Shown here one piece after another: positions 1-64,000 of a stretch of 64,000 nt of DNA (its first letter is position 1; each line of letters starts with the position of its first letter). Made by a program: the position numbers and the translations under genes. The notes beneath the pieces were generated by a model. It saw only the letters and a program-made list of their open reading frames with translations. It was not told the DNA's origin and did no database searches. Origin of the DNA: Glutamicibacter sp. JL.03c (lineage in GTDB: Bacteria > Actinomycetota > Actinomycetes > Actinomycetales > Micrococcaceae); assembly GCF_025854375.1 (NCBI RefSeq), contig NZ_CP107575.1, positions 2,356,001 through 2,420,000 of the forward strand. Direction: 5' to 3'.

Positions 1-818
1 ATGCTGACCCCCTGAACGATTCCCAGCATCAAGCCCGCGGTGACCGGTTCCAGCCCCCTCGATATCAGGATGTGGGGCAACCAGCTGACCACCGTGTAGA
101 CCAGCAAGGACTGGATGCCGAACACTGTGGTGAAGAGCAGGCCCTTGCGCGTAGCCAGCAAGGCCCAGGGAGAGACGTGAGCACCTGGAGAGACGGTGGT
201 CCGCTTGCTCGAGAACGCCAGCGGCATGAAGACCAGCAGTGCCATGAGGGCCGGAATTGCCCACAGTGCCAAAGCTGTTGTCGGCGAACCTGCCTTGGCG
301 GCCAGCGGGACGCTGATCGATGAGGCCAGGGTTGCTCCAATGGACATGGTTGTCGTGTAGGCCGCCGTCATCGAAGCCGCGCGGTTCCCATGATATTGGC
401 GGATGAACGAGGGCATGGAGACATTGCAAACAGCCAGCCCGCACATGCCTACTACGGTTCCTCCCAGCAGGGCCCACGTTGAATCAGCCACGCGCAGCGC
501 CAATCCGGCCGCAAGCATCAACAAGGAGAGGGCGATTCCAAGTTCAAGGCCTGTCCGCCGGAGCACCGTGCTGGTCGCTGCCCCAGCCACCGCAAAGCAC
601 AACACCGGGATGGTCGGCAGCAGCGAGGCAACAAAGGTCCCATACCCCAGCAGCTCCTGCAGGTCATGGAACAGCGGCGATGCCGACGCAATTCCCATGC
701 GCAGATTCAGGCCGACAAGGATGACGGCCACGACCGCGAGGAGATTCGCCCTCCATGCGGGCTTCAGGGCTTCTTGAACTGCTGGCTGGTTCGATGGTCC
801 AGCTGAATTAACACTCAC
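1..818 (-). CDS. MFS transporter, CynX/NimT-like (partial)
   Basis: The gene runs off the left edge of the window, so about 272 N-terminal residues are visible. Translation from a GTG preceded by a TAGGAG ribosome binding site gives a hydrophilic N-terminus of about 25 residues followed by successive hydrophobic segments. The first membrane segment contains GLNLRMGIASASPL, which matches the LNLRP-type motif near the start of CynX/NimT (cyanate, 2-nitroimidazole) major facilitator proteins. Later segments (WALLGGTVVGMCGLAVCNV, TAAYTTTMSIGATLA) have the small-residue-rich look of MFS helices. The substrate cannot be told from sequence. It is divergent from the FAH-family gene at 1018, and a near-perfect palindrome lies over its ribosome binding site, suggesting repression by an unknown regulator. 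Confidence 0.8.
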   Translation of the reverse strand, partial: MSVNSAGPSNQPAVQEALKPAWRANLLAVVAVILVGLNLRMGIASASPLFHDLQELLGYGTFVASLLPTIPVLCFAVAGAATSTVLRRTGLELGIALSLLMLAAGLALRVADSTWALLGGTVVGMCGLAVCNVSMPSFIRQYHGNRAASMTAAYTTTMSIGATLASSISVPLAAKAGSPTTALALWAIPALMALLVFMPLAFSSKRTTVSPGAHVSPWALLATRKGLLFTTVFGIQSLLVYTVVSWLPHILISRGLEPVTAGLMLGIVQGVS

Positions 819-822
819 TCCT

Positions 823-844
823 AAACATTAGACGTTTGATGTTT
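823..844. promoter_or_regulatory. 22-bp palindrome, candidate operator
   Basis: AAACAT at the left and ATGTTT at the right flank a central ACGT. Nine of eleven base pairs are symmetric. The site overlaps the Shine-Dalgarno region of the divergent MFS gene, a typical place for a dimeric repressor (GntR, TetR or MarR type). The cognate regulator is not visible in the window. Confidence 0.5.
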
Positions 845-1017
845 GAGAACGCGATTCTTGTGACTGGCATTACTTCAAGCCTGCGAGTGGACCCCCGCAG
901 AATGTGGGAACGAAGGCGGCTCGCTAGCCCGTGGCCATGACCCGTAAAGCACTCTTCCCAGTAAACAAAACATCGCCAACCAAAGGATCATCCTGGTTCA
1001 GTAGGTAGGATTCGAAT

Positions 1018-1851
1018 ATGCCTGAAGCCGTTTTCCGAATTGCGCGTGTTCGCCCCAAAGACAGTGAACCATCAGCAATCGCCGAACAATTTTTTGTCCG
1101 CAATGACGCTGCTGATTTCGACTCTGCGCAAGGGCGCACGTGGAAAGTCATCGCATCACCATTTCCTGGCTCGCGAGCGAATCAGAATAGCCCTGCACGC
1201 CCAGGCTGGCACATCGATGATCTGGTAGCCGAAGAGCAGTTTGATCTGCTATCCCCCTGCAACCCAACGAACATCTTCGGGATGGCGCACAACACCGGGG
1301 CACCAGGCCGCGCCTTGCCGCCACAAGCCTTCCACAAGGCAACCAGCTCGGTCGTGGGCCCTTTCGACGCCATAGAACTGGCCGATAGCGGTGCACGTGT
1401 TGATCCGGAAGCGGAGTTGGCAATCGTCATTGGCCGGCCCGCCAAGAACCTCACGCTGGAAAATGCCCGTGAAGCAGTTCTCGGTGTGACCATCGGCAAT
1501 GACGTGACGGATCGAGACGCTCAAAAAGCTGATGATCTGTGGATCAGCGCCAAGAGCCCTGATACCTTCACTCCGGTGGGCCCGTGGATAGTTGCCGGTT
1601 TAGATGACAGCGATCTGGAAGTCGGCATCGTGCACAATGGCGAGGCGCTTGAAACCTCGACCACTCAGAATCTCGGGTGGGGTGTTGAAGAGATCCTGGT
1701 CTACCTCAGCGGATTCATGACCCTGCAACCGGGTGATCTCATCTTGACCGGTTTCCCCGCCAAGTCCCGACCAATTGCTGCGGGCGATGAAGTTATTTGC
1801 AAGATCCAGGGCATTGGGGAGCTGGAGAATCCAGTAGTTCAGGCCAGCTGA
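1018..1851 (+). CDS. Fumarylacetoacetate hydrolase (FAH) family protein
   Basis: 277 residues. The C-terminal two thirds carry the FAH fold signatures: an acidic metal-binding stretch DPEAELAIVIG (about residue 125), GVTIGNDVTDRD (about 160), KSPDTFTPVGPWI (about 182), and the C-terminal LQPGDLILTGFPAK. These correspond to the divalent-metal site of FAH, 2-hydroxyhepta-2,4-diene-1,7-dioate isomerase and acylpyruvase enzymes, which act on 2,4-diketo acids. The sequence does not decide which. The ATG is preceded by AGGTAGGA. It is divergent from the MFS gene and convergent with the LacI remnant that ends 22 bp downstream. It could belong to a sugar-acid or aromatic catabolic pathway whose other genes lie outside the window or were deleted. 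Confidence 0.85.
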   Translation: MPEAVFRIARVRPKDSEPSAIAEQFFVRNDAADFDSAQGRTWKVIASPFPGSRANQNSPARPGWHIDDLVAEEQFDLLSPCNPTNIFGMAHNTGAPGRALPPQAFHKATSSVVGPFDAIELADSGARVDPEAELAIVIGRPAKNLTLENAREAVLGVTIGNDVTDRDAQKADDLWISAKSPDTFTPVGPWIVAGLDDSDLEVGIVHNGEALETSTTQNLGWGVEEILVYLSGFMTLQPGDLILTGFPAKSRPIAAGDEVICKIQGIGELENPVVQAS

Positions 1852-1872
1852 GAATCTGTTTCAAGGCGTGGA

Positions 1873-2079
1873 TCAATGATTCCTCATGGAGTCACGTTCG
1901 ATGAGCGGCATATCAATCTGATGCTCGCCAGCCTCCAGGCTTCCCGCGAGCAGCAACGCGACAGCAAGAGCACTCATTTCCTCATAGGGGAGCCGGATAG
2001 AGCTCAACTGCGGTCGCAGGTAGCTGGCAATGATCTTATCGTCGAAGGACAGGACCGACAGATCCGCTCCCGCTGTCAA
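1873..2079 (-). pseudogene. C-terminal remnant of LacI-family regulator
   Basis: Only the last ~68 residues of a LacI/GalR-type repressor remain. The frame reads ADLSVLSFDD (the conserved strand after the hinge of the effector domain) and SIRLPYEEMSALAVALLLAG, which matches the usual TTIRxPxxEMG-A region, and it ends with a natural stop. The helix-turn-helix and most of the effector domain are absent. Homology stops at about 2079, exactly where permease homology begins on the other strand. It is therefore a deletion product and cannot make a working regulator. Confidence 0.8.
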
Positions 2080-2085
2080 GTCAAG

Positions 2086-2952
2086 TTTGAATATGGACAG
2101 GCTCGCATGTGGGGCTCCTTCGGCTGCGCCGTCATGGCACTGGCCGCAGGCTTCTTGTTCACGATCAACCCAGCGCTGAACTTCTGGAGTGGATCAGTTC
2201 TCGGCTTGATTCACCTGTTACTGTTGGTCTTCTCCCGTACTGCGGAACCACCAGTCATCAGGAAATCCCCGGTCGAGGGAATCCTGTCCCCTGCGTCCAC
2301 TCCAACATTCCGGGAAGTGCTGAGATTGTTCCGCCTGCCAAGCCTGTGGCTGATCATGCTCTTCGTGATGCTCTCGTGGACCTTCTACACGGTGTTTGAC
2401 CAGCAGATGTTCCCGGACTACTACGCAGGACTATTTCCTACCCCGGAGATGGGCCAGCAGGTCTACGGCGTCTTGAACTCAGTTCAGGTATTTCTTGAGG
2501 CTGCCATGCTGGGTATCGTGCCAATCATCATGCGCCGCGTTGGTGTCCGCACTTCGTTGCTCTTAGGTGTCTCCATCATGTTCATCCGTATCCTTGGATG
2601 CGCACTGGTGGATGACCCAATCTGGGTTTCGGCCATCAAAATGCTGCCCACTGTAGAGACTCCGCTGTTCATCTTGCCGGTGTTCCGTTACTTCAAACTG
2701 CACTTCAACCCAGCGCTATCGGCAACCCTCTACATGGTCGGATTCCAGATATCAGCGCAGATCGGCAGCGTCATCCTGTCCACTCCACTGGGCGCTTTGC
2801 ATGATCACACGGGCTACCAGCAAACATTCATCACCATTTCGATTGTTGTTTTGCTTGCTGGCATTTGCGGATTCTTCGCGCTGAAGAAGGATGAACAGCA
2901 GGTTGATGGTGATCCATTTTTGCGGCACTCAAAAGCTGCGGTTAACGCCTAG
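2086..2952 (+). pseudogene. N-terminally truncated LacY/sucrose-permease-like transporter
   Basis: From position 2086 the frame encodes a LacY-type oligosaccharide:H+ symporter starting at FEYGQARMWGS, which corresponds to LacY residue ~138 (FEFGRARMFG, the helix IV-V loop). The remaining ~288 residues align along the rest of LacY: FTINPALNFWSG, VFDQQMFPDYYAGLF and SATLYMVGFQ. Helices I-IV with the first half of the transport pathway are missing. The reading frame happens to stay open upstream to 1876, but those ~70 residues are antisense to the LacI remnant, so the apparent 358-residue ORF is an artefact of the fusion. Expression and function are unlikely. Confidence 0.85.
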
Positions 2953-3090
2953 CTCAACTAGTCATGGAGAACTGCTTCAGCAAGGGGCGGGCAACCATCA
3001 ACAGTGGACTGAGTCCCGCTTTTCCGTACGAACGCAGTCCGGTAAACGCCTAGCGGGCACGTCTAACGGTAACTGTGGCGAGAAGTAGAA

Positions 3091-3132
3091 ACACTCATGG
3101 CACGGTATCGATTGATGCTGTGCCATGAGTGT
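3091..3132 (-). terminator. 13-bp inverted repeat behind tsaD
   Basis: ACACTCATGGCAC and GTGCCATGAGTGT are perfect inverted arms around a 16-nt loop. On the minus strand the stem is followed by TTTCTACTTCTC, so it can act as a weak intrinsic terminator for the alr-to-tsaD block. The rest of 2953-3240 holds no gene that I can support. Confidence 0.5.
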
Positions 3133-3240
3133 TGTCGCCAACACTTATCCAATGACTCATGAGAGCGTACTTCCTCATGGCAATCGAAAAGATCCGGATC
3201 CGATTGTTCAACGAGCAGTTGGAAGATGAAAAATATAACT

Positions 3241-4311
3241 CTAATTCAGAACAATGGTGGTCACTGGCTGTGACGAGTCTGTCGCGAAGTCCAGCCCCGA
3301 TGGAGCAACTCCTTCGGCCACTAACTGCGCGCCCAGAGCCGCAACCATTCCACCATTGTCGGTGCACAAGCTGAATGGTGGAACCACTAAGGCGATGCCT
3401 GCCGAAGCGCATCGTGCCGAGAGCAACTCACGCAGCCGGGTATTGGCCGCGACTCCCCCACCAAGAAGTACTGTCTTCAAACCATGCTCTTGCATCGCCC
3501 TGACCGCTTTGGAAGTGATCACATCAACGACTGCTTCTTGGAAGGAAGCGGCAATATCCGCGACAGGAATCTCTTCCCCTTTGGCTTCGAAGTGCTCTAC
3601 GCAGCGCGCCACGGCGGTCTTCAATCCGGAGAAGGAGAAGTTGTGGCGATGCTTACTAGGGTTCTCTTCGCTGCCCACAAACTTAGGCAGGGTCAATCCG
3701 CGCGGGAATCGGAAGGCCTTGCGGTCCCCGTCCTTGGCAGCCTTGTCGATGGCTGGCCCGCCGGGGTATCCAAGTCCCAGCAGGCGAGCAGTCTTGTCAT
3801 AAGCTTCGCCGGCAGCATCATCAATGGTGGAGCCCAAAAGCTGCACATCATTGGTCAGCGAGGTGACCTTCAGGATCTCGGTGTGGCCACCAGACACCAA
3901 CAGGGCGCCAAAGGTTGGTGGCAGCACAGGGCCTTCAAGCACGCCAACGCCAACGTGCGCCACGAGGTGGTTGATGCCGTACAGCGGCTTGCCGGTAGCC
4001 AGAGCCAAAGCCTTGGCAGCTGAAACGCCAACCATCAGTGCGCCAGCCAACCCGGGGCCACTGGTCACGGCAATAGCGTCAATGTCATCAAGCGTCAGCT
4101 CAGCCGTTTCCAACGCCGACTGCAGCGTGGGAACGAAAGCTTCGAGGTGTGCTCGGGCTGCAATCTCCGGGATCACTCCGCCAAAGCGTACGTGCTCATC
4201 CATGGAACTGGAAACAGCGTTGGCCAAAAGGCGATTGCCGCGCACAATGCCCACGCCAGTTTCATCGCATGAAGATTCAATGCCTAGAACGATGGGTTCG
4301 GTGGTGCTCAT
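3241..4311 (-). CDS. tsaD: tRNA N6-adenosine threonylcarbamoyltransferase
   Basis: 356 residues of the Kae1/TsaD/YgjD ASKHA-fold family. It transfers threonylcarbamoyl from threonylcarbamoyl-AMP to A37 of ANN-decoding tRNAs in the cytoplasm. Visible landmarks are the N-terminal [12 protein letters not shown] phosphate loop, the metal-binding HLVAHV (the HxxxH motif), [10 protein letters not shown], the GEAYDK region, and the C-terminal nucleotide site [10 protein letters not shown]. Length is normal for bacterial TsaD. Its start overlaps the rimI stop by 4 bp, and it is the last gene of the alr-tsaE-tsaB-rimI-tsaD minus-strand block, so all partners (TsaB, TsaE) are encoded next to it. Confidence 0.97.
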
Positions 4312-4787
4312 GCTTTGTTTTCTTCCTCTTGTCCCTGCTGGGCATCCAGTTGCAGTCTCATGATCAGCGCGTCAACGCCGCCCTTGTAGTAGCCCACACG
4401 GCGATGAATGGTCACGAATCCCATTGATTCATACAGGCCAATAGCCGTGGGGTTATCAAAGCGGACTTCAAGCATGACATCCAATGCGTTGCGTTCTTTG
4501 GCAGTCTCCACAAGCAGCGTCAGCAGCTTGCGGCCTAGCCCTTGACCTTGGAATTCAGGGCTGATGGCAATGGTCTGCACATCACTGATGGGCAAGACGG
4601 TACACAGTCCTGCATAGCCAACAACTTTGCCATCGTTTTCGTACACCCAGTAATTACGGGTTTCGCTCTGGGCCAGTTCCGATTCGAAAGCAGCCAGCGG
4701 CCACGCATCTTCAGGGAAGAGCTCAGTCTCAAGCTGGTGCACCGCAGGGATATCGCTGGCGGTCATTTCGCGAAGAGCCACGCTCAT
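4308..4787 (-). CDS. rimI: Ribosomal protein bS18/tsaD-linked N-acetyltransferase
   Basis: 159-residue GNAT acetyltransferase. The acetyl-CoA pyrophosphate-binding motif A reads GQGLGRKLL, preceded by the β4 strand (AISPEFQG). The tail [15 protein letters not shown] is typical of RimI, which acetylates the N-terminal residue of ribosomal protein S18 and other proteins. It overlaps tsaB (start side) and tsaD (stop side) by 4 bp each, the common tsaB-rimI-tsaD arrangement. In some actinobacteria RimI is a wider-specificity N-alpha-acetyltransferase, so the substrate is a family-level inference. Confidence 0.93.
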
Positions 4788-5461
4788 GCCTTGGCCTGCT
4801 TCATGAAGGCAGGAACCTGGGCATCGGATTCACGCAGGTACTGAGGAGCCGTGTCGGACAGGTCCTTGCCGGCCGCAAGGTCATCTATGCCGCGGTAGGC
4901 CAAATGCCGTGCATCCACCACCCATTCGAAAGACCGTGGCACAGGTTTGGCCCCAACAGATTCGAGCTGTTCAAAGTACAACCCAGCGCCCACCCCATAC
5001 ACGGGGAGTGCGGGCAGCTCCGTAGCCGAAGCGACATGCGGACCGTCCAGCAACATCCCATCGACGCTATAGCGTGCCCAGTAAAGCTCCTTGCGTCTTG
5101 CATCTGAGGCCACAATGAACTCGTCAGGATTATCTCCGGAACGAAGCACGCGCTCGGCAAGTGCATGCAGGGACATAACGCCGTACACGGGGACATTCCA
5201 TACGAACCCGAAAGTGCGCGCTGCAACCAGGCCAACACGCAGGCCAGTGAACGGCCCCGGGCCAACACCAACAAAGATGCCCGCCAGGTTCCGGCCTTCT
5301 TCGTTGTTCTCTGCCAAGAGATCTCGCGCGTAGGATGCCAGGGTTTCAGTCTGGTCGTTGCCTTTGGGCGAAGTCTTTTGGGCGACAACTGAACCAGTGG
5401 TGTAGTCGACCAGTGCTACCGAGGCGTGGGCCGAGGTATCGATGGACAAGTAGTTAGGCAT
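4784..5461 (-). CDS. tsaB: tRNA threonylcarbamoyladenosine biosynthesis protein TsaB
   Basis: 225 residues of the inactive Kae1-like paralogue that scaffolds TsaD and TsaE during t6A synthesis. The N-terminus LSIDTSAHASVALVD and the strand-loop VGVGPGPFTGLRVGL are the diagnostic YeaZ/TsaB motifs. It has no metal-binding His pair, as expected. It starts inside the end of tsaE (8-bp overlap) and overlaps rimI by 4 bp, implying translational coupling of the whole t6A module. Confidence 0.95.
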   Translation of the reverse strand: MPNYLSIDTSAHASVALVDYTTGSVVAQKTSPKGNDQTETLASYARDLLAENNEEGRNLAGIFVGVGPGPFTGLRVGLVAARTFGFVWNVPVYGVMSLHALAERVLRSGDNPDEFIVASDARRKELYWARYSVDGMLLDGPHVASATELPALPVYGVGAGLYFEQLESVGAKPVPRSFEWVVDARHLAYRGIDDLAAGKDLSDTAPQYLRESDAQVPAFMKQAKA

Positions 5462-6059
5462 GCTTCTCTCCGGTGGGCTGTGCGTTGATAGCAGAGCGCA
5501 AGTTGTCTTTCAGCTGAGCGAAGATTTCAGATTCCCAGCGCGGACCAATGGCTTTGAGAGTGAATTCTCTTGGCTCATCCAATTCTTCCTCGGATTCTTC
5601 CCACGGGTTCTCAACGGCCGCCGCGTTCACTTCTCGGTCCAAGGTGATTTCCAGGCGTGAGTCCGAAAGGTGCTCCACTTTGCTCAGTCCCCACTCCACT
5701 ACCGTGACTGACTCAGCCAGCGTTGATTCGAGGTCGAGAGTGTCTACGTCGTTCTGATCTTTCAGGCGGTAGGCGTCAACGTGAATCAGGGTGGGTCCAT
5801 CAGCCAGCGAAGGATGCTGGCGCGCCAGTACGAAAGTGGGCGAGATGATTCCTTCACGGACGTTGAGCCCGTGACCCAGTGACTGGGTCAGAGTCGTCTT
5901 CCCGGCACCCAGTGCACCAGTGAGGATCACCAGATCTCCAGCTTGAAGCTGCTCACCCAGCGCTTTGCCCAAGGCCTCAGTCTTCGTAAGGTCAGTGAGC
6001 TGGCAGGAAAATTCTTGGACGGTCTCATTCACCGGCTTCACCCCAGCTTCCTTCAACAT
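5454..6059 (-). CDS. tsaE: tRNA threonylcarbamoyladenosine biosynthesis ATPase TsaE
   Basis: 201-residue P-loop protein. The Walker A motif is GALGAGKTT (residues 48-56), followed by ISPTFVLARQH and the Walker B-like VHVDAYRL/VVEWG segments typical of YjeE/TsaE. It binds the TsaB-TsaD dimer and uses ATP hydrolysis to reset the t6A-forming cycle. It is longer than the ~150-residue E. coli protein because of an acidic insert (PWEESEEELDEP) and a C-terminal tail. The start overlaps the end of alr by 35 bp. Confidence 0.94.
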   Translation of the reverse strand: MLKEAGVKPVNETVQEFSCQLTDLTKTEALGKALGEQLQAGDLVILTGALGAGKTTLTQSLGHGLNVREGIISPTFVLARQHPSLADGPTLIHVDAYRLKDQNDVDTLDLESTLAESVTVVEWGLSKVEHLSDSRLEITLDREVNAAAVENPWEESEEELDEPREFTLKAIGPRWESEIFAQLKDNLRSAINAQPTGEKHA

Positions 6060-7224
6060 AATGGCGTGGCACGCGAGGGGAAATCCTTGTCACCACTTCG
6101 TAGTTAATGGTGTTGGCCGCGTGTGCCCAGGTATTCACGGACTGTCCGCCTTCACCAAAGATAATGGCTTCTGCACCCAGATAGTCTTCGGGAGAAATCT
6201 CAGGTCCGAGATCAATGACGCACTGGTCCATGGCAATGCGTCCTCGCACCGGGTAGCTGCGTTCGTTGACGGTAACCGGTGCTCCGGTAGCAATACGTGG
6301 AAGTCCGTCGGCATATCCCATGGGTATGAGTCCCAGGTAGGTTTCGCCGTCAGTTTTGTAGTTCAAGCCGTAGGAGACACCTTGGCCAGCATGTACCTTC
6401 TTAACGTTCGCAATCCGGGTCACCAGCTTCATCGCCGGACGCAGGCCGAAGCTGTCCGGAGATTCGTTTTCGAATGGGCTCAGGCCATAAAGTCCCAGCC
6501 CGAGGCGAACCATGTCGTGGTGCGCATCCGGGCGAGAAAGAATGGCTGGGGTGTTAGCGATGTGCCGCACTTCCAAGTGGAAGCCTGCCGCTTCAACCAA
6601 TTCAATGGCTTTGTTGAACAGTTCCAGCTGTTCGTCGGTTTCAGGGCGTTCTGGTTCATCCGCCACGGCTAGGTGGGAAAACAATCCCACAACTCGCAAC
6701 AGACCTTCTTCTTGAAATGCGCTGGCCCGGCTGAGCAGATCCGGGAAGTCATCCAGGGTGGACCCGTTGCGCCCCAGCCCGGTATCAATCTTCAGATGAA
6801 TACGTGCTGGGGTTTGCACGGAGCGCGCTGCGGCGGCTACTCGTTCTAGTTCCCATCCGGAAACACCAAGATCAAGGCTGGCATCAACGGCGGCTGCAAA
6901 TGGGGTGTCTTCGGTGTGCAGCCACGCCAGCATGGGAGTCTGAATCCCGGCTTCGCGCAGAGCCAGGGCTTCGGTGACGTGTGCGCAGCCGAGCCAGCTG
7001 GCACCACCTTCCACTGCTGCTTTGGCTACCGGGATTGCACCGTGGCCGTAAGCGTCGGCTTTGACGACGGCCATGACTGCAGCGGGTGCCACTACGTCAG
7101 AGATCTGCTTGACGTTGTTGCGGATGGCGGACAGGTCAATGACTGCTCGCCGTTCGAATCCGCTGGCCTGTTCACTGCTGGTACTGGTTGTCACGTTGCT
7201 TTCTTCAAGCGCTTCAGAGTTCAC
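6025..7224 (-). CDS. alr: Alanine racemase
   Basis: 399-residue PLP enzyme that interconverts L- and D-alanine for peptidoglycan. The PLP-binding lysine sits in MAVVKADAYGHG (K55). The second catalytic residue is expected in the C-terminal domain around GYADGLPR, with the downstream RGRIAMDQCVIDLG matching the family. The first ~25 residues (rich in Ser/Thr/Glu) precede the conserved core and may be an over-extension, since an internal start is possible. It leads the tsaE-tsaB-rimI-tsaD block. Confidence 0.96.
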   Translation of the reverse strand: MNSEALEESNVTTSTSSEQASGFERRAVIDLSAIRNNVKQISDVVAPAAVMAVVKADAYGHGAIPVAKAAVEGGASWLGCAHVTEALALREAGIQTPMLAWLHTEDTPFAAAVDASLDLGVSGWELERVAAAARSVQTPARIHLKIDTGLGRNGSTLDDFPDLLSRASAFQEEGLLRVVGLFSHLAVADEPERPETDEQLELFNKAIELVEAAGFHLEVRHIANTPAILSRPDAHHDMVRLGLGLYGLSPFENESPDSFGLRPAMKLVTRIANVKKVHAGQGVSYGLNYKTDGETYLGLIPMGYADGLPRIATGAPVTVNERSYPVRGRIAMDQCVIDLGPEISPEDYLGAEAIIFGEGGQSVNTWAHAANTINYEVVTRISPRVPRHYVEGSWGEAGE

Positions 7225-7303
7225 CTATTCATCTTCCCACTTTTCCTTCTGCGTTGCTGTCATGCGACCTGCGCGGTAGAGCACATCCGAGGTTAGAAGC
7301 TAG

Positions 7304-7347
7304 AAGGGGCGGACCAGAACATCTTTAGATGTTCTGGTCCGCCCCTT
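7304..7347. terminator. 21-bp perfect hairpin between alr and mscL
   Basis: AAGGGGCGGACCAGAACATCT and its exact complement face each other with almost no loop. The stem ends in AAGG/CCTT rather than a long U-tract. It lies 23 bp behind the mscL stop and ~80 bp upstream of alr, so it most likely terminates mscL on the minus strand. Confidence 0.8.
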
Positions 7348-7369
7348 AGAAACGGTTTAGTTTGTGTGC

Positions 7370-7768
7370 CTAGCGCAGATTCTTCAGTTCGTCTCGGATC
7401 TGCTCCAGCAGTGCCAGCTGCGGGTCTGGCTCTTCGGCAACTTCTTCTTCGCTCAGGCCACGGCGAGCTGCAAGCTTTTCGTTCACCTTCTGCATTGGCA
7501 GTACCAGTGCGAAGTAAACAGCTGCAGCAATCAGCAGGAAGTTAACAAGGGCTGTCAGGAACACACCGAACTTGATGTCTACGCCGTTGATGTTCAGCAG
7601 CAGGAAGCTGTCGAAGTTCGGGGAACCCACCAGTGCAGCGATCAGTGGCATCAAGATGTTGTCAACAAGAGCGGTAACTACGGCACCGAAGGCAGCACCG
7701 ATCACAACAGCAACGGCCAGATCGACAACGTTGCCCTTCATAATAAAATCGCGGAAACCTTTAAGCAT
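7370..7768 (-). CDS. mscL: Large-conductance mechanosensitive channel
   Basis: Homopentameric inner-membrane channel that opens under extreme turgor. TM1 is GNVVDLAVAVVIGAAFGAVVTALVDNILMP and TM2 is FGVFLTALVNFLLIAAAVYFALVLPM, both close to the family pattern, with a C-terminal amphipathic helix (LLEQIRDELKNLR). I choose the ATG at 7768 (MLKGFRDFIMKGN), the canonical MscL N-terminus, over an in-frame start five codons upstream. That gives 132 residues, the usual length. It is a single gene flanked by the hairpin at 7304 and coaA. Confidence 0.96.
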   Translation of the reverse strand: MLKGFRDFIMKGNVVDLAVAVVIGAAFGAVVTALVDNILMPLIAALVGSPNFDSFLLLNINGVDIKFGVFLTALVNFLLIAAAVYFALVLPMQKVNEKLAARRGLSEEEVAEEPDPQLALLEQIRDELKNLR

Positions 7769-7890
7769 GTTTGTAGCATACACAGGCTAAGCACAGGATC
7801 AAGTGCATATTCCCAGATGAAACCGATGAATTTGAGAAACTCCCAGATTACGTTCTTCTGTTCGACACATAATGAACCTTAAACTTCAGG

Positions 7891-8883
7891 TTAAATCTTT
7901 CGCAGCAGCATGCGTCGTACCGAGTGATCCGCGGATTTACGCAAAACAAGCTGGGCACGGCCGCGAGTTGGCAACACGTTTTCTTTCAGATTCGGTTCAT
8001 TGATCCGCTTCCAGATACCGTGAGCCGTTTCATGCGCCTCTTCGTCCGTCAATTGCGAGTATCGGTGGAAGTAGCTGGCCGGATCCGCGAAGGCGCCGGA
8101 GCGCAAACGCATGAATCGATTGATGTACCATTCTTCAATGTCGCAGGTACGTGCATCGACATAAACCGAGAAATCAAAGAAGTCGCTGAGTGCCAGGCCC
8201 ACGGTTCCATCGGAACGGGTCCTCGCTGGTTGCAGGACATTCAGGCCCTCGACAATGAGCACCTGCGGGCTGCGCACCACGTTGCGCTCCCCCGGAACAA
8301 TGTCGTAGGTAAGGTGCGAATACACCGGCGTACTCACTTCCGGCACTCCCGACTTCACCGAAGAGACAAAGCGCAATAGCGCGCGGCGGTCATAGGATTC
8401 CGGGAACCCTTTGCGGTGCATGATGCCGCGTCGCTCAAGCTCTGCATTCGGGTACAGGAAACCGTCAGTAGTAATGAGCTGCACGTCAGGAGTCTGCGGC
8501 CAGCGGCGCAGCATTTCCTGCAGCACGCGTGCGGTGGTTGATTTGCCGACGGCAACAGACCCGGCCACGCCAATGACAAATGGGGTGCGGGTGGTCTGCT
8601 CGCCAAGGAAGGTGGTGGTTGCCTGGTGTGTCGCTCCGGCGCCTTCGACGTAGAGATACAGCAGGCGACTCAGTGGCAAGTAGACGTCCCGGACCTCTTG
8701 GAGATCCAGTTCATCACCGAGGCCACGCAGCCGTTCAATGTCAGAGATGTTCAGCGGCTGTTCCATTTGATCGGAGAGCCGCGCCCAGGTCTCGCGCTCA
8801 AGATCAACAAAAGGCGAGATGGATGTTTCAAGTGTTCCGTGTGGTTCCACGAGGTCAAATTCTGCCAAGAATATGCTCCACAT
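7891..8883 (-). CDS. coaA: Pantothenate kinase, type I
   Basis: Phosphorylates pantothenate, the first step of coenzyme A synthesis. Signatures are the P-loop [47 protein letters not shown] and the C-terminal [14 protein letters not shown], all nearly identical to actinobacterial CoaA. The frame stays open to an upstream GTG at 8946. I prefer the ATG at 8883 (330 residues) because the extra 21 residues have no counterpart in the family and conserved sequence begins near [11 protein letters not shown]. It is divergent from glmS with a short shared promoter region (about 130 bp from this start). Confidence 0.95.
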
Positions 8884-9018
8884 CCCAATTAACGGGTTTC
8901 CGCTCTTATTATCCACCTTGAATTCCATCTCTATAAAGTGAGCCACTGCACACCGAATTTTGAGGGCTGAAACACGATTGTTCCCGTCGATGGGGTTTCA
9001 ACCGGTAGGATTTTACGC

Positions 9019-10890
9019 ATGTGCGGAATTGTTGGATATGCAGGAACCTCGAGCCGAGTTGCCGATCACGGTGCCCTCGACGTTCTGATTGAAGGTTTGC
9101 GCCGGTTGGAATACCGCGGTTACGACTCGGCTGGTGTCGCAGTTGTTGCCGATGGCGCTATTCACTCTCGCAAGAAGGCCGGCAAGCTGGCCAACTTGGA
9201 GAATGAAATTGATGAAGCTCCACTGCCCAAGTCGATGACTGGCATTGGACACACCCGTTGGGCAACCCACGGTGGGCCGAGTGATGGCAACGCCCACCCA
9301 CACCTGGCCGATGGTGGCAAGCTTGCCATGATCCACAACGGAATTATTGAGAACTTCGCCGGTATCAAGGCAGAGCTGCTGGCTGATGGCGTCACTTTCC
9401 TCTCGGAAACCGACACCGAAGTTGCAGCCGCTTTGCTGGGCAAGATCTACACCACCCAAGCCGAAGGCGATTTGACGCGCGCCATGCAGTTGGCCGTTCA
9501 GCGTCTTGAGGGTGCTTTCACCCTGCTGGCTGTCCATCAGGACCACCCAGGTGTTGTTGTGGCTGCCCGCCGCAATTCGCCGCTGGTTCTCGGTTTGGGC
9601 GATGGCGAGAACTTCCTCGGTTCCGATGTTTCCGGCTTCATCGACTTCACCCGTCGTGCCGTAGAACTTGGCCAGGACCAGATTGTCACCATTACCCCAG
9701 ATAGCCACTCGATCATCGACTTCAACGGCACCCCTGCCGAGGGCAAGGAATTCACCGTTGACTGGGATGCAGCCAGCGCTGAAAAAGGCGGCTTCGCCTC
9801 CTTCATGGAGAAGGAAATCTTTGACCAGCCTGCGGCTGTGGCCGACACCCTGCTGGGTCGCTCGGACGCCAACGGCCGACTGACCCTCGATGAGCTTCGC
9901 ATCACCCCTGAGGAGCTCGCAGAGGTCAATAAGATTGTTGTTCTTGCTTGCGGTACCAGCGCTTACGCCGGCACCGTTGCCAAGTACGCTATCGAGTCCT
10001 GGTGCCGCATACCGGTTGAGGTTGAGCTCTCCCACGAGTTCCGCTACCGCGAACCAATCGTTGATTCGAACACCCTGATTGTTTCCATCTCCCAGTCCGG
10101 CGAGACCATGGATACCTTGATGGCTGTTCGCTACGCCAAGGAACAGGGCGCCAAGACCCTGTCCATCTGCAACACCAACGGGTCCACCATCCCGCGTGAA
10201 TCCGATGCGGTGCTGTACACCCACGCGGGTCCGGAAATCGCAGTGGCTTCCACCAAGGCATTCTTGGCGCAGATCACCGCAACCTACCTGCTGGGCCTGT
10301 ACCTGGCACAGCTGCGCGGCAACCTGTTCCAAGGCCAGATCAAGGACATCCTTGCTGACCTTGGCAAGATCCCAGCCAAGATCCAGGACATCCTGGATCG
10401 CGGCGAAGAGATCAAGGCTGTCGCACGCAGGATGGCCCAGGTTCCTTCGGTGCTGTTCCTGGGTCGCCACGTTGGCTACCCGGTAGCAATGGAAGGCGCC
10501 TTGAAGCTCAAGGAAATCGCCTACATCCACGCGGAAGGCTTCGCGGCCGGCGAGCTCAAGCACGGTCCAATCGCGCTCATCGAGCAGGACCAGCCGGTCT
10601 TCGTGGTGGTACCTTCCCCACGCGGCCGCGACTCCCTGCACTCGAAGGTAGTCTCCAACATCCAGGAAGTTCGCGCTCGTGGTGCAAACACCCTGGTGAT
10701 CGCGGAGTCCGGCGATGAGGACGTACGCGCTTACGCAGAGTTCGTCTTCTATGTACCGGAGACCCCAACGCTGCTGATGCCGTTGCTGACCACCGTTCCG
10801 CTGCAGCTGTTCGCTTGCGAGCTGGCATCGGCCAAGGGCTACGACGTTGATCAGCCACGCAACCTGGCCAAGTCGGTGACCGTGGAGTAA
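9019..10890 (+). CDS. glmS: Glutamine-fructose-6-phosphate aminotransferase
   Basis: 623 residues, full length. It makes glucosamine-6-phosphate from fructose-6-phosphate and glutamine, the entry to peptidoglycan amino sugars. The N-terminal glutaminase nucleophile is Cys2 in MCGIVGYAG, with GHTRWATHG and HNGIIEN following. Two SIS isomerase domains carry CGTSAYAG and SQSGETMDT, and the C-terminus DQPRNLAKSVTVE is canonical. glmM lies 19 kb away on the other strand. No glmS ribozyme-like leader is evident in the 72 bp between the furthest-upstream possible coaA start and the glmS ATG. Confidence 0.98.
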   Translation: MCGIVGYAGTSSRVADHGALDVLIEGLRRLEYRGYDSAGVAVVADGAIHSRKKAGKLANLENEIDEAPLPKSMTGIGHTRWATHGGPSDGNAHPHLADGGKLAMIHNGIIENFAGIKAELLADGVTFLSETDTEVAAALLGKIYTTQAEGDLTRAMQLAVQRLEGAFTLLAVHQDHPGVVVAARRNSPLVLGLGDGENFLGSDVSGFIDFTRRAVELGQDQIVTITPDSHSIIDFNGTPAEGKEFTVDWDAASAEKGGFASFMEKEIFDQPAAVADTLLGRSDANGRLTLDELRITPEELAEVNKIVVLACGTSAYAGTVAKYAIESWCRIPVEVELSHEFRYREPIVDSNTLIVSISQSGETMDTLMAVRYAKEQGAKTLSICNTNGSTIPRESDAVLYTHAGPEIAVASTKAFLAQITATYLLGLYLAQLRGNLFQGQIKDILADLGKIPAKIQDILDRGEEIKAVARRMAQVPSVLFLGRHVGYPVAMEGALKLKEIAYIHAEGFAAGELKHGPIALIEQDQPVFVVVPSPRGRDSLHSKVVSNIQEVRARGANTLVIAESGDEDVRAYAEFVFYVPETPTLLMPLLTTVPLQLFACELASAKGYDVDQPRNLAKSVTVE

Positions 10891-10907
10891 TCCACGCATT
10901 GCCCCAC

Positions 10908-10944
10908 GCAAAGAGTCCACACCATTTTGGTGTGGACTCTTTGC
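10908..10944. terminator. Intrinsic terminator of glmS
   Basis: GCAAAGAGTCCACACCA pairs perfectly with TGGTGTGGACTCTTTGC around a 3-nt T loop, 17 bp behind the glmS stop. It lies between the convergent glmS and ptsH genes and can serve both strands. Confidence 0.85.
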
Positions 10945-10974
10945 TGTTAACTCAAGAAGCTCTAGCCAAGGCTT

Positions 10975-11253
10975 CTAGCTGGCATCATGGTCGGCTTCCA
11001 AGACTGCCGCCAGTGCATCCAACGCCTCTTGCGCTCCGGCATCTTCGCTGCGCAGCACCACTATTTCCCCGTGCTCGGCACCCAGGCCCATGAGCGTTAG
11101 GATGCTGCTGGCGTCCCCGGCGTCTTCCGCCGGCTCGCCTTGGCGTGCAATGGTGATGTCAAAGTTGCAGTCGCTGGCTGCTTCGGCGAAGATCGCAGCC
11201 GGACGTGCGTGCAATCCGACACTGCTGCCGATGGCGGCTGTACGTGAAATCAT
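10975..11253 (-). CDS. ptsH: Phosphocarrier protein HPr
   Basis: 92 residues. The phospho-accepting histidine is His15 in GLHARPAA, and a conserved serine region (DASSILTLMGLGA) follows at the usual Ser46 neighbourhood. HPr accepts phosphate from enzyme I (ptsI, 46 bp upstream) and passes it to sugar-specific EIIA domains such as that of MtlA. Whether the serine is regulated by an HPr kinase cannot be judged. The pair ptsI-ptsH appears to be one minus-strand operon. Confidence 0.95.
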   Translation of the reverse strand: MISRTAAIGSSVGLHARPAAIFAEAASDCNFDITIARQGEPAEDAGDASSILTLMGLGAEHGEIVVLRSEDAGAQEALDALAAVLEADHDAS

Positions 11254-11299
11254 GGTCTTGTTCCTTTCCCTGTTGCTGGTTCGTGACTCGCTTCTTGGG

Positions 11300-12979
11300 C
11301 TAGAGCCCGAGCTGATCGAGAATAGGCAGGCCGGCGCGCACCTGCTGTTGGGCTTCCTGTGCGGTACGCGCGTTCAGCGCCACCTCGGCCAGTTCCTGCG
11401 CCTGCGCCAGGTTGACCGAGCGCAGCACCGAGCTGACCGCGGGAATCGAGCGTGCGCTCATGGACAGGGTGGCAACGCCCAGGCCCACCAGGACCACCGC
11501 CATGGCAGGATCGCCGGCGGACTCCCCGCACACGCCGACCGGGCGCTGGCCTGCCAGCTGCGCGCCGTCCACCGCCTGCTTGACCAGCTGCAAAACGGCA
11601 GGCTGCCATCCGGTATTCAGCGCGGCCAAGGAGCCAAGCTGCCGGTCTGCGGCCATCGCGTACTGGGTGAGGTCATTGGTGCCCAGCGAGGCGAACTGCA
11701 CCGGCTGCAGCACGTGCCGGGAGTTGAGCGCCGCGGAGGGCACCTCGATCATCACTCCGGGAGTCCTCAGCCCGGAGTCAGCGCACATCCGGGCAAAGGC
11801 CTCGGAATCCTCGACGGTGGAAATCATCGGGGCCATGACCCAGACCTCGGCGTTGCTCCCGGCAGCGGCCTGGGCGATGGCCTGCAGCTGGCGCTGCAGC
11901 ACGCCGGGGTTGCTCCAATCCGTGCGATAGCCTCGCACGCCCAGCGCGGGATTCGGCTCCGTCGAGTCGGTGAGGAAAGGCAACGGCTTATCAGCGCCGG
12001 CATCCAGGGTGCGGACCACGACCTTCTTGCCGGCAAAGGCATCGAAGACCCCGGCATAGGCTGCAGCCTGTTCCTCCACGCTGGGCTCGCTATCGCGTTC
12101 CAGGAAGCAGAATTCCGTGCGGAACAACCCAACGCCTTGGGCACCGTCGGCAGCAGCTCGGCGGGCGCTATCGGCACCCCCGACGTTGGCCAGCAGCGGC
12201 ACTGCGTGCCCATCGGCGGTGGCGCCGGCGCCGTCGAAACTCTGCAGTTGCGCCGAGGCCTGCCACCGTTCGGCAGCCTGGCGCTCGGGCTGCCCCGGTG
12301 CCAGATGGATCTCTCCGGTAGCGCCATCCACGTAGATCTCGGCACCCTCCGGGATCTGCTCGGCGCCAGCGGCGGCTACCACCGCTGGGATCCCCAGCGC
12401 GCGGGCGATGATCGTGGTGTGCGACTGCGGACCGCCTTCGGAGGTCAGCAGGGCCAGCACCTGCGCGGGATCCAAGGTGGCCGTGTCAGCGGGAGCAAGG
12501 TCCGGCGCTACGAGGATGAACGGGATGTCGCTGTGCGGAATGCCCGGGGCCGGGGCGCCGCGCAGCTCGGCGACGATGCGCTGTCGCACGTCCAGCACGT
12601 CGGTGGCTCGTTCGGCCATGTACCCGCCCAGGGCACCCAGCTGTGTGGCCACCGTCTGGCCTGCCTCCCAGATGGCCCGCTCGGCAGAGATGCCAGCGGT
12701 GATCTTCTTGGTCGCGGTCTTGAGCAGCATGCTGTCCTTGGCCATGAGGGCGGTGGCTTCCAAGACGGCCTTGGCGTCTCCCTGGGCGTGGCTGGCCCGG
12801 TTTCTGAGCTGTTCATGCACGCCTGCAGCGGCCGCTTTCAGCTGCGCAATCCCGTCTTCGGCTGAGACATCTGGTGGCAGCAGCTGCTCGGCGTGCGGTT
12901 CGTGAACCGGTTGGGGCATGTGGCGGACTGTTCCGATAATGCGGCCGGGGCTGACCCCGACACCCTTCAAATTTTGCAT
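11300..12979 (-). CDS. ptsI: Phosphoenolpyruvate-protein phosphotransferase (enzyme I)
   Basis: 559 residues. It autophosphorylates from PEP on a histidine in GGPQSHTTIIAR (His187) and donates to HPr. The N-terminal EIN helical domain, the swivelling His domain, and the C-terminal TIM barrel (VGLFRTEFCFLER, WVMAPMISTVEDSEAF, SLGTNDLTQY, VGVCGESAGDP with the catalytic Cys) are all visible. Divergent from the TetR-type gene at 13121. The coding sequence is markedly G+C-rich, in keeping with the neighbouring ptsH. Confidence 0.97.
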   Translation of the reverse strand: MQNLKGVGVSPGRIIGTVRHMPQPVHEPHAEQLLPPDVSAEDGIAQLKAAAAGVHEQLRNRASHAQGDAKAVLEATALMAKDSMLLKTATKKITAGISAERAIWEAGQTVATQLGALGGYMAERATDVLDVRQRIVAELRGAPAPGIPHSDIPFILVAPDLAPADTATLDPAQVLALLTSEGGPQSHTTIIARALGIPAVVAAAGAEQIPEGAEIYVDGATGEIHLAPGQPERQAAERWQASAQLQSFDGAGATADGHAVPLLANVGGADSARRAAADGAQGVGLFRTEFCFLERDSEPSVEEQAAAYAGVFDAFAGKKVVVRTLDAGADKPLPFLTDSTEPNPALGVRGYRTDWSNPGVLQRQLQAIAQAAAGSNAEVWVMAPMISTVEDSEAFARMCADSGLRTPGVMIEVPSAALNSRHVLQPVQFASLGTNDLTQYAMAADRQLGSLAALNTGWQPAVLQLVKQAVDGAQLAGQRPVGVCGESAGDPAMAVVLVGLGVATLSMSARSIPAVSSVLRSVNLAQAQELAEVALNARTAQEAQQQVRAGLPILDQLGL

Positions 12980-13120
12980 GGTCGTTCCTTGTCTTGGCGC
13001 GGGCGCACCCCTCCCTGCTGCAGTGCGGGTGTGGTGCGGGTTTCGCGATAAGTTCTTGGCGTTTGCGCGATGCTGTGATTCAATTCATATAACAGCGCTA
13101 TAAGTGATAGGGTAACGCTT

Positions 13121-13843
13121 ATGAGTTCCAATGACCAGTTGCCTCCCAAAACTCGCCTGTTGCAAGCAGCCACCGAGCTGCTGGCAAATGCAGGCAGCGA
13201 GCCGGTGTCGACTCGGCAGATCACCAAACTCGCTGGTGTTACCGCACCAACCCTTTACCACCACTTCGGAGACAAGGAAGGACTGTTCAATGCAGTAGTC
13301 ACGGCAGGTTTTGAAGAGTACCTGGCAGGCGAACGGGCCATCAATTTGGATTCCAATCCAATCGAGGACATCCGCCGCCTCTGGGATGGCCACGTGCAGT
13401 TCGGCCTGGATAAGACCCACCTTTATCTGGTGTTGTTCGGCAACATCCGCCCCGAGAGCCGCCCGGCAATCGTGGCAGAAGCTGAACAGCTGGTGGCCGA
13501 ACGGCTTCATCGCGCCGCCATAGCCGGGCAGTTGAAAGTTCCACCGCATGAAGCGGCACGCAGCATCATGGCCGCCAACGTCGGCGTCACCCTGATGCTC
13601 ATCGCCGAATCAGCGGACCGGAGAAATGTGGAGTTGTCCACGATGACGCGCGACTCCATGATCCAGGCCGTGTTCAATGACGAAGCGCACGCCCAGTTCT
13701 CCGAACCCACCAATCAGTCCTCCGTCGTCGTTGCCGCCATTGCCTTGAATGCGGCACTGCAGTCTTCGAACTCCAACGAGTTATCCAGTTCAGAACTCAA
13801 GCTGTTCTTGGAATGGCTTCACAGGATCTCTTCCTCCGGATAG
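13121..13843 (+). CDS. TetR-family transcriptional regulator
   Basis: 240 residues. The N-terminal ~60 residues form a TetR helix-turn-helix: LLQAATELLANAGSEPVSTRQITKLAGVTAPTLYHHFGDKEGLFNAVV. The rest is a ligand-binding helical domain with no assignable effector. It sits between divergent ptsI and, 72 bp downstream, mtlA. It may control either the PTS genes or the mannitol genes, which is an inference from position. Mannitol operons are more often controlled by MtlR-type activators, so the link is uncertain. Confidence 0.88.
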   Translation: MSSNDQLPPKTRLLQAATELLANAGSEPVSTRQITKLAGVTAPTLYHHFGDKEGLFNAVVTAGFEEYLAGERAINLDSNPIEDIRRLWDGHVQFGLDKTHLYLVLFGNIRPESRPAIVAEAEQLVAERLHRAAIAGQLKVPPHEAARSIMAANVGVTLMLIAESADRRNVELSTMTRDSMIQAVFNDEAHAQFSEPTNQSSVVVAAIALNAALQSSNSNELSSSELKLFLEWLHRISSSG

Positions 13844-13915
13844 CCTCGAAGTCCCACGACCACCCGTAATCTCCAGATCTACTACCCGCCCACGGGCGAA
13901 TTCTTAGGATTAGTC

Positions 13916-15877
13916 ATGGAAACAGAAACGGTTGAAAAACCACGCGCCGGTTTGAGAGTCGGTGTCCAGAAGTTCGGCACCTTCCTCTCGGGCATGATCA
14001 TGCCCAATATCGGCGCGTTCATCGCCTGGGGCTTGATCACTGCCCTGTTCATCCCGGACGGCTTCCTGCCGAACGAACAACTGGCACTGCTGGTAGATCC
14101 AATGATCACCTTCCTGCTGCCATTGCTCATCGGCTACACCGGCGGACATGCCATCTACGGTTTGCGCGGCGGCGTTGTCGGCGCCGCAGCAACCATGGGC
14201 GTGATCGTGGGTACCGATATCCCGATGTTCATTGGCGCGATGATCATGGGCCCGCTGGCGGCTTGGGTCATGAAGAAGCTGGATGCACTGTGGGAAGGCC
14301 GCATCAAGCCCGGCTTCGAGATGCTGGTGAACAACTTCTCCGCCGGCATCCTCGCCGCCATCATGGCAATCCTCGGCATGTTGATTGTCGGCCCGGCGGT
14401 TAAGGCTTTCAGCCAGGGCGCGGCAGCAGCCGTCGACTTCCTGGTCCAGCACGGCCTGCTACCGCTGACCAGCATCCTGATCGAACCGGCAAAGATCCTG
14501 TTCCTGAACAATGCCATCAATCACGGCATCCTCACCCCGCTGGGCACCGAGGAGTCCTTGAACACCGGCAAGTCGATGCTGTTCCTGCTCGAGTCCAACC
14601 CCGGCCCGGGTCTCGGGCTGTTGCTGGCCTACACGGTCTTCGGGCGCGGCATGGCCCGCGCCTCGGCTCCCGGCGCCGCACTGATCCAGTTTGTCGGCGG
14701 TATCCACGAAATCTACTTCCCTTACGTGCTGATGAAGCCAGTAATCGTGCTGGCTCCGATTCTCGGCGGCATGACCGGTGTCTTCACCCTGGTAGTTACC
14801 GATGCCGGTCTGCGCTCCCCTGCGGCCCCCGGCAGCATCCTGGCGGTCTACGCTGCGACCGCGTCGGACAGCTATCTTGGCGTTACCCTCTCGGTACTCT
14901 TTGCCGCGATCGTCTCTTTCGTCGTCGCTGCCGCGATTCTGAAGTTCAGCAAGGCTTCCGATGGCGATGAGCTGGGTGAAGCTACCTCAAAGATGGAGGC
15001 GATGAAGGGCAAGAAGAGTTCCGTAGCTTCTTCGCTGGTTTCCGCAGCCGCGGTCTCCGGCCCCATCCGTTCCGTGGTTTTCGCTTGCGACGCGGGCATG
15101 GGTTCCAGCGCCATGGGCGCCTCGGTCCTGCGCAATAAGATCAAGGATGCTGGCTTCGGCGAAGTCAAGGTCACCAACTCGGCCATCGCCAACCTGACGG
15201 ACACCTACGACATCGTTGTCACGCACCAGGACCTCACCGACCGGGCCAAGCCGAAGACCGAAAGCGCCACGCACGTCTCGGTGGACAACTTCATGAACAG
15301 CCCCCGCTATGACGAGATCGTCGAGCTGGTCCGCAAGAGCAATGGCGATGCTGGCGATCCTGCTGCAGAGGACACTACGGCAGTGGCTCCAACCACGGCT
15401 GAAGATTCTTCGGCCGCCCCGGCAGAGGAAGCACAGCCAAGCCATGAGGTCCTCCAGCCTGGCGGCGTGGTGCTCTCGGGTACCGCCACCGAACGCGACT
15501 CAGCCATCGAGGAAGTCGGCCAGCTGCTGATGCAGCGCGGCTCTGTCGATGCAGACTACGTGAAGGCCATGCATGAGCGCGAAACTTCGGTTTCCACGTA
15601 CATGGGCAACTTCTTGGCGATCCCCCACGGCACCAACGATGCCAAGGAACACATCAACCACTCGGCAGTTGCCGTCGTCCGCTACCCGGAAGGTATCGAC
15701 TGGGGCGGCAAGGACGTGAAGTTTGTTGTGGGCGTCGCGGGCCTGAACAATGAACATCTGAAGATCCTGGCTTCCATCGCCAAGATCTTCACCAACAAGG
15801 AACAGGTCGCCCAGCTGGAGCAGGCCACCTCCGTACAGGAGATCCTTGATCTATTCGGAAAGGTCAACACTAAGTGA
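13916..15877 (+). CDS. mtlA: Mannitol-specific PTS permease EIICBA
   Basis: 653 residues with the complete CBA fusion. EIIC (~1-345) is the membrane channel with GGIHEIYFPY (Glu265), the sugar-binding signature of mannitol EIIC. EIIB (~385-475) has the phosphocysteine in VFACDAGMGSSAMG (Cys391). EIIA (~512-653) has the phosphohistidine in FLAIPHGTND (His571). A Pro/Ala/Thr/Glu-rich linker joins B to A. It imports mannitol as mannitol-1-phosphate. The stop overlaps the GTG start of mtlD (GTGA), so transport and oxidation are translationally coupled. Confidence 0.97.
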   Translation: METETVEKPRAGLRVGVQKFGTFLSGMIMPNIGAFIAWGLITALFIPDGFLPNEQLALLVDPMITFLLPLLIGYTGGHAIYGLRGGVVGAAATMGVIVGTDIPMFIGAMIMGPLAAWVMKKLDALWEGRIKPGFEMLVNNFSAGILAAIMAILGMLIVGPAVKAFSQGAAAAVDFLVQHGLLPLTSILIEPAKILFLNNAINHGILTPLGTEESLNTGKSMLFLLESNPGPGLGLLLAYTVFGRGMARASAPGAALIQFVGGIHEIYFPYVLMKPVIVLAPILGGMTGVFTLVVTDAGLRSPAAPGSILAVYAATASDSYLGVTLSVLFAAIVSFVVAAAILKFSKASDGDELGEATSKMEAMKGKKSSVASSLVSAAAVSGPIRSVVFACDAGMGSSAMGASVLRNKIKDAGFGEVKVTNSAIANLTDTYDIVVTHQDLTDRAKPKTESATHVSVDNFMNSPRYDEIVELVRKSNGDAGDPAAEDTTAVAPTTAEDSSAAPAEEAQPSHEVLQPGGVVLSGTATERDSAIEEVGQLLMQRGSVDADYVKAMHERETSVSTYMGNFLAIPHGTNDAKEHINHSAVAVVRYPEGIDWGGKDVKFVVGVAGLNNEHLKILASIAKIFTNKEQVAQLEQATSVQEILDLFGKVNTK

Positions 15878-17013
15878 AAGCCGTACATTTTGGAGCGGGA
15901 AACATCGGCCGAGGATTTGTCGGTTTGCTGCTGCACGAAGCCGGTTATGAAATCGTTTTCGCTGACGTTGCAGCAGAACTGATCGACAGCCTCACAGCGG
16001 CAGACAGCTACACCGTGCACGAGGTCGGCCAGGAAGGACAAGACAAGGTCGTCACCGGCTTCAGCGCCTTGAACTCCGGCACCCAGCAGACTGAGCTCAT
16101 CGAGCAGATTGCCACCGCTGATCTAGTGACCACCGCGGTCGGTCCGCACATCCTGAAGTTCGTTGCCCCGGCCATCGCGCAGGGGCTTGTGCAGCGCTCG
16201 CCTAGCCTGGCTCCGCTGCATGTGATGGCATGTGAAAACGCCATCAACGCCACCGACATCCTGCAACAGGAAATCCAGTCCGCTTGGGAAGGTTCCGAGA
16301 ATGATCTGGCTGTGCGTGCCACCTTTGCCAACACCGCGGTAGACCGCATCGTCCCGGCGCAGGCACCAGGCCAGAACCTTGATGTCACCGTAGAGACCTT
16401 CTACGAGTGGGTCATCGACCGCACCCCATTCCGTGGAAATGAACCAGCGATTCCCGGGGCAACATTTGTCGATGAATTGTTGCCTTACATTGAACGCAAG
16501 CTCTTCACGGTCAATACCGGCCACGCCAGTGCAGCGTACTTCGGTGCTGCCGCTGGGATTGAGAAGATCTCTGATGCCATGGCTGATGAGCAGATCTCGC
16601 AGAAGGTCAATACAGTCCTGCAGGAGACCAAGGCACTGCTGGTGACCAAGCATGGTTTGGATCCCATCGCGCAGGAAGCCTATGTGCAGAAGATCCTGAC
16701 CCGCTTCACCAACCCTCACCTGCCGGACACCGTGGGCCGTGTAGGCCGAGCGCCACTGCGCAAGCTCAGCCGCCACGAACGCTTCATCGGCCCGGCCGCT
16801 GATCTGGCCGAGCGAGGAATGGAAACCGAAGCGCTGGAAGAAGCCATTGCGGCCGCTCTTCGCTTCAATGCACCAGAGGATGAGGAAGCAGCCACCCTGC
16901 ACAAGATCCTAGAAAGCCAGTCCGCTGATGAGGCTACTGCCTCGATCACCGGACTGGAGCCAGAGCATCCGCTCTTCGCCAAGGTGAGTTCCCTGGTTGA
17001 AGCAGCCGTGTAA
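15874..17013 (+). CDS. mtlD: Mannitol-1-phosphate 5-dehydrogenase
   Basis: 379 residues. Oxidises mannitol-1-phosphate to fructose-6-phosphate with NAD+. The N-terminal Rossmann motif is VHFGAGNIGRGFVG, and CENAINATD and the catalytic lysine region ERKLFTVNTGHA are standard for the long-chain polyol dehydrogenase family. The GTG start overlaps the mtlA stop by 4 bp. Fructose-6-phosphate feeds glycolysis or GlmS (encoded at 9019). Confidence 0.97.
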   Translation: MKAVHFGAGNIGRGFVGLLLHEAGYEIVFADVAAELIDSLTAADSYTVHEVGQEGQDKVVTGFSALNSGTQQTELIEQIATADLVTTAVGPHILKFVAPAIAQGLVQRSPSLAPLHVMACENAINATDILQQEIQSAWEGSENDLAVRATFANTAVDRIVPAQAPGQNLDVTVETFYEWVIDRTPFRGNEPAIPGATFVDELLPYIERKLFTVNTGHASAAYFGAAAGIEKISDAMADEQISQKVNTVLQETKALLVTKHGLDPIAQEAYVQKILTRFTNPHLPDTVGRVGRAPLRKLSRHERFIGPAADLAERGMETEALEEAIAAALRFNAPEDEEAATLHKILESQSADEATASITGLEPEHPLFAKVSSLVEAAV

Positions 17014-17039
17014 CAGCGGCATCCATTGTTCGAACTCGC

Positions 17040-17075
17040 GGGGTCTCGCGTTGCCATGTGGCAGCGCGAGACCCC
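17040..17075 (+). terminator. Terminator of mtlA-mtlD
   Basis: GGGGTCTCGCG pairs with CGCGAGACCCC, and the inner GCCA/TGGC pair extends the stem, giving a G+C-rich hairpin 26 bp after the mtlD stop. There is no clear U-tract, as is common in high-G+C genomes. Confidence 0.75.
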
Positions 17076-17203
17076 TCAGTCAATTGCAACACTCCGGATC
17101 GCTTAGCGTAGCAAAGGCCATAAGATGCGCCGTCATTCGTCGTGCTCGCGACCGTCGTTCTCACCGCCAGTCTCGCTATGCACAGGCTTTAATTTGCAAG
17201 TCC

Positions 17204-17282
17204 GGCTCACACGAAAGTGAGGGACAGAACTCATGGACTTGACCTTGGCACAAAATCTCGAAGTAGGGTCAAGTTGTGAGCC
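17204..17282. repeat. Nested inverted repeats
   Basis: GGCTCACA (17204-17211) and ACTTGACC (17237-17244) are matched by GGTCAAGT and TGTGAGCC placed back to back at 17267-17282, forming a two-part stem with a 25-nt bulge. A small TCAC/GTGA hairpin lies inside. It sits 36 bp behind the end of the restriction-type gene, so it could be its terminator or a boundary of inserted DNA. Nothing else was seen in 17076-17317. Confidence 0.4.
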
Positions 17283-17317
17283 AACCGTCATGAATTGGAT
17301 GCCAATGGCATCTGGAT

Positions 17318-19195
17318 TTAGGACAACAATTCTTCTGGACGTGTCCAAACCTCACAAATACTTTCGATCAGCGAAATGGAACGTGCTTTGATGTCTCCTT
17401 CTGTCCATTCCAGCGGATGGTTGGTAAGGATTTCTTTGTTTAGGATCAGCAGACTGTAAGACTCCAAGAGTGAATGTTTCCCTAATCCTGGTTCGCCACC
17501 TTCTTTTAGCCCTAGAGCCTCTTTATCCGTCCAGGGCCGGTTAGATAATGAACCATTCAAGGATTTGGTGACGAGTGTTAGGTTGCCTAACGAGTTCACT
17601 AATCGTTCCCGCTCATGTGCCTTTTCCAAATTAAGTTTTGGTTCGGTATCCCAAAGAGTTCGCCAACCCTGCGGCATGAGATGTTCAATTTCCAGTTTCT
17701 CCGGTAAACTTACCGCTTCGTATCGCGAATTTTTTGTGCGCAAATGTCGCTCGACTGCGCTGAAGATAACGCGCAATCGATCCTGCCTGATATATCCGTA
17801 GACCCGTTGCTGTGGCAGATTTTCCTTCATCTCGGACGCTGTTGGCCATTTTCTCGTCTCAGCCGTCTGGCTCCGCAAAAACTCAATGAGGCTGTCCCCA
17901 ACCACGTGCTTTTCAGATGAATCAAGCATCTTCAGAATCACGATGACAAACTTGTTGACATCCTTGGACGTCAACCGCAGAAGCATTCTACGAATCGCCC
18001 AGCTTTCAAGAGCCTCAAGAGCTATTCGTCTTTGTTCTGAAGGAATTTTGTGATTTACCGATAACATCCAAAGGAAGACCGGCGTTGTTGTTGCCATATC
18101 CAGACGCTCAATGACACGCCAATAAAACTGGCCTTCAGGCGTATTCGGTTCCAATGCTGAGAAATCGTGGAAGGTGTCAGCGTCTCGACGCAATTCCTTA
18201 AGCAGCCTTTCTGCATCTTCAACCGTTCTCATGTATGGATCCGCATATTCAGTGAAAATCCTGAAGACCTGATCTGCCTTGATTTCATCCTGCCTACGCA
18301 TCGTCAGCCAGTAATGTAGAAAGATATCGATGCGGGAGCGAGTCAATCGCCCTTGACGCACTTCCGTTCTCCACCATTCGCCATCGAATTCAGCCCAAAG
18401 ATCGTCTGCCCAACGTGAGACGTCTGCCTTGATCTTTTCGCCTTTGCGGAAGATCCAATTCTTGATTAGATCTGCTTTGAGCAACGGCGTGCCGCGATCG
18501 TTGAGTGTCTCAAATATGAGTTGAGCATCATCATGCCCGGTGAGGTCAATGGCAACGAGCACAAGCCGATACTGAAGTGTTGAGCTCAAAGCCTCAACAC
18601 GTTGTGCTTCGTCCCCAGGCGGAACCAGCCCATCATCATCAGCGGCACCGGAGATCCAATCATCCGCTTCTTTGCCAAAGAATTTATGAGCGTCCACGAT
18701 ACGGTGCTCGATTTCTGTCTCATCCACTGCGTCCATCGCGTATTCAAATGCCTTGCGATCCGCTTGGGAAGGCCACAGTTTGAAGCGTTCTTTCTTGCCT
18801 TTGAATCTGGTGCCAGTATTGATGATCAGTTCTTGAAGTGCTTCTGATTGCTCTTCGTGGTTCCGTCGTTGGATTACCTCATGCACTGCGTCGAGAAGAA
18901 TTTGAATCGTGGTCATTCTTTGTTGGCCATCGATTACTTCGTGTCTGGTAACGTCACCCGCAATTGGCCTTTTCGATTCGTAAACAACGGCTCCCATGAA
19001 ATGCTGAATTTCAGGATCTGATTCTGGATCTGAGACTTTTGCGGCTACTACACTCTCGGCAACTCGTCGGACGTCATCCCACAATGGCGCCCATTGCTCC
19101 TCCTCCGACCATACATATGGCCGCTGAAAGGCTGGAATTTCGTAATGTTCTTTTCCCTCAAAAAGATCTCGTGGGCTGCGGGTATGAGTTTCCAT
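17318..19195 (-). CDS. GmrSD-like restriction enzyme (DUF262 + DUF1524)
   Basis: 625 residues with both halves of the type IV GmrS-GmrD system fused. The N-terminal DUF262 (ParB/Srx-like nucleotidase) shows IPAFQRPYVW (20-29) and IDGQQRMTT (88-96). The C-terminal DUF1524 has a His-Me-finger nuclease core: EIEHLMPQGW (His505) and NSLGNLTLVTKSLN (from 534). Family members cleave modified phage DNA (GmrSD, BrxU, SspE) and need NTP. No methylase, dnd/ssp or BREX gene accompanies it, so it appears to act alone. Its codons are visibly more A/T-rich than those of mtlD and acpS, suggesting recent transfer. It is transcribed against its neighbours. Confidence 0.88.
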   Translation of the reverse strand: METHTRSPRDLFEGKEHYEIPAFQRPYVWSEEEQWAPLWDDVRRVAESVVAAKVSDPESDPEIQHFMGAVVYESKRPIAGDVTRHEVIDGQQRMTTIQILLDAVHEVIQRRNHEEQSEALQELIINTGTRFKGKKERFKLWPSQADRKAFEYAMDAVDETEIEHRIVDAHKFFGKEADDWISGAADDDGLVPPGDEAQRVEALSSTLQYRLVLVAIDLTGHDDAQLIFETLNDRGTPLLKADLIKNWIFRKGEKIKADVSRWADDLWAEFDGEWWRTEVRQGRLTRSRIDIFLHYWLTMRRQDEIKADQVFRIFTEYADPYMRTVEDAERLLKELRRDADTFHDFSALEPNTPEGQFYWRVIERLDMATTTPVFLWMLSVNHKIPSEQRRIALEALESWAIRRMLLRLTSKDVNKFVIVILKMLDSSEKHVVGDSLIEFLRSQTAETRKWPTASEMKENLPQQRVYGYIRQDRLRVIFSAVERHLRTKNSRYEAVSLPEKLEIEHLMPQGWRTLWDTEPKLNLEKAHERERLVNSLGNLTLVTKSLNGSLSNRPWTDKEALGLKEGGEPGLGKHSLLESYSLLILNKEILTNHPLEWTEGDIKARSISLIESICEVWTRPEELLS

Positions 19196-19389
19196 TTTCT
19201 GTTTCTATGCCTTTCCGTCGAGTGACAAGTACTATCAAATACCATCAGACCGACATTCACGTCTACCATTTCTTTGGGCCATGAAAGGATAGAGCCTATT
19301 GACGGCGGCTGTCTTCTTATCTTTGGCTCAGATTGCGTACCTCCGCGATCCAATATTGGCGTTCATACTCGGATGGTCAGCTTGATACG

Positions 19390-19440
19390 ACGGCGTGTGT
19401 AAATCGATATCTTGCGCGAGAAAACACAAGCACACGCCGT
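19390..19440. repeat. 10-bp inverted repeat upstream of acpS
   Basis: ACGGCGTGTG and CACACGCCGT face each other over a 31-nt spacer and end 40 bp before the acpS ATG. It could be a leader hairpin, an operator pair, or the end of the inserted restriction gene segment. The 285 bp between the restriction gene and acpS hold nothing else clear. Confidence 0.4.
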
Positions 19441-19480
19441 TCGTTTTCCAGCTTCACTACAGCTGGATAAACTGGGGTAC

Positions 19481-19831
19481 ATGATTGCAGGTATTGGAGT
19501 GGACATTGTTGACGTGCCACGATTTGGCCGACAGCTCGAAAAGACCCCACGCCTGAAAGAGCGCCTCTTCACTGAAGAAGAACGCGATTTGCCGCTTCGT
19601 TCCCTTGCCGCCCGTTTCGCTGCCAAGGAAGCCATCGCCAAAGCACTGGGCGGACCTGCAGGGATGAACTGGCAAGACTGCACCATCCGCAAAGACGAAG
19701 CTGGAGATCCGCAGATCCACAACACCGGTTCGGTTGCCGAGGCCAGTGAGCAGCGGGGTATCACTTCATGGCATCTGACCATGTCACACGATGGCGACAT
19801 GGCAATCGCCATGGTTGTCGCGGAACGCTAG
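19481..19831 (+). CDS. acpS: Holo-[acyl-carrier-protein] synthase
   Basis: 116 residues from the ATG at 19481 ([15 protein letters not shown]). The frame is open 23 codons further, but the canonical AcpS N-terminus starts here. It transfers 4'-phosphopantetheine from CoA to acyl carrier protein. The Mg2+ and CoA-binding residues lie in [20 protein letters not shown] and the terminal [11 protein letters not shown]. The gene precedes nnrD, as in many actinobacteria. Confidence 0.94.
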
Positions 19832-19910
19832 GACTTCCAAAACAAAAGAATAACGACACGTTCGGCATTAAATAATGATTCGGCCAACGGCCTTGAGTAT
19901 TGTTTGTTTC

Positions 19911-21437
19911 ATGATCTCTGTCTACAGTGTTGCGCAGATTCGTGCGGTTGAGTCGCAGGAGATTTCCAAGCGTGGCGAAGCGAGTTTGATGAAGCAAGCA
20001 GCCGCTGAATTGGCTTCAACGGCCGTCGCCATGCTGGCTGACAAACCGGGCCCGGAACCTGCCTTTGTTATCGCCCTCATCGGACCTGGCAACAACGGCG
20101 GAGATGGCCTTTATGCGCTAGCCCAGCTGCAAGAGCAGGGAATCTCCACGCTCGCATTGCAGTATGCAGAGCAGGTTCATTCCGATGCGGCTGCTGCCTA
20201 CCAGAGCGCCGGCGGAACCCTGACTGATTTTACTGACGGCCAAGGCGAGCTCGCCAACGCGTCGCTGATCATCGATGCCCTTTACGGCCTGGGCTACCGT
20301 GCCGGTTCCCCGCTGCCTTCCCTTCCCGCGAACGCCCGCATTGTCGCGTGCGACGTGCCGTCGGGCCTGAACCCTGAAACCGGTGTCGCAGAAGACAACG
20401 TCCTGCGTGCCGAGCGCACCGTGACCTTTGGCGCCATGAAGTCCGGCCTGTTGACCATTGACGCTCCTCTGGTGACCGGTGACATCACCGTGGCAGATCT
20501 CAACTTCGATTTCTCCTCCGTAACGCCAGAGACCCACTTGGTTGATGAAGCTGCTGCGCGGGAACTTCTGGACCAGCACCGTTCGTGGCGCGACGCGGGA
20601 CGGCACAAGTACCAGCGTGGCGTCTTGGGCCTCATCGCCGGTTCCGACCTCTACCCTGGCGCAGCTCAGCTGACCGCCAAGGCTGCCGTGAACTGCGGAA
20701 TCGGATTGCTACGCACCCATGTCCCGGAATCGGTTCGGCCTCTGGTCGCGGCATCGGTTCCGGAATCCGTCCCTATGGATGATGAGCAGATCAAGGAGGC
20801 GTTGTCTTCCTCGCGTCGCCACCTGCATGGCAAGGGAGCCAAGATCTCGGCCTGGGCCATCGGTCCTGGTCTTGATGGACGCACTCCCCCAACCGGTGTT
20901 ATCGCGGAAGTCTTCGCCAGCCGCCAGCCAGCGGTCATTGACGCGTCTGGCTTGGAAGTTGTGCCCACCGGTCCCAGCGAACAGCCTCGTGTGCTCACCC
21001 CGCATGCCAAGGAATTGCGCATGCTTCTGGGCCGCGCCGGCGTCAAGGTCACCCCTGATGAGATTGCGCAGGATCCGATTAGATGGACCCGGTGGGCTGC
21101 TCTGGCATACAACGCCGTGGTGCTCTTGAAGGGCCCCACCTCTTACATCGTGGCACCTAACGGCACCAGCCTAGTGGTTTCGCACTCAGCTCCCCAGCTG
21201 GCCACCGCCGGCAGCGGCGATGTCCTCACGGGAATTCTTGGCTATTTGCTCGCGGACAGTTCCCTGACGGGAACCCAGGGCCTGCGCACCGTGCCTAACC
21301 GTCGCATCATGGAACTCGCGGCGTGCGCCGCAATCATCCACGGCCACCTGGGACGAGTGACTGCCGAAGATGGCACGGTCAGCGCCTCGCGCCTGATCGA
21401 TAACCTGCCCGGGGTGATGAAGCGCTTCGGCTTCTAG
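19911..21437 (+). CDS. nnrD: Bifunctional NAD(P)H-hydrate epimerase/dehydratase
   Basis: About 508 residues. The N-terminal YjeF_N (NnrE) epimerase domain has GPGNNGGDGLYALAQL and LYGLGYR. The C-terminal ADP-dependent dehydratase (NnrD) has GSDLYPGAAQLTAKAAV, GPGLDGR and TAGSGDVLTGILGYLLA. It repairs hydrated NADH/NADPH. I take the ATG at 19911 (MISVYSVAQIRAVE), since the residues encoded from 19875 lie before the conserved start. The acpS-nnrD pairing is common. A small hairpin (ATTCCTC/GAGGAAT, 21443-21466) follows the stop. Confidence 0.94.
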   Translation: MISVYSVAQIRAVESQEISKRGEASLMKQAAAELASTAVAMLADKPGPEPAFVIALIGPGNNGGDGLYALAQLQEQGISTLALQYAEQVHSDAAAAYQSAGGTLTDFTDGQGELANASLIIDALYGLGYRAGSPLPSLPANARIVACDVPSGLNPETGVAEDNVLRAERTVTFGAMKSGLLTIDAPLVTGDITVADLNFDFSSVTPETHLVDEAAARELLDQHRSWRDAGRHKYQRGVLGLIAGSDLYPGAAQLTAKAAVNCGIGLLRTHVPESVRPLVAASVPESVPMDDEQIKEALSSSRRHLHGKGAKISAWAIGPGLDGRTPPTGVIAEVFASRQPAVIDASGLEVVPTGPSEQPRVLTPHAKELRMLLGRAGVKVTPDEIAQDPIRWTRWAALAYNAVVLLKGPTSYIVAPNGTSLVVSHSAPQLATAGSGDVLTGILGYLLADSSLTGTQGLRTVPNRRIMELAACAAIIHGHLGRVTAEDGTVSASRLIDNLPGVMKRFGF

Positions 21438-21506
21438 GAACCATTCCTCGAAAGATCATGAGGAATCACGGGCGCCCCGCCATGGGCCAATAGAACGGAG
21501 GCATCG

Positions 21507-22511
21507 ATGCGCTGGGCAAAGGGCAATCTGAATATCATCCACCTCCGAACCTTGCAGGCAGTCATTCGTGCCGGGTCGCATAGCGCCGCGGCCAAGCAGC
21601 TGGGCTATACGACCTCGGCGGTCTCGCAGCAAATCGCGGCCCTGGAGAAGTCCGCGGGAGTTGAGCTCTTCGAGCGTGGCCCGCGGAACCTCTGGCCCAC
21701 CGCTGCGGGGCTGGCCATGGATGAGCATTCGAATCGGATTCTCAAGCTCGTGGTTGAGGCCGAGGACGATATGGCCAATTACGCCAGCGGCGCCAGCGGG
21801 AGGCTGCGGGTCGCCGCCACAGGAGCGGCCGCGGCACAGCTCATTCCGCGCGCCCTGGCCCGCCTGGCCGCCCAGCACTCCAACATCAATATTTCGGTCC
21901 AGAACGCACGTGAGGGGCGGACCCTCATTGACGACGTCCTGGAAGGCTTCGCCGACCTTGTAATTCTCTACGACTACGATCTGGGGACCCCGCAGTGGCC
22001 CGAGGGACTCGTGGCCCATACGGTGATGGAAGAAGAACTGGTCATGGTTGCCAGCCCCGATTCGGGCACCATCACGACCAGGATTTCCCTGGCCGACTTT
22101 TCCGCAGAACAATGGGTTGCCAATGACCCTGGCTCAGCGGATACCGACTACCTGCTCCAGGCCTGCGAACGCGAAGGCTTCCAGCCTGACATCAAGTACT
22201 TCAGCAACGACTTCGACGTGATCCGCGGCTTTGTCAAGGAGCGGCTCGGCGTCGCTTTGATGCCTGCGCTGGCCCTGGGCATCGACAGGTCGATCCAGAT
22301 GTGCCGAATCAACGCCGGATCGCTCAAGCGCCGGGTGCTTGTGGCGCACCGATCCTCGGACTCGAACCAGCTGCTGCCAGCTACGCTGGCCGCCCTGCAG
22401 GACGCCGCCGAGGAATTTCTGCAATGGACCAGGACAGCGTTCCTCGAGCCGCAGGAAACTCCGCTCGGTGCCATCGGCGAGCGCATCAGTTCATGCGAGG
22501 ATCCCGGCTAG
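21507..22511 (+). CDS. LysR-family transcriptional regulator
   Basis: 334 residues. The N-terminal winged helix-turn-helix reads LRTLQAVIRAGSHSAAAKQLGYTTSAVSQQIAALEKSAGVELFERG, followed by the periplasmic-binding-like effector domain (GRLRVAATGAAAAQLIPRAL, ADLVILYDYD, DVIRGFVKERLGVALMPAL). It precedes the flavoprotein dehydrogenase operon in the same direction, with a 311-bp gap that probably carries the controlled promoter. It is likely the local activator responding to the operon substrate, which is inferred from position. Confidence 0.9.
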   Translation: MRWAKGNLNIIHLRTLQAVIRAGSHSAAAKQLGYTTSAVSQQIAALEKSAGVELFERGPRNLWPTAAGLAMDEHSNRILKLVVEAEDDMANYASGASGRLRVAATGAAAAQLIPRALARLAAQHSNINISVQNAREGRTLIDDVLEGFADLVILYDYDLGTPQWPEGLVAHTVMEEELVMVASPDSGTITTRISLADFSAEQWVANDPGSADTDYLLQACEREGFQPDIKYFSNDFDVIRGFVKERLGVALMPALALGIDRSIQMCRINAGSLKRRVLVAHRSSDSNQLLPATLAALQDAAEEFLQWTRTAFLEPQETPLGAIGERISSCEDPG

Positions 22512-22774
22512 CGCCTTCCTTGGGACTGCCACCGGCATTCATGGAGCTCTAGCGCCGCGCCGATGTGCGCCGCGTAACATTCTGGTAAAAGCGCCCTGCC
22601 GGCTTACGACGAACCGTGCCAGGCAGGCAGCAGCGGGCACCGCGCGCCAGCATGATCGGCCGAAAACCCGCGAAGTTTTGTGGCCTGCGTGCCGCGTTGA
22701 AACCCAGCGACAGTTTTCCTCGACTCCCTTGCCACCTTTTCTGTTGCTCGCCAGCTTGTAAGCTTCCGATGATT

Positions 22775-22801
22775 CGCGGACATTTGATTCATCAGTCCGC
22801 G
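22775..22801. promoter_or_regulatory. Inverted repeat before the dehydrogenase operon
   Basis: CGCGGAC and GTCCGCG form a perfect 7-bp inverted repeat with a 13-nt spacer. It ends 10 bp before the AGGAG ribosome binding site of the BFD-like gene. It may be an operator or a leader hairpin. The remainder of 22512-22822 contains no gene that I can support. Confidence 0.4.
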
Positions 22802-22822
22802 CACATCGAAAGGAGAATCGGC

Positions 22823-23113
22823 ATGAGCGATCCAACGATTTGCCGTTGCGAGGAAGTCCCGCTGTCGATCATCACATCCTGTCTGGCGGCCGCAACGGGA
22901 CCGATCAGCCTCCGGGAAATCAAGCTGCAGACACGTGCCGGCATGGGAATTTGCCAGGGCCGCACCTGCGCCCCGCTCCTGGGCCGCATTGTCGAAGGCT
23001 CTGATCGCGTTCTCGCCCAGGATGGGGCGTGGACGCGGAACAACCCGCTGCGCCCCATCTCCCTGGCCGACCTGGCCGAGGACCCCGCGGCTTGGGATGA
23101 GGCGGATCGCTGA
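22823..23113 (+). CDS. Stand-alone BFD-like [2Fe-2S] protein
   Basis: 96 residues starting MSDPTICRCEEV after AGGAG. The cysteine pattern C-R-C ... GICQGRTC is the Fer2_BFD signature (CxC, ~33 residues, CxxxxC). In HcnB-type and related amino-acid dehydrogenases this domain normally forms the C-terminus of the FAD/NAD-fold subunit. Here it is a separate first gene, and the flavoprotein at 23431 lacks it. Its probable role is to relay electrons between the flavin subunits. The stop overlaps the next start (TGATGA region). Confidence 0.85.
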   Translation: MSDPTICRCEEVPLSIITSCLAAATGPISLREIKLQTRAGMGICQGRTCAPLLGRIVEGSDRVLAQDGAWTRNNPLRPISLADLAEDPAAWDEADR

Positions 23114-23427
23114 TGAAACGCATCGAGAATCATCCCGTTCTGGGTCCGCTGGCCAAGAATCCAGTGGACTTCGTATTCAACGACCAGCCCTACACCGCTA
23201 TCGAAGGCGACTCCGTGGTGTCCGCATTGCTGGCTAATGACATCCGGGCGCTGCGCCGCACCAGGGGCACCGGGCAGCAACGCGGCGTGTACTGCGGGAT
23301 CGGGCATTGCTACGAATGCCGGTTGACCGTTGACGGCGATCCCGGTGTCCGGGCCTGCCTGACGCCGGTCGCCGATGGGATGATCCTGGCCTCGCCCGAT
23401 GACCGCCGCGCCGAAGGGGATGGGTAA
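23113..23427 (+). CDS. [2Fe-2S] ferredoxin-type subunit of amino-acid dehydrogenase
   Basis: 104 residues. A plant-type ferredoxin fold with GVYCGIGHCYECRLTVDG...RACLTPV, giving four cysteines in CxxxxCxxC...C spacing, plus the early FNDQPYTAIEGDSVVSALLA strand typical of HcnA/SoxA-like small subunits. The family acts as the gamma or A subunit in membrane-associated hydrogen cyanide synthase, opine oxidases and D-hydroxyproline or proline dehydrogenases. It overlaps the BFD gene by 1 bp and is 3 bp from the next gene, so the subunits are co-expressed. Confidence 0.85.
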   Translation: MKRIENHPVLGPLAKNPVDFVFNDQPYTAIEGDSVVSALLANDIRALRRTRGTGQQRGVYCGIGHCYECRLTVDGDPGVRACLTPVADGMILASPDDRRAEGDG

Positions 23428-23430
23428 AGC

Positions 23431-24645
23431 ATGTATGACTTGGCAATTATCGGGGCCGGCCCGGCTGGTCTGAGCGCGGCGATTGTGGCCGCGCGGGCAG
23501 GTGCCACCGTGATCGTCATTGACGAGAATACGGAACCTGGCGGGAGGCTGCTGGGGCAGCTGCATCAGGAAGCCTCTGGCTCGTGGTGGATCGGCAAGGA
23601 TGAAGCGAGCACGTTGGCCTTGCAAGCCCGCGATGCGGGAGCCACCCTTCGCCTGGCCACCAAGGTATGGGCCCTGTCCCCCGGATGGGTTCTGTCCCTC
23701 GACGGTGCAGAGCAGATCATGGCCAGCAACCTGCTGGTTGCCACCGGGGCGGCAGAACGCGCCGTACCCATTCCGGGCTGGACGCTTCCCGGCGCCATGG
23801 CCATAGGTGCTGCGCAAACACTGACCAACTACTATCGGGTGTTCCCGGGCCAGCGCATCGCCATCATCGGGGTTGATCCGTTGTCGTTGTCGGTAGCCAG
23901 TGAATTGGCATTGTGCGGTGCCGACGTTGTCGGGATCTTCCTGCCCAGCCCCGGGGAATTCAGCATGGACCGCGCCATGCCGGAAAAGGTGCTCGGCTAC
24001 CTCTCCTCCATGTCCGCCATCGCGCCCAACCCGCTGCTGAAATTCGCCGGGAAGATCATGCAGGCCCACGCCGCCCGGAACCTGGCCGCCCGCCTCTTCC
24101 CGCGGCGTGGCGTCACGATGCTCGGCACCCGGCTGCACCTGCGGCAGGCCGTCACCCAGATCCTGGGTGAGGACAGCGTGCGCGGCATTCGCGTCCACGA
24201 CCTGACAGCCGGTGGGAAGCTCGCCGGCCGCTCAAGGGATATTCCGGTCGACTGCGTATGCATTTCCGGCGGCCTGTATCCATTGCAGGAACTCACAGCG
24301 GGGTGTGCAACCGGATCGATTAGCGAGCTTGGCGGTACCGTTCCGTTATACAGCCGCGAGCTGGAGACCAGCCGCGAGTCGCTTTTCGCCGCGGGAAACA
24401 CGATCGGAATCGAAAGTGCCAAGGTCGCCATGGCCCAGGGCCGGCTAGCGGGAACTTCCGTGGCCTGCCGTCTCGGACTCGCTACCCCGGAACAGGTCGA
24501 TGCGGCGGTTGCCAGCGTTGAGCATGCTCGCCAGTCCAGCGAGTTCTCCTTCGAACCCCAGGTACGCGTGGGGCGGCAACGTGCCGACGCGCTGTGGAAT
24601 GCGCATTCGGATAGCCAAGCGGCCAACCGGCAGGGGGTGCTGTGA
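23431..24645 (+). CDS. FAD-dependent oxidoreductase subunit (HcnB/OoxA-like)
   Basis: 404 residues. An N-terminal FAD Rossmann motif DLAIIGAGPAGLSAAIVAARAG is followed by DENTEPGGRLLGQ. A second nucleotide-binding stretch, QRIAIIGVDPLSLSVASELALCG (from about residue 147), marks the pyridine-nucleotide-disulphide reductase-like fold. FAAGNTIGIESAKVAMAQGRLAG is the C-terminal FAD signature. Members form the alpha subunit of heteromeric amino-acid or opine dehydrogenases. The usual C-terminal BFD domain is absent because it is encoded separately at 22823. The stop overlaps the next gene by 4 bp. Confidence 0.85.
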   Translation: MYDLAIIGAGPAGLSAAIVAARAGATVIVIDENTEPGGRLLGQLHQEASGSWWIGKDEASTLALQARDAGATLRLATKVWALSPGWVLSLDGAEQIMASNLLVATGAAERAVPIPGWTLPGAMAIGAAQTLTNYYRVFPGQRIAIIGVDPLSLSVASELALCGADVVGIFLPSPGEFSMDRAMPEKVLGYLSSMSAIAPNPLLKFAGKIMQAHAARNLAARLFPRRGVTMLGTRLHLRQAVTQILGEDSVRGIRVHDLTAGGKLAGRSRDIPVDCVCISGGLYPLQELTAGCATGSISELGGTVPLYSRELETSRESLFAAGNTIGIESAKVAMAQGRLAGTSVACRLGLATPEQVDAAVASVEHARQSSEFSFEPQVRVGRQRADALWNAHSDSQAANRQGVL

Positions 24646-25817
24646 TGGACTCGGCTGATGCTGTTGTTATCGGTGCCGGTGTCATCGGGACCTCCATTGC
24701 CTTTAGGCTTGCCCAGCAGGGACGCGAGGTCATCGTCGTAGAGCAAGTCGGACCGGGCTCAGGAGCCTCGGGGTCCTGCGACAAGGCCATCTTCCTGCAG
24801 TCCAAGCGCCCCGGGATCCACATGGAGCTGGCGCTGGCCAGCCGACGGATGTACGACTCCCTGGGTGCGGAACTCGATGCCGACATCGAGCTGAAGGGCG
24901 ATGGCGGAATGGTGGTCATTGAGAGCGCTGAACAACTTGAGTTCATGAAAGGCTTCATCGGCCAGCAGCAGTCTGCGGGGATCTCGGTAGAGCTGCTCGA
25001 TGCAGCGCAGACTCGCGAACGTCAGCCCTGCATTTCGCACCACGTCCTTGGCGCTTCACATAGCCCAGACGATGCAGAAGTCAATCCCCTGGCGCTGAAT
25101 GCTGCTTTCTATCGCGCCGCATTGCGCCTTGGCGCGCGATTCCAAACCCATACTGAAGTCATCGCCATCGACTCGCAGCACGGAAGAATTACCGGACTCA
25201 CCACGACTCGGGGGCAAATTGCCGCGCCCGTGGTGATCAATGCTGCCGGTCCGCAGGCACGGCATGTAGGAGCACTAGCCGGTGTAGAGGTGCCGGTGGA
25301 GCCTCGGCGCGGAACGATCTTGATCTCCGAAGCCTTGCCGCACCTTGTTCATGGCAACGTGCTCTGCGCGCAATATATCGCTGCCAAGCACCTGGCATCG
25401 GTCAATCCAGAAAACGCGCCGCCATTTGGCATCGGGCTCTCGCTTGGCCAAACTGACTCCGGGAACCTGCTCATCGGCGGAAGCCGCCAGTTCACCGGAT
25501 TCGACAAGCCCCAAGGTGTCGAAGTGATGAGGGCGATCGCCAAGCATGCCGTCCGGCTGGTTCCAAGCCTGCGGGACACACAAATTATCCGCTCGATGAC
25601 CGGCTTCAGGCCTTCAACCGGCGATGGATTGCCCATTATCAGCACGGTGCCGGAATTGACCGGATACGTGGTTGCCGCTGGACACGAAGGCGACGGCATT
25701 GCGCTGGCTCCGATCACCGGGAGCCTGGTCGCAGAACTGCTGGAAGCTGGCCAACCGCGTTCGGCCTTCCTCCCGGCACTGTCGATTGACCGCTTCTCAG
25801 ATACTGCCGTGTCCTGA
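24642..25817 (+). CDS. FAD-dependent amino-acid/opine dehydrogenase catalytic subunit (HcnC/DAO-like)
   Basis: 391 residues of the DAO (D-amino-acid oxidase/glycine oxidase) fold. ADAVVIGAGVIGTSIAFRLAQQG is the FAD Rossmann motif, VINAAGPQARHVGALAG is the conserved second FAD contact, and MTGFRPSTGDGLPII...AGHEGDGIALAPITG is the C-terminal cofactor-binding region. This subunit should oxidise the C-N bond of the substrate. Glycine (as in HcnABC), D-hydroxyproline, D-amino acids or an opine are all compatible. It overlaps the preceding gene by 4 bp. Confidence 0.85.
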   Translation: MMDSADAVVIGAGVIGTSIAFRLAQQGREVIVVEQVGPGSGASGSCDKAIFLQSKRPGIHMELALASRRMYDSLGAELDADIELKGDGGMVVIESAEQLEFMKGFIGQQQSAGISVELLDAAQTRERQPCISHHVLGASHSPDDAEVNPLALNAAFYRAALRLGARFQTHTEVIAIDSQHGRITGLTTTRGQIAAPVVINAAGPQARHVGALAGVEVPVEPRRGTILISEALPHLVHGNVLCAQYIAAKHLASVNPENAPPFGIGLSLGQTDSGNLLIGGSRQFTGFDKPQGVEVMRAIAKHAVRLVPSLRDTQIIRSMTGFRPSTGDGLPIISTVPELTGYVVAAGHEGDGIALAPITGSLVAELLEAGQPRSAFLPALSIDRFSDTAVS

Positions 25818-25847
25818 ACGAAGAGCCACTATTAAGGAGGCAACCCA

Positions 25848-27305
25848 ATGCTGGTTGTAGTAATACCGATGACGTTGCTCTTCGTCATCGCACTGGTGAA
25901 GAAGATCCCGGTGATCGGTGGCGACATTCGTGCTGCCTTGCTGGTCGCGGCCCTGGCCGCAGGACTCATTGGCGGTTTGGACCCGGCCCAATGGGCCCTT
26001 GCCATCATCGATGGTGTGGATCGGCTCGCGTGGGTTATCGCCCTGTCGATTGTCGGAAGCGTTTATGCCGAGTCCCAAGTCAGGCTGGGTACCATGGAAA
26101 CCACCCTGCTCGGTCTGAAGGCCTTGTTCGGAAAGTCGCCGCGGGCCTTGATCACTGCGGTATTCATCACCTTGATCCTGGCCGGGTCGCTGCTGGGCGA
26201 TGCCATCGCTGCAGCCACTGTCATTGGCTTCTTCGTGATTCATTCACTAAGCCAGCTCAATATCAAGCCGGTGCAAATCGGCATGATCATCCTGTTCGGT
26301 GCCTCCATCGGTTCGATCATGCCGCCCATTTCGCAGGGTGTTTTCCTGGCTTCATCTCTGGTGGGCACCGACCCTACGCCGGTGACCAGAATCGCCTACA
26401 TCACCGTAGGCATTGGTGCCGCCTTGGCAATCCTGGAGTCCTATCGCTTTGTGCGGAACAAGCGAGGGCGCCTGGCCGGCCCGGCGGCAGCCGTCAAGAT
26501 TCCGGCAGGCAGCGTGAGCGCTTCAGGCAATGAGCAGTTCAGCGCGGATGCAAGCCAGAAGTCCCGCCAGCTAGATGAAGTGGACACCGGGTTCAGGGCG
26601 TTTGCGCAGCTGGCCAAGCGACGCTGGATGACCATGATCCCGTTGATGATCCTCATTGTCATTGTCTTGCTGAATACCGGATTCTCCTACAATGTCTTCA
26701 CCGAACTGCCAGTGCTGGGTAACGTCACAGCGTGGATGCTGGCTGTCCCCATCATCAAGGGGCTGGCCTTCCCCGTAGTCCTGGCCATCGTGGTGGCGAT
26801 CATCGTCAGCTTCACGTTCAGAAGCGTCCGCAAGGAGGCCATCGGCACGTTCAAAACAGGGCTCGGCAACGTCAGCGGAACAGTTCAAATCCAGCTGTGC
26901 GCTGCCGTGCTGGTGGGAGTTTTCTACGCCACGGGGGCCATCGACGTGGTGGCCCAAGCAGCCGAATCCCTCTCCGGAACTTCGCTGAAGCTCGGGGGCG
27001 CCGCAGGCATCGTGGGTGTCGGCATGCTGACCGGCTCGCAGACTACCTCGCAAACCGTTCTGGTGACCTTCTTGGGGCCCATTCTGACAGGCATGGGTGT
27101 GGACCCGGTCAATGTGGCCTTGGGCGCGTCGCACATTGCTGCCGCTGGACAGAATATGCCACCGGTCGGGCTTACTGCCTTTGTGGTGTGCGGGCTTGTT
27201 GGTTCTGCGCTGAACATTAGGGTGGACCCCATCAAGGTGATGATTCTGGCCTTGCCGAACTCGTTCTATTTCCTGATTGTTGGTGTATTAATGTGGTTCA
27301 TCTAG
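25848..27305 (+). CDS. DctM-like permease (TRAP large-subunit type)
   Basis: 485 residues with about 12 hydrophobic segments. ITLILAGSLLGDAIAAATVIG and GASIGSIMPPISQGVFLASSLVG resemble the paired re-entrant regions of the DctM/IT superfamily, and a second half contains GVGMLTGSQTTSQT and AAGQNMPPVGLTAF. No DctP binding protein or DctQ small subunit is encoded nearby, so it may work alone or with a distant receptor. A loop rich in Ser/Ala/Gln (about 210-245) separates the two halves. An AAGGAGG ribosome binding site precedes the ATG. It presumably imports the substrate of the adjacent dehydrogenase. Confidence 0.78.
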   Translation: MLVVVIPMTLLFVIALVKKIPVIGGDIRAALLVAALAAGLIGGLDPAQWALAIIDGVDRLAWVIALSIVGSVYAESQVRLGTMETTLLGLKALFGKSPRALITAVFITLILAGSLLGDAIAAATVIGFFVIHSLSQLNIKPVQIGMIILFGASIGSIMPPISQGVFLASSLVGTDPTPVTRIAYITVGIGAALAILESYRFVRNKRGRLAGPAAAVKIPAGSVSASGNEQFSADASQKSRQLDEVDTGFRAFAQLAKRRWMTMIPLMILIVIVLLNTGFSYNVFTELPVLGNVTAWMLAVPIIKGLAFPVVLAIVVAIIVSFTFRSVRKEAIGTFKTGLGNVSGTVQIQLCAAVLVGVFYATGAIDVVAQAAESLSGTSLKLGGAAGIVGVGMLTGSQTTSQTVLVTFLGPILTGMGVDPVNVALGASHIAAAGQNMPPVGLTAFVVCGLVGSALNIRVDPIKVMILALPNSFYFLIVGVLMWFI

Positions 27306-27970
27306 GTACCCTAGGGGTGCTCATGCTGGATACCTCATTCCGTCGGATCCGCGGCGACATCGGCAATCCGGCATCGTTCAGCTACCCGGTAATCCATGCC
27401 ACCGTCCCGCATGCGTCAGTGAACCGGGTCGTGGAAGAACCTGATGAAGAACTGATCACGTTGTTTATTGACAGCGGTCGGGAATTGGAGCGTCAAGGTG
27501 CCACGGCCATTACGACCAGCTGCGGTTTTCTCGCCAAGTTCCAATTGGAAATCCAATCCGGGCTGGACGTTCCCTTCAGATCGTCGAGCCTGCTGCAAAT
27601 CCCCGCAGCACAGGCGAGGCATGGAAATGTTGGCGTCATCACCGCCAAGGAGTCCAGCCTTGGCCTGGACCACTTCCTAGGTGCTAGATGCACAGGGAAA
27701 CCTGCAGCAGTTGCCGGCATGGATTCCTCCCCGGCGTTCACCAGCAGCATCATCGAGCAGACCGCAGCATTGGACGAAGCGGCCATACGATCCGAAGTCA
27801 TCGCCGTGGCCCGGGAACTGGTCCGGGACAATCCAGAGCTCGACGCCATAGTTTTGGAATGCACCAACCTGCCGCCGTACGCACAGGACGTGCGCAATGT
27901 GACCCGGCTGCCGGTCTACGATGCTCTTACCATGTGCAACGAGCTGATGGCGGCGCCGGGCGCAATTTAA
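27293..27970 (+). CDS. Aspartate/glutamate racemase-family protein
   Basis: 225 residues from a GTG that overlaps the permease gene by 13 bp. LGVLMLDTSFRRIRGDIGNP is the start of a distinct Asp/Glu/hydantoin-racemase-like subgroup. The two catalytic-type cysteines are in TTSCGF (Cys77) and LECTNLPPY (Cys190), the usual pair of cofactor-independent racemases. Placed after a DAO-type dehydrogenase, it probably converts the imported isomer to the one that is oxidised. A decarboxylase or isomerase role cannot be excluded. Confidence 0.8.
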   Translation: MVHLGTLGVLMLDTSFRRIRGDIGNPASFSYPVIHATVPHASVNRVVEEPDEELITLFIDSGRELERQGATAITTSCGFLAKFQLEIQSGLDVPFRSSSLLQIPAAQARHGNVGVITAKESSLGLDHFLGARCTGKPAAVAGMDSSPAFTSSIIEQTAALDEAAIRSEVIAVARELVRDNPELDAIVLECTNLPPYAQDVRNVTRLPVYDALTMCNELMAAPGAI

Positions 27971-28131
27971 TCAGGATTGCCTCAGGCAGGACGGGGCAGT
28001 TTCTCGACACAGCCGGATCGAGGCAATGGCCCGGCACAATGGTTCACGTGCCTTCAGCTGTACTTCCCGATGGAAGTGCAAGTTCCCCAGTCTTGAAGCC
28101 GGGACTCGTGGTTCCGCATCGCCCGCAGGCA

Positions 28132-29487
28132 TCAAGCCAATGACGCCTGTTCGAAGGTTCCCAGCTCGAAATACTCGCCTGGACCGGTCATGACCCAGCC
28201 CTGCTCGCGCCAGGCCGGACGGTCCAGCACGTTACGGCCGTCGATGAGCATCTTGGATGCAACAACCTCGCCCAGCTCACTTGGATCCAGGTCGCGGAAT
28301 TCCTGCCACTCCGTGAGGACCAACGTCAGGTCGGCATTGCGAGCTGCTTCCCTGTGCGAATCCACGTAGTTCAACCGCGGGAAGCGTCCAGCGGCGTTAG
28401 CGTTGCCTTCCGGGTCATAGACCGAGACCTCCGCGCCGGCGTTGTAGAGCCGCACGGCAATATCCAGTGCTGGCGAATCGCGCACGTCATCGCTGTTGGG
28501 CTTGAACGTGACACCGAGGACGCAAATATGCTTGCCAGCCAGCACATTGCCGAGCATATTTTCCGCCAGCGAGACAACGCGGTCTCGCCGGCGCAGGTTG
28601 ATCTGGTCAACTTCGGAGAGGAAGTTCATGGTCTGGGTCAGCCCGAGCTCGCTCACGCGCGCTTGGAGGGCCCGGATGTCCTTCGGCAGGCATCCGCCTC
28701 CAAAGCCCACTCCTGCGTTCAGGAACTGGCGGCCAATGCGCTTATCGTGGCCAATGGCGTCGGCCAGGGTCTTGATGTCGCCACCCACGGTTTCGGTCAC
28801 CTCGGCAAAGGCATTGATGAAGGAAATCTTGGTCGCCAGGAACGCATTGGCGGCCACCTTGACCAGCTCCGCGGTTTCAAGGTCGGTGACGATTTCAGGG
28901 ATCTCCTGGGCCAGCACCGGTGCGTACACTTCGCGCAATAGCTCCAGTCCGAGTCCGTCTTCGAGACCATAGACCAGACGGTCTGGACGGAGCGTATCGT
29001 TTACCGCGAAGCCCTCGCGGAGGAACTCAGGATTCCAGGCTAGAGAAATAGTGCTTCCCGGCTTGGCTTCCTGGGCAATTTTTTCGCTCAATCGGCGGGC
29101 GGTGCCTACCGGCACGGTGGACTTGCCGACAACTAGCGCATCGCCGGTGATGTGTTCAAGAAGTGAGTCGACTGCTCCATCCACGTACGACATGTCCGCG
29201 GACTGCGAATCCGCACGCTGCGGGGTCCCGACAGTGATGAAGTGAATATCTGCATTGGCGGCTACGTCTTCGTAGTCGTCCGTGAAGCGGAGGCGTCCTG
29301 AGGAAACATGCTTGCGCAGCAGTTCTGGGAGACCCGGCTCATGGAATGGCAGGATGCCAGCGGCCAGCGCTTCCAGCTTGGTCTTGTCTACATCGACACC
29401 AATGACGTCATACCCAAGTTCAGCCATGCAGGCTGCATGGGTTGCACCGAGGTAGCCGGTGCCGATCACGCTGATGCGTAGAGTCAC
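28132..29487 (-). CDS. ugd: UDP-glucose 6-dehydrogenase
   Basis: 451 residues from a GTG at 29487 with a GAGAAGGA ribosome binding site. The frame continues 18 codons upstream without family similarity. It oxidises UDP-glucose to UDP-glucuronate with 2 NAD+. Motifs are the NAD fold RISVIGTGYLGATHA, GKSTVPVGTA, and the catalytic cysteine in GFGGGCLPKD (Cys266), followed by FKPNSDDVRDSPAL. It supplies a precursor for cell-surface polysaccharide. No other polysaccharide gene is adjacent. The 160 bp separating it from the convergent racemase gene hold nothing notable. Confidence 0.95.
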   Translation of the reverse strand: MTLRISVIGTGYLGATHAACMAELGYDVIGVDVDKTKLEALAAGILPFHEPGLPELLRKHVSSGRLRFTDDYEDVAANADIHFITVGTPQRADSQSADMSYVDGAVDSLLEHITGDALVVGKSTVPVGTARRLSEKIAQEAKPGSTISLAWNPEFLREGFAVNDTLRPDRLVYGLEDGLGLELLREVYAPVLAQEIPEIVTDLETAELVKVAANAFLATKISFINAFAEVTETVGGDIKTLADAIGHDKRIGRQFLNAGVGFGGGCLPKDIRALQARVSELGLTQTMNFLSEVDQINLRRRDRVVSLAENMLGNVLAGKHICVLGVTFKPNSDDVRDSPALDIAVRLYNAGAEVSVYDPEGNANAAGRFPRLNYVDSHREAARNADLTLVLTEWQEFRDLDPSELGEVVASKMLIDGRNVLDRPAWREQGWVMTGPGEYFELGTFEQASLA

Positions 29488-29543
29488 GAAAGTCCTTCTC
29501 TCCGAGAACACGAACCGATGTCTGTTTCTACTAGTTAGCATGC

Positions 29544-29590
29544 CACACCCCCGTAGGGTGTTCGTGTGCAGAACACTGTACGGGGGTGTG
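29544..29590. terminator. Long hairpin between glmM and ugd
   Basis: CACACCCCCGTA pairs with TACGGGGGTGTG, and an inner GTGTTC/GAACAC extends the stem. On the plus strand it is followed by AGTTTTCTC. It should stop transcription leaving glmM on the minus strand before the ugd start at 29487. Confidence 0.7.
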
Positions 29591-29634
29591 AGTTTTCTCG
29601 ATATTTACGTATTGGTCGCTGAACGCCGGCTGAA

Positions 29635-30981
29635 TTACAGGGAGAGGTGTTCCTTGACAGATCCGGCCAGGGCCTCGGCCTCAGCTTGCGCTTGGCCAAG
29701 CGTTGCCGCCTCAACCATCACGCGAACTACAGGCTCGGTGCCCGAAGGGCGCAACAGCACACGGCCGGTAGAACCCAGGCGGGCTTCTGCGGCGGCAACA
29801 TCGCGCTGCAGCGGCTCGCACTCAGGCGCTGCGGCCTTGTCGACGCCACGCACGTTAATCAGAACCTGCGGCAGGACGGTAAGCACCGAAGCCAGTTCCT
29901 TCAGGGACTTGCCGGTAGCCTTTACACGCGCTGCGATCATCAGGCCGGTCAATACGCCGTCGCCGGTGGTTGCGTGCTTGGAGAAGATCACGTGGCCCGA
30001 CTGCTCGCCGCCAAGCGAGTAGTTTCCTTCGTGCATTCCTTCAAGGACGTAGCGATCCCCCACCCCAGTCTGCTTCAGGGTAATTCCTGCAGCTTCCATG
30101 GCCAGCTTTAATCCGAGGTTGCTCATCACGGTGGCAACGAGGGTGTCATCCTTCAGCTCGCCGCGGTCCTTCATGTCCAGTGCCATGATGGCCATGATCT
30201 GGTCACCGTCAACGACGGAGCCCTCATGGTCTACTGCCAGGCAGCGGTCTGCGTCGCCGTCGTGCGCGATACCCAGGTCTGCCTTGTGCTCCAGTACGGC
30301 AGCCTGCAGCTTCTCCAGGTGGGTGGAACCGTAGCCATCATTGATATTGATGCCATCCGGATCGGCGCCAATGACGACGACCTCAGCCCCGGCAGCCTTG
30401 AAGACTTCCGGGGAACACCCCGAAGCGGCGCCGTGAGCGCAGTCCAAGACGACCTTCAAACCGTCGATGCGGTTTGGCAGCGCCTGAAGCAGGTGCATGA
30501 CGTAGCGATCCTCGGCGTCGGCAAAACGTGCGACGCGGCCGACTTCACCACCGGTGGGACGAGGCTTCGGCATCTTCAGGCACGCTTCGATCGCGTCTTC
30601 CAGCGAGTCATCAAGCTTCTTGCCACCGCGAGCCAAGAACTTGATGCCGTTATCCGGAGCGGCGTTGTGCGAAGCAGAGATCATGACGCCAAAATCAGCG
30701 TTCAGGTCTCCTACCAAGAAGGCTGCTGCTGGTGTGGGCAGCGTGCCGGCATCCATGACGTCCACACCCGAGGCGGCCAGGCCGGCCTCGATTGCCGCGG
30801 ACAGGAAGTCGCCGCTGATGCGCGGATCTTTTGCCACCACTGCAACGGGCTTGTGCCCGTCTTCTGGTTGGCTCAAGCCCAGCACCACTGAGGCTGCCTG
30901 CGCCAGTTCCAGCGCTAACTCGGGAGTTAACAGTTCGTTTGCTTTTCCTCGGACCCCATCGGTCCCAAATAATCTTGCCAT
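29635..30981 (-). CDS. glmM: Phosphoglucosamine mutase
   Basis: 448 residues from the ATG at 30981 ([12 protein letters not shown]). An in-frame ATG three codons earlier is less likely. It interconverts glucosamine-6-phosphate and glucosamine-1-phosphate after GlmS. The phosphoserine loop is [16 protein letters not shown] (Ser104), the metal loop is DGDADRCL, the sugar loop is [10 protein letters not shown], and the phosphate-binding loop is [14 protein letters not shown]. It lies next to rpsI-rplM, a frequent actinobacterial linkage. Confidence 0.97.
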
Positions 30982-31089
30982 CGTTTCCAATCATATGCCC
31001 TCTACTTCGATTTATCCTCGTTGAAGCGATGCGACAGGTACGGAATGAGAAAAGATTAATACGGGCCTCAAGGATGGCGTGCTTAAAGG

Positions 31090-31131
31090 CCGAAGGCCCC
31101 AACTTCCCTTGCGGGGAATTGGGGCCTTCGG
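31090..31131 (-). terminator. Terminator of rplM-rpsI
   Basis: On the minus strand CCGAAGGCCCCAA and TTGGGGCCTTCGG form the stem with an inner TTCCCC/GGGAAG extension around a GCAA-type loop, followed by CCTTTAAGC. It lies 21 bp behind the rpsI stop. Confidence 0.85.
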
Positions 31132-31151
31132 GAAAGACCTTGAAGTAAGGT

Positions 31152-31652
31152 TTAGCGCTTCGAGAACTGCGAAGCCTTGCGTGCCTTCTTCAGACCAGCC
31201 TTCTTACGCTCGATGACGCGTGCGTCGCGAGTCAGGTAACCGGCCTTCTTCAGGGTGGCGCGGTTAGCGTCGCGGTCGATCTCGTTCAGTGCACGGGCGA
31301 TGCCCAGGCGCAGTGCGCCAGCCTGACCGGAGATGCCGCCGCCGTTGATGCGTGCGATAACGTCGTATGCGCCTTCCAGACCCAGAACCTTGAAAGGCTC
31401 GTTAACATCCTGCTGGTGCAGCTTGTTTGGGAAGAAGTTGTCCAGCTCGCGACCGTTTACGGTCCACTTGCCGGAGCCTGGTACCAGACGAACGCGAGCG
31501 ATAGCCTGCTTGCGACGGCCAACTGCTGCGCCTGGAACGGTCAATGGAGCACGTTCGGTTTCAGCAACTGCAGCCGAAGCAGAGGTCTCGGTGGTGTAGG
31601 TCGAAGGGGTCTCGCCTTCGAATTCAGTGGTTTCTTCAGCGTTCTGAGCCAC
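31152..31652 (-). CDS. rpsI: 30S ribosomal protein S9 (uS9)
   Basis: 166 residues. The conserved core begins near residue 45 ([23 protein letters not shown]) and ends with the invariant basic tail [12 protein letters not shown] that reaches the P-site tRNA. The first ~44 residues are an acidic Thr/Glu/Ala-rich extension seen in related actinobacteria. It is 38 bp downstream of rplM, with which it forms the usual L13-S9 operon. Confidence 0.98.
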
Positions 31653-31690
31653 GATAATCTCCTATTAAGTATTTCTTCTCGGGGCCAGGA

Positions 31691-32134
31691 CTACTGAGCG
31701 ACCTGGGTGATTTCCAGTGCCTTTGGCGACTGAGCAGCGTGTGGGTGCTCTGCGCCGCGGTATACCTTCAGCTTCGAGAGCTGAGCAGCAGACAGCTTGT
31801 TCTTAGGCAGCATGCCCTTGATAGCCTTTTCAACAGCCAGAACTGGGTTCTTTTCCAGCAGATCTGCATAGTTGATGCTCTTCAGGCCACCTGGGAAACC
31901 GGAGTGGCGGTAAGCGCGCTTGTTCTCAAGCTTCTTACCGGTCAGTGCAACCTTTTCTGCATTGATGATGATGACATGGTCGCCCATGTCCATGTGTGCA
32001 GCAAAGGTTGGCTTGTGCTTGCCGCGCAGCAGGGTTGCGGCCTGGACGGCGAGACGGCCGAGTACTACATCGGTGGCGTCAATGACATACCACTGACGAG
32101 TCTGGTCAGCCGGCTTTGGGGTGTACGTACGCAC
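31691..32134 (-). CDS. rplM: 50S ribosomal protein L13 (uL13)
   Basis: 147 residues from a GTG preceded by [34 protein letters not shown] and [28 protein letters not shown] are characteristic L13 segments. First gene of the rplM-rpsI operon. Confidence 0.98.
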
Positions 32135-32459
32135 AGTAATTGCCTTACGTTGATTCGTTTCTGGTCAAACAGTCGCTTGGCTGAAGGCGGTGAGATCCCC
32201 CAGTGACAGGCACTGTCGTGTTGTTCTTGTGTTTAGACCAGTACGTCAGGTGAGGACTGATGATAACCGGCCGTCCATATAGTGTTCGCACACCCAGCAG
32301 ACCAGCGACTATGCAACTAAGCCGTCACGCTTGGGCGTGTAGTGTCGAACGTGGACATACACAACTCATAAAAGTTTAGCGGATTAAAGTGTTTCCGGCC
32401 AAAAAAGCATCAGCGTCGTGAGCAACAACACCCTTAAGATCCCGGGGATTATCCGCCCT
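32135..32459 (-). promoter_or_regulatory. rplM leader/promoter region
   Basis: 325 bp without a gene between truA and rplM. It should contain the rplM-rpsI promoter. A CACGC/GCGTG hairpin around 32325-32338 and a TATAGT-like element near 32278 are the only structures I noticed, and I cannot fix the start site. Confidence 0.4.
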
Positions 32460-33395
32460 TCAGCCTTCCGTGGATGACTTTTCGACTTCATCGTCACTGC
32501 GCAGGGCACGGGTCTGCAGCGCACGGGCAGCTAGCTCAGCAGCCTCAGGATAGTAGACCTCTTCAAGTACCAGGGCTCGCGGATGCGAGAGCTTGGTCTT
32601 GGAGTCGCGGACCATCTGCTCCAAGCGGGTGGCCAAGAATCCGGGCTGCTCGCGCCCGTCGCCCACCATCATGGCTGCGCCAATGAGGGCACGGACCATA
32701 TTGTGGCAGAAGGCATCGGCCTTGAGGTGCGCGAGAATCAAGCCATCCTCGCCCCGCGTGAAGCTGAATTCCTGCAATGTACGAATAGTTGTCGCATTCG
32801 GACGGGGCTTGCAGTAGGTCAGGAAGTCATGTCGGCCAAGCACCGTCTGCGCTTCTCGATTCATGGCTTCGACGTCAAGTTCTTCACGGTGCCATGTTGT
32901 CAGGTGCCGGGTCAGCGGATCCCAGCGGTGCTGCCCATCGGCAATGCGGTACGAGTAGCGACGAGCCAATGCCGAGAAGCGGGCGTCGAATCCTTCGGGC
33001 GCGCGCTGGGCTTCGTGGACCCATACGGCGCCATCCTGGCGGCCGAGAATACCGTTAATACGGCGTACCAGTGCTGGGCCTGGTTCCAGTGAGGCCTTGC
33101 GCGGCAGGCCTTCATATTCAGCTGGGGTGAGGTCGAAGTGGACTACCTGCCGGCGAGCGTGCACTCCTGCGTCGGTGCGTCCTGCGACAACAACACGCAC
33201 CCGGCGCCGCACCAGCAGTTCCAATGCTTCTTCGACCAACTGCTGAACACCGATGACATTGGGCTGCCGGGCCCAGCCGCTGTAGGCTGCACCGTCATAG
33301 CCGAGCACCATCTGCATCCGGATCCATGCGGGGTCTTCTGTACTCCCCAGCGCCGAGGTGCCCATGGGATCGATGCTGACAGGTTCAATGCTCAT
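32460..33395 (-). CDS. truA: tRNA pseudouridine(38-40) synthase
   Basis: 311 residues. The catalytic aspartate lies in VVAGRTDAGVHARRQVVHFD, with YDGAAYSGWARQP at the front and FCHNMVRALIGAAMMVG in the second half. The first ~26 residues precede the conserved strand and may include an alternative start at the Met of MQMVLGYDG. The C-terminal ~25 residues (ending VEKSSTEG) are a poorly conserved tail. In many actinobacteria truA follows rplQ directly. Here 2.3 kb of lipoprotein genes separate them. Confidence 0.95.
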   Translation of the reverse strand: MSIEPVSIDPMGTSALGSTEDPAWIRMQMVLGYDGAAYSGWARQPNVIGVQQLVEEALELLVRRRVRVVVAGRTDAGVHARRQVVHFDLTPAEYEGLPRKASLEPGPALVRRINGILGRQDGAVWVHEAQRAPEGFDARFSALARRYSYRIADGQHRWDPLTRHLTTWHREELDVEAMNREAQTVLGRHDFLTYCKPRPNATTIRTLQEFSFTRGEDGLILAHLKADAFCHNMVRALIGAAMMVGDGREQPGFLATRLEQMVRDSKTKLSHPRALVLEEVYYPEAAELAARALQTRALRSDDEVEKSSTEG

Positions 33396-33679
33396 AGTCT
33401 TAATTATGCGTGTCGGCCTGTACCCGGAGCCAATTGGGCCTGAGTCGCATTGGCGCGGATTTGGTCAACGGCGTTTGCGCATCGCTTCGCCGGTAGCGTC
33501 CATTGACGCTCACCCGATACAGTCCGCCAGACAGGTTTGGTCAATAGAATCGCAAGTCGTCTGGCTAACGGCATGGTGTAATTCTTGAGAACCAGATAAC
33601 TCCTAGTTGTAGAGTAAATGCTGTTTACCAATCGCGGCTACGACCGCTGGTGCCCGCTGATCACTACACGAGGGACAAC

Positions 33680-34117
33680 ATGCCAAAAAACTTGGCGCGA
33701 CAATAGCAGTATTCGCTCTCGAACTCTCAACGCTGTCCGGCTCTTCAGCTGGACAACTATCCGCCGAGGAAACGTGTACTTGGCTTCTCGACAAAGGGAG
33801 GGAGCTGAACCTCGCCGAGAAAACCGAGGGGGCTTAGCAAGATGTGCTCTCGGGAAACGATGAGAGCTTCAAGACCGCGATGGAAGAAGTTTCGGCATAC
33901 CTGCAAGAGGCCACAGATAGAACCGAAGATGAGAAATTGGTGGAAGCACTACAAAGCTCGATTGACCAGAACAGCCAAATGATTCAAATCATGTCAGACG
34001 AAGATCTGACTTTGACGGAGAAAACCTCAAAGGTGCAAAATGCCGGATCGGCAGCGGAATGCGAAAAAAATGGCCTACGTGAATAGGGCGTGTCCGGACC
34101 TGGAAGAACCGGGCTAA
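33680..34117 (+). pseudogene. Decayed small secreted protein, paralogue of the two downstream genes
   Basis: Joining frames gives a protein parallel to the one at 35153. MPK begins at the ATG and the frame shifts within an A-run to LGATIAVFALELSTLSGSSAG (signal peptide with the lipobox Cys replaced by Ser). AEETC follows, then an in-frame TAG after EKTEGA. The body KTAMEEVSAYLQEATDRTEDEKLVEALQSS matches the paralogue's KDKKLVEALTAASEQN. A second frameshift in a 7-A run leads to AYVNRACPDLEEPG, the counterpart of AYLDEACPGMDSFS. With two frameshifts, a stop and a lost lipobox Cys, it is a pseudogene rather than a phase-variable gene. Confidence 0.75.
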
Positions 34118-34161
34118 CAGGAGTACTTGGCGTCAGAAAATATCACATCCCAGGTTTCTAT

Positions 34162-34199
34162 TGGCTCCACTCGCACTTGTTTCAGGTCGTGTGGAGCCA
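34162..34199 (+). terminator. Hairpin behind the lipoprotein pseudogene
   Basis: TGGCTCCAC and GTGGAGCCA form a 9-bp stem with a 20-nt loop, followed by CTTCTTTGCCTTTC. This fits a weak terminator left from the first gene copy. The rest of 34118-34487 shows no gene that I can support. Confidence 0.5.
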
Positions 34200-34487
34200 C
34201 TTCTTTGCCTTTCATCTGAGGCCGGCGGCGTAGCCGAGTACTATCAGCATTCAGTTCAATGCAGGGCCTTCTTCACTGCCCCCTTGCTAACTAGTTCAGT
34301 GCTCATGCGCCCAACTTACCGCAAACCTGTACACACGGTACGAACTTCCCAACCTTGTATCCGGTGCACTACCTCGCAGACTTTTCCACAGGCAAAAAAC
34401 GCGATCTTAGATCGCTTGTACTCTGAATGCATTCCACGGACAGCCAGCCGCATCATCACAGCATCGGCTCTATACAAAGGAATCTAC

Positions 34488-34982
34488 ATGTTGAGGAAAG
34501 TCGTTCATGCAATCGTCCTGTCGGTGGGCTGCATCGTTGGTTTGGCTGCCTGCAATGCGGCGAATGTAGCCCCCAATGAGTCAAACCTGCCATCCGACGA
34601 GCCAAAACTATCAATCAGCGAAACCTGCGACTTACTCGATGAAGAGGCGGTCCAGCACAACATCAAACAAGAACGAGCGCTGGCGGATATGGCGCTCATG
34701 GCGAAGAACTCAGAACCCATGATCGGGTTCTTGGAGACAACAATTGTCATTTTTCAGCAAATTGCTGACCAAACAGGCGACAGCAACATGCGGGCTGCAC
34801 TGCTGACTCAAGTCAATGATTATCAGATGCTCAGGGACGCCTATGCCTCTTATTCCGTCGATGATCCAGCTCTTGTTGAAGAGTTGCAGAAAGTCAGAGG
34901 TCAGCTGGATGTTGATGCCATGCCTTACATCCAAAGCCAGTGCCCCGGCTCAATTGTGGATCCCGATGGTGATGGCCAATGA
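34488..34982 (+). CDS. Small lipoprotein of unknown function (copy 2)
   Basis: 164 residues. A signal peptide MLRKVVHAIVLSVGCIVGLAAC ends in a lipobox (GLAAC), so the mature protein should be anchored to the outer face of the membrane. The mature part is acidic and mostly helical, with the ETCDLL motif near its start and a C-terminal SQCPGS, echoing ETC...CPG in the third copy and ETC...CPD in the pseudogene. The two conserved cysteines could form a disulphide. No domain is recognised. An AAAGGA ribosome binding site precedes the ATG. Confidence 0.72.
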   Translation: MLRKVVHAIVLSVGCIVGLAACNAANVAPNESNLPSDEPKLSISETCDLLDEEAVQHNIKQERALADMALMAKNSEPMIGFLETTIVIFQQIADQTGDSNMRAALLTQVNDYQMLRDAYASYSVDDPALVEELQKVRGQLDVDAMPYIQSQCPGSIVDPDGDGQ

Positions 34983-35152
34983 CAAGAGACAAGAGACAAC
35001 TGCGTGTATACGCGTACGCAGAGTGGAGAAACTACAAGATCCTTGAGGCCAGTTGGACGTGGATGACCGCATCCGCTTGTGTAGGCTTAAATCTATGCTG
35101 ACAAGGCCCCAGGGGCCTGCCGTCACTCGATCATCTCTACGCAAGGAATCAC

Positions 35153-35593
35153 ATGCTCAAGAAGGTTGCTGCCAGCGCTGCAGCGCTGACGCTGGCCGCC
35201 ACGGTTATCACCGGTTGCTCCTCGGGAAAGCTGAACACAGAAGATACCTGTTCATTCATCAGCGTCCAGGTAATCGAGAAGGACTTGCAGCAAAAGGCTG
35301 ACGATGTCAGCGAGCAACTCATGGCTGGAGAGACCAAGGACTATGCCAAGATCATTGACGAGTTCAATGCGATTCTCGGGGATGCTGCTTCCCAGACCAA
35401 AGACAAGAAGCTCGTTGAGGCCTTGACTGCTGCGTCAGAACAGAATCAGGAAGTCTTCAAGCTCATGGCCCAGGGAACCAGCCAAAATGCCGCCGAGATC
35501 TCCATGAAACTCTCCGCTCTGGAGACTGATGAAGACTCCGAAGCCACGGCCTATCTGGATGAGGCGTGCCCGGGCATGGATAGCTTCAGCTAA
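35153..35593 (+). CDS. Small lipoprotein of unknown function (copy 3)
   Basis: 146 residues. MLKKVAASAAALTLAATVITGC is a clear lipoprotein signal with lipobox VITGC followed by SSGK. The mature chain is acidic and helical (DLQQKADDVSEQLMAGETKDYAKIIDEF), carries EDTCSF after the signal and ends with DEACPGMDSFS. It is related to the pseudogene at 33680 along its whole length and, more weakly, to copy 2. It is followed by a strong terminator. No function is recognised. The conserved Cys pair and tandem copies suggest a lineage-specific surface protein family. Confidence 0.75.
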   Translation: MLKKVAASAAALTLAATVITGCSSGKLNTEDTCSFISVQVIEKDLQQKADDVSEQLMAGETKDYAKIIDEFNAILGDAASQTKDKKLVEALTAASEQNQEVFKLMAQGTSQNAAEISMKLSALETDEDSEATAYLDEACPGMDSFS

Positions 35594-35635
35594 ACCCCGG
35601 CCTTTCCACTCCCGTGATACAGGCCGCTGATAGCA

Positions 35636-35681
35636 AAAAAGATTCCCGTTGGATCCTTTCGGATTCAACGGGAATCTTTTT
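35636..35681. terminator. Strong bidirectional terminator
   Basis: AAAAAGATTCCCGTTG and CAACGGGAATCTTTTT frame an inner GATCC/GGATT stem and a TTTC loop, giving about 21 pairs with a U-tract on both strands. It separates the plus-strand lipoprotein genes from the end of the minus-strand ribosomal operon (rplQ). Confidence 0.92.
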
Positions 35682-35719
35682 ATCACCGCTTAGGGTGCAA
35701 GCCTCGGCTCAAAGGGGAC

Positions 35720-36184
35720 TTATGCCTCTTCGGTTGCCTCTGACTCAGGTGCTTCGGCAGCCTTCTCGGTAGCCTTGGTGGCTTCCTTGACGACAGCCTG
35801 CTTTGGCGAAACCGGCTCCATCACGAGCTCGATAACTGCCATAGGAGCGTTGTCGCCCTTGCGGTTACCGATCTTGGTGATGCGGGTGTAGCCACCCTCG
35901 CGGTTTGCCATTGCTGGTGCGATGTTCTCGAACAGTTCGTGAACGATCGACTTGTTGGTGCGCGAACGCGAAGCGATGACGGCCTGAACGCGACGACGCG
36001 ATGCCAGGTCTCCGCGCTTTGCGAAGGTGATCAGGCGCTCTGCGTGTGGACGCAGACGCTTGGCGCGGGTCAGGGTGGTGGTGATCTTCTTGTTCTCGAA
36101 GAGCTGTGCCGACATGTTAGCGAAAATCAGTCGCTCATGTGCTGCACTGCCGCCGAGACGCGGACCCTTGGTAGGGGTAGGCAT
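35720..36184 (-). CDS. rplQ: 50S ribosomal protein L17 (bL17)
   Basis: 154 residues. The N-terminus [19 protein letters not shown] and [25 protein letters not shown] are diagnostic. The last ~35 residues form an Ala/Glu-rich acidic tail ([18 protein letters not shown]) beyond the E. coli length, common in actinobacterial L17. It ends the rpsM-rpsK-rpoA-rplQ operon in front of the bidirectional terminator. Confidence 0.98.
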
Positions 36185-36267
36185 TGTGGTTCTCCTAGAT
36201 GAATAACCCGTCCGGCACGATTCTCTCGTGTCGGCGGATGAAGTAGTGTGTCGCTAGACGCGGGTCT

Positions 36268-37269
36268 TTACAGACCTTCGTCGTATTCGTCGCCATCTTC
36301 GATGGCGCTACGAGCGGCCAGATCAAAGCCTGGAGGGGAATCCTTCAGGGCCAGACCCAGTTCAACCAGCTTGGCCTTGACTTCGTCAATGGACTTCGCT
36401 CCGAAGTTGCGGATGTCCATCAAGTCTGCCTCGGAGCGGGTAACGAGTTCACCCACGGAGTGGATGCCCTCACGCTTCAAGCAGTTGTACGAACGAACGG
36501 TCAGTTCCAGATCCTCGATCGGCAGAGCCATGTCGGCAGCCATGGCTGCGTCCGTTGGCGATGGACCGATTTCGATACCTTCAGCTGCGGTGTTCAGCTC
36601 GCGGAACAAGCCGAACAGTTCAACCAAGGTGGTACCTGCGGATGCAACTGCATCGCGCGGGGTGATCGAATCCTTGGTCTCCACGTCAACGATCAAGCGA
36701 TCGAAGTCAGTGCGCTGCTCAACACGGGTAGCTTCCACGCGGAAGGTTACCTTCAGAACTGGGGAGTAGATCGAATCCACAGGGATGCGACCGATCTCGC
36801 CGTCGATGTTCTTGTTCTGAGCGGCAGACACATAGCCACGGCCACGCTCAATAGTCAATTCCATATCGAACTTGCCATTGGCGTTCAGGGTTGCAATGTG
36901 CAGATCAGGGTTGTGGAACTCCACACCGGCTGGCGGGGTGATGTCCGCTGCAGTAACGATGCCTGGGCCCTGCTTGCGCAGGTAGGCAACGACTGGCTCG
37001 TCGTGCTCGGAAGAGACCGACAGGTTCTTGATGTTCAAGACCAGTTCGGTGACATCTTCCTTGACACCGGCTACGGTGGTGAACTCGTGCAGTACTCCGT
37101 CAATTCGAATGCTGGTGACAGATGCACCAGGAATCGAAGAGAGCAGGGTACGGCGAAGCGAGTTACCCAGGGTGTAACCAAAGCCTGGCTCCAGTGGTTC
37201 GATTACGAACCGGGAGCGGTTTTCGGCAACTACTTCTTCGGTCAGGGTTGGGCGCTGCGTAATGAGCAC
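36268..37269 (-). CDS. rpoA: DNA-directed RNA polymerase subunit alpha
   Basis: 333 residues. The N-terminal assembly domain shows [20 protein letters not shown]. The C-terminal domain shows [23 protein letters not shown] and [14 protein letters not shown], the UP-element and activator contact surface, and it ends in the acidic YDEGL. Length is typical. It lies 83 bp upstream of rplQ and 167 bp downstream of rpsK. No separate promoter was assigned. Confidence 0.98.
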
Positions 37270-37436
37270 TTACATTTCCTTTCGGCGAGCGTCCGCTATA
37301 TGACGCCTCACGGGGGTGGAAACGACGGTAGCCTTAGGTGGCCGTTCGTCTTTTGCAGGCGAATGAGTCCAAGATAGCCACCGGAGCACTCTGATGAATG
37401 CTTCGGTGACTTCTTAGGCCTAGCCTAGCGAATCAA

Positions 37437-37838
37437 TTAGACGCGGCGACGCTTTGATGGGCGGCAACCGTTGTGAGCGCTTGGGGAAACATCCTGGATG
37501 GATCCAACCTCAAGGCCAGCAGCCTGCAGCGAACGGATCGCGGTTTCGCGTCCCGAGCCCGGGCCCTTGACGAAAACGTCAACCTTGCGCATGCCGTGCT
37601 CCTGAGCGCGCTTTGCAGCGGCTTCAGCAGCCATCTGGGCAGCGTATGGGGTCGACTTGCGCGAGCCCTTCATGCCTACCTCGCCGGCCGAAGCCCACGA
37701 GATTACAGCGCCAGTCGGATCGGTGATCGATACGATGGTGTTGTTGAAGGTGCTCTTGATATGCGCCTGTCCCTGCGCAATATTCTTTTTGTCCTTGCGA
37801 CGCGGCTTACGTACCGCTCCACGAGTCTTTGGGGGCAT
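37437..37838 (-). CDS. rpsK: 30S ribosomal protein S11 (uS11)
   Basis: 133 residues. [44 protein letters not shown] and the C-terminal [18 protein letters not shown] are invariant S11 features. An rpsM-rpsK-rpoA order is kept, without rpsD between rpsK and rpoA, the arrangement I expect in this family. Confidence 0.98.
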
Positions 37839-37881
37839 TTCTTCTCCTACGAAAAAAGTATTTGAGTTAGATCGCTAAGAT

Positions 37882-38256
37882 TTAGCGAGTCTTCTTCTTA
37901 CCTGCGACGGTACGCTTCGGGCCCTTGCGGGTACGTGCGTTGGTCTTGGTGCGCTGACCGCGGACCGGCAGGCCCTTACGGTGACGAATACCTTCGTAGG
38001 ATCCGATCTCGACCTTGCGGCGGATGTCAGCCTGAACCTCACGGCGCAGGTCACCTTCTACCTTGTAAGTGCCTTCGACGAAGTCGCGCAGCTGCACGAG
38101 CTGGTCATCGGTGAGATCCTTGACGCGAGTGTCCGGGTTGATACCGGTCGCTGCGATGGTCTCTTCTGCACGGGTCTTGCCCACGCCGTAGATGTAAGTC
38201 AGCGCGATGATTACGCGCTTCTCGCGTGGAATATCCACGCCTGCTAAACGAGCCAA
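37882..38256 (-). CDS. rpsM: 30S ribosomal protein S13 (uS13)
   Basis: 124 residues from a TTG start at 38256: (M)[25 protein letters not shown]. The TTG lies a few bases behind GAAAGGTAG on the minus strand. A start five codons further upstream would overlap that ribosome binding site, so I reject it. [26 protein letters not shown] is the conserved tRNA-contacting tail. Confidence 0.97.
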
Positions 38257-38403
38257 GTGGCTACCTTTCAACGAACGGAGGTCTGGAGCAGTACCATCCG
38301 TGATCTCTCACGGCCCCGGCCTCCGAATCCGGGGGTACACCAGGACATTAGTCCTAGCTGATACTGCCTAATTGACTACGCGTGGGAATCCCGTAAAACG
38401 GAA

Positions 38404-38517
38404 TTAGCCCTGACGCTGCTTGTGGCGTGGGTTCTCGCAGATCACCATGACGCGACCATTGCGGCGGATTACCTTGCACTTGTCGCAGATCGGCTTCACG
38501 CTAGGGTTAACCTTCAA
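38404..38517 (-). CDS. rpmJ: 50S ribosomal protein L36 (bL36)
   Basis: 37 residues, too short for most ORF lists: (M)[14 protein letters not shown] ... [13 protein letters not shown]. The zinc ligands C-x2-C-x12-C-x4-H are complete, so this is the zinc-binding (C+) form. It starts at TTG, preceded by GAGGAG. It lies between infA and rpsM as in most bacteria. Confidence 0.97.
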
Positions 38518-38644
38518 CGGTTTACTCCTCTATGCGGTTGCAGTTAAATGTGGAGCAGTAAAAAGCTTGTCCAAGAACAATCATCAGCGAACCGGTTCAT
38601 CTTGCGATGCCCCGTCTCGCTGGGAAAGTCTTCAGTCTGCAGAT

Positions 38645-38866
38645 TTACTTGTAGCGGTAAACGATACGACCTCGATTGAGATCGTATGGGCTCATTTCAA
38701 CCTGCACTCGGTCCTCTGGGAGGATTCGAATGTAGTGCTGACGCATCTTACCCGAGATAGTGGCGAGCACTACGTGTCCATTTGGCAGCTCCACGCGGAA
38801 CATCGCGTTCGGCAGTGCCTCCGAGACGGTGCCCTCTACCTGGATGACGCCTTCCTTCTTGCCCAT
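38645..38866 (-). CDS. infA: Translation initiation factor IF-1
   Basis: 73 residues from the ATG at 38866: [27 protein letters not shown], then [35 protein letters not shown]. It has the single S1/OB fold of IF-1 and binds the 30S A site. The frame is open 32 codons upstream, but the family start is here. It heads the infA-rpmJ-rpsM-rpsK-rpoA-rplQ operon. Confidence 0.97.
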
Positions 38867-39036
38867 TTTCCCCGCTAACTTTTTCTGTTGGCAATTTTCA
38901 CCAACAAGTAATTGGTTCCGGCTCATAATCGGCGATGTCCAAACTTTGAATTTTGGGCACACTTAAATCACGAACCAACATTCAACAATACGCCATAGAA
39001 GCGCTCAGTGCCAATCGTTCACTGATCTTAAAATGT

Positions 39037-39076
39037 TAGATCCAGCACGCAACGAGTTGTCAGCGTGCTGGATCTA
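39037..39076 (-). terminator. Terminator of secY-adk-map
   Basis: TAGATCCAGCACGC pairs perfectly with GCGTGCTGGATCTA across a 12-nt loop. On the minus strand it is followed by ACATTTTAAG. It lies 20 bp behind the map stop, so infA must have its own promoter between here and 38866. Confidence 0.88.
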
Positions 39077-39095
39077 TGGTTTTTGAGCGGATCGG

Positions 39096-39929
39096 CTATG
39101 GCTTGATCGGTGAAGGGACCACGCCGAAGGGAGCCAGCCCTGCTTCTCCCCCATCATGGGCCGAGAGCACCCAGATGCCGCCCATGTGGAAGGCCACGGT
39201 GTGCTCCCATTGCGATGCGTTGGACTTGTCGTTGGTGACCACGGTCCAGTCGTCTTCCAGCACCGAGGTCTCGATGCCGCCGCGCACCAGCATCGGCTCG
39301 ATGGCCAGGGCCATGCCGGGCTTGATGCGCGGGCCGCGGTGTCCGGAGTTGTAGTTCAATACATCCGGCGCCATGTGCATGGCCGAGCCGATGCCGTGGC
39401 CGCAGTAGTCTTCCAGGATGCCCAGTTCGTCGCCTGGCTGGCTGGTGACGTAGTCGTCGATGGCCTGGCCGATCTGCCCGATGAAGCGGGCGTCGGCCGC
39501 CGCGGCGATACCTGCCCACATCGCCTGTTCGGTAATGTCGCTCAGGCGCTGGTCGGCCGGGTCGATGTTCTTGCCGATCAGCACGGTGCGCGCAGAGTCA
39601 GAGTGCCAGCCGTCAACGATGGCGCCGCCATCGATCTTCAGCACATCGCCGTCCTTGAGCTCGTAGTCAGAGGGGAAGCCGTGCACCACTTCGTGGTTGA
39701 CCGAGGCGCAGATGTTGGCTGGGAAACCGTGGTAGCCCAGGAAGTTGCTGGTCGCGTTGTTGCGTTCGAGCACCTTGCCGAACACCTTGTTGATCGCTTC
39801 GGTGGTCACCCCGGGGCGAGCCATCGCAACGGCTTCATCCAATGCCTCAGCCAGCACGAGACCGGCTTGGCGCATCTTCAGGATTTCAGAGTTGGATTTG
39901 TACTCGATTTTCGGCTGTCCAAAAGCCAA
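39096..39929 (-). CDS. map: Methionine aminopeptidase, type I
   Basis: 277 residues. The five metal ligands are recognisable: two Asp in KIDGGAIVDGWHSDSARTVLIG, His in GHGIGSAMHMAPDVL, Glu in GMALAIEPML and Glu near the C-terminal WEHTVAFHMGG. It removes the N-terminal Met of nascent proteins. It is downstream of adk and ends the secY operon. Confidence 0.96.
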   Translation of the reverse strand: MAFGQPKIEYKSNSEILKMRQAGLVLAEALDEAVAMARPGVTTEAINKVFGKVLERNNATSNFLGYHGFPANICASVNHEVVHGFPSDYELKDGDVLKIDGGAIVDGWHSDSARTVLIGKNIDPADQRLSDITEQAMWAGIAAAADARFIGQIGQAIDDYVTSQPGDELGILEDYCGHGIGSAMHMAPDVLNYNSGHRGPRIKPGMALAIEPMLVRGGIETSVLEDDWTVVTNDKSNASQWEHTVAFHMGGIWVLSAHDGGEAGLAPFGVVPSPIKP

Positions 39930-40050
39930 TGTGTTTCCCCTAGCTCAGTGGTGGATCCGTGTCAGCTCGGATCCGTGCAAAAGTGCGCAGGGACCGCGCT
40001 GCAACTTTCATTGTTGCTGCACGATCCCTGCGAGATGTCCTGACCGTCGC

Positions 40051-40623
40051 CTAGGCGTTGACGTTCAACGCCGCCAGCACACGCTCGGTCACTTCGTCGA
40101 TCGCGCCCAGGCCATCGACCTTGCGCACGATGCCGCGTTCCTCATAGCGCTCGACAACGACGCGGGTCTCTTCGTTGTACAGGCTCAGTCGGTGGCGGAT
40201 GACCTCTTCGGTGTCATCTGCCCGGCCTTCGATCTCAGCGCGCTTGAGCAGGCGGGCCACCAGTTCATCGTCATCGGCGGTCAGCTGCAGCACAGCGTCC
40301 AGTGCGATGCCCTTGCTGGCCAGCATGGCGTCCAGCGCGTCAACCTGTGCGCTGGTGCGTGGGTAGCCGTCGAGCAGGAAGCCCTGGGCGACGTCGTCCT
40401 GGTTCAGGCGATCCTCGACCATGTTGTTGGTTACCGAATCAGGTACAAAGTCACCGTTGTCAATGTACTTGCTTGCTTCGATTCCCAGCGGGGTGCCGCC
40501 CTTGACGTTGGCACGGAAGATGTCGCCGGTGGAGATGGCGACGATTTCCAAACGCTCGGAGATCTTTACGGCCTGAGTGCCCTTGCCGGCACCTGGAGGT
40601 CCAATAATTAGCAGTCGACTCAT
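40051..40623 (-). CDS. adk: Adenylate kinase
   Basis: 190 residues. The P-loop GPPGAGKGTQAVKISERL opens the protein, ISTGDIFRANV and FLLDGYPRTSAQVDALD follow. The LID domain is the short form without the zinc-finger insert, as usual for actinobacteria. It converts AMP + ATP to 2 ADP. The start overlaps the secY stop by 4 bp (translational coupling). Confidence 0.97.
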   Translation of the reverse strand: MSRLLIIGPPGAGKGTQAVKISERLEIVAISTGDIFRANVKGGTPLGIEASKYIDNGDFVPDSVTNNMVEDRLNQDDVAQGFLLDGYPRTSAQVDALDAMLASKGIALDAVLQLTADDDELVARLLKRAEIEGRADDTEEVIRHRLSLYNEETRVVVERYEERGIVRKVDGLGAIDEVTERVLAALNVNA

Positions 40624-41924
40624 CGCAGTAGCCCTTCATAGTTTCGTTGCTGCATTTGAGCATTGATTTGCTTGACGGTTTCCAATCCCACACCAACCAT
40701 AATGAGGATCGATGTTCCGCCAAATGGGAAGCTCTGATCAGCGTTGAACAGCACGAAGGCAATCAGTGGGATCAACGCAACGAACGCGAGGTAGAGCGCG
40801 CCCGGGAAGGTAATACGTGAAATCACGTACTGAAGGTATTCGGCGGTCGGACGTCCAGCGCGAATGCCTGGAATGAATCCGCCGTACTTCTTCATGTTGT
40901 CAGCCACCTCAACCGGGTTGAAGGTGATGGCGACGTAGAAGTACGCGAAGCCAATGATCATCAGCGTGTACACCAGCATGTACCACGGCGAGGAGGTCGA
41001 GGAGTGCTCCTGCAGCCACATGGCCCACTGCGGCAGGGTGCCGTCGTCGTTCTGGTTGAACTGCACCAGCATCTGCGGCAGCGCCAAGATGGAGCTGGCG
41101 AAGATCACGGGGATCACGTTGGCCATGTTCAGCTTCAGCGGGATGTAGGTGGAGGTGCCGCCAACGGTGCGTCGGCCCACGGTGCGCTTGGCGTACTGGA
41201 CCGGGATGCGGCGCTGGGACTGCTCCACGAAGACCACCAGTGCCACGATGACCAGGCCCACCAGCAGAACGCCAATGAAGGTCATGATGCCCTGGGACTG
41301 CATGATCGTGCCCATTGCGGATGGGAAGCCCGAGGCAATGGAGATGAAGATCAGGATGGACATGCCATTGCCGATACCGCGTTCGGTGATCAACTCGCCC
41401 ATCCACATGATCAGGCCGGTGCCTGCGGTAAGGGTGATGACCATCAGCAGGATCACGATCAAGGAATCATCTGGAACCAGCGGCAGCGAGCAGCTCGGGA
41501 AGAGGCTGCCGGTGCGGGCCAGGGTCACCAGGGTGGTTCCTTGCAGCAAGGCCAGGGCGATGGTGAGGTAACGCGTGTACTGCGTCAGCTTGGCTTGGCC
41601 GGCTTGGCCTTCCTTGTGCAGGGTCTCGAAATGCGGAATCACCACGCGAAGCAACTGGGTGATGATGGACGCCGTAATGTACGGCATGATGCCCATGGCA
41701 AAAATGGAGACCTGCAACAGGGCGCCGCCACTGAAAAGGTTCACGAACGAATAAAGTCCACCGGTGGTTTCACCCATTGCCAGACACTGCTGAACGTTGC
41801 TGTAATCAATGCCCGGAGCGGGAATGAATACACCGACACGATAGATCGCAATGATCCCAAGCGTGAACAGCAACTTGTTGCGCAGATCAGGCGTCCGAAA
41901 AACTCGGGCTATGGCGCTGAACAA
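40620..41924 (-). CDS. secY: Preprotein translocase subunit SecY
   Basis: 434 residues and ten membrane segments forming the Sec channel. RNKLLFTLGIIAIYRVGVFIPAPGID, the plug region after it, and the cytoplasmic loops AKRTVGRRTVGGTSTYIPLKLN and GGFIPGIRAGRPTAEYL (binding SecA and ribosome) are conserved. Translation starts at TTG with an AGGAGG ribosome binding site. It leads secY-adk-map and is separated from rplO by a terminator and a promoter-like sequence. Confidence 0.97.
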   Translation of the reverse strand: MFSAIARVFRTPDLRNKLLFTLGIIAIYRVGVFIPAPGIDYSNVQQCLAMGETTGGLYSFVNLFSGGALLQVSIFAMGIMPYITASIITQLLRVVIPHFETLHKEGQAGQAKLTQYTRYLTIALALLQGTTLVTLARTGSLFPSCSLPLVPDDSLIVILLMVITLTAGTGLIMWMGELITERGIGNGMSILIFISIASGFPSAMGTIMQSQGIMTFIGVLLVGLVIVALVVFVEQSQRRIPVQYAKRTVGRRTVGGTSTYIPLKLNMANVIPVIFASSILALPQMLVQFNQNDDGTLPQWAMWLQEHSSTSSPWYMLVYTLMIIGFAYFYVAITFNPVEVADNMKKYGGFIPGIRAGRPTAEYLQYVISRITFPGALYLAFVALIPLIAFVLFNADQSFPFGGTSILIMVGVGLETVKQINAQMQQRNYEGLLR

Positions 41925-41981
41925 GCGTCCTCCTGAAGTATGTGCTTGAGCCTAGGAAGAGATACTTCCTATGACCTAACG

Positions 41982-42012
41982 ATTCTAGCCGTGAACAGTA
42001 CTATCCTGCCAA
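41982..42012 (-). promoter_or_regulatory. Candidate promoter of secY-adk-map
   Basis: On the minus strand TTGGCA and TAGAAT are separated by 19 bp, slightly long but in the right place: 58 bp before the secY start and after the rplO terminator. An 11-bp direct repeat (TGTTTATGGAC at 42038 and 42054) lies just upstream. Confidence 0.45.
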
Positions 42013-42115
42013 ATACGCCACACGAATTAGACGCAAATGTTTATGGACAGAATTGTTTATGGACTGATCAACCAAGCATTGGATATGTTCTTGGAAAGTT
42101 TCTCGCCGATAGCAG

Positions 42116-42161
42116 AATGGTCCCGGTTCACGTCGATTACTCAACGCGAACCGGGACCATT
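42116..42161 (-). terminator. Terminator at the end of the spc operon
   Basis: AATGGTCCCGGTTC and GAACCGGGACCATT are perfect 14-bp arms with an 18-nt loop, 17 bp behind the rplO stop. No U-tract is present. It divides the spc operon from secY. Confidence 0.8.
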
Positions 42162-42178
42162 CAAAGGCTAACCCTGAA

Positions 42179-42631
42179 TTAGAGGGTGTTTGCCGAGCCG
42201 CCAGCAGCAGCGATCTTCTCGGCTGCGGAAGTCGAGAAGGCGTCAACCTTCACGTCAACCTTTACCGTGATGTCGCCGGTGCCCAGTACCTTGACAGGCT
42301 GGTTCTTGCGAACAGCGCCCTTGGCAACCAGTGCCTCTACGGTGACTTCGCCACCTTCTGGGAACAATTCCGAGATCTTGTCCAGGTTTACAACCTGGAA
42401 CTCGACGCGGAATGGGTTCTTGAAGCCGCGCAGCTTTGGCAGACGCATGTGCAGCGGAAGCTGACCACCTGCGAAGCCTGCCTTCACCTGGTAACGAGCC
42501 TTGGTACCCTTGGTACCGCGACCTGCGGTCTTACCCTTAGAACCTTCACCACGACCAACGCGGGTCTTGGCAGTCTTTGCACCCTCAGCTGGGCGCAGGT
42601 GGTGAATCTTCAGTGCTTTTTCTTCAGCCAT
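42179..42631 (-). CDS. rplO: 50S ribosomal protein L15 (uL15)
   Basis: 150 residues. [36 protein letters not shown] is the Gly/Arg/Lys-rich extended arm that enters the 23S rRNA core, and the C-terminal globular part ends [14 protein letters not shown]. It is 2 bp behind rpmD and is the last gene of the spc operon here. Confidence 0.98.
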
Positions 42632-42633
42632 CT

Positions 42634-42840
42634 CTACTTCGCCTCCTCAACCTTCAACAGGTGTGGGACCTTGTTGACCATACCAACAGTCACAGGGTCA
42701 GCGGAGCGGACAACGGTCTGTCCGATGCGCTTCAGGCCCAACGAGCGAACAACGTCGCGCTGGGACTGGTTACCACCGATGATGGACTTGATCTGGGTGA
42801 TTTCCAGCTTGGCGTCGCTTGGAACAATGTTCTTAGCCAT
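42634..42840 (-). CDS. rpmD: 50S ribosomal protein L30 (uL30)
   Basis: 68 residues. [34 protein letters not shown] and [14 protein letters not shown] are typical of the short bacterial L30. It lies 3 bp behind rpsE and 2 bp ahead of rplO. Confidence 0.97.
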
Positions 42841-42843
42841 TGA

Positions 42844-43554
42844 TTAAGCACCTGCCTTCTGGCTCTGGATGTGACGCAGCATTGCTGCTGGCGCAACCTC
42901 GTCCAGCGGAAGACCGCGGCGAGCTGCAACAGCTGCTGGCTCTTCAAGAGCCTTCAGTGCAGCAATGGTGCCCTGAACGATGTTGATCTGGTTGCTAGAA
43001 CCCATCGACTTCGACAGGATGTCGTGGATGCCTGCGCATTCCAATACGGCGCGCACTGGACCACCGGCGATAACACCGGTACCAGGAGCAGCTGGACGAA
43101 GCATGACGACGCCAGCGGCGGCCTCACCCTTGACCAGGTGTGGAATGGTGGTGCCAACGCGTGGAACGCGGAAGAAGGACTTCTTAGCCTCTTCAACGCC
43201 CTTGGCGATAGCTGCAGGAACTTCCTTGGCCTTACCGTAGCCAACGCCTACCAGACCGTTGCCGTCACCAACAACGACAAGTGCGGTGAAGCTGAAGCGA
43301 CGACCACCCTTGACGACCTTGGATACGCGGTTGATAGCTACAACGCGCTCAAGGAACTTGTCCTTGTCTTCGTTGCGGTTATCCTTCTGGTCGCGGCCAC
43401 GGCCGCGGCCTTCGCCACGTCCACGACCTTCACCACGACCGCGGCCTTCGCCGCGACGGGATCCAGCGTTCTCGGTAGCGGGAGCCGATGCAGTCTCGAC
43501 TGCTTCAGTAGCTTCAGACACCTGAGTTTCCTTCTTGTTGGTTGCTTCGCTCAC
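42844..43554 (-). CDS. rpsE: 30S ribosomal protein S5 (uS5) with long RG-rich N-terminus
   Basis: 236 residues against ~166 in E. coli. The conserved part begins near residue 66 ([23 protein letters not shown]) and includes [17 protein letters not shown] and [18 protein letters not shown]. The extra ~65 N-terminal residues comprise an acidic stretch followed by an Arg/Gly/Glu repeat (residues 33-54, period GEGRGR). Such extensions occur in actinobacterial S5. The start overlaps the rplR stop by 4 bp. Confidence 0.97.
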
Positions 43555-43922
43555 AGTGCCAGCCCACCTTCACGTGCGCCATCAGCAACAGCAGCCACGC
43601 GACCGTGGTACTTGTTGCCACCGCGGTCGAAGACTACTGCTTCGATGCCAGCAGCCTTGGCGCGCTCTGCAACGAGCTGGCCAATCTGCTTAGCCTTGGC
43701 GGTCTTGTCTGCTTCGCTTGCACGAAGCTCGGCTTCCATGGTCGAAGCGCTGGCCAGGGTGATACCCTGCGAGTCGTCTACGATCTGTACGAAGATGTGA
43801 CGAGCCGAGCGGTTGACAACCAGGCGTGGACGAACGGTGGTACCAACGATGTGCTTGCGCAAACGCTGGTGACGACGACCGCGCTGAGCGGACTTGCTCT
43901 TGCCCTTGATTCCGATAGCCAT
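43551..43922 (-). CDS. rplR: 50S ribosomal protein L18 (uL18)
   Basis: 123 residues. [45 protein letters not shown] and the C-terminal [24 protein letters not shown] are the 5S rRNA-binding L18 signatures. It overlaps rpsE by 4 bp. Confidence 0.98.
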
Positions 43923-43924
43923 GA

Positions 43925-44461
43925 TTACTTACCAGCCTTTCCGACCTTGCGGCGGATGATCTCGCCAGCGTAACGGATACCCTTGCCCTTGTAAGGCTCG
44001 GTCTTACGCAGCTTGCGGATGTTGGCGGCAACTTCACCGACGTGCTGCTTATCAATACCAGCAACGGTGATCTTGTTGTTGCCCTCGACCGAGTAGGTGA
44101 TGCCGTCAACGGCAGCAACCTTCACTGGGTGCGAGTAACCCAGAGCAAGCTCCAGGTCAGCGCCCTTGGCCTGTACGCGGTAACCGGTACCGTGGATTTC
44201 GAGCTTCTTCTCGTAGCCCTCGGTCACACCGATGATCATGTTGTTGATCAGGGTGCGGGTCAAACCGTGCAGCGAACGAGCCTCGCGGGAATCGTTCGGG
44301 CGAACAACGGTAACAGTGTTCTCGTCCTTGGAAACGGTGATCGGAGCCGAAACGGTGATCGAAAGTTCACCCTTTGGTCCCTTAACGGCGACCAGCTGGC
44401 CGTCGATGTTCATCTCAACGTTGGCAGGAACGGTGATCGGAAGACGTCCAATACGTGACAT
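43925..44461 (-). CDS. rplF: 50S ribosomal protein L6 (uL6)
   Basis: 178 residues. [32 protein letters not shown] at the start and [33 protein letters not shown] at the end are the L6 signatures. It lies between rpsH (20 bp) and rplR (2 bp). Confidence 0.98.
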
Positions 44462-44481
44462 TGTATGTTTCTCCCTTTCCG

Positions 44482-44880
44482 TTACCAGACGTAGGCGAGG
44501 ACTTCCCCACCCACGCCCTTCTTTGCAGCCTGACGGTCAGTAAGCAGACCGGAGGAGGTGGACAGGATCGCGATGCCAAGACCACCGAGCACGTGAGGCA
44601 GGTTGGTGGACTTTGCGTAAACGCGAAGACCTGGCTTGGAGATACGACGCACGCCAGCGATCGAACGCTCGCGCGATGGGCCGTACTTCAAAGTGATAGT
44701 CAGAGTCTTGCCGACTTCTGCTGCAACTTCCTCGAACGAGGCGATGTAGCCCTGTTCCTTCAGGATGTTGGCAATGCGTACCTTGAGCTTGCTCGACGGC
44801 ATCGACACAGTGTCGTGGTATGCCGAGTTAGCGTTACGCAGACGAGTCAGCATATCTGCGACTGGATCTGTCATAGACAT
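44482..44880 (-). CDS. rpsH: 30S ribosomal protein S8 (uS8)
   Basis: 132 residues. [42 protein letters not shown] and the C-terminal [28 protein letters not shown] are conserved S8 elements that bind helix 21 of 16S rRNA. No rpsN (S14) gene lies between rplE and rpsH, which differs from E. coli. Confidence 0.98.
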
Positions 44881-44937
44881 GTGGGCTTCAGCCCTTCCTC
44901 GTTACGGTTTCCTTAGCGGACCTGTAACGTAGTGAGA

Positions 44938-45507
44938 TTAGTTGTTGGTCTTGAATGGGAAGCCCAGAGCCTTCAGCAAGGCACGGCCTTCTTCATCAGT
45001 CTTGGCGGTGGTCACCACAGTGATGTCCATACCGCGCACGCGATCGATCTTGTCCTGATCGATTTCATGGAACATCGACTGTTCGGTCAGACCGAAGGTG
45101 TAGTTGCCATTGCCATCGAACTGGCGGTCGCTCAGACCGCGGAAGTCGCGGATACGAGGCAGTGCCAGGGTGATCAGGCGATCAACGAATTCCCACATGC
45201 GGTCGTTACGCAGGGTGGTGTGCGTACCGATTGGCATGCCTTCGCGCAGCTTGAACTGAGCGATGGACTTGCGGGCACGGGTGATCACTGGCTTCTGACC
45301 GGTAATAGCGGTCAGGTCGCGAACGGCGCCTTCAATGAGCTTCGAGTCCTTGGCAGCTTCGCCGACACCCATGTTCACTACGACCTTGGTCAGGGATGGT
45401 ACCTGCATTGGGTTTGCGTAGTTGAACTGCTCCTGCATTGCGGAGCGGATCTCGTCGTTGTACTTAGCCTTCAGACGTGGCTGGATCTTGGTGGCTGCTT
45501 CAGTCAT
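44938..45507 (-). CDS. rplE: 50S ribosomal protein L5 (uL5)
   Basis: 189 residues. [55 protein letters not shown] and [17 protein letters not shown] are diagnostic for this 5S rRNA-binding protein. It overlaps rplX by 1 bp and is followed directly by rpsH. Confidence 0.98.
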
Positions 45508-45851
45508 TACAGATCCTTTCCGGAAGCCTTGGCGAAACGAACGCGTACAGTCTTGGACACGCCGTTCTTTTCTACGGTTTCCTCGCGGAAGCCGACGCGG
45601 GTTGGCTTCTTGGTTTCTGGGTCAACCACAGCAACGTTCGATACGTGCAGTGGAGCTTCGACAACCTCGATGCCGCCAGTGGTCGAACCGGATTCGGTCT
45701 GACCAGCCTTGGTGTGCTTGGTGACGCGGTTTACGCCTTCAACCAGCACGCGGGAGGACTCGGTGATGACCTTCAGGACCTTGCCCTGCTTGCCACGTTC
45801 CTTGCCTGAGATGACCTGAACCAGGTCGCCCTTCTTGATCTTTGCGCCCAT
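45507..45851 (-). CDS. rplX: 50S ribosomal protein L24 (uL24)
   Basis: 114 residues. [24 protein letters not shown] is the KOW motif, followed by [12 protein letters not shown], then [15 protein letters not shown]. It initiates 50S assembly. It lies between rplN and rplE. Confidence 0.98.
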
Positions 45852-45853
45852 GG

Positions 45854-46222
45854 TTACAGCACCTCCGGAGCCAGGGAAACGATCTTCATGAACTTCTTGT
45901 CACGAAGCTCACGACCCACTGGGCCGAAAATACGGGTACCGCGTGGTTCACCTTCGTTCTTCAAGATCACTGCTGCGTTCTCGTCGAACTTGATGTAGGA
46001 ACCGTCTGCGCGACGGATTTCCTTCTTAGTGCGAACGACGACTGCCTTGACGACATCGCCCTTCTTCACGTTGCCGCCAGGAATTGCATCCTTGACGGTA
46101 GCGACAATGGTGTCGCCAATGCTTGCGTAGCGACGCTTCGAGCCACCCAGAACACGAATGGTAAGGATTTCCTTAGCACCGGTGTTATCGGCAACCTTAA
46201 GTCGCGACTCCTGCTGAATCAC
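45854..46222 (-). CDS. rplN: 50S ribosomal protein L14 (uL14)
   Basis: 122 residues. [37 protein letters not shown] and [40 protein letters not shown] are invariant. It is the first gene of the spc operon here, since rpsQ lies 4.8 kb upstream beyond accessory genes. It must therefore have its own promoter in 46223-46500. Confidence 0.98.
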
Positions 46223-46884
46223 TTCTTACTCCTGTCGTCTCGCTGGTTCTCTTACGAGCCTTGCGGAACGGATATGGTCTCCACGATATGTATCGCTTAC
46301 CCCCACCGACGCGGGCGCACCGAATGCTGATCCCAAATGTTGGCAGGGCCGAGGCGTAAAATATCGAGGCTGCGCTTATGCGTCTAAACTGATTTAGACC
46401 GCACTGCATCGTGCCGAAGGTGGATAGTCCTCGAACACAATGCGCACAGGTTCTCTAGTCTAGCGCAGATTGGCGCTAAACCGAAATGGTGTGGTATGCG
46501 GAAATAAGGCGTTATTCGTCACATGCGCCAACGCGCTTTTCCTCGGCTTGGCGGGCTCCGGCACCACGGATCGCAAGGATTCACGTAGCGCTAAATTGCA
46601 CGGGCTAGATTGGGGCCACGAGGTCACCGCGGACTCGATGTTCCAGGCAATGTTCTTCCGCGAATACCGCGAGTAGTCGGCATGTTTTTGACTTGCAGTT
46701 GCTGCCCACGAAGACACTGTGCCGGCAATCGGCAATCAATACCGTGCTACGTCATTCCAGCAAGTCAGGTGCCTTCTCTAGCCAACACTTCGCTGGATTT
46801 CAGGGAAAGACAAGTGCTCATCCACCCCCGATGCCTCAGCGCCTTGATCGCTGCACATCAATTTCACGACTATCGGCGTTCACG
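46223..46884. other. Gene-poor spc operon leader and flanking DNA
   Basis: About 660 bp with no supported gene. On the minus strand a TAGACT element near 46456-46461 is a plausible -10 box for rplN. A short plus-strand frame ending at 46676 (GHEVTADSMFQAMFFREYRE) looks as though it could be the tail of a lost gene, but I cannot assign it. Confidence 0.4.
46382..46399. repeat. Perfect palindrome upstream of rplN
   Basis: GTCTAAA and TTTAGAC flank CTGA. It lies 160 bp before the rplN start, between the probable promoter and the gene, so on RNA it would form a leader hairpin, and on DNA it could be an operator. Confidence 0.45.
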
Positions 46885-48010
46885 CTGGAACGAGCATTGG
46901 CCCTCTGCCCTGCGAGCGTTCTCGCGCTCTCCGCCCTCACCGGTGGCCCCTCGTCCTCCGAAGGAACCTCGCCGCTGCAACGACGCAGGCGCCGTTCGGG
47001 CAATCGGAAACGCCCACCGCTCCTGTTGCCACCACGAGCGTCATCGTCACGAGGGAATTCACCGACCCGGGACATCAAGACGACTAAGTCACGGCCGGCA
47101 TCCAGGCTCTGAAAGTCGAAGGGAAAACCATGACACTGCGGTACGTGCTCATTCCTGATTTTGCCGCCTGCCAGTGACCCCGCAGCCATCTCGATCGGCG
47201 ACATGTTCGAGAATTCCCCGCCACGCACGACCCTCGATGATCGGGCAAACCTCAAGGAATATAGCGTCATTTCCGATGTGGGACTGACTTGGGCGGCCGA
47301 TTCCATCCGAACTTCAACCGCAAATCATGAATCCATTATTTGGTGCGGACTTTATGCCGCTCCCGAAGATGGCAATAATCGCTTAGATATCCGAGTAATC
47401 GATTCGATGGCGGAGGTCACTGACGTACCGGAGACTCGATGAAAGCAGGAACGGTTCGACTCAAAGGAAGCGGGGTATGGCTGGCCTCCCTCGGATGCCA
47501 CTAGCCGGCTGCACAGGCAGCCGCAACTAATGCGCAGGAATGGCCCGAACCGTCTAGTGCTCTTATTGCCAAGTTCGTGCTCGTTTGGGACCCTTCCACA
47601 AGCGTCATCGCCTGGGTCTCGCCGGCTCCGTGAAAGCCGTTGAACGGGTTCAGGAGAAGGACGGGGAAACTACCATTACCCGGGCAACCGACATCCTTTC
47701 CCTCCAGATCGTTCGAAGCTTCCATCCATAGGTTCTGCGAAGGTGGAATCATGGGTTTCCAAGATACCCAACGGCGCCGAGGTCCAGTTAGGTGGCCATG
47801 CTGACTCGGTTCATGGCGCGAAGGATAACAAGACCCTCTTCACCGGAAGAGCAAAGTCTGTCGCCGCAGCGCTCGCAAACGACGTCCCGTCCTGAATGCA
47901 AAACGTCAGTGGGTTGCCGATACCCAACCAGCGGTTCGCGAGGACCCGCAAGACCTGACGAGCTGCGCTGCTAATCGTCGAGCGGAGATCATTTACGCCG
48001 GCAGGCATTT
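46885..48010 (+). pseudogene. Wrecked OmpA-domain lipoprotein gene
   Basis: Successive frames can be stitched into one protein. ALALCPASVLALSALTGG-PSSSEG is a lipoprotein signal with the lipobox Cys changed to Gly. VTAGIQALKVEGKTMTLRYVLIPDF comes after a stop. GDMFENSPPRTTLDDRANLKEYSVISD lies in the 47161 frame. Then come VWDPSTSVIAWVSPAP and the OmpA core IPNGAEVQLGGHADSV, RAKSVAAALANDV. Finally, in yet another frame, TQPAVREDPQDL and ANRRAEIIY replace the usual ANRRVEI. Several stops and frameshifts make it nonfunctional. OmpA-domain lipoproteins bind peptidoglycan. Confidence 0.75.
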
Positions 48011-48090
48011 ATTTGCGTTTCCATATTTCGGGCGGATATTCACCGCTCGGTGCTCCATGTCTGCGGGGCAATGCCTCTGCGCGGGGTCTG

Positions 48091-49047
48091 CTAATGTGGC
48101 ACACCGAGCTTCACGATGAGTGCGAGATGATCGGACCCATCGATCTTGGCTGCCTCTTGCTTGAGCGGAACGAAGCCGCGGGATAAAACATGGTCAATCC
48201 CAATCATCGGCGGCAGTGTTCCCCCAGTTGGCCATGTCGATATGGGCAACAACGATCGTTCATGTCCCAGGCTGGAGACAAGTTCTCGAAACTGTGGATG
48301 GGCTCGGGTGGAGTTGAAGTCCCCTGCCAGGATCATTGGTTCTGCTTCCTGCGCGGCAACCCACTGCTGCAGAGCCAGCAGCCCACCCTGCCACCGGCGC
48401 GCATCTTGCAGCGGAGGATAAATGTGAACCCCAACGACCGTGATTGGCCCTCGTGGAGACGCAATGTCAACGATGGGAAATCCGTACCAATTGGTCGCGT
48501 CCGGGCCAAGCGAACCTGATCGTTCTGTCGCTGGATAGCGCGAAAAAATCACCGTATCGGCTTCTCCCCCGGCAGGCACCGGGGCGCTTCGGTATGGCAA
48601 GGTGTCCAATGCTCCTTGGGTAGCCAATTTCCGATGAAGAGGTTCACTTGTCTCTACGAGCACCAAGACATCGGGGTCGGCCTTTTTAATGCTCTGCGAT
48701 AATTGCCAAGCATCAGCGCCAGCCTTGAGCGCATTGAAGGAGAAAACTGATATCTCCGGGGTTGCATCCGATGGCAACGGTTCGCCGGTTGCCATAGCAA
48801 TGTTCGGGAACGCACCGATGGCCAGCAAGACCACGACCACTGCCGAAACCAGCCACCGGCGTTTGACTGAGGCCAGCACTACGGCCACGGCAGCACCGAG
48901 CAGCATCCATGGTTGGAATGCCTGGAGCCGAGGAACCCAGCCGGCAGCTGTCCACGTTAGGTAGGGCAGGATTCCAATGCCCAGGCAAGGGAGCATGGGA
49001 ATCGCCCACAGCCACTGTGAACGTGGTTGCGGGCGATTCAATGTCAT
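48091..49047 (-). CDS. Membrane-anchored endonuclease/exonuclease/phosphatase-family protein
   Basis: 318 residues. The first ~90 residues hold three hydrophobic segments. From about residue 98 the EEP fold follows: ISVFSFNALKAG, LVLVETSEP (metal Glu), VVGVHIYPP, ILAGDFNSTRAHPQ, IDHVLSRG and the terminal GSDHLALIVKL, which together give the complete catalytic Glu/Asp/Asn/His set. The active site would face outward. Substrates of such proteins are phosphodiesters or phospholipids, or unknown. The gene stands alone beside the OmpA-domain pseudogene. Confidence 0.85.
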   Translation of the reverse strand: MTLNRPQPRSQWLWAIPMLPCLGIGILPYLTWTAAGWVPRLQAFQPWMLLGAAVAVVLASVKRRWLVSAVVVVLLAIGAFPNIAMATGEPLPSDATPEISVFSFNALKAGADAWQLSQSIKKADPDVLVLVETSEPLHRKLATQGALDTLPYRSAPVPAGGEADTVIFSRYPATERSGSLGPDATNWYGFPIVDIASPRGPITVVGVHIYPPLQDARRWQGGLLALQQWVAAQEAEPMILAGDFNSTRAHPQFRELVSSLGHERSLLPISTWPTGGTLPPMIGIDHVLSRGFVPLKQEAAKIDGSDHLALIVKLGVPH

Positions 49048-49082
49048 GGCTTGAGCTTAGTTCAGCGCCTGGCAGATGCAGC

Positions 49083-49604
49083 TCAATTCGAGTCGGCTTC
49101 CGACTGTTGCGCAGCCCAAGCTGCCACCCGTTGCGCGCTCTCTTCTTCGCTCAGATCTTCAACTCTGCTCATGATGGACCACCTCACGCCGTGAGGATCA
49201 ATTATGGAAGCGAACCTGTCGCCGGAAACAAAATTGGTCGCCGGTTCCCTCACCGTAGCGCCTGCGTCTGTAGCCCTTGCCAGCACTGCATCCACGTCCT
49301 CGCAATACAACCCGAGCGAATAGCAAGCATTCGGTGCAGCTGGTGGCGGCACCAACCCGTATGCGGGGCTGGGCTCGCCAATTTGCAGGTGTCCTTGGCC
49401 AAAATCAATCTCGGCATGGACAACGACCCCGCCCATGTTGGTGACATCAATGATCCGTGCTCCAAACACGTCTTTGTAGAACTCCACTGCCTTCGCCGCA
49501 TCTGGTACAGCGAGGAATGGAGTGAGTGAAGTTACTCCGTGTGGAACACCAGCGGTGGTGTGCGTTCCGGTGACACCACGCACCATTTCGTTGTGACTTT
49601 GCAT
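49083..49604 (-). CDS. VOC-family (glyoxalase/PhnB-like) protein
   Basis: 173 residues. SLTPFLAVPDAAKAVEFYKDVFGARII is the first βαβββ module, LYCEDVDAVLARATDAGATVREPATNFVSGDRFASIIDPHGVRWSIMSR the second. The spacing and DPHG(V)RW ending are those of PhnB/28-kDa-type VOC proteins rather than true glyoxalase I. Function is unknown, with possible roles in resistance or small-molecule conversion. It is divergent from the AraC gene with a 68-bp shared promoter region, so the AraC protein is its probable regulator. Confidence 0.85.
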   Translation of the reverse strand: MQSHNEMVRGVTGTHTTAGVPHGVTSLTPFLAVPDAAKAVEFYKDVFGARIIDVTNMGGVVVHAEIDFGQGHLQIGEPSPAYGLVPPPAAPNACYSLGLYCEDVDAVLARATDAGATVREPATNFVSGDRFASIIDPHGVRWSIMSRVEDLSEEESAQRVAAWAAQQSEADSN

Positions 49605-49672
49605 GCCACAAGACTACGACGTTATGGAATGCTGGAGCTTGTAAATTTGCGACAAATTTGAGGTGCTGCTGC

Positions 49673-50467
49673 ATGGCCGATATTCACGATGGTCGTGGGG
49701 TTCTATATCCGGCCCGGCTGCCGGAATTCCAGCGCATCATGCCTCCCGAACATTTGCAGCAAAACGTCAGCTGGTATTGGATCTCGCGTTGGGATATTGC
49801 TGCTGGCCGGTTTTCCCGCCAGCAGATCCTGCCTTTTCCGCAAATGAATCTTGTGGTGCAACCTGAGGGTGTGTCCGTCGCAGGTCCAAGCCGCGGTGCA
49901 TCTCATAGGGATCTGCGCGGCACCAGCTGGGCCGTAGCCGCACTGTTCCGCCCCGCTGCAGCTCCCTATTTGGCTTCCTTGCTCAAGAGCACGCCGCAGC
50001 TGCTGCTGGACCAAGAAGCAACTATTGATGCAGGTGCACTTCATCAAGCGCTGCTGCACGAACATCAGCTGAGTGACGACGCAAACTCGAATGCAGGCTG
50101 TGCTCGTCAATTGTCCTTATGGCTGGAGCAGCGTCTGCCGCCAATCACCGAGTCCGGCGAACTGGCCAATAATTTCTTGGATTATGTGTCGACGAACGGC
50201 ACGGCTTTGCGTATTGACCAAGTAGCAAAAGATTTGAATCTCACCACGCGTAGCCTGCAGCGCTTGTCCCAGAAATACTTGGGGCTTTCACCGTTGGCAG
50301 TCATCCGGCGCTATCGCTTGCAAGAAGCTGCCCTGCATTTGCGCGAGCATCCGCAAACTTCGCTTGCTTCGCTGGCCGTGGACCTCGGCTATACCGACCA
50401 GGCCCACCTGTCGACAGACTTCCGAAAAGTGCTCGGGTACTCCCCTAGTGACTATCGAAGCAGCTAG
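49673..50467 (+). CDS. AraC-family transcriptional regulator
   Basis: 264 residues from the ATG at 49673. A short upstream extension is not needed. The N-terminal part (PEHLQQNVSWYWISRWDI, LPFPQMNLVVQPEG) is the DUF6597-like cupin seen in many small AraC regulators. The C-terminal HTH pair reads LRIDQVAKDLNLTTRSLQRLSQKYLGLSPLAVIRRYRLQEA and SLASLAVDLGYTDQAHLSTDFRKVLGYSPSDYR. It probably regulates the divergent VOC gene and itself. Confidence 0.88.
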   Translation: MADIHDGRGVLYPARLPEFQRIMPPEHLQQNVSWYWISRWDIAAGRFSRQQILPFPQMNLVVQPEGVSVAGPSRGASHRDLRGTSWAVAALFRPAAAPYLASLLKSTPQLLLDQEATIDAGALHQALLHEHQLSDDANSNAGCARQLSLWLEQRLPPITESGELANNFLDYVSTNGTALRIDQVAKDLNLTTRSLQRLSQKYLGLSPLAVIRRYRLQEAALHLREHPQTSLASLAVDLGYTDQAHLSTDFRKVLGYSPSDYRSS

Positions 50468-50503
50468 CAGGATACGCTGACTCGTGTTTTGGCAATCCGT
50501 GTC

Positions 50504-50907
50504 CTAATCAATGGCCAACGGCGCAACTGCGTTGATTTCAAACAGACCGCCAGGGATGCCTCGCTGGGAAACAATGGTAGCGCACGTCAGCGGTGGTTCT
50601 TCTGAAGCTGGTTCGGTGCCGATAGCCGCATAGGTGCTAATGATATATACGTCCTCCAGCAAAGGACGTTCCATTGGACACCCTCGTCAAACTTTGCCCC
50701 GGTTGCTGCCAACGCTGCGTTTGCATTGTGTAACCCATCCTTTGCTTGTTCCTCGGCATTGCCTTCGCCGATCAGTGTGCCATCGGCATCAACCGCCTTC
50801 TGCCCGACAAGGTAGACGGTGCTGGCTCCCGGCGCAACGATGGCTACGTACCTGCAGGCGGGCGACCGGGCAAGGACTCCTGGGCGCAGTCTCTGAAGTG
50901 ATTGCAT
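50504..50907 (-). pseudogene. Frameshifted RidA-family gene
   Basis: From the ATG at 50907 (MQSLQRLRPGVLARSPACRYVAIVAPGAS) the frame is a RidA/YjgF-like protein through LVGQKAVDADGTLIGEGNAEEQ and KFDEGVQWNVL. It then leaves frame near 50672. The remainder is found one frame over: PLLEDVYIISTYAAIGTEPASEEPPLTCATIVSQRGIPGGLFEINAVAPLAID, ending at 50504. A single-base deletion restores the whole domain, so the gene was lost recently or the base is a sequencing error. RidA proteins hydrolyse reactive enamines/imines. Confidence 0.78.
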
Positions 50908-50947
50908 GATCCAGTGCCGTATCCGCGAACTATAGGGAGAATGCAGA

Positions 50948-50985
50948 AATGCCCCGAACTCTTCTTGCGAAGTGTTCGGGGCATT
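50948..50985 (-). terminator. Terminator of the S10 operon
   Basis: AATGCCCCGAAC pairs with GTTCGGGGCATT over a 14-nt loop whose ends can pair further (ACT/AGT), and on the minus strand TTTCTGCAT follows. It is 36 bp behind rpsQ, showing that transcription of S10 is meant to end before the inserted genes. Confidence 0.85.
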
Positions 50986-51021
50986 CTTCAATCACGAGAT
51001 CCGTGAAATCGAAGCGAAGGC

Positions 51022-51309
51022 TTACTTAGCCTTCTCTACGATCTCAACGAGACGCCAACGCTTGTCAGCAGACAGCGGGCGGGTCTCAGCGATGACAACC
51101 AAGTCGCCGATGCCGGCTTCGTTGTTCTCATCGTGAGCCTTGACGTTCTTGTTGCGACGCATGACCTTGCCGTAAAGGGCGTGCTTCACACGGTCCTCGA
51201 CGTCAACGACGATGGTCTTCTGCATCTTGTCGGAAACCACGTAACCACGGAGGGTCTTGCGGTCGTTACGCTCGGTAGCGTTATCCACACCGTTCTCCTT
51301 CTCGCTCAT
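51022..51309 (-). CDS. rpsQ: 30S ribosomal protein S17 (uS17)
   Basis: 95 residues. [45 protein letters not shown] and [23 protein letters not shown] are the S17 OB-fold signatures. It is the last S10-operon gene, followed by a terminator. It overlaps rpmC by 1 bp. Confidence 0.98.
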
Positions 51310-51572
51310 TACTTGGATTCCTTCTTGGTTTCTTCAACCGGAACGACGACATCCTGACGAATGCCCAGCTCGCGCTCGCGCAGCACAGTGTAGATGCGGG
51401 CGATATCGCGCTTGATAGCCTTCAGGTTCGCGTTGCTCTCCAGCTGGCCGGTAGCCGACTGGAAGCGCAGGTTGAACAGTTCTGCCTTGGCCTTCTTCAA
51501 TTCCTCGTTCAAACGAGCGGTATCGAAGCCGTCCAGGGACTCAATGCTAAGGTCCTTAGAACCGATAGACAT
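51309..51572 (-). CDS. rpmC: 50S ribosomal protein L29 (uL29)
   Basis: 87 residues. [54 protein letters not shown] is the two-helix L29 hairpin at the polypeptide exit. The ~20-residue charged tail ([13 protein letters not shown]) goes beyond the E. coli length. It sits 2 bp behind rplP. Confidence 0.97.
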
Positions 51573-51574
51573 CC

Positions 51575-51991
51575 CTATTCACCACCTTCACGACGCACGA
51601 TGCGTGCCTTCATTGGCAGCTTGTGGATTGCAAGACGCAATGCCTCTTTAGCTACCTCTTCACTGACGCCACCGAGTTCAAACATGACTCGTCCTGGCTT
51701 GACGTTGGCGACCCACCATTCAGGTGAACCCTTACCGGAACCCATACGGGTTTCAGCAGGCTTCTTGGTCAGCGGACGGTCTGGGTAGATGTTGATCCAC
51801 ACCTTACCGCCACGCTTGATGTAACGGGTCATTGCGATACGAGCGGCTTCGATCTGACGGTTAGTCACGTAAGCCGGGGTCAACGCCTGGATACCGAACT
51901 CACCGAAGTTAACGGTGGTTCCGCCCTTGGCAGCACCCGAACGCTTTGGGTGGTGCTGCTTACGGAACTTGACTCGACGTGGGATAAGCAT
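51575..51991 (-). CDS. rplP: 50S ribosomal protein L16 (uL16)
   Basis: 138 residues. [37 protein letters not shown] and [28 protein letters not shown] are invariant L16 motifs near the A-site tRNA elbow. It directly abuts rpsC. Confidence 0.98.
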
Positions 51992-52777
51992 TTAAGCCTC
52001 TCCTCCTTCCGCAGCAGGAGCTGCAGCGCCCTTGTTACGGTCGTTACGACGACGGCGTTCGCCGCCACGTGGACGATCGTTGCCACCGCGGCCGCCGCGA
52101 GCTGGAGCAGCAGCAGCCTGCTGTGCAGCCAGTTCCTTGGCGGTTACGTCACCCTTGTAGATCCAAACCTTCACGCCGATACGGCCGAAGGTGGTCTTGG
52201 CTTCGAACTTGCCGAAGTCGATGTTCGCACGCAGGGTGTGCAGCGGCACACGACCTTCGCGGTAGAACTCCTTGCGGGACATTTCTGCACCGCCAAGACG
52301 ACCGGAGCACTGAACGCGGATGCCCTTGGCACCAGCGCGCATTGCCGACTGCATTGCCTTCTTCATCGCACGGCGGAAAGCCACGCGGGAAGCAAGCTGC
52401 TCGGCGATGCCCTGGGCGACCAACTGGGCCTCCATGTCAGGGTTCTTGACCTCGAGGATGTTCAGCTGAACCTGCTTCTTGGTGAGCTTTTCCAGCTCGC
52501 CGCGAATACGGTCGGCTTCTGCACCACGGCGACCGATGACGATACCTGGACGTGCAGTGTGGATATCCACACGTACGCGGTCACGGGTGCGTTCGATCTC
52601 TACGCGGGCGATACCTGCACGGTCCATACCCTTGGACAGCAGTGCACGGATCTGTACGTCTTCTTTTACGTAGTCCGCGTAACGCTGGCCTGGCTTGCTG
52701 GAATCAGCGAACCAGTGCGAGATGTGGTCAGTGGTGATGCCGAGACGGAAACCGTTCGGATTGACCTTCTGTCCCAT
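51992..52777 (-). CDS. rpsC: 30S ribosomal protein S3 (uS3)
   Basis: 261 residues. [26 protein letters not shown], the KH domain core [21 protein letters not shown], and RADIDFG-like [25 protein letters not shown] are conserved. The last ~45 residues are an Ala/Arg/Gly-rich tail ([21 protein letters not shown]), a common actinobacterial extension. It abuts rplV and rplP without gaps. Confidence 0.98.
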
Positions 52778-53140
52778 TTAGTTCTCCCCACCCTTCTGGG
52801 TTGAAACAACCACAGTCACGTGGCTGGTGCGCTTCTTGATCTGGAATGCGCGACCCTGTGCACGCGGCTGGAACCGCTTCATGGTCGGACCTTCGTCAAC
52901 AAACGCTTCGCTGATAATCAGCTCGTCCTCATTGAATGCTTCACCTGCGCGGTCCGCGGCGGCACGGGCGTTAGCCACTGCCGATGCGACAACCTTGTAT
53001 ACCGGCTCCGAAGCTGCCTGTGGGGCAAACTTCAAGATGGCCAGTGCCTCGTTGGTCTGCAGACCACGAACAAGGTTGACGACGCGCCGGGCCTTCATAG
53101 GCGTTACGCGGATGTGACGCGCAATTGCCTTGGCTTCCAT
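52778..53140 (-). CDS. rplV: 50S ribosomal protein L22 (uL22)
   Basis: 120 residues from the ATG at 53140 ([26 protein letters not shown]). The open frame continues upstream through the rpsS-rplV spacer, but the family start is here. [41 protein letters not shown] forms the exit-tunnel hairpin region. Confidence 0.97.
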
Positions 53141-53199
53141 TGCTATCCTTCTCTCGTCTATCGAAGAAGTGCTAAGCGATACTAGTACCCTTGCGGGGC

Positions 53200-53481
53200 C
53201 TAGCGGCGCTTGCCCTTCTTGTCGTCCTTTACGTGGCCACGGAACGTACGGGTTGGGGCAAACTCTCCGAGCTTGTGTCCAACCATCGATTCGGTGACGA
53301 ACACAGGAATGTGCTTGCGACCGTCGTGTACGGCGATGGTGTGTCCCAGCATGTCCGGGATGATCATCGAACGGCGGGACCACGTCTTGATGACGTTCTT
53401 GGTGCCCTTTTCGTTTTCAGCAACGACCTTCAGGAACAGGTGCTGATCGACGAAGGGGCCTTTCTTCAGGCTGCGTGGCAT
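53200..53481 (-). CDS. rpsS: 30S ribosomal protein S19 (uS19)
   Basis: 93 residues. [20 protein letters not shown] and [51 protein letters not shown] are near-invariant in S19. It is 12 bp behind rplB. Confidence 0.98.
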
Positions 53482-53493
53482 GTTTCCAGGCTC

Positions 53494-54333
53494 CTATCGC
53501 TTGTTCTTGCCGGTCTTGCGACGACGCACAATGAGCTTGTCGCTTTCCTTGTTCGGACGACGGGTGCGTCCTTCACGCTTACCGTTAGGGTTGACCGGGT
53601 GACGACCACCGGAGGTCTTACCTTCACCACCACCGTGTGGGTGGTCAACTGGGTTCATGACAACGCCACGAACGGTTGGGCGAACGCCCTTCCAGCGCAT
53701 ACGGCCGGCCTTGCCCCAGTTGATGTTGATCTGCTCAGCGTTGCCAACTTCGCCGATGGTTGCGCGGCAGCGCACATCAACGTTGCGGATTTCGCCCGAA
53801 GGCAAACGCAGCTGAGCGAAGCGGCCCTCACGGGCTACCAGCTGGATCGAAGCACCTGCGGAACGAGCCATCTTGGCGCCGCCACCTGGGCGGAGCTCCA
53901 CAGCGTGGATCACGGTACCAACCGGGATGTTACGCAGTGGCAGGTTGTTACCTGGCTTGATGTCAGCGTTTGCGCCGGCCTCAATCTGGTCACCCTGCTT
54001 GAGGTTGTTCGGTGCGATGATGTAGCGCTTGGTGCCATCCACGTAGTGGAGCAGAGCGATACGAGCGGTACGGTTCGGGTCGTACTCGATGTGAGCGACC
54101 TTTGCCGGAACGCCGTCCTTATCGTGACGACGGAAGTCGATAACACGGTAAGCGCGCTTGTGTCCGCCACCCTTGTGTCGGGTGGTGATCTTACCGGAGT
54201 TGTTACGGCCGCCAGTCTTGGTGAGTGGGCGAACCAGCGACTTTTCCGGAGTCGATCGGGTGATTTCTGCGAAGTCGGCTACCGACGAGCCGCGGAGGCC
54301 CGGGGTAGTCGGCTTGTACTTACGAATTCCCAT
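53494..54333 (-). CDS. rplB: 50S ribosomal protein L2 (uL2)
   Basis: 279 residues. [67 protein letters not shown] and the peptidyl-transferase-proximal GGVVMNP-type sequence [29 protein letters not shown] are characteristic. Confidence 0.98.
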
Positions 54334-54366
54334 TTATTTTCTATTCCTCGTTAAAGTGGTCTCCGC

Positions 54367-54669
54367 TTAGGAAAGCGGACCGCCGAAGATGTCAATCGAG
54401 CCTTCCTTCAGGGTGATGATGGCACGCTTGGTGTTCTTGCGTGCACCCCACCCGAAGCGGGTGCGCTTGCGCTTACCGGCTCGGTTGATGGTGTTTACGG
54501 AATCAACCTTGACGTTGAAGATAGCTTCAACGGCGTACTTGATTTCCGTCTTGTTGGAGCTCGGTGCCACCTCGAAGGTGTACTGACCTTGATCGATCAG
54601 ACCGTAGCTCTTTTCCGATACGACTGGTGCGATGACCACGTCGTGTGGAGCCTTGGAGTTGATGCTCAC
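54367..54669 (-). CDS. rplW: 50S ribosomal protein L23 (uL23)
   Basis: 100 residues. [62 protein letters not shown] is the L23 core near the exit site, which docks trigger factor and SRP. It overlaps rplD by 4 bp. Confidence 0.98.
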
Positions 54670-55268
54670 TTGGCTTCCTCCTTCTGGACCAGGGCGTCGA
54701 AGGCAGCCTTGGTGAAGACTACGTCATCCGAAACCAGAACATCGTAGGTGTTCAGCTGGTCGACGTACAGAACGTGCACAAGGTCGAGGTTGCGAACCGA
54801 AAGGGCTGCAACATCGTTGGCGCGATCGATGACGACAAGCAGGTTCTTGCGCTCGGTGAGCGAACGCAAGGTAGCCAGAGCTTCCTTGGTCGATGGGGTT
54901 TCCCCTGCAACCAAGTTCTCAATCACGTGAACGCGACCGAAGCGTGCGCGATCAGACAAAGCGCCGCGCAGTGCAGCAGCCTTCATCTTCTTCGGGGTAC
55001 GCTGCGAGTAATCACGTGGGGTTGGACCGTGGACAATGCCGCCGCCGGTCATGTGAGGAGCACGGATCGAACCCTGACGAGCGCGGCCGGTACCCTTCTG
55101 CTTGAACGGCTTGCGACCTGCACCCGAAACCTCGGAGCGGTCCTTGGTCTTGTGGGTACCCTGGCGGGCAGCAGCAAGCTGTGCAACGACAACCTGGTGC
55201 AGCAGCGGGACGTTGGTCTGCACGTCGAAGATCTCTGCAGGCAGTTCGACGTTAAGTGCCTTAGTCAT
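54666..55268 (-). CDS. rplD: 50S ribosomal protein L4 (uL4)
   Basis: 200 residues. [56 protein letters not shown] is the basic exit-tunnel loop, followed by the globular part ending [18 protein letters not shown]. In E. coli L4 controls its own operon. No such leader was recognised here. Confidence 0.98.
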
Positions 55269-55272
55269 TTAC

Positions 55273-55923
55273 TTATGCTCCCTTCACGGCGTTGCGTACG
55301 AGAACGACGCGGCCGCGGGCACCTGGAACGGCACCCTTGATCAGCAGGAGGTTCTTCTCAGCGTCGATAGCGTGAATGGTCAGGTTCTGAGTGGTAACAC
55401 GCTCAGCACCCATGCGACCAGCCATCTTCTGTCCACGGAAAACGCGACCTGGGGTCGATGCGCCGCCGATGGAACCTGGCTTGCGGTGGTTCTTGTGAGC
55501 ACCGTGCGATGCGCCAACACCGGAGAAGTTGTGGCGCTTCATCACACCGGCGAAGCCCTTACCCTTGGAGGTGCCAACGACGTCGACCTTCTGGCCGGCT
55601 TCGAAGAGCTCCACGGAAAGTTCCTGGCCAGCGGTGTACTCGGCAGCGTCTGCGGTGCGCAGTTCTACCAAGTGACGACGTGGGGTGACGCCTGCAGCCT
55701 CGAAGTGACCAGCCAGTGGCTTGGTGACCTTGCGAGGATCGATCTGGCCGTAGCCGATCTGAACTGCGGTGTAGCCATCTCGCTCTTCGTTGATGAGCTT
55801 GGTGACAACGTTGCTATCAGCCTGCACGACGGTGACAGGGATCAGGTTGTTGTTCGAATCCCAAACCTGGGTCATGCCGAGCTTCGTGCCCAGCAGGCCC
55901 TTGAAATTACGGGTTGCGGTCAT
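55273..55923 (-). CDS. rplC: 50S ribosomal protein L3 (uL3)
   Basis: 216 residues. [29 protein letters not shown] and [57 protein letters not shown] are the L3 signatures. It is 4 bp ahead of rplD. Confidence 0.98.
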
Positions 55924-55943
55924 AGTTTTCTCGCCACCTCCCC

Positions 55944-56252
55944 TTAAAGCTTGATTTCGATGTTGACATCCGCTGGCAGGTCGAGACGCATCAGCGAATC
56001 AACGGCCTTCGGGGTCGGATCGACGATGTCGATCAGACGCTTGTGCGTGCGCATTTCGAAGTGCTCACGGCTGTCCTTGTACTTGTGTGGCGAACGGATA
56101 ACGCAGTACACGTTCTTTTCCGTTGGCAGCGGCACTGGGCCGACTACGGTTGCGCCTGCGCGCGTGACCGTCTCAACGATCTTCCGGGCCGAAACGTCAA
56201 TGACCTCGTGGTCATACGACTTCAGCCGGATGCGGATTTTCTGTCCCGCCAT
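55944..56252 (-). CDS. rpsJ: 30S ribosomal protein S10 (uS10)
   Basis: 102 residues from the ATG at 56252 ([34 protein letters not shown]). The frame continues upstream without similarity. [40 protein letters not shown] is invariant and also forms the NusE surface that binds NusB/NusG. First gene of the S10 operon. Confidence 0.98.
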
Positions 56253-56673
56253 GGCGTCATGCCTCTTTCTGTTAGCACTATCTAAGATTGCTGTGCCTGT
56301 ATACGGGTTCTTGCGAACCGGCACGCCTTGCGCTGCGACTGAATCCGGATCAGATCCGGGTTCCTCACCCGCAGGAGGCTCCGACCCCCGAACTCGGGCG
56401 TGTCGCAAAATTTTCAGTCGCGACAAGACCGCAAAGTTTTCACTCTATCGAAGGCCTTATAATTTGAAGCGGTTGTATCGATCCCGAACCACAGGCATTA
56501 TCCTGCGTGAGAGCCGATCCCGGTTGTTCAAATCAGATTCGATTACCCCTGCAATGGGGATCGAGTTGCAATCAAGCAACTTATCCAGTCTGACAGGTCG
56601 GCAACGATCGTGCAAATCTTTTATAGGCTCCCTGCCCCGTGATCTTGACCTCACCGGCCTGTCAGGACGGCTG
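56253..56673 (-). promoter_or_regulatory. S10 operon leader/promoter region
   Basis: About 420 bp with no gene. Two hairpin-forming elements lie close to rpsJ: GGTTC-TTGC-GAACC at 56306-56319, and GAA-CCGGATC-a-GATCCGG-TTC symmetry at 56341-56363. The S10 promoter must be here because the upstream gene is a separate unit, but I could not fix -35/-10 boxes. CTGACAGG (56590) and CCTGTCAG (56658) form a long-range inverted repeat near the end of the membrane-protein gene. Confidence 0.45.
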
Positions 56674-59600
56674 CTACCGCTGATCGGGCTCGCGCGGTTC
56701 CGCCGGTGGCCACTGATCCGGCTGCTGCTCCGGCGGCTGCATCGGCTGTTGCCAAGGCAAGCGCGCCGGGCCTTGCTGGATCACCGGCTGCTCGTATCCC
56801 TGCGGTTCAGGGGCTGACGGGCCAGCCTTGTCGACCTTGACCAGCTTGTAGACCGCGGCGATGATCAGCCCCAGGCCGATGAGCACCAGCCAGAGGAAGA
56901 CCAGCTCGCGCAGGAACCAGATCACCGAGAGGCTGATGGCGATAGCGCCCCACCAGATGAACAGCCGCTCCCCCAGTTTCAGCCCCCAGGCGATCAGGCA
57001 GCCGAAGAAGACCAGCCCCATCACTTGGGTGATCACGTTGGAGTCGATCAAGGAGGCGAAGAGGGTCATGGTCCCGGCCACGGAGGCGGCCATCAGGTAG
57101 ATCTTCGCCAGGGATCGGTCCACCCGGATAGTGCGCCAGATCACCAAGATCACCGCAACCACGGTGAAGTAGGCCATCATGCTGCTGAACTGCGGCGCAT
57201 CGATCACCTTCGCATAGGTCGTCAGCGACAGGACCGATGCGAGGAAGATCAAGCCGTCCACGGCGTAGGGCACAGCCGCTGTCGGCAGTTCGAAGTACCG
57301 ATAGAGCAGGGCCACACCGAAGATCAGCGCCGATCCTCCAATGATGTTCCAGTTTGCCGTCCCATAGCTATGGGCGATGCAACCGGCCAGCAGGAACGCC
57401 AGCAGCATGACCGCGAAGTAGATCCGCGAGGCGCCCCCGATTGGGTCTTCATGGCGATAAGCCACGGCTGGATAGCCCGGAGTTGAATCCCGCATCCGTC
57501 CATGGAGCATGGAGATCAGATAGAGCAGAACTCCTGTGCCGATCATTGCCCACGCGACATCCATCGATTCAAGCAAGCGTGATCCGCCGGCGTCGCGCGC
57601 CTTCATCACCGCCCAAGTGATTGCCCCTGCGAGCAACATCGAAGCGCCAGCTGAGTACCAGGCGCTACGGCGGGTATGCACCATCATGATCATCGCCGCC
57701 GCGATCAGCGCGAGGGAGATGACTGCCCACCACGACTCCTGCTGCCACGCGGCGGCCACTACGGCGGGCAAGAAGATGGCCAGGCCTGTGGCCGTGGAGC
57801 AGTTGCGCTTCCCGCGCCATTTCCATTCAAGAGCCATGGCCGCCAGCACCATCACCAGCAGCAGCACCGCCGCTGCTTCTTCGCTCCACCAGCGCGAACG
57901 GATCCAACCGGAGTCATCGGCCAGCTGCTGCGCTTGGACGCCGATGACGAGGATCAACGACAGAATTGGCGCGAAAAGGTAATACTGCCGCTTGACACCT
58001 TCCAGCTCGACATCTGCCCGGTAGGCCATGATCCCGTGGACCGCGAAGCACAGTGCGGCCAAGAGGACGACGCCACGGTCATAGCCATCCGCAATGGTCG
58101 CGTAAGCGGCGGTGGCCACCGGGAAGCCGATCAGCATGACGATGGCAATCCAGCGCAGTTCCTTGCGCAGCGGATTATCGTTGCGGATATTGCGTGCCAG
58201 CCGGACAAGTTGCGGGATGCTCACTGAGACGAGCAGCAGCGCGAATCGTCCGTGCAGATCAAAGTCCATGTTCTGGGCGAACCACCACACCATGGAGCTG
58301 AAGAGCGCCTGGGCCAAGGTGGCGTAGCCGATCTTCCATTCCCTGCTGTTGTCCCGTCGCAGGTTCAGCAGGAAACTCGCCGTCACCGCCGAGCCAATGA
58401 CCAGGGCGAAGATCCAGTGTCGTTGTTCAAAGCTCAAGACATAGAGCAGCAGCAGAGCACCAGTTTCACCGCCCTTGAGTGATTGCGCCGCCAGCTCCGG
58501 CATGACTGGAAGGCCCTTGACGCGCATGGCGGTGGCGATCACCAACGCCGTGGTGGCCACCGTGGTGATCATGAACCAGGTCAAAGCGTGCAGTCCCATG
58601 AAATCGAAAGGACTCTGGAGGTAGTGGCCGCTGCCGGCCAGGATTCTGAGATAGCACAAGGAACAGACCGAGATCAGTCCCGAGGCACCCAGCCTTCCCA
58701 AGGCATGCGCCTGCGCCATGCCCGTGACATTCAGCTTCTGGCGCCTGAGGCTGAGCGCCCAGAGCGCCAACGCCATCAGCAGGACGGTGATGAGCGTGGC
58801 ACTGGCAGCCGCCCTGCCAGGGAAGCCGTCGAAGGATTCATGGATCGCGGCACCCACTACGCCGGCGCCGACCAGCAGCAGGCCCCAGCGCACATGGCCA
58901 TAGACAAGTCGATTCAGCCCACTGGCGCGCTGGTGCGCGATAGTCAGTCCCGCTATGGCCACGGCGACTACCGCGAGCGGGCGCCAACTATGGTGCTGCA
59001 GATCCAGCAGGGCAATCAGCGGCAGGAGAGCAATTACCGCGGTTTCGGCTCGCGTTGCGCGGAAGATTCCGAAGAGGCACAGCAGAGCGAAGAGCGGGGC
59101 GGCAACATAGCTGAGCACGAAGGAATGGCGCTCATCAGCAAGGAGGTATGCTCCGCTCATGGACACCAGGCCTAGCCCCCACAGCACGCAACGCTCAAGG
59201 GTCACATGCTGCCGATCCAGTCCCAGACGGAGTTGGTACGCCGTGGAGTAAACCAGCACTGCGCCCGCTTGCAGAGCGAAGGCGTAGGCCAGGACCAGGG
59301 CAATTGTTGAGCCGACGAATCCAAGGTAGTTGCAGCCCGCGAGAAGCATCAGCATGAAGGCCACTCGGGCCGCGAAGAAGCGGGTCAATCGCAGATTGCT
59401 CAGGAGCCTCATGCTCATCAATAGCTGCGCAGTGAGCAGTGCGAAGATCCAAAAGAATTCGCGGCTTCCCAGCGATTCGATCAGCAGCCCGGTCAGGGCC
59501 ACGACGAAAATCGGCAGGAGTTGTGCCGTGCCGAGGATTGCTTGGAAGAAGATGGACTCCTGGACCCGCTGGCTGCGCACCGCCAGGAGCATCAATAGGA

Positions 59601-60432
59601 TGGAGAGCGCCACGAGAATGAGCATGTAGTTCAGGATCCCGCGCTGCATCGTCGCAGCAGAAGCCATGCCGGTGCTGACCAGAATCAAGACCGCTACCCA
59701 GGAGAGCACGCGGGACTTGAGCCTCACGGTGGCATAGCCGACGGCCAGCGTTCCGATGACGGAGAAGACCAGCCAGGTGACGGGCCCCGAAATGTCCAGC
59801 GTGTTGTACGTGGCAATGGCACACAGAGGCAACAGCGCCAGGCCGGTTCCAGCGAAGGCGGCGCCGGCGGGTCGCAGCGTTGGCTTCACTGCGCAGGTGA
59901 TCAAGCCACCGGCATAGAAGGCGGCAGCCAGGATGATGAAGGCGATGACTTTGGCGACCGGTGGCAGAGCAAAGCTGAGGAAGAGCGCACCGGCAGCGAC
60001 GATCATCAGCGCTGCCACGTACAGGGTGATGTTGATATTGCGCAGTTCGCGTTCGCGCTTGGTCAGCACCTTGACGGGCTTGGGCGGAGCAACTGGACGG
60101 GCGACGGGCGGCAGCGGGTGTGCTGTCTGGGCTGGTGCGCCGTAGCCCGCGCCTTGCTGCGGACCGGAAGCCGGGGGCTTCGGCGTAAGGGGTGTTTGGG
60201 ATGGGGCCGGCGATCGCTCATCTGCAGGCGGCGCCTGCGCTGGGGGCTGGACCCCGGTACGGCGCAGATATGCGGTGGCGGCTTCATAGCCTTCCTGCCA
60301 CGCCTCACGCAATCGTTCGGGGCTCGGTTCCGAGAGCTGTCGGGGCTGGTTTAGACCTCTGGAGCGCCCAAAGAAGTAGGCACCCACGATGAGCAGGACA
60401 AGGACAACGATCAACCCGGTCATTAGAGCCAC
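56674..60432 (-). CDS. Very large multi-pass membrane protein of unknown function
   Basis: 1252 residues. A single N-terminal membrane helix (GLIVVLVLLIVGAYFFG) is followed by a cytoplasm-type Pro/Ala/Gln-rich linker to about residue 120 and a basic stretch KVLTKRERELRNINITLY. After this come about 30 hydrophobic segments almost without soluble domains, then a Gln/Pro-rich tail (PWQQPMQPPEQQPDQWPP). The layout resembles actinobacterial SCO7613/DUF2339-like giant membrane proteins, for which no biochemical role is established. That assignment is tentative. It lies between the S10 leader and the group II intron as a single gene. Confidence 0.8.
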   Translation of the reverse strand: MALMTGLIVVLVLLIVGAYFFGRSRGLNQPRQLSEPSPERLREAWQEGYEAATAYLRRTGVQPPAQAPPADERSPAPSQTPLTPKPPASGPQQGAGYGAPAQTAHPLPPVARPVAPPKPVKVLTKRERELRNINITLYVAALMIVAAGALFLSFALPPVAKVIAFIILAAAFYAGGLITCAVKPTLRPAGAAFAGTGLALLPLCAIATYNTLDISGPVTWLVFSVIGTLAVGYATVRLKSRVLSWVAVLILVSTGMASAATMQRGILNYMLILVALSILLMLLAVRSQRVQESIFFQAILGTAQLLPIFVVALTGLLIESLGSREFFWIFALLTAQLLMSMRLLSNLRLTRFFAARVAFMLMLLAGCNYLGFVGSTIALVLAYAFALQAGAVLVYSTAYQLRLGLDRQHVTLERCVLWGLGLVSMSGAYLLADERHSFVLSYVAAPLFALLCLFGIFRATRAETAVIALLPLIALLDLQHHSWRPLAVVAVAIAGLTIAHQRASGLNRLVYGHVRWGLLLVGAGVVGAAIHESFDGFPGRAAASATLITVLLMALALWALSLRRQKLNVTGMAQAHALGRLGASGLISVCSLCYLRILAGSGHYLQSPFDFMGLHALTWFMITTVATTALVIATAMRVKGLPVMPELAAQSLKGGETGALLLLYVLSFEQRHWIFALVIGSAVTASFLLNLRRDNSREWKIGYATLAQALFSSMVWWFAQNMDFDLHGRFALLLVSVSIPQLVRLARNIRNDNPLRKELRWIAIVMLIGFPVATAAYATIADGYDRGVVLLAALCFAVHGIMAYRADVELEGVKRQYYLFAPILSLILVIGVQAQQLADDSGWIRSRWWSEEAAAVLLLVMVLAAMALEWKWRGKRNCSTATGLAIFLPAVVAAAWQQESWWAVISLALIAAAMIMMVHTRRSAWYSAGASMLLAGAITWAVMKARDAGGSRLLESMDVAWAMIGTGVLLYLISMLHGRMRDSTPGYPAVAYRHEDPIGGASRIYFAVMLLAFLLAGCIAHSYGTANWNIIGGSALIFGVALLYRYFELPTAAVPYAVDGLIFLASVLSLTTYAKVIDAPQFSSMMAYFTVVAVILVIWRTIRVDRSLAKIYLMAASVAGTMTLFASLIDSNVITQVMGLVFFGCLIAWGLKLGERLFIWWGAIAISLSVIWFLRELVFLWLVLIGLGLIIAAVYKLVKVDKAGPSAPEPQGYEQPVIQQGPARLPWQQPMQPPEQQPDQWPPAEPREPDQR

Positions 60433-60512
60433 TCCCCTAGTGAAATTTCAGTGCGCCTTCCAATTAGACCAGCTTATTGAAATACTCACTAGTTCGAGTT
60501 TCATGTTAAGCA

Positions 60513-62471
60513 ATCGAGTAGGTGGGGGTGTCTAGCCCCCACCTCTCACACCACCAGGACATGCGGGCCCGCATCCGGCGGTTCGCTAGGTCACTGAAAA
60601 CGCTCCCAAGCCCGGCGAAAGAACACCACACCCAACTCCTCCCAATAGGAAGTCGGCAAGGCACGGTGAAGAATCGGGGACTTCGCCACGCGCCAAAAGG
60701 CACGCGAGCTGTTCCCCCACTGATAAGCCTTATCCTTAACAATCCCCAGACGGCGAAGATTCGCCACCCGAGTACGAGGAAGCTTCCACTCCTTCCAGCG
60801 GATCTGACGTAAACGGCGCCTGAACCATTCATCAAGATCAGAGAACTTCCCCGGCGTCACAGACAACCGGAAGTAGCCCATCCAACCCCGAACAAAACGA
60901 TTCAACTGCTCGATACGGTAGTCCATCGACACACTCCACCGCCGAGAAGTCAGATCTCGGATCCGTTGCTTCATGCGTTTGAACGCCTTCGGAGCAACCT
61001 TGATCCTGACTTTCGACCCTTTGACGAAGTAGAAACCAAAACCCAGCAACGTAGCTACACTCGCCGGATTGATCACTGATTTCTGCCGATTGACCCTCAA
61101 CTTCAAACGCTGTTCAAGGACTTTCGTCGCCTGATCCAGCACCCGTTGAGCTGCCCGTTTCGACTTCACAAAAATTCTGATGTCATCGGCATACCGCACG
61201 AAACGGTGATCCCTCGACCAGAACTCCTGATCAAAATCATCCAACATGATATTCGAGAGCAACGGCGACAAAGGAGACCCCTGCGGGGTTCCCTCCACCG
61301 TTTCCCGGCGAACACCCTGCGCCATGATCCCAGCCGTCAAATACTTGCGAACAAGCTTCAGAACTCGCTTGTCTTTCACCTTCCGCGCAACCCTGGACAT
61401 CAGCACGTCATGGTTCACCCGATCAAAGAACGCATCAAGATCAACCTCCACAACCCACCGATACCCCTGCTCGATGGCCTCACGAGCCATCGAAGCAGCG
61501 TCGTGGGCGCTTTTGCCCGGCCGGAACCCGTAGGAGACCGGCACGAACCCCTCATCGAAAATCGGGGACAAGACTTGCGCGAGAGCCTGTTGAATCAACC
61601 GATCCAACACGGACGGAACACCCAGCATCCGTTCCCCAGCGTCAGGCTTCGGAATCATCACCTGACGCACCGGCAACGGCGCATACGTTCCAGCATCAAG
61701 CGCCTTCCGAGTCTCCATCCAATGCTCATGGCACCATGCGCGCAACTCATGCGCTTCAAGGCCGTCAACACCGGCAGAACCCTTATTCCGCTCAACACGT
61801 TTCAATGCAACCAACAAGTTCCCTCGCGAGAACACCTGCTCCCACAGATCGACTTGTTGATCCCTGATGTCTTCCCCATCAGCCACCGGTTCAACGCTAC
61901 GCGCAAGAAAATACTCTCCCGGATTCACCGGTACCATCCTCCCTCTGCCCCACCACGTCCGTGGGTTTTCTGCGATGATCGCGTGAGCACGAGAACTCAT
62001 GCTTCAGTCCATCAATTCCCAGCGTTCAGCCCTTCCCTGCCTCCCTCATCAACCACAACGGGTCTCGGGCAAACGATCGGGTTCCTCACCCGACGCGATT
62101 CCCAGGCAGGTACTATGACCTCTGCTGACTTCTGCCCCATCAGTATCTGACCTCACGACCAGAACCGCCCCACCCGTCCAAGGACTGGTGGTGCACTGGG
62201 ACAGACCTCCCCAGATAAGAACATTCACTTTCACCCTGCGCCTGCCACATTTACACACCTGCCGTTTTGATGGAGCGGGCTTCACCATCTCTTGCTGGCT
62301 TACCCCGACAAACATGCCTTATATGTGATTCGTGTTCCTCAGTGCAGAGGTTTGCCTCCGGCTTCCTTCCCACCCCACCTCGCGGTGACGCAGTTGCCTT
62401 CAGCTAAGCCTTAAACCACCTTCTCGGCCAGAGGACTTTCACCTCCAAGTAAATGCCCATGCTGGGCGTAC
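60513..62471 (-). mobile_element. Group II intron (complete, with RT)
   Basis: On the minus strand the RNA begins GTACGCCCAGCATGGGC directly after the T-tract of the tuf terminator. It carries the RT gene and ends after the 3' domains. Domain V is seen at about 60540-60580 (rc: ACCGCCGGATGCGG ... CCGCATGTCC). Domain VI is the GGTGGGGG/CCCCCACC hairpin with the unpaired-A region, and the 3' end is CTCGAT at about 60513. Both ends and the ORF look intact, about 1.96 kb. Insertion right behind an intrinsic terminator is the habit of bacterial class C introns. The subclass is inferred. Confidence 0.85.
60591..62000 (-). CDS. ltrA: Group II intron reverse transcriptase/maturase
   Basis: 469 residues. 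RT blocks in order are LLVALKRVERNKGSAGVDG (RT0-1), VRQVMIPKPDAGERMLGVPSVLDRLIQQAL, VSYGFRPGKSAHDA, VVEVDLDAFFDRVNHD, GTPQGSPLSPLLSNIMLDDFD, and the catalytic FVRYADDIRIF (YADD 270-273). The maturase (GIIM) region follows: QLNRFVRGWMGYF...LDEWFRRRLRQIRWKEWK. No HNH endonuclease domain is present after it, as in class C introns. It splices and mobilises the surrounding intron RNA. The true start may be the Met at residue 22 (MVPVNPGEYFLARSVEP). Confidence 0.94.
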   Translation of the reverse strand: MSSRAHAIIAENPRTWWGRGRMVPVNPGEYFLARSVEPVADGEDIRDQQVDLWEQVFSRGNLLVALKRVERNKGSAGVDGLEAHELRAWCHEHWMETRKALDAGTYAPLPVRQVMIPKPDAGERMLGVPSVLDRLIQQALAQVLSPIFDEGFVPVSYGFRPGKSAHDAASMAREAIEQGYRWVVEVDLDAFFDRVNHDVLMSRVARKVKDKRVLKLVRKYLTAGIMAQGVRRETVEGTPQGSPLSPLLSNIMLDDFDQEFWSRDHRFVRYADDIRIFVKSKRAAQRVLDQATKVLEQRLKLRVNRQKSVINPASVATLLGFGFYFVKGSKVRIKVAPKAFKRMKQRIRDLTSRRWSVSMDYRIEQLNRFVRGWMGYFRLSVTPGKFSDLDEWFRRRLRQIRWKEWKLPRTRVANLRRLGIVKDKAYQWGNSSRAFWRVAKSPILHRALPTSYWEELGVVFFRRAWERFQ

Positions 62472-62510
62472 AAAAAATTCCCCCAGCACTGCATTAGTGC
62501 TGGGGGAATT
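62472..62510 (-). terminator. Intrinsic terminator of tuf
   Basis: AATTCCCCCAGCACT and AGTGCTGGGGGAATT form a perfect 15-bp stem with a 5-nt loop, followed on the minus strand by a T-tract that runs straight into the 5' end of the group II intron at 62471. It lies 36 bp behind the tuf stop. Confidence 0.93.
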
Positions 62511-62546
62511 CTCAGATCTCTATGGATCTAAATCATCAAGTAATGA

Positions 62547-63737
62547 CTACTTGGTGATCGAGGTGACCTTGCCCGAACCAACGGTGCGGCCGCCTTCGCG
62601 AATTGCGAAGCCGAGGCCCTCTTCCATAGCGATTGGCTGGATCAGCTCAACCGACATTTCGGTGTTGTCGCCAGGCATAACCATTTCGGTGCCCTCTGGG
62701 AGGGTGATAACGCCGGTAACGTCGGTGGTGCGGAAGTAGAACTGCGGACGGTAGTTCGAGTAGAACGGGTTGTGACGTCCGCCTTCGTCCTTCGACAGGA
62801 TGTAGACGTTAGCTTCGAAGTTGGTGTGTGGGGTGATGGAGCCTGGGGCTACAACAACCTGGCCACGCTCAACGTCGTCGCGCTTCAGACCGCGAAGCAG
62901 CAGACCACAGTTCTCGCCTGCCCATGCTTCGTCGAGCTGCTTGTGGAACATCTCGATACCGGTAACGGTGGTCTTCTGGATTGGGCGGATGCCAACAATC
63001 TCAACTTCCGAGTTGATGGCAAGGGTGCCACGCTCGGCGCGACCGGTAACAACGGTACCGCGACCGGTGATGGTGAAGACATCCTCGATAGGCATCAGGA
63101 ATGGCTTGTCACGGTCACGTACTGGGTCTGGAATGAAGGTGTCGACAGCTTCCATCAGTTCCTCAACAGCTGCAACCCACTTCTCGTCGCCTTCCAGAGC
63201 CTTCAGGCCGGAAACGCGAACAACTGGTGCGTCGTCGCCATCGAAGCCCTGGGAGGACAGAAGTTCGCGAACTTCCATCTCCACGAGCTCGAGCAGCTCT
63301 TCGTCATCAACCATGTCAGACTTGTTCAGTGCGACCATCAGGGTAGGAACACCAACCTGGCGGGCCAGCAGAACGTGCTCGCGGGTCTGAGCCATTGGAC
63401 CATCGGTAGCAGCAACCACGAGGATTGCGCCGTCCATCTGAGCAGCACCGGTGATCATGTTCTTGACATAGTCAGCGTGGCCTGGAGCGTCAACGTGTGC
63501 GTAGTGGCGCTTTTCGGTCTGGTACTCAATGTGCGAGATATTGATGGTAATACCGCGCTGGCGCTCTTCTGGAGCCGAGTCGATGTTAGCGAAGTCGCGC
63601 TTTTCGTTCAGGTCTGGGTACTTGTCAGCCAGAACCTTGGAGATAGCTGCGGTCAGAGTGGTCTTACCGTGGTCAACGTGACCGATGGTACCAATGTTGA
63701 CGTGCGGCTTGTTGCGCTCGAACTTTGCCTTTGCCAC
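62547..63737 (-). CDS. tuf: Elongation factor Tu
   Basis: 396 residues. GTP-binding motifs are GHVDHGKT (19-26), DAPGHADYV and NKSD (138-141 region), then domains II and III with the tRNA-contact [14 protein letters not shown] at the end. It delivers aminoacyl-tRNA to the ribosome. The probable fusA end lies 241 bp upstream, as in the str operon. tuf is separated from rpsJ by 6.3 kb containing the intron and the giant membrane-protein gene. Confidence 0.98.
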
Positions 63738-63892
63738 AAGTTCCTCCTAGAAACATTTACAGAAGACTTTTTTCGTCTGCGCGGTTCGCAAACGAACTTC
63801 AAACAGTCTACTGGGGGCGTTGATAATTTTGGAAATTTCGGTCCTCTGCGGGCCCTGCATGTGATGCAAATCCCTCGTTGGCCGTTTGCGGG

Positions 63893-63919
63893 GCCGGCCT
63901 CAATGGCGTTGAAGCCGGC
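63893..63919 (-). repeat. Hairpin between fusA and tuf
   Basis: GCCGGCCTCAA and TTGAAGCCGGC form an 11-pair stem with one mismatch and a 5-nt loop. It could be an attenuator between the two translation-factor genes. The tuf promoter is probably in the 155 bp that follow, but I cannot define it. Confidence 0.5.
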
Positions 63920-63978
63920 TCCGCGATCGGCCACTTCCCCACAATGGGGGTCACGGCCAAGTTTTGGTTCCGAGACGG

Positions 63979-64000
63979 TTACTCGCCGCGGGACTTCTGA
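63979..64000 (-). CDS. fusA: Elongation factor G, last codons (partial)
   Basis: Only six residues and the stop are visible at the right edge: QKSRGE then TAA on the minus strand. This resembles the end of actinobacterial EF-G, and fusA is the expected gene upstream of tuf in the str operon. The call rests mainly on gene order. Confidence 0.5.

Follow-up and report, generated by a model that had tools for sequence, protein, structure and literature searches.

A compact gene set in the 64,000-nucleotide stretch of DNA analysed here (the window) probably imports an amino acid, inverts it to its mirror image and oxidises it via the respiratory chain. The parts of its enzyme are of known kinds, but the window's catalytic branch and its substrate appear to be unstudied. 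In the reading that we favor, at a probability of roughly 0.6, the operon serves the inducible breakdown of an amino acid that is acidic or carries a negative charge in some other way, proceeding by import, racemisation, oxidation of the D centre and respiratory electron transfer.

Gene set and its conservation

An earlier reading of this DNA, made from the letters alone (the sequence-only reading), had described six tightly packed plus-strand genes behind a LysR gene, and both the open reading frames and their junctions (-1, +3, -4, +30 and -13 bp within 22823-27970) match that description, with Pfam agreeing on the family of every gene (Table 1). The LysR gene ends 311 bp upstream of the BFD gene, whose ATG at 22823 is shortly preceded by an SD-like AAGGAG; for the racemase-family frame, the start was taken as GTG 27293, a putative start codon. 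The six genes are likely one transcription unit, and the LysR protein likely acts as its inducer-responsive activator. Upstream of the BFD gene, no promoter consensus scored better than chance and neither a conserved palindrome nor a conserved operator was found, and the promoter, terminator and Rfam scans of the locus returned nothing informative.

Table 1. Features of the locus, numbered by position in the window
Feature	Coordinates	Strand	Basis
LysR-type regulator gene	21507..22511	+	PF03466/PF00126
Intergenic region, 311 bp, presumed promoter	22512..22822	+	sequence
Separate BFD-like [2Fe-2S] subunit, 96 aa	22823..23113	+	PF04324, 28.1 bits vs cut-off 26
Fer2_4 [2Fe-2S] gamma subunit, 104 aa	23113..23427	+	PF13510, 90 bits
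FAD alpha subunit, 404 aa, without C-terminal BFD domain	23431..24645	+	PF07992, 86.4 bits
Catalytic beta subunit (FAD, DAO family), 391 aa	24642..25817	+	PF01266, 229 bits
Orphan DctM-like secondary permease, 485 aa	25848..27305	+	PF06808, 37.5 vs 23.8 bits
Asp/Glu/hydantoin-racemase-family protein, PRK07475 subfamily, 225 aa	27293..27970	+	PF01177, 41.4 vs 31 bits

The gene-neighborhood search that the sequence-only reading had proposed recovered the dehydrogenase core, with BFD, gamma, alpha and beta genes in the same order, in all ten genomes that hold an orthologous DAO gene (window included), and the full set of seven genes, LysR included, in seven of them. These genomes belong to Micrococcaceae and Brevibacterium, and their DAO orthologues are 56-72% identical to that of the window (tblastn). 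The permease gene is present at the cluster in nine genomes and the racemase gene in eight, and a LysR orthologue (43-53%) adjoins it, upstream or downstream, in nine, again counting the window. Since the best four candidates per genome were scored in the large genome searches, counts from these are to be read as "at least". Such conserved synteny excludes a chance arrangement. The host is a soil-type actinobacterium.

A. pascens keeps the dehydrogenase and lacks both racemase and permease, and B. casei keeps the dehydrogenase and lacks the racemase; racemase and permease are thus accessories to the dehydrogenase. Conversely, two genomes (G329 and G252) carry permease and racemase without the dehydrogenase, the racemase match of G329 being in two pieces, so that the three components are not obligatorily linked. 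A fructosamine-kinase-like gene, named by eye and with no NCBIfam match at E ≤ 1e-20, lies near the Brevibacterium clusters.

The dehydrogenase and the descent of its subunits

Pfam matches and cysteine motifs bear out the assignment of an HcnABC/OoxABC/PDH-type two-flavin dehydrogenase whose BFD domain is encoded by a gene of its own: the BFD-type [2Fe-2S] motif is absent from the alpha subunit and sits on the separate 96-aa protein, where its four cysteines (C7-x-C9...C44-x4-C49) are invariant in 11/11 aligned proteins. The gamma cysteines (C61-x4-C66-x2-C69-x12-C82) fit the family pattern C-x4-C-x2-C-x11-12-C; with a last spacing of 10-14, six of the ten clade sequences match the motif and the four from Brevibacterium do not. 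The beta subunit is a DAO-family protein (pfam01266, 229 bits) with an N-terminal FAD motif, GAGVIG.

The nearest solved relative of both the beta subunit and the BFD domain is the Pyrococcus horikoshii L-proline dehydrogenase PH1363/PH1364 (1y56). The beta profile matches PH1364 (1y56_B) at E 7.9e-86, and the BFD profile aligns with PH1363 over a C-terminal stretch (1y56_A 410-491) at E 2e-7. In PMC4364671, this enzyme is called an alpha4beta4-type L-proline dehydrogenase, and the alpha-beta-gamma-delta proline dehydrogenase of Thermococcus profundus is given as a four-subunit form (pdhA, pdhF, pdhX, pdhB). Both are archaeal, unlike the window's enzyme, and act on L-proline; the likeness to the T. 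profundus enzyme considered here is in subunit number.

Also among the closest systems are the flavin-containing opine dehydrogenases OdhABC of P. putida and OoxB-C-A of Agrobacterium (PMC4575208), which share with the window's enzyme a DAO-type beta, a small Fer2 gamma and an FAD alpha subunit as well as the published gamma cysteine spacing; OdhABC is reported there to contain FAD, FMN and [2Fe-2S]. The window differs from these systems in its separate BFD protein, its distant beta clade, its transporter and the added racemase gene. It also departs from the R-x-W motif of the beta subunit, described as a putative FMN site in PMC4575208: the position reads R317-S-M319 in the window, R-S-W in OoxB, R-[AS]-W in two Rhizobiaceae relatives (L111 and L114, below), and R-[HS]-Y in eight of nine hydroxyproline-type beta subunits, with R-T-Y in the ninth.

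The separate BFD gene, which the sequence-only reading had pointed out, is not peculiar to this operon: the same split module occurs in clusters of Bacillus badius, Priestia megaterium and Paenibacillus, which are called hydroxyproline-type from gene context, not assay, and which share the window's order of BFD, Fer2 and alpha genes. In contrast to the window, their beta subunit is of the hydroxyproline-type clade and is not encoded directly behind alpha, and they carry genes for PF05544-type racemases, a deaminase and an aldehyde dehydrogenase, with no PF01177 racemase annotated.

The trees of the two large subunits conflict. In the alpha tree, the window and the Bacillota split-module sequences form one group (support 100/100, and 99/98 on core columns with the Chloroflexi row left out). 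In the beta trees, the window's subunit belongs to a clade of ten sequences (100/100 in the first tree, 93/99 in the second, which left out three long rows), and those of nine hydroxyproline-type clusters group apart in a clade of their own (99/98 and 99/96); a topology uniting the window clade and the Firmicutes beta subunits was rejected in the second tree (p-AU 0.020). OoxB, represented by one long branch (3.9-5.8 changes per column) of uncertain placement, did not fall with the window's beta subunit in these trees. One search, with the A. pascens DAO as query, was run without a positive control. As judged from their sequences, the split BFD, gamma and alpha modules of the window and of the Bacillus, Priestia and Paenibacillus clusters are of common descent, and what is new here is a separate clade of presumptive catalytic beta subunits on a known split module. 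The conflict between the alpha and beta trees points to an exchange of catalytic subunits on a shared, split electron-transfer module that occurs in both Actinomycetota and Bacillota; this would extend the "subunit-exchange" idea put forward in PMC4575208.

Permease, racemase-family protein and genomic context of the racemase relatives

The permease holds up as a DctM-like carrier and, with DctP as the partner sought, as an orphan. PF06808, above cut-off in the window, is matched at E ≤ 0.1 by 13/13 aligned members, and the protein scores 30.9 bits against an NCBIfam dctM cut-off of 268. A DctP partner (PF03480) had no match anywhere in the host genome, and the same search was positive in 6 of 14 named genomes used as control. 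No homologues of the permease were found on plasmids or among solved structures, and its AlphaFold model is of low quality (mean pLDDT 37.6).

The last gene of the run encodes, as had been proposed, a two-cysteine racemase-family protein: it scores above the cut-offs of PF01177 and of the PRK07475 family (244.5 vs 231 bits), which NCBIfam names "hypothetical protein", has a racemase-superfamily fold, and has C77 and C190, which occur in 9/9 sequences of an alignment that counts the window's own and leaves out that of L018. The cysteate racemase CuyB (NF052483) was rejected as an identity, at 28 vs 190 bits. A Ruegeria relative lies beside a TSUP gene and a CuyA-like gene (337 bits, under the cut-off of 450).

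Relatives of this protein on plasmids often adjoin DAO-family flavoenzymes. Nine of 14 loci have a DAO-family gene no more than 6 kb away, compared with 78 of 900 overlapping control windows; the other five loci have none. The loci mix best-scoring rows (L087, L088, L089, L091) with ten of twelve spread rows (H95 and H101 left out), six of which have the DAO gene; Variovorax L090, with racemase relative and fused dehydrogenase about 11 kb apart, was left out of the count. Controls were six 50-kb stretches from six of the same plasmids, five without a match and one (L121) contributing all 78 positives. The binomial value of 4e-7 for the pairing is a guide only, because the control windows overlap, their positives stem from one stretch and several loci come from related Rhizobiaceae.

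LysR genes also occur at several of the racemase loci, as do importers of the amino-acid ABC or TRAP type. Five alphaproteobacterial clusters (L086, L089, L092, L108, L110) resemble the window in combining an importer (ABC or TRAP), a racemase, a DAO-family enzyme and LysR, and differ in that a single-subunit DadA-like enzyme replaces the iron-sulphur complex. On two plasmids of Rhizobiaceae, pSymA of S. meliloti (L111) and pAt of A. tumefaciens (L114), a PF01177-family racemase gene directly precedes beta, gamma and alpha genes, with 36% and 30% identity to that of the window; there, in contrast, the beta subunit is OoxB-type (39-40% identical to OoxB), BFD is fused to alpha, and no DctM-like permease was matched. 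A saccharopine-dehydrogenase-like gene, named by eye in a single case, adjoins a Variovorax relative, and TPP enzymes near some relatives were set aside, giving only acetolactate-synthase-like scores under the cut-offs.

Proposed pathway and competing readings

In the favored route, the DctM-like carrier would import the compound, the two-cysteine racemase would, from its fold and residues, interconvert L and D centres, and the beta subunit would oxidise the D centre to an imine with FAD. By analogy with HcnABC, OdhABC and PDH relatives, electrons would travel by way of the FAD-bearing alpha subunit and then the [2Fe-2S] proteins gamma and BFD to the respiratory chain; the imine may be hydrolysed to 2-oxo acid and ammonia or re-enter metabolism as such, and LysR would sense the substrate. 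The import-racemise-oxidise order of the sequence-only reading is partly supported: it gains from the conserved cluster, from the excess of DAO genes near racemase relatives, from the two runs of racemase and OoxB-type dehydrogenase, from the paired cysteines and fold of the racemase-family protein and from the likeness of the beta profile to PH1364, and loses from the loose linkage of the parts, the R-S-M in place of R-x-W, the five racemase loci that have no DAO gene and the Foldseek alternatives described below. Neither a characterised orthologous operon nor an orthologous cluster with an assigned substrate, which would have spoken against novelty, was found in the literature searched (largely without subscription papers). 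Two unassigned groups gain a testable assignment from the route: the PRK07475 racemase-family proteins and, among the opine/proline/hydroxyproline dehydrogenases, the new catalytic branch.

The strongest competitor, though clearly the less probable, is catabolism of opines (N-carboxyalkyl amino acids), in which a secondary amine would be cleaved to an amino acid and a 2-oxo acid and the racemase would recycle or invert the released amino acid. The architecture is that of OdhABC/OoxABC (PMC4575208), and pSymA and pAt pair the same racemase family with OoxB-like beta subunits. However, the window's beta subunit does not group with the long OoxB branch, uncertain as its position is, and no gene for an ABC importer, ornithine cyclodeaminase or RidA is among the cluster's open reading frames.

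Somewhat less likely again, the PF01177 protein may not racemise the dehydrogenase substrate at all and may instead resemble maleate isomerase or a decarboxylase in its activity, with a product further down the route as its substrate. Another reaction is possible because Foldseek ranks arylmalonate decarboxylases first, with maleate isomerase also close.

We regard as unlikely a special case of the favored route in which 2,6-diaminopimelate (or piperidine-2,6-dicarboxylate) would be oxidised at its D centre to tetrahydrodipicolinate for use by the lysine pathway. The sole hint to a substrate is the dap-gene context in A. pascens: dapE and a divergent dapD, the latter about 95 bp away, flank the same dehydrogenase and LysR (53%), and lysA, dapF and dapC are close by. 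There, dapA and dapB were not seen among the called open reading frames of the 17-kb locus, and lysA and dapE, the two genes examined for duplication, are each one of two genomic copies. However, this is a single genome; the sequence read around the nine remaining clusters shows no dap gene, and the A. pascens operon includes an aminobutyraldehyde-dehydrogenase-like gene that has no role in the scheme. It is tempting to speculate, at similarly long odds, that the split BFD, gamma and alpha genes form a transferable platform of a modular respiratory amine dehydrogenase that swaps its beta subunit, with the window clade serving substrates of a new class, perhaps diaminopimelate or a related cyclic imino-diacid attacked at its D centre, the PRK07475 protein making that D centre and tetrahydrodipicolinate feeding lysine synthesis.

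Finally, hydroxyproline, a candidate substrate of the sequence-only reading, is improbable: a D-hydroxyproline (or D-proline) dehydrogenase working with a non-homologous epimerase would account for the split module common to the Firmicutes hydroxyproline-type clusters (a label taken from gene context), but the pathway was rejected on account of the separate beta clade, whose union with the window clade the second tree did not support, and of the absence from the cluster of genes for a PF05544 epimerase, a dihydrodipicolinate-synthase-like deaminase and an aldehyde dehydrogenase, the host's sole strong PF05544 gene lying about 840 kb away.

The operon and its dehydrogenase

The genome containing the window, a single 3.59-Mb contig from a Micrococcaceae actinobacterium, shares its family label with G885 (Arthrobacter mangrovi). 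The sequence-only reading had observed the gene cluster correctly, as the six open reading frames and the LysR gene are present where it placed them and each matches its Pfam family. Given the tight junctions (-1, +3, -4, +30 and -13 bp) and a first gene, BFD, starting 311 bp behind the LysR gene, the six likely form one transcription unit; a consensus scan for promoters and terminators around the operon returned none above chance.

The beta subunit is a DAO-family protein, whose profile matches PH1364 (1y56_B) most closely (E 7.9e-86) and then glycine oxidases, and for the stand-alone BFD protein the match lies in the C-terminal part of PH1363 (1y56_A). The gamma subunit has the cysteine spacing published in PMC4575208; beta reads R-S-M where the motif given there, a putative FMN site, is R-x-W. 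Taken together, these comparisons indicate that the enzyme is built from the parts of the HcnABC/OdhABC/D-HypDH/PDH group, alpha here being divided between two proteins. The permease belongs to the DctM family, no DctP partner is found in the window genome, and CitMHS is matched weakly by 4 of 13 permease orthologues; these family matches suggest an anionic substrate.

Other arrangements were also seen. A 984-aa open frame on a Variovorax plasmid has successive matches to Fer2, alpha, BFD and DAO, and would encode the entire dehydrogenase in one chain. In an Armatimonadota MAG, a DAO gene (40% to that of the window) directly follows a BFD gene, and the 17-kb locus gave no tblastn match to Fer2 or alpha.

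A split module with two catalytic lineages

In the clusters of Bacillus badius, Priestia megaterium and Paenibacillus cellulositrophicus annotated as hydroxyproline-type, the sequences place BFD, Fer2 and alpha in the order seen in the window; the split module is not confined to our operon. The 13 split alphas stand as one group apart from the other 8 in the alpha tree (support 100/100; 99/98 with core columns only and the Chloroflexi row left out), while all nine hydroxyproline-type betas group together in two beta trees (99/98 and 99/96), where the window beta clade has supports of 100/100 and 93/99. Forcing all hydroxyproline-type alphas together was rejected (p-AU 0.0025), as was joining the Firmicutes hydroxyproline-type betas to the window clade (p-AU 0.020), both values being guides since some branches are long and the groups were named knowing the gene structure. 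These opposite groupings suggest that alpha and beta have different histories, a split electron-transfer set seemingly having been combined with two catalytic lineages. Subunit exchange of this kind is reported for Bradyrhizobium in PMC4575208, and PMC4364671 mentions an archaeal L-proline dehydrogenase of four subunits (pdhA, pdhF, pdhX, pdhB).

The general reading of the proposed amino-acid or opine catabolic route is probably right. The separate BFD gene, put forward as its distinguishing mark, is common to known cluster types, and runs of racemase and dehydrogenase genes occur elsewhere too. What is new is a distinct, apparently uncharacterised catalytic beta clade on a swapped split module.

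Conservation and patchy distribution

With the DAO protein as tblastn query, orthologues were found in 10 genomes, the window included, at 56-72% identity, with further relatives in the scan of named genomes at 42% or less. The order BFD-Fer2-alpha-beta is kept in all 10; permease, racemase and LysR orthologue occur in nine, eight and nine, respectively, and the full seven-gene set in seven. LysR is the first gene in the window and Brevibacterium clusters, and closes the cluster in A. pascens and in the three of the A. mangrovi group. Divergent from BFD in these three A. mangrovi-group clusters lies a gene that by eye is flavin-reductase-like; searching NCBIfam with the L073 protein gave nothing at E<=1e-20.

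Distribution of the cluster is patchy. DAO matches at E<=1e-60 occur in at least 39 of 395 family genomes, with identity of at least 56% in at least five, own genome included; orthologues are present in 4/57 genomes of the Brevibacterium genus and 3/10 of the A. mangrovi group, and the A. pascens DAO found none in 15 genomes of another genus. A class-wide DAO search (E<=1e-75, 394 genomes) and a phylum-wide permease search (396 genomes) each gave only the own genome among the matches listed. The permease occurs in at least 8 of 396 order genomes, three of these eight carrying the full cluster and three only the permease; the other two have permease and racemase but lack the dehydrogenase. The cluster looks like a mobile catabolic module. 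The G961 cluster stands directly behind a tRNA-Arg(TCT) gene, which suggests island insertion.

Loci compared and positions of features (G, genomes; L, comparison loci)
Locus	Source	Positions (strand)	Feature
L016	G042		cluster
L017/L026	B. aurantiacum		cluster
L024/L074	A. mangrovi	L074 12517-13143 (+)	cluster; flavin-reductase-like gene (by eye)
L025	Brevibacterium RIT 803		cluster
L027	B. casei		cluster
L030	A. pascens	972-12927	cluster; lysine/DAP gene set around dehydrogenase
L073	G910	7982-8578 (-)	cluster; flavin-reductase-like gene (by eye)
L075	G840	12253-12879 (+)	cluster; flavin-reductase-like gene (by eye)
L076	G961	7045-7120	cluster; tRNA-Arg(TCT)
L040	Armatimonadota MAG	7736-9155	BFD and DAO genes
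L090	Variovorax plasmid	20108-23062	984-aa frame
L092	Ruegeria plasmid	7696-12031	racemase neighbourhood
L111	S. meliloti pSymA	5390-9473	racemase neighbourhood

Substrate hints

Our literature search turned up no substrate assigned to an orthologous cluster, and the one hint is the A. pascens context. There the operon, without permease and racemase, runs on into an aminobutyraldehyde-dehydrogenase-like gene, dapE and LysR, is divergent from dapD, and adjoins dapC, dapF and lysA. Because lysA and dapE each have one further copy elsewhere in the genome, the genes look like a dedicated set covering the steps from tetrahydrodipicolinate to lysine; as far as the ORFs show, the set does not make tetrahydrodipicolinate itself. 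It would be made whole by a dehydrogenase with that product, and we hypothesise, from this one genome, that the A. pascens enzyme is one.

On a Ruegeria plasmid, a PRK07475 racemase has as neighbours a CuyA-like gene (under the cut-off), a DadA-like gene, RidA and a TSUP transporter, a setting that hints at a sulphonated amino acid. On S. meliloti pSymA, a UbiX-family flavin prenyltransferase gene lies directly 5' of racemase and dehydrogenase genes.
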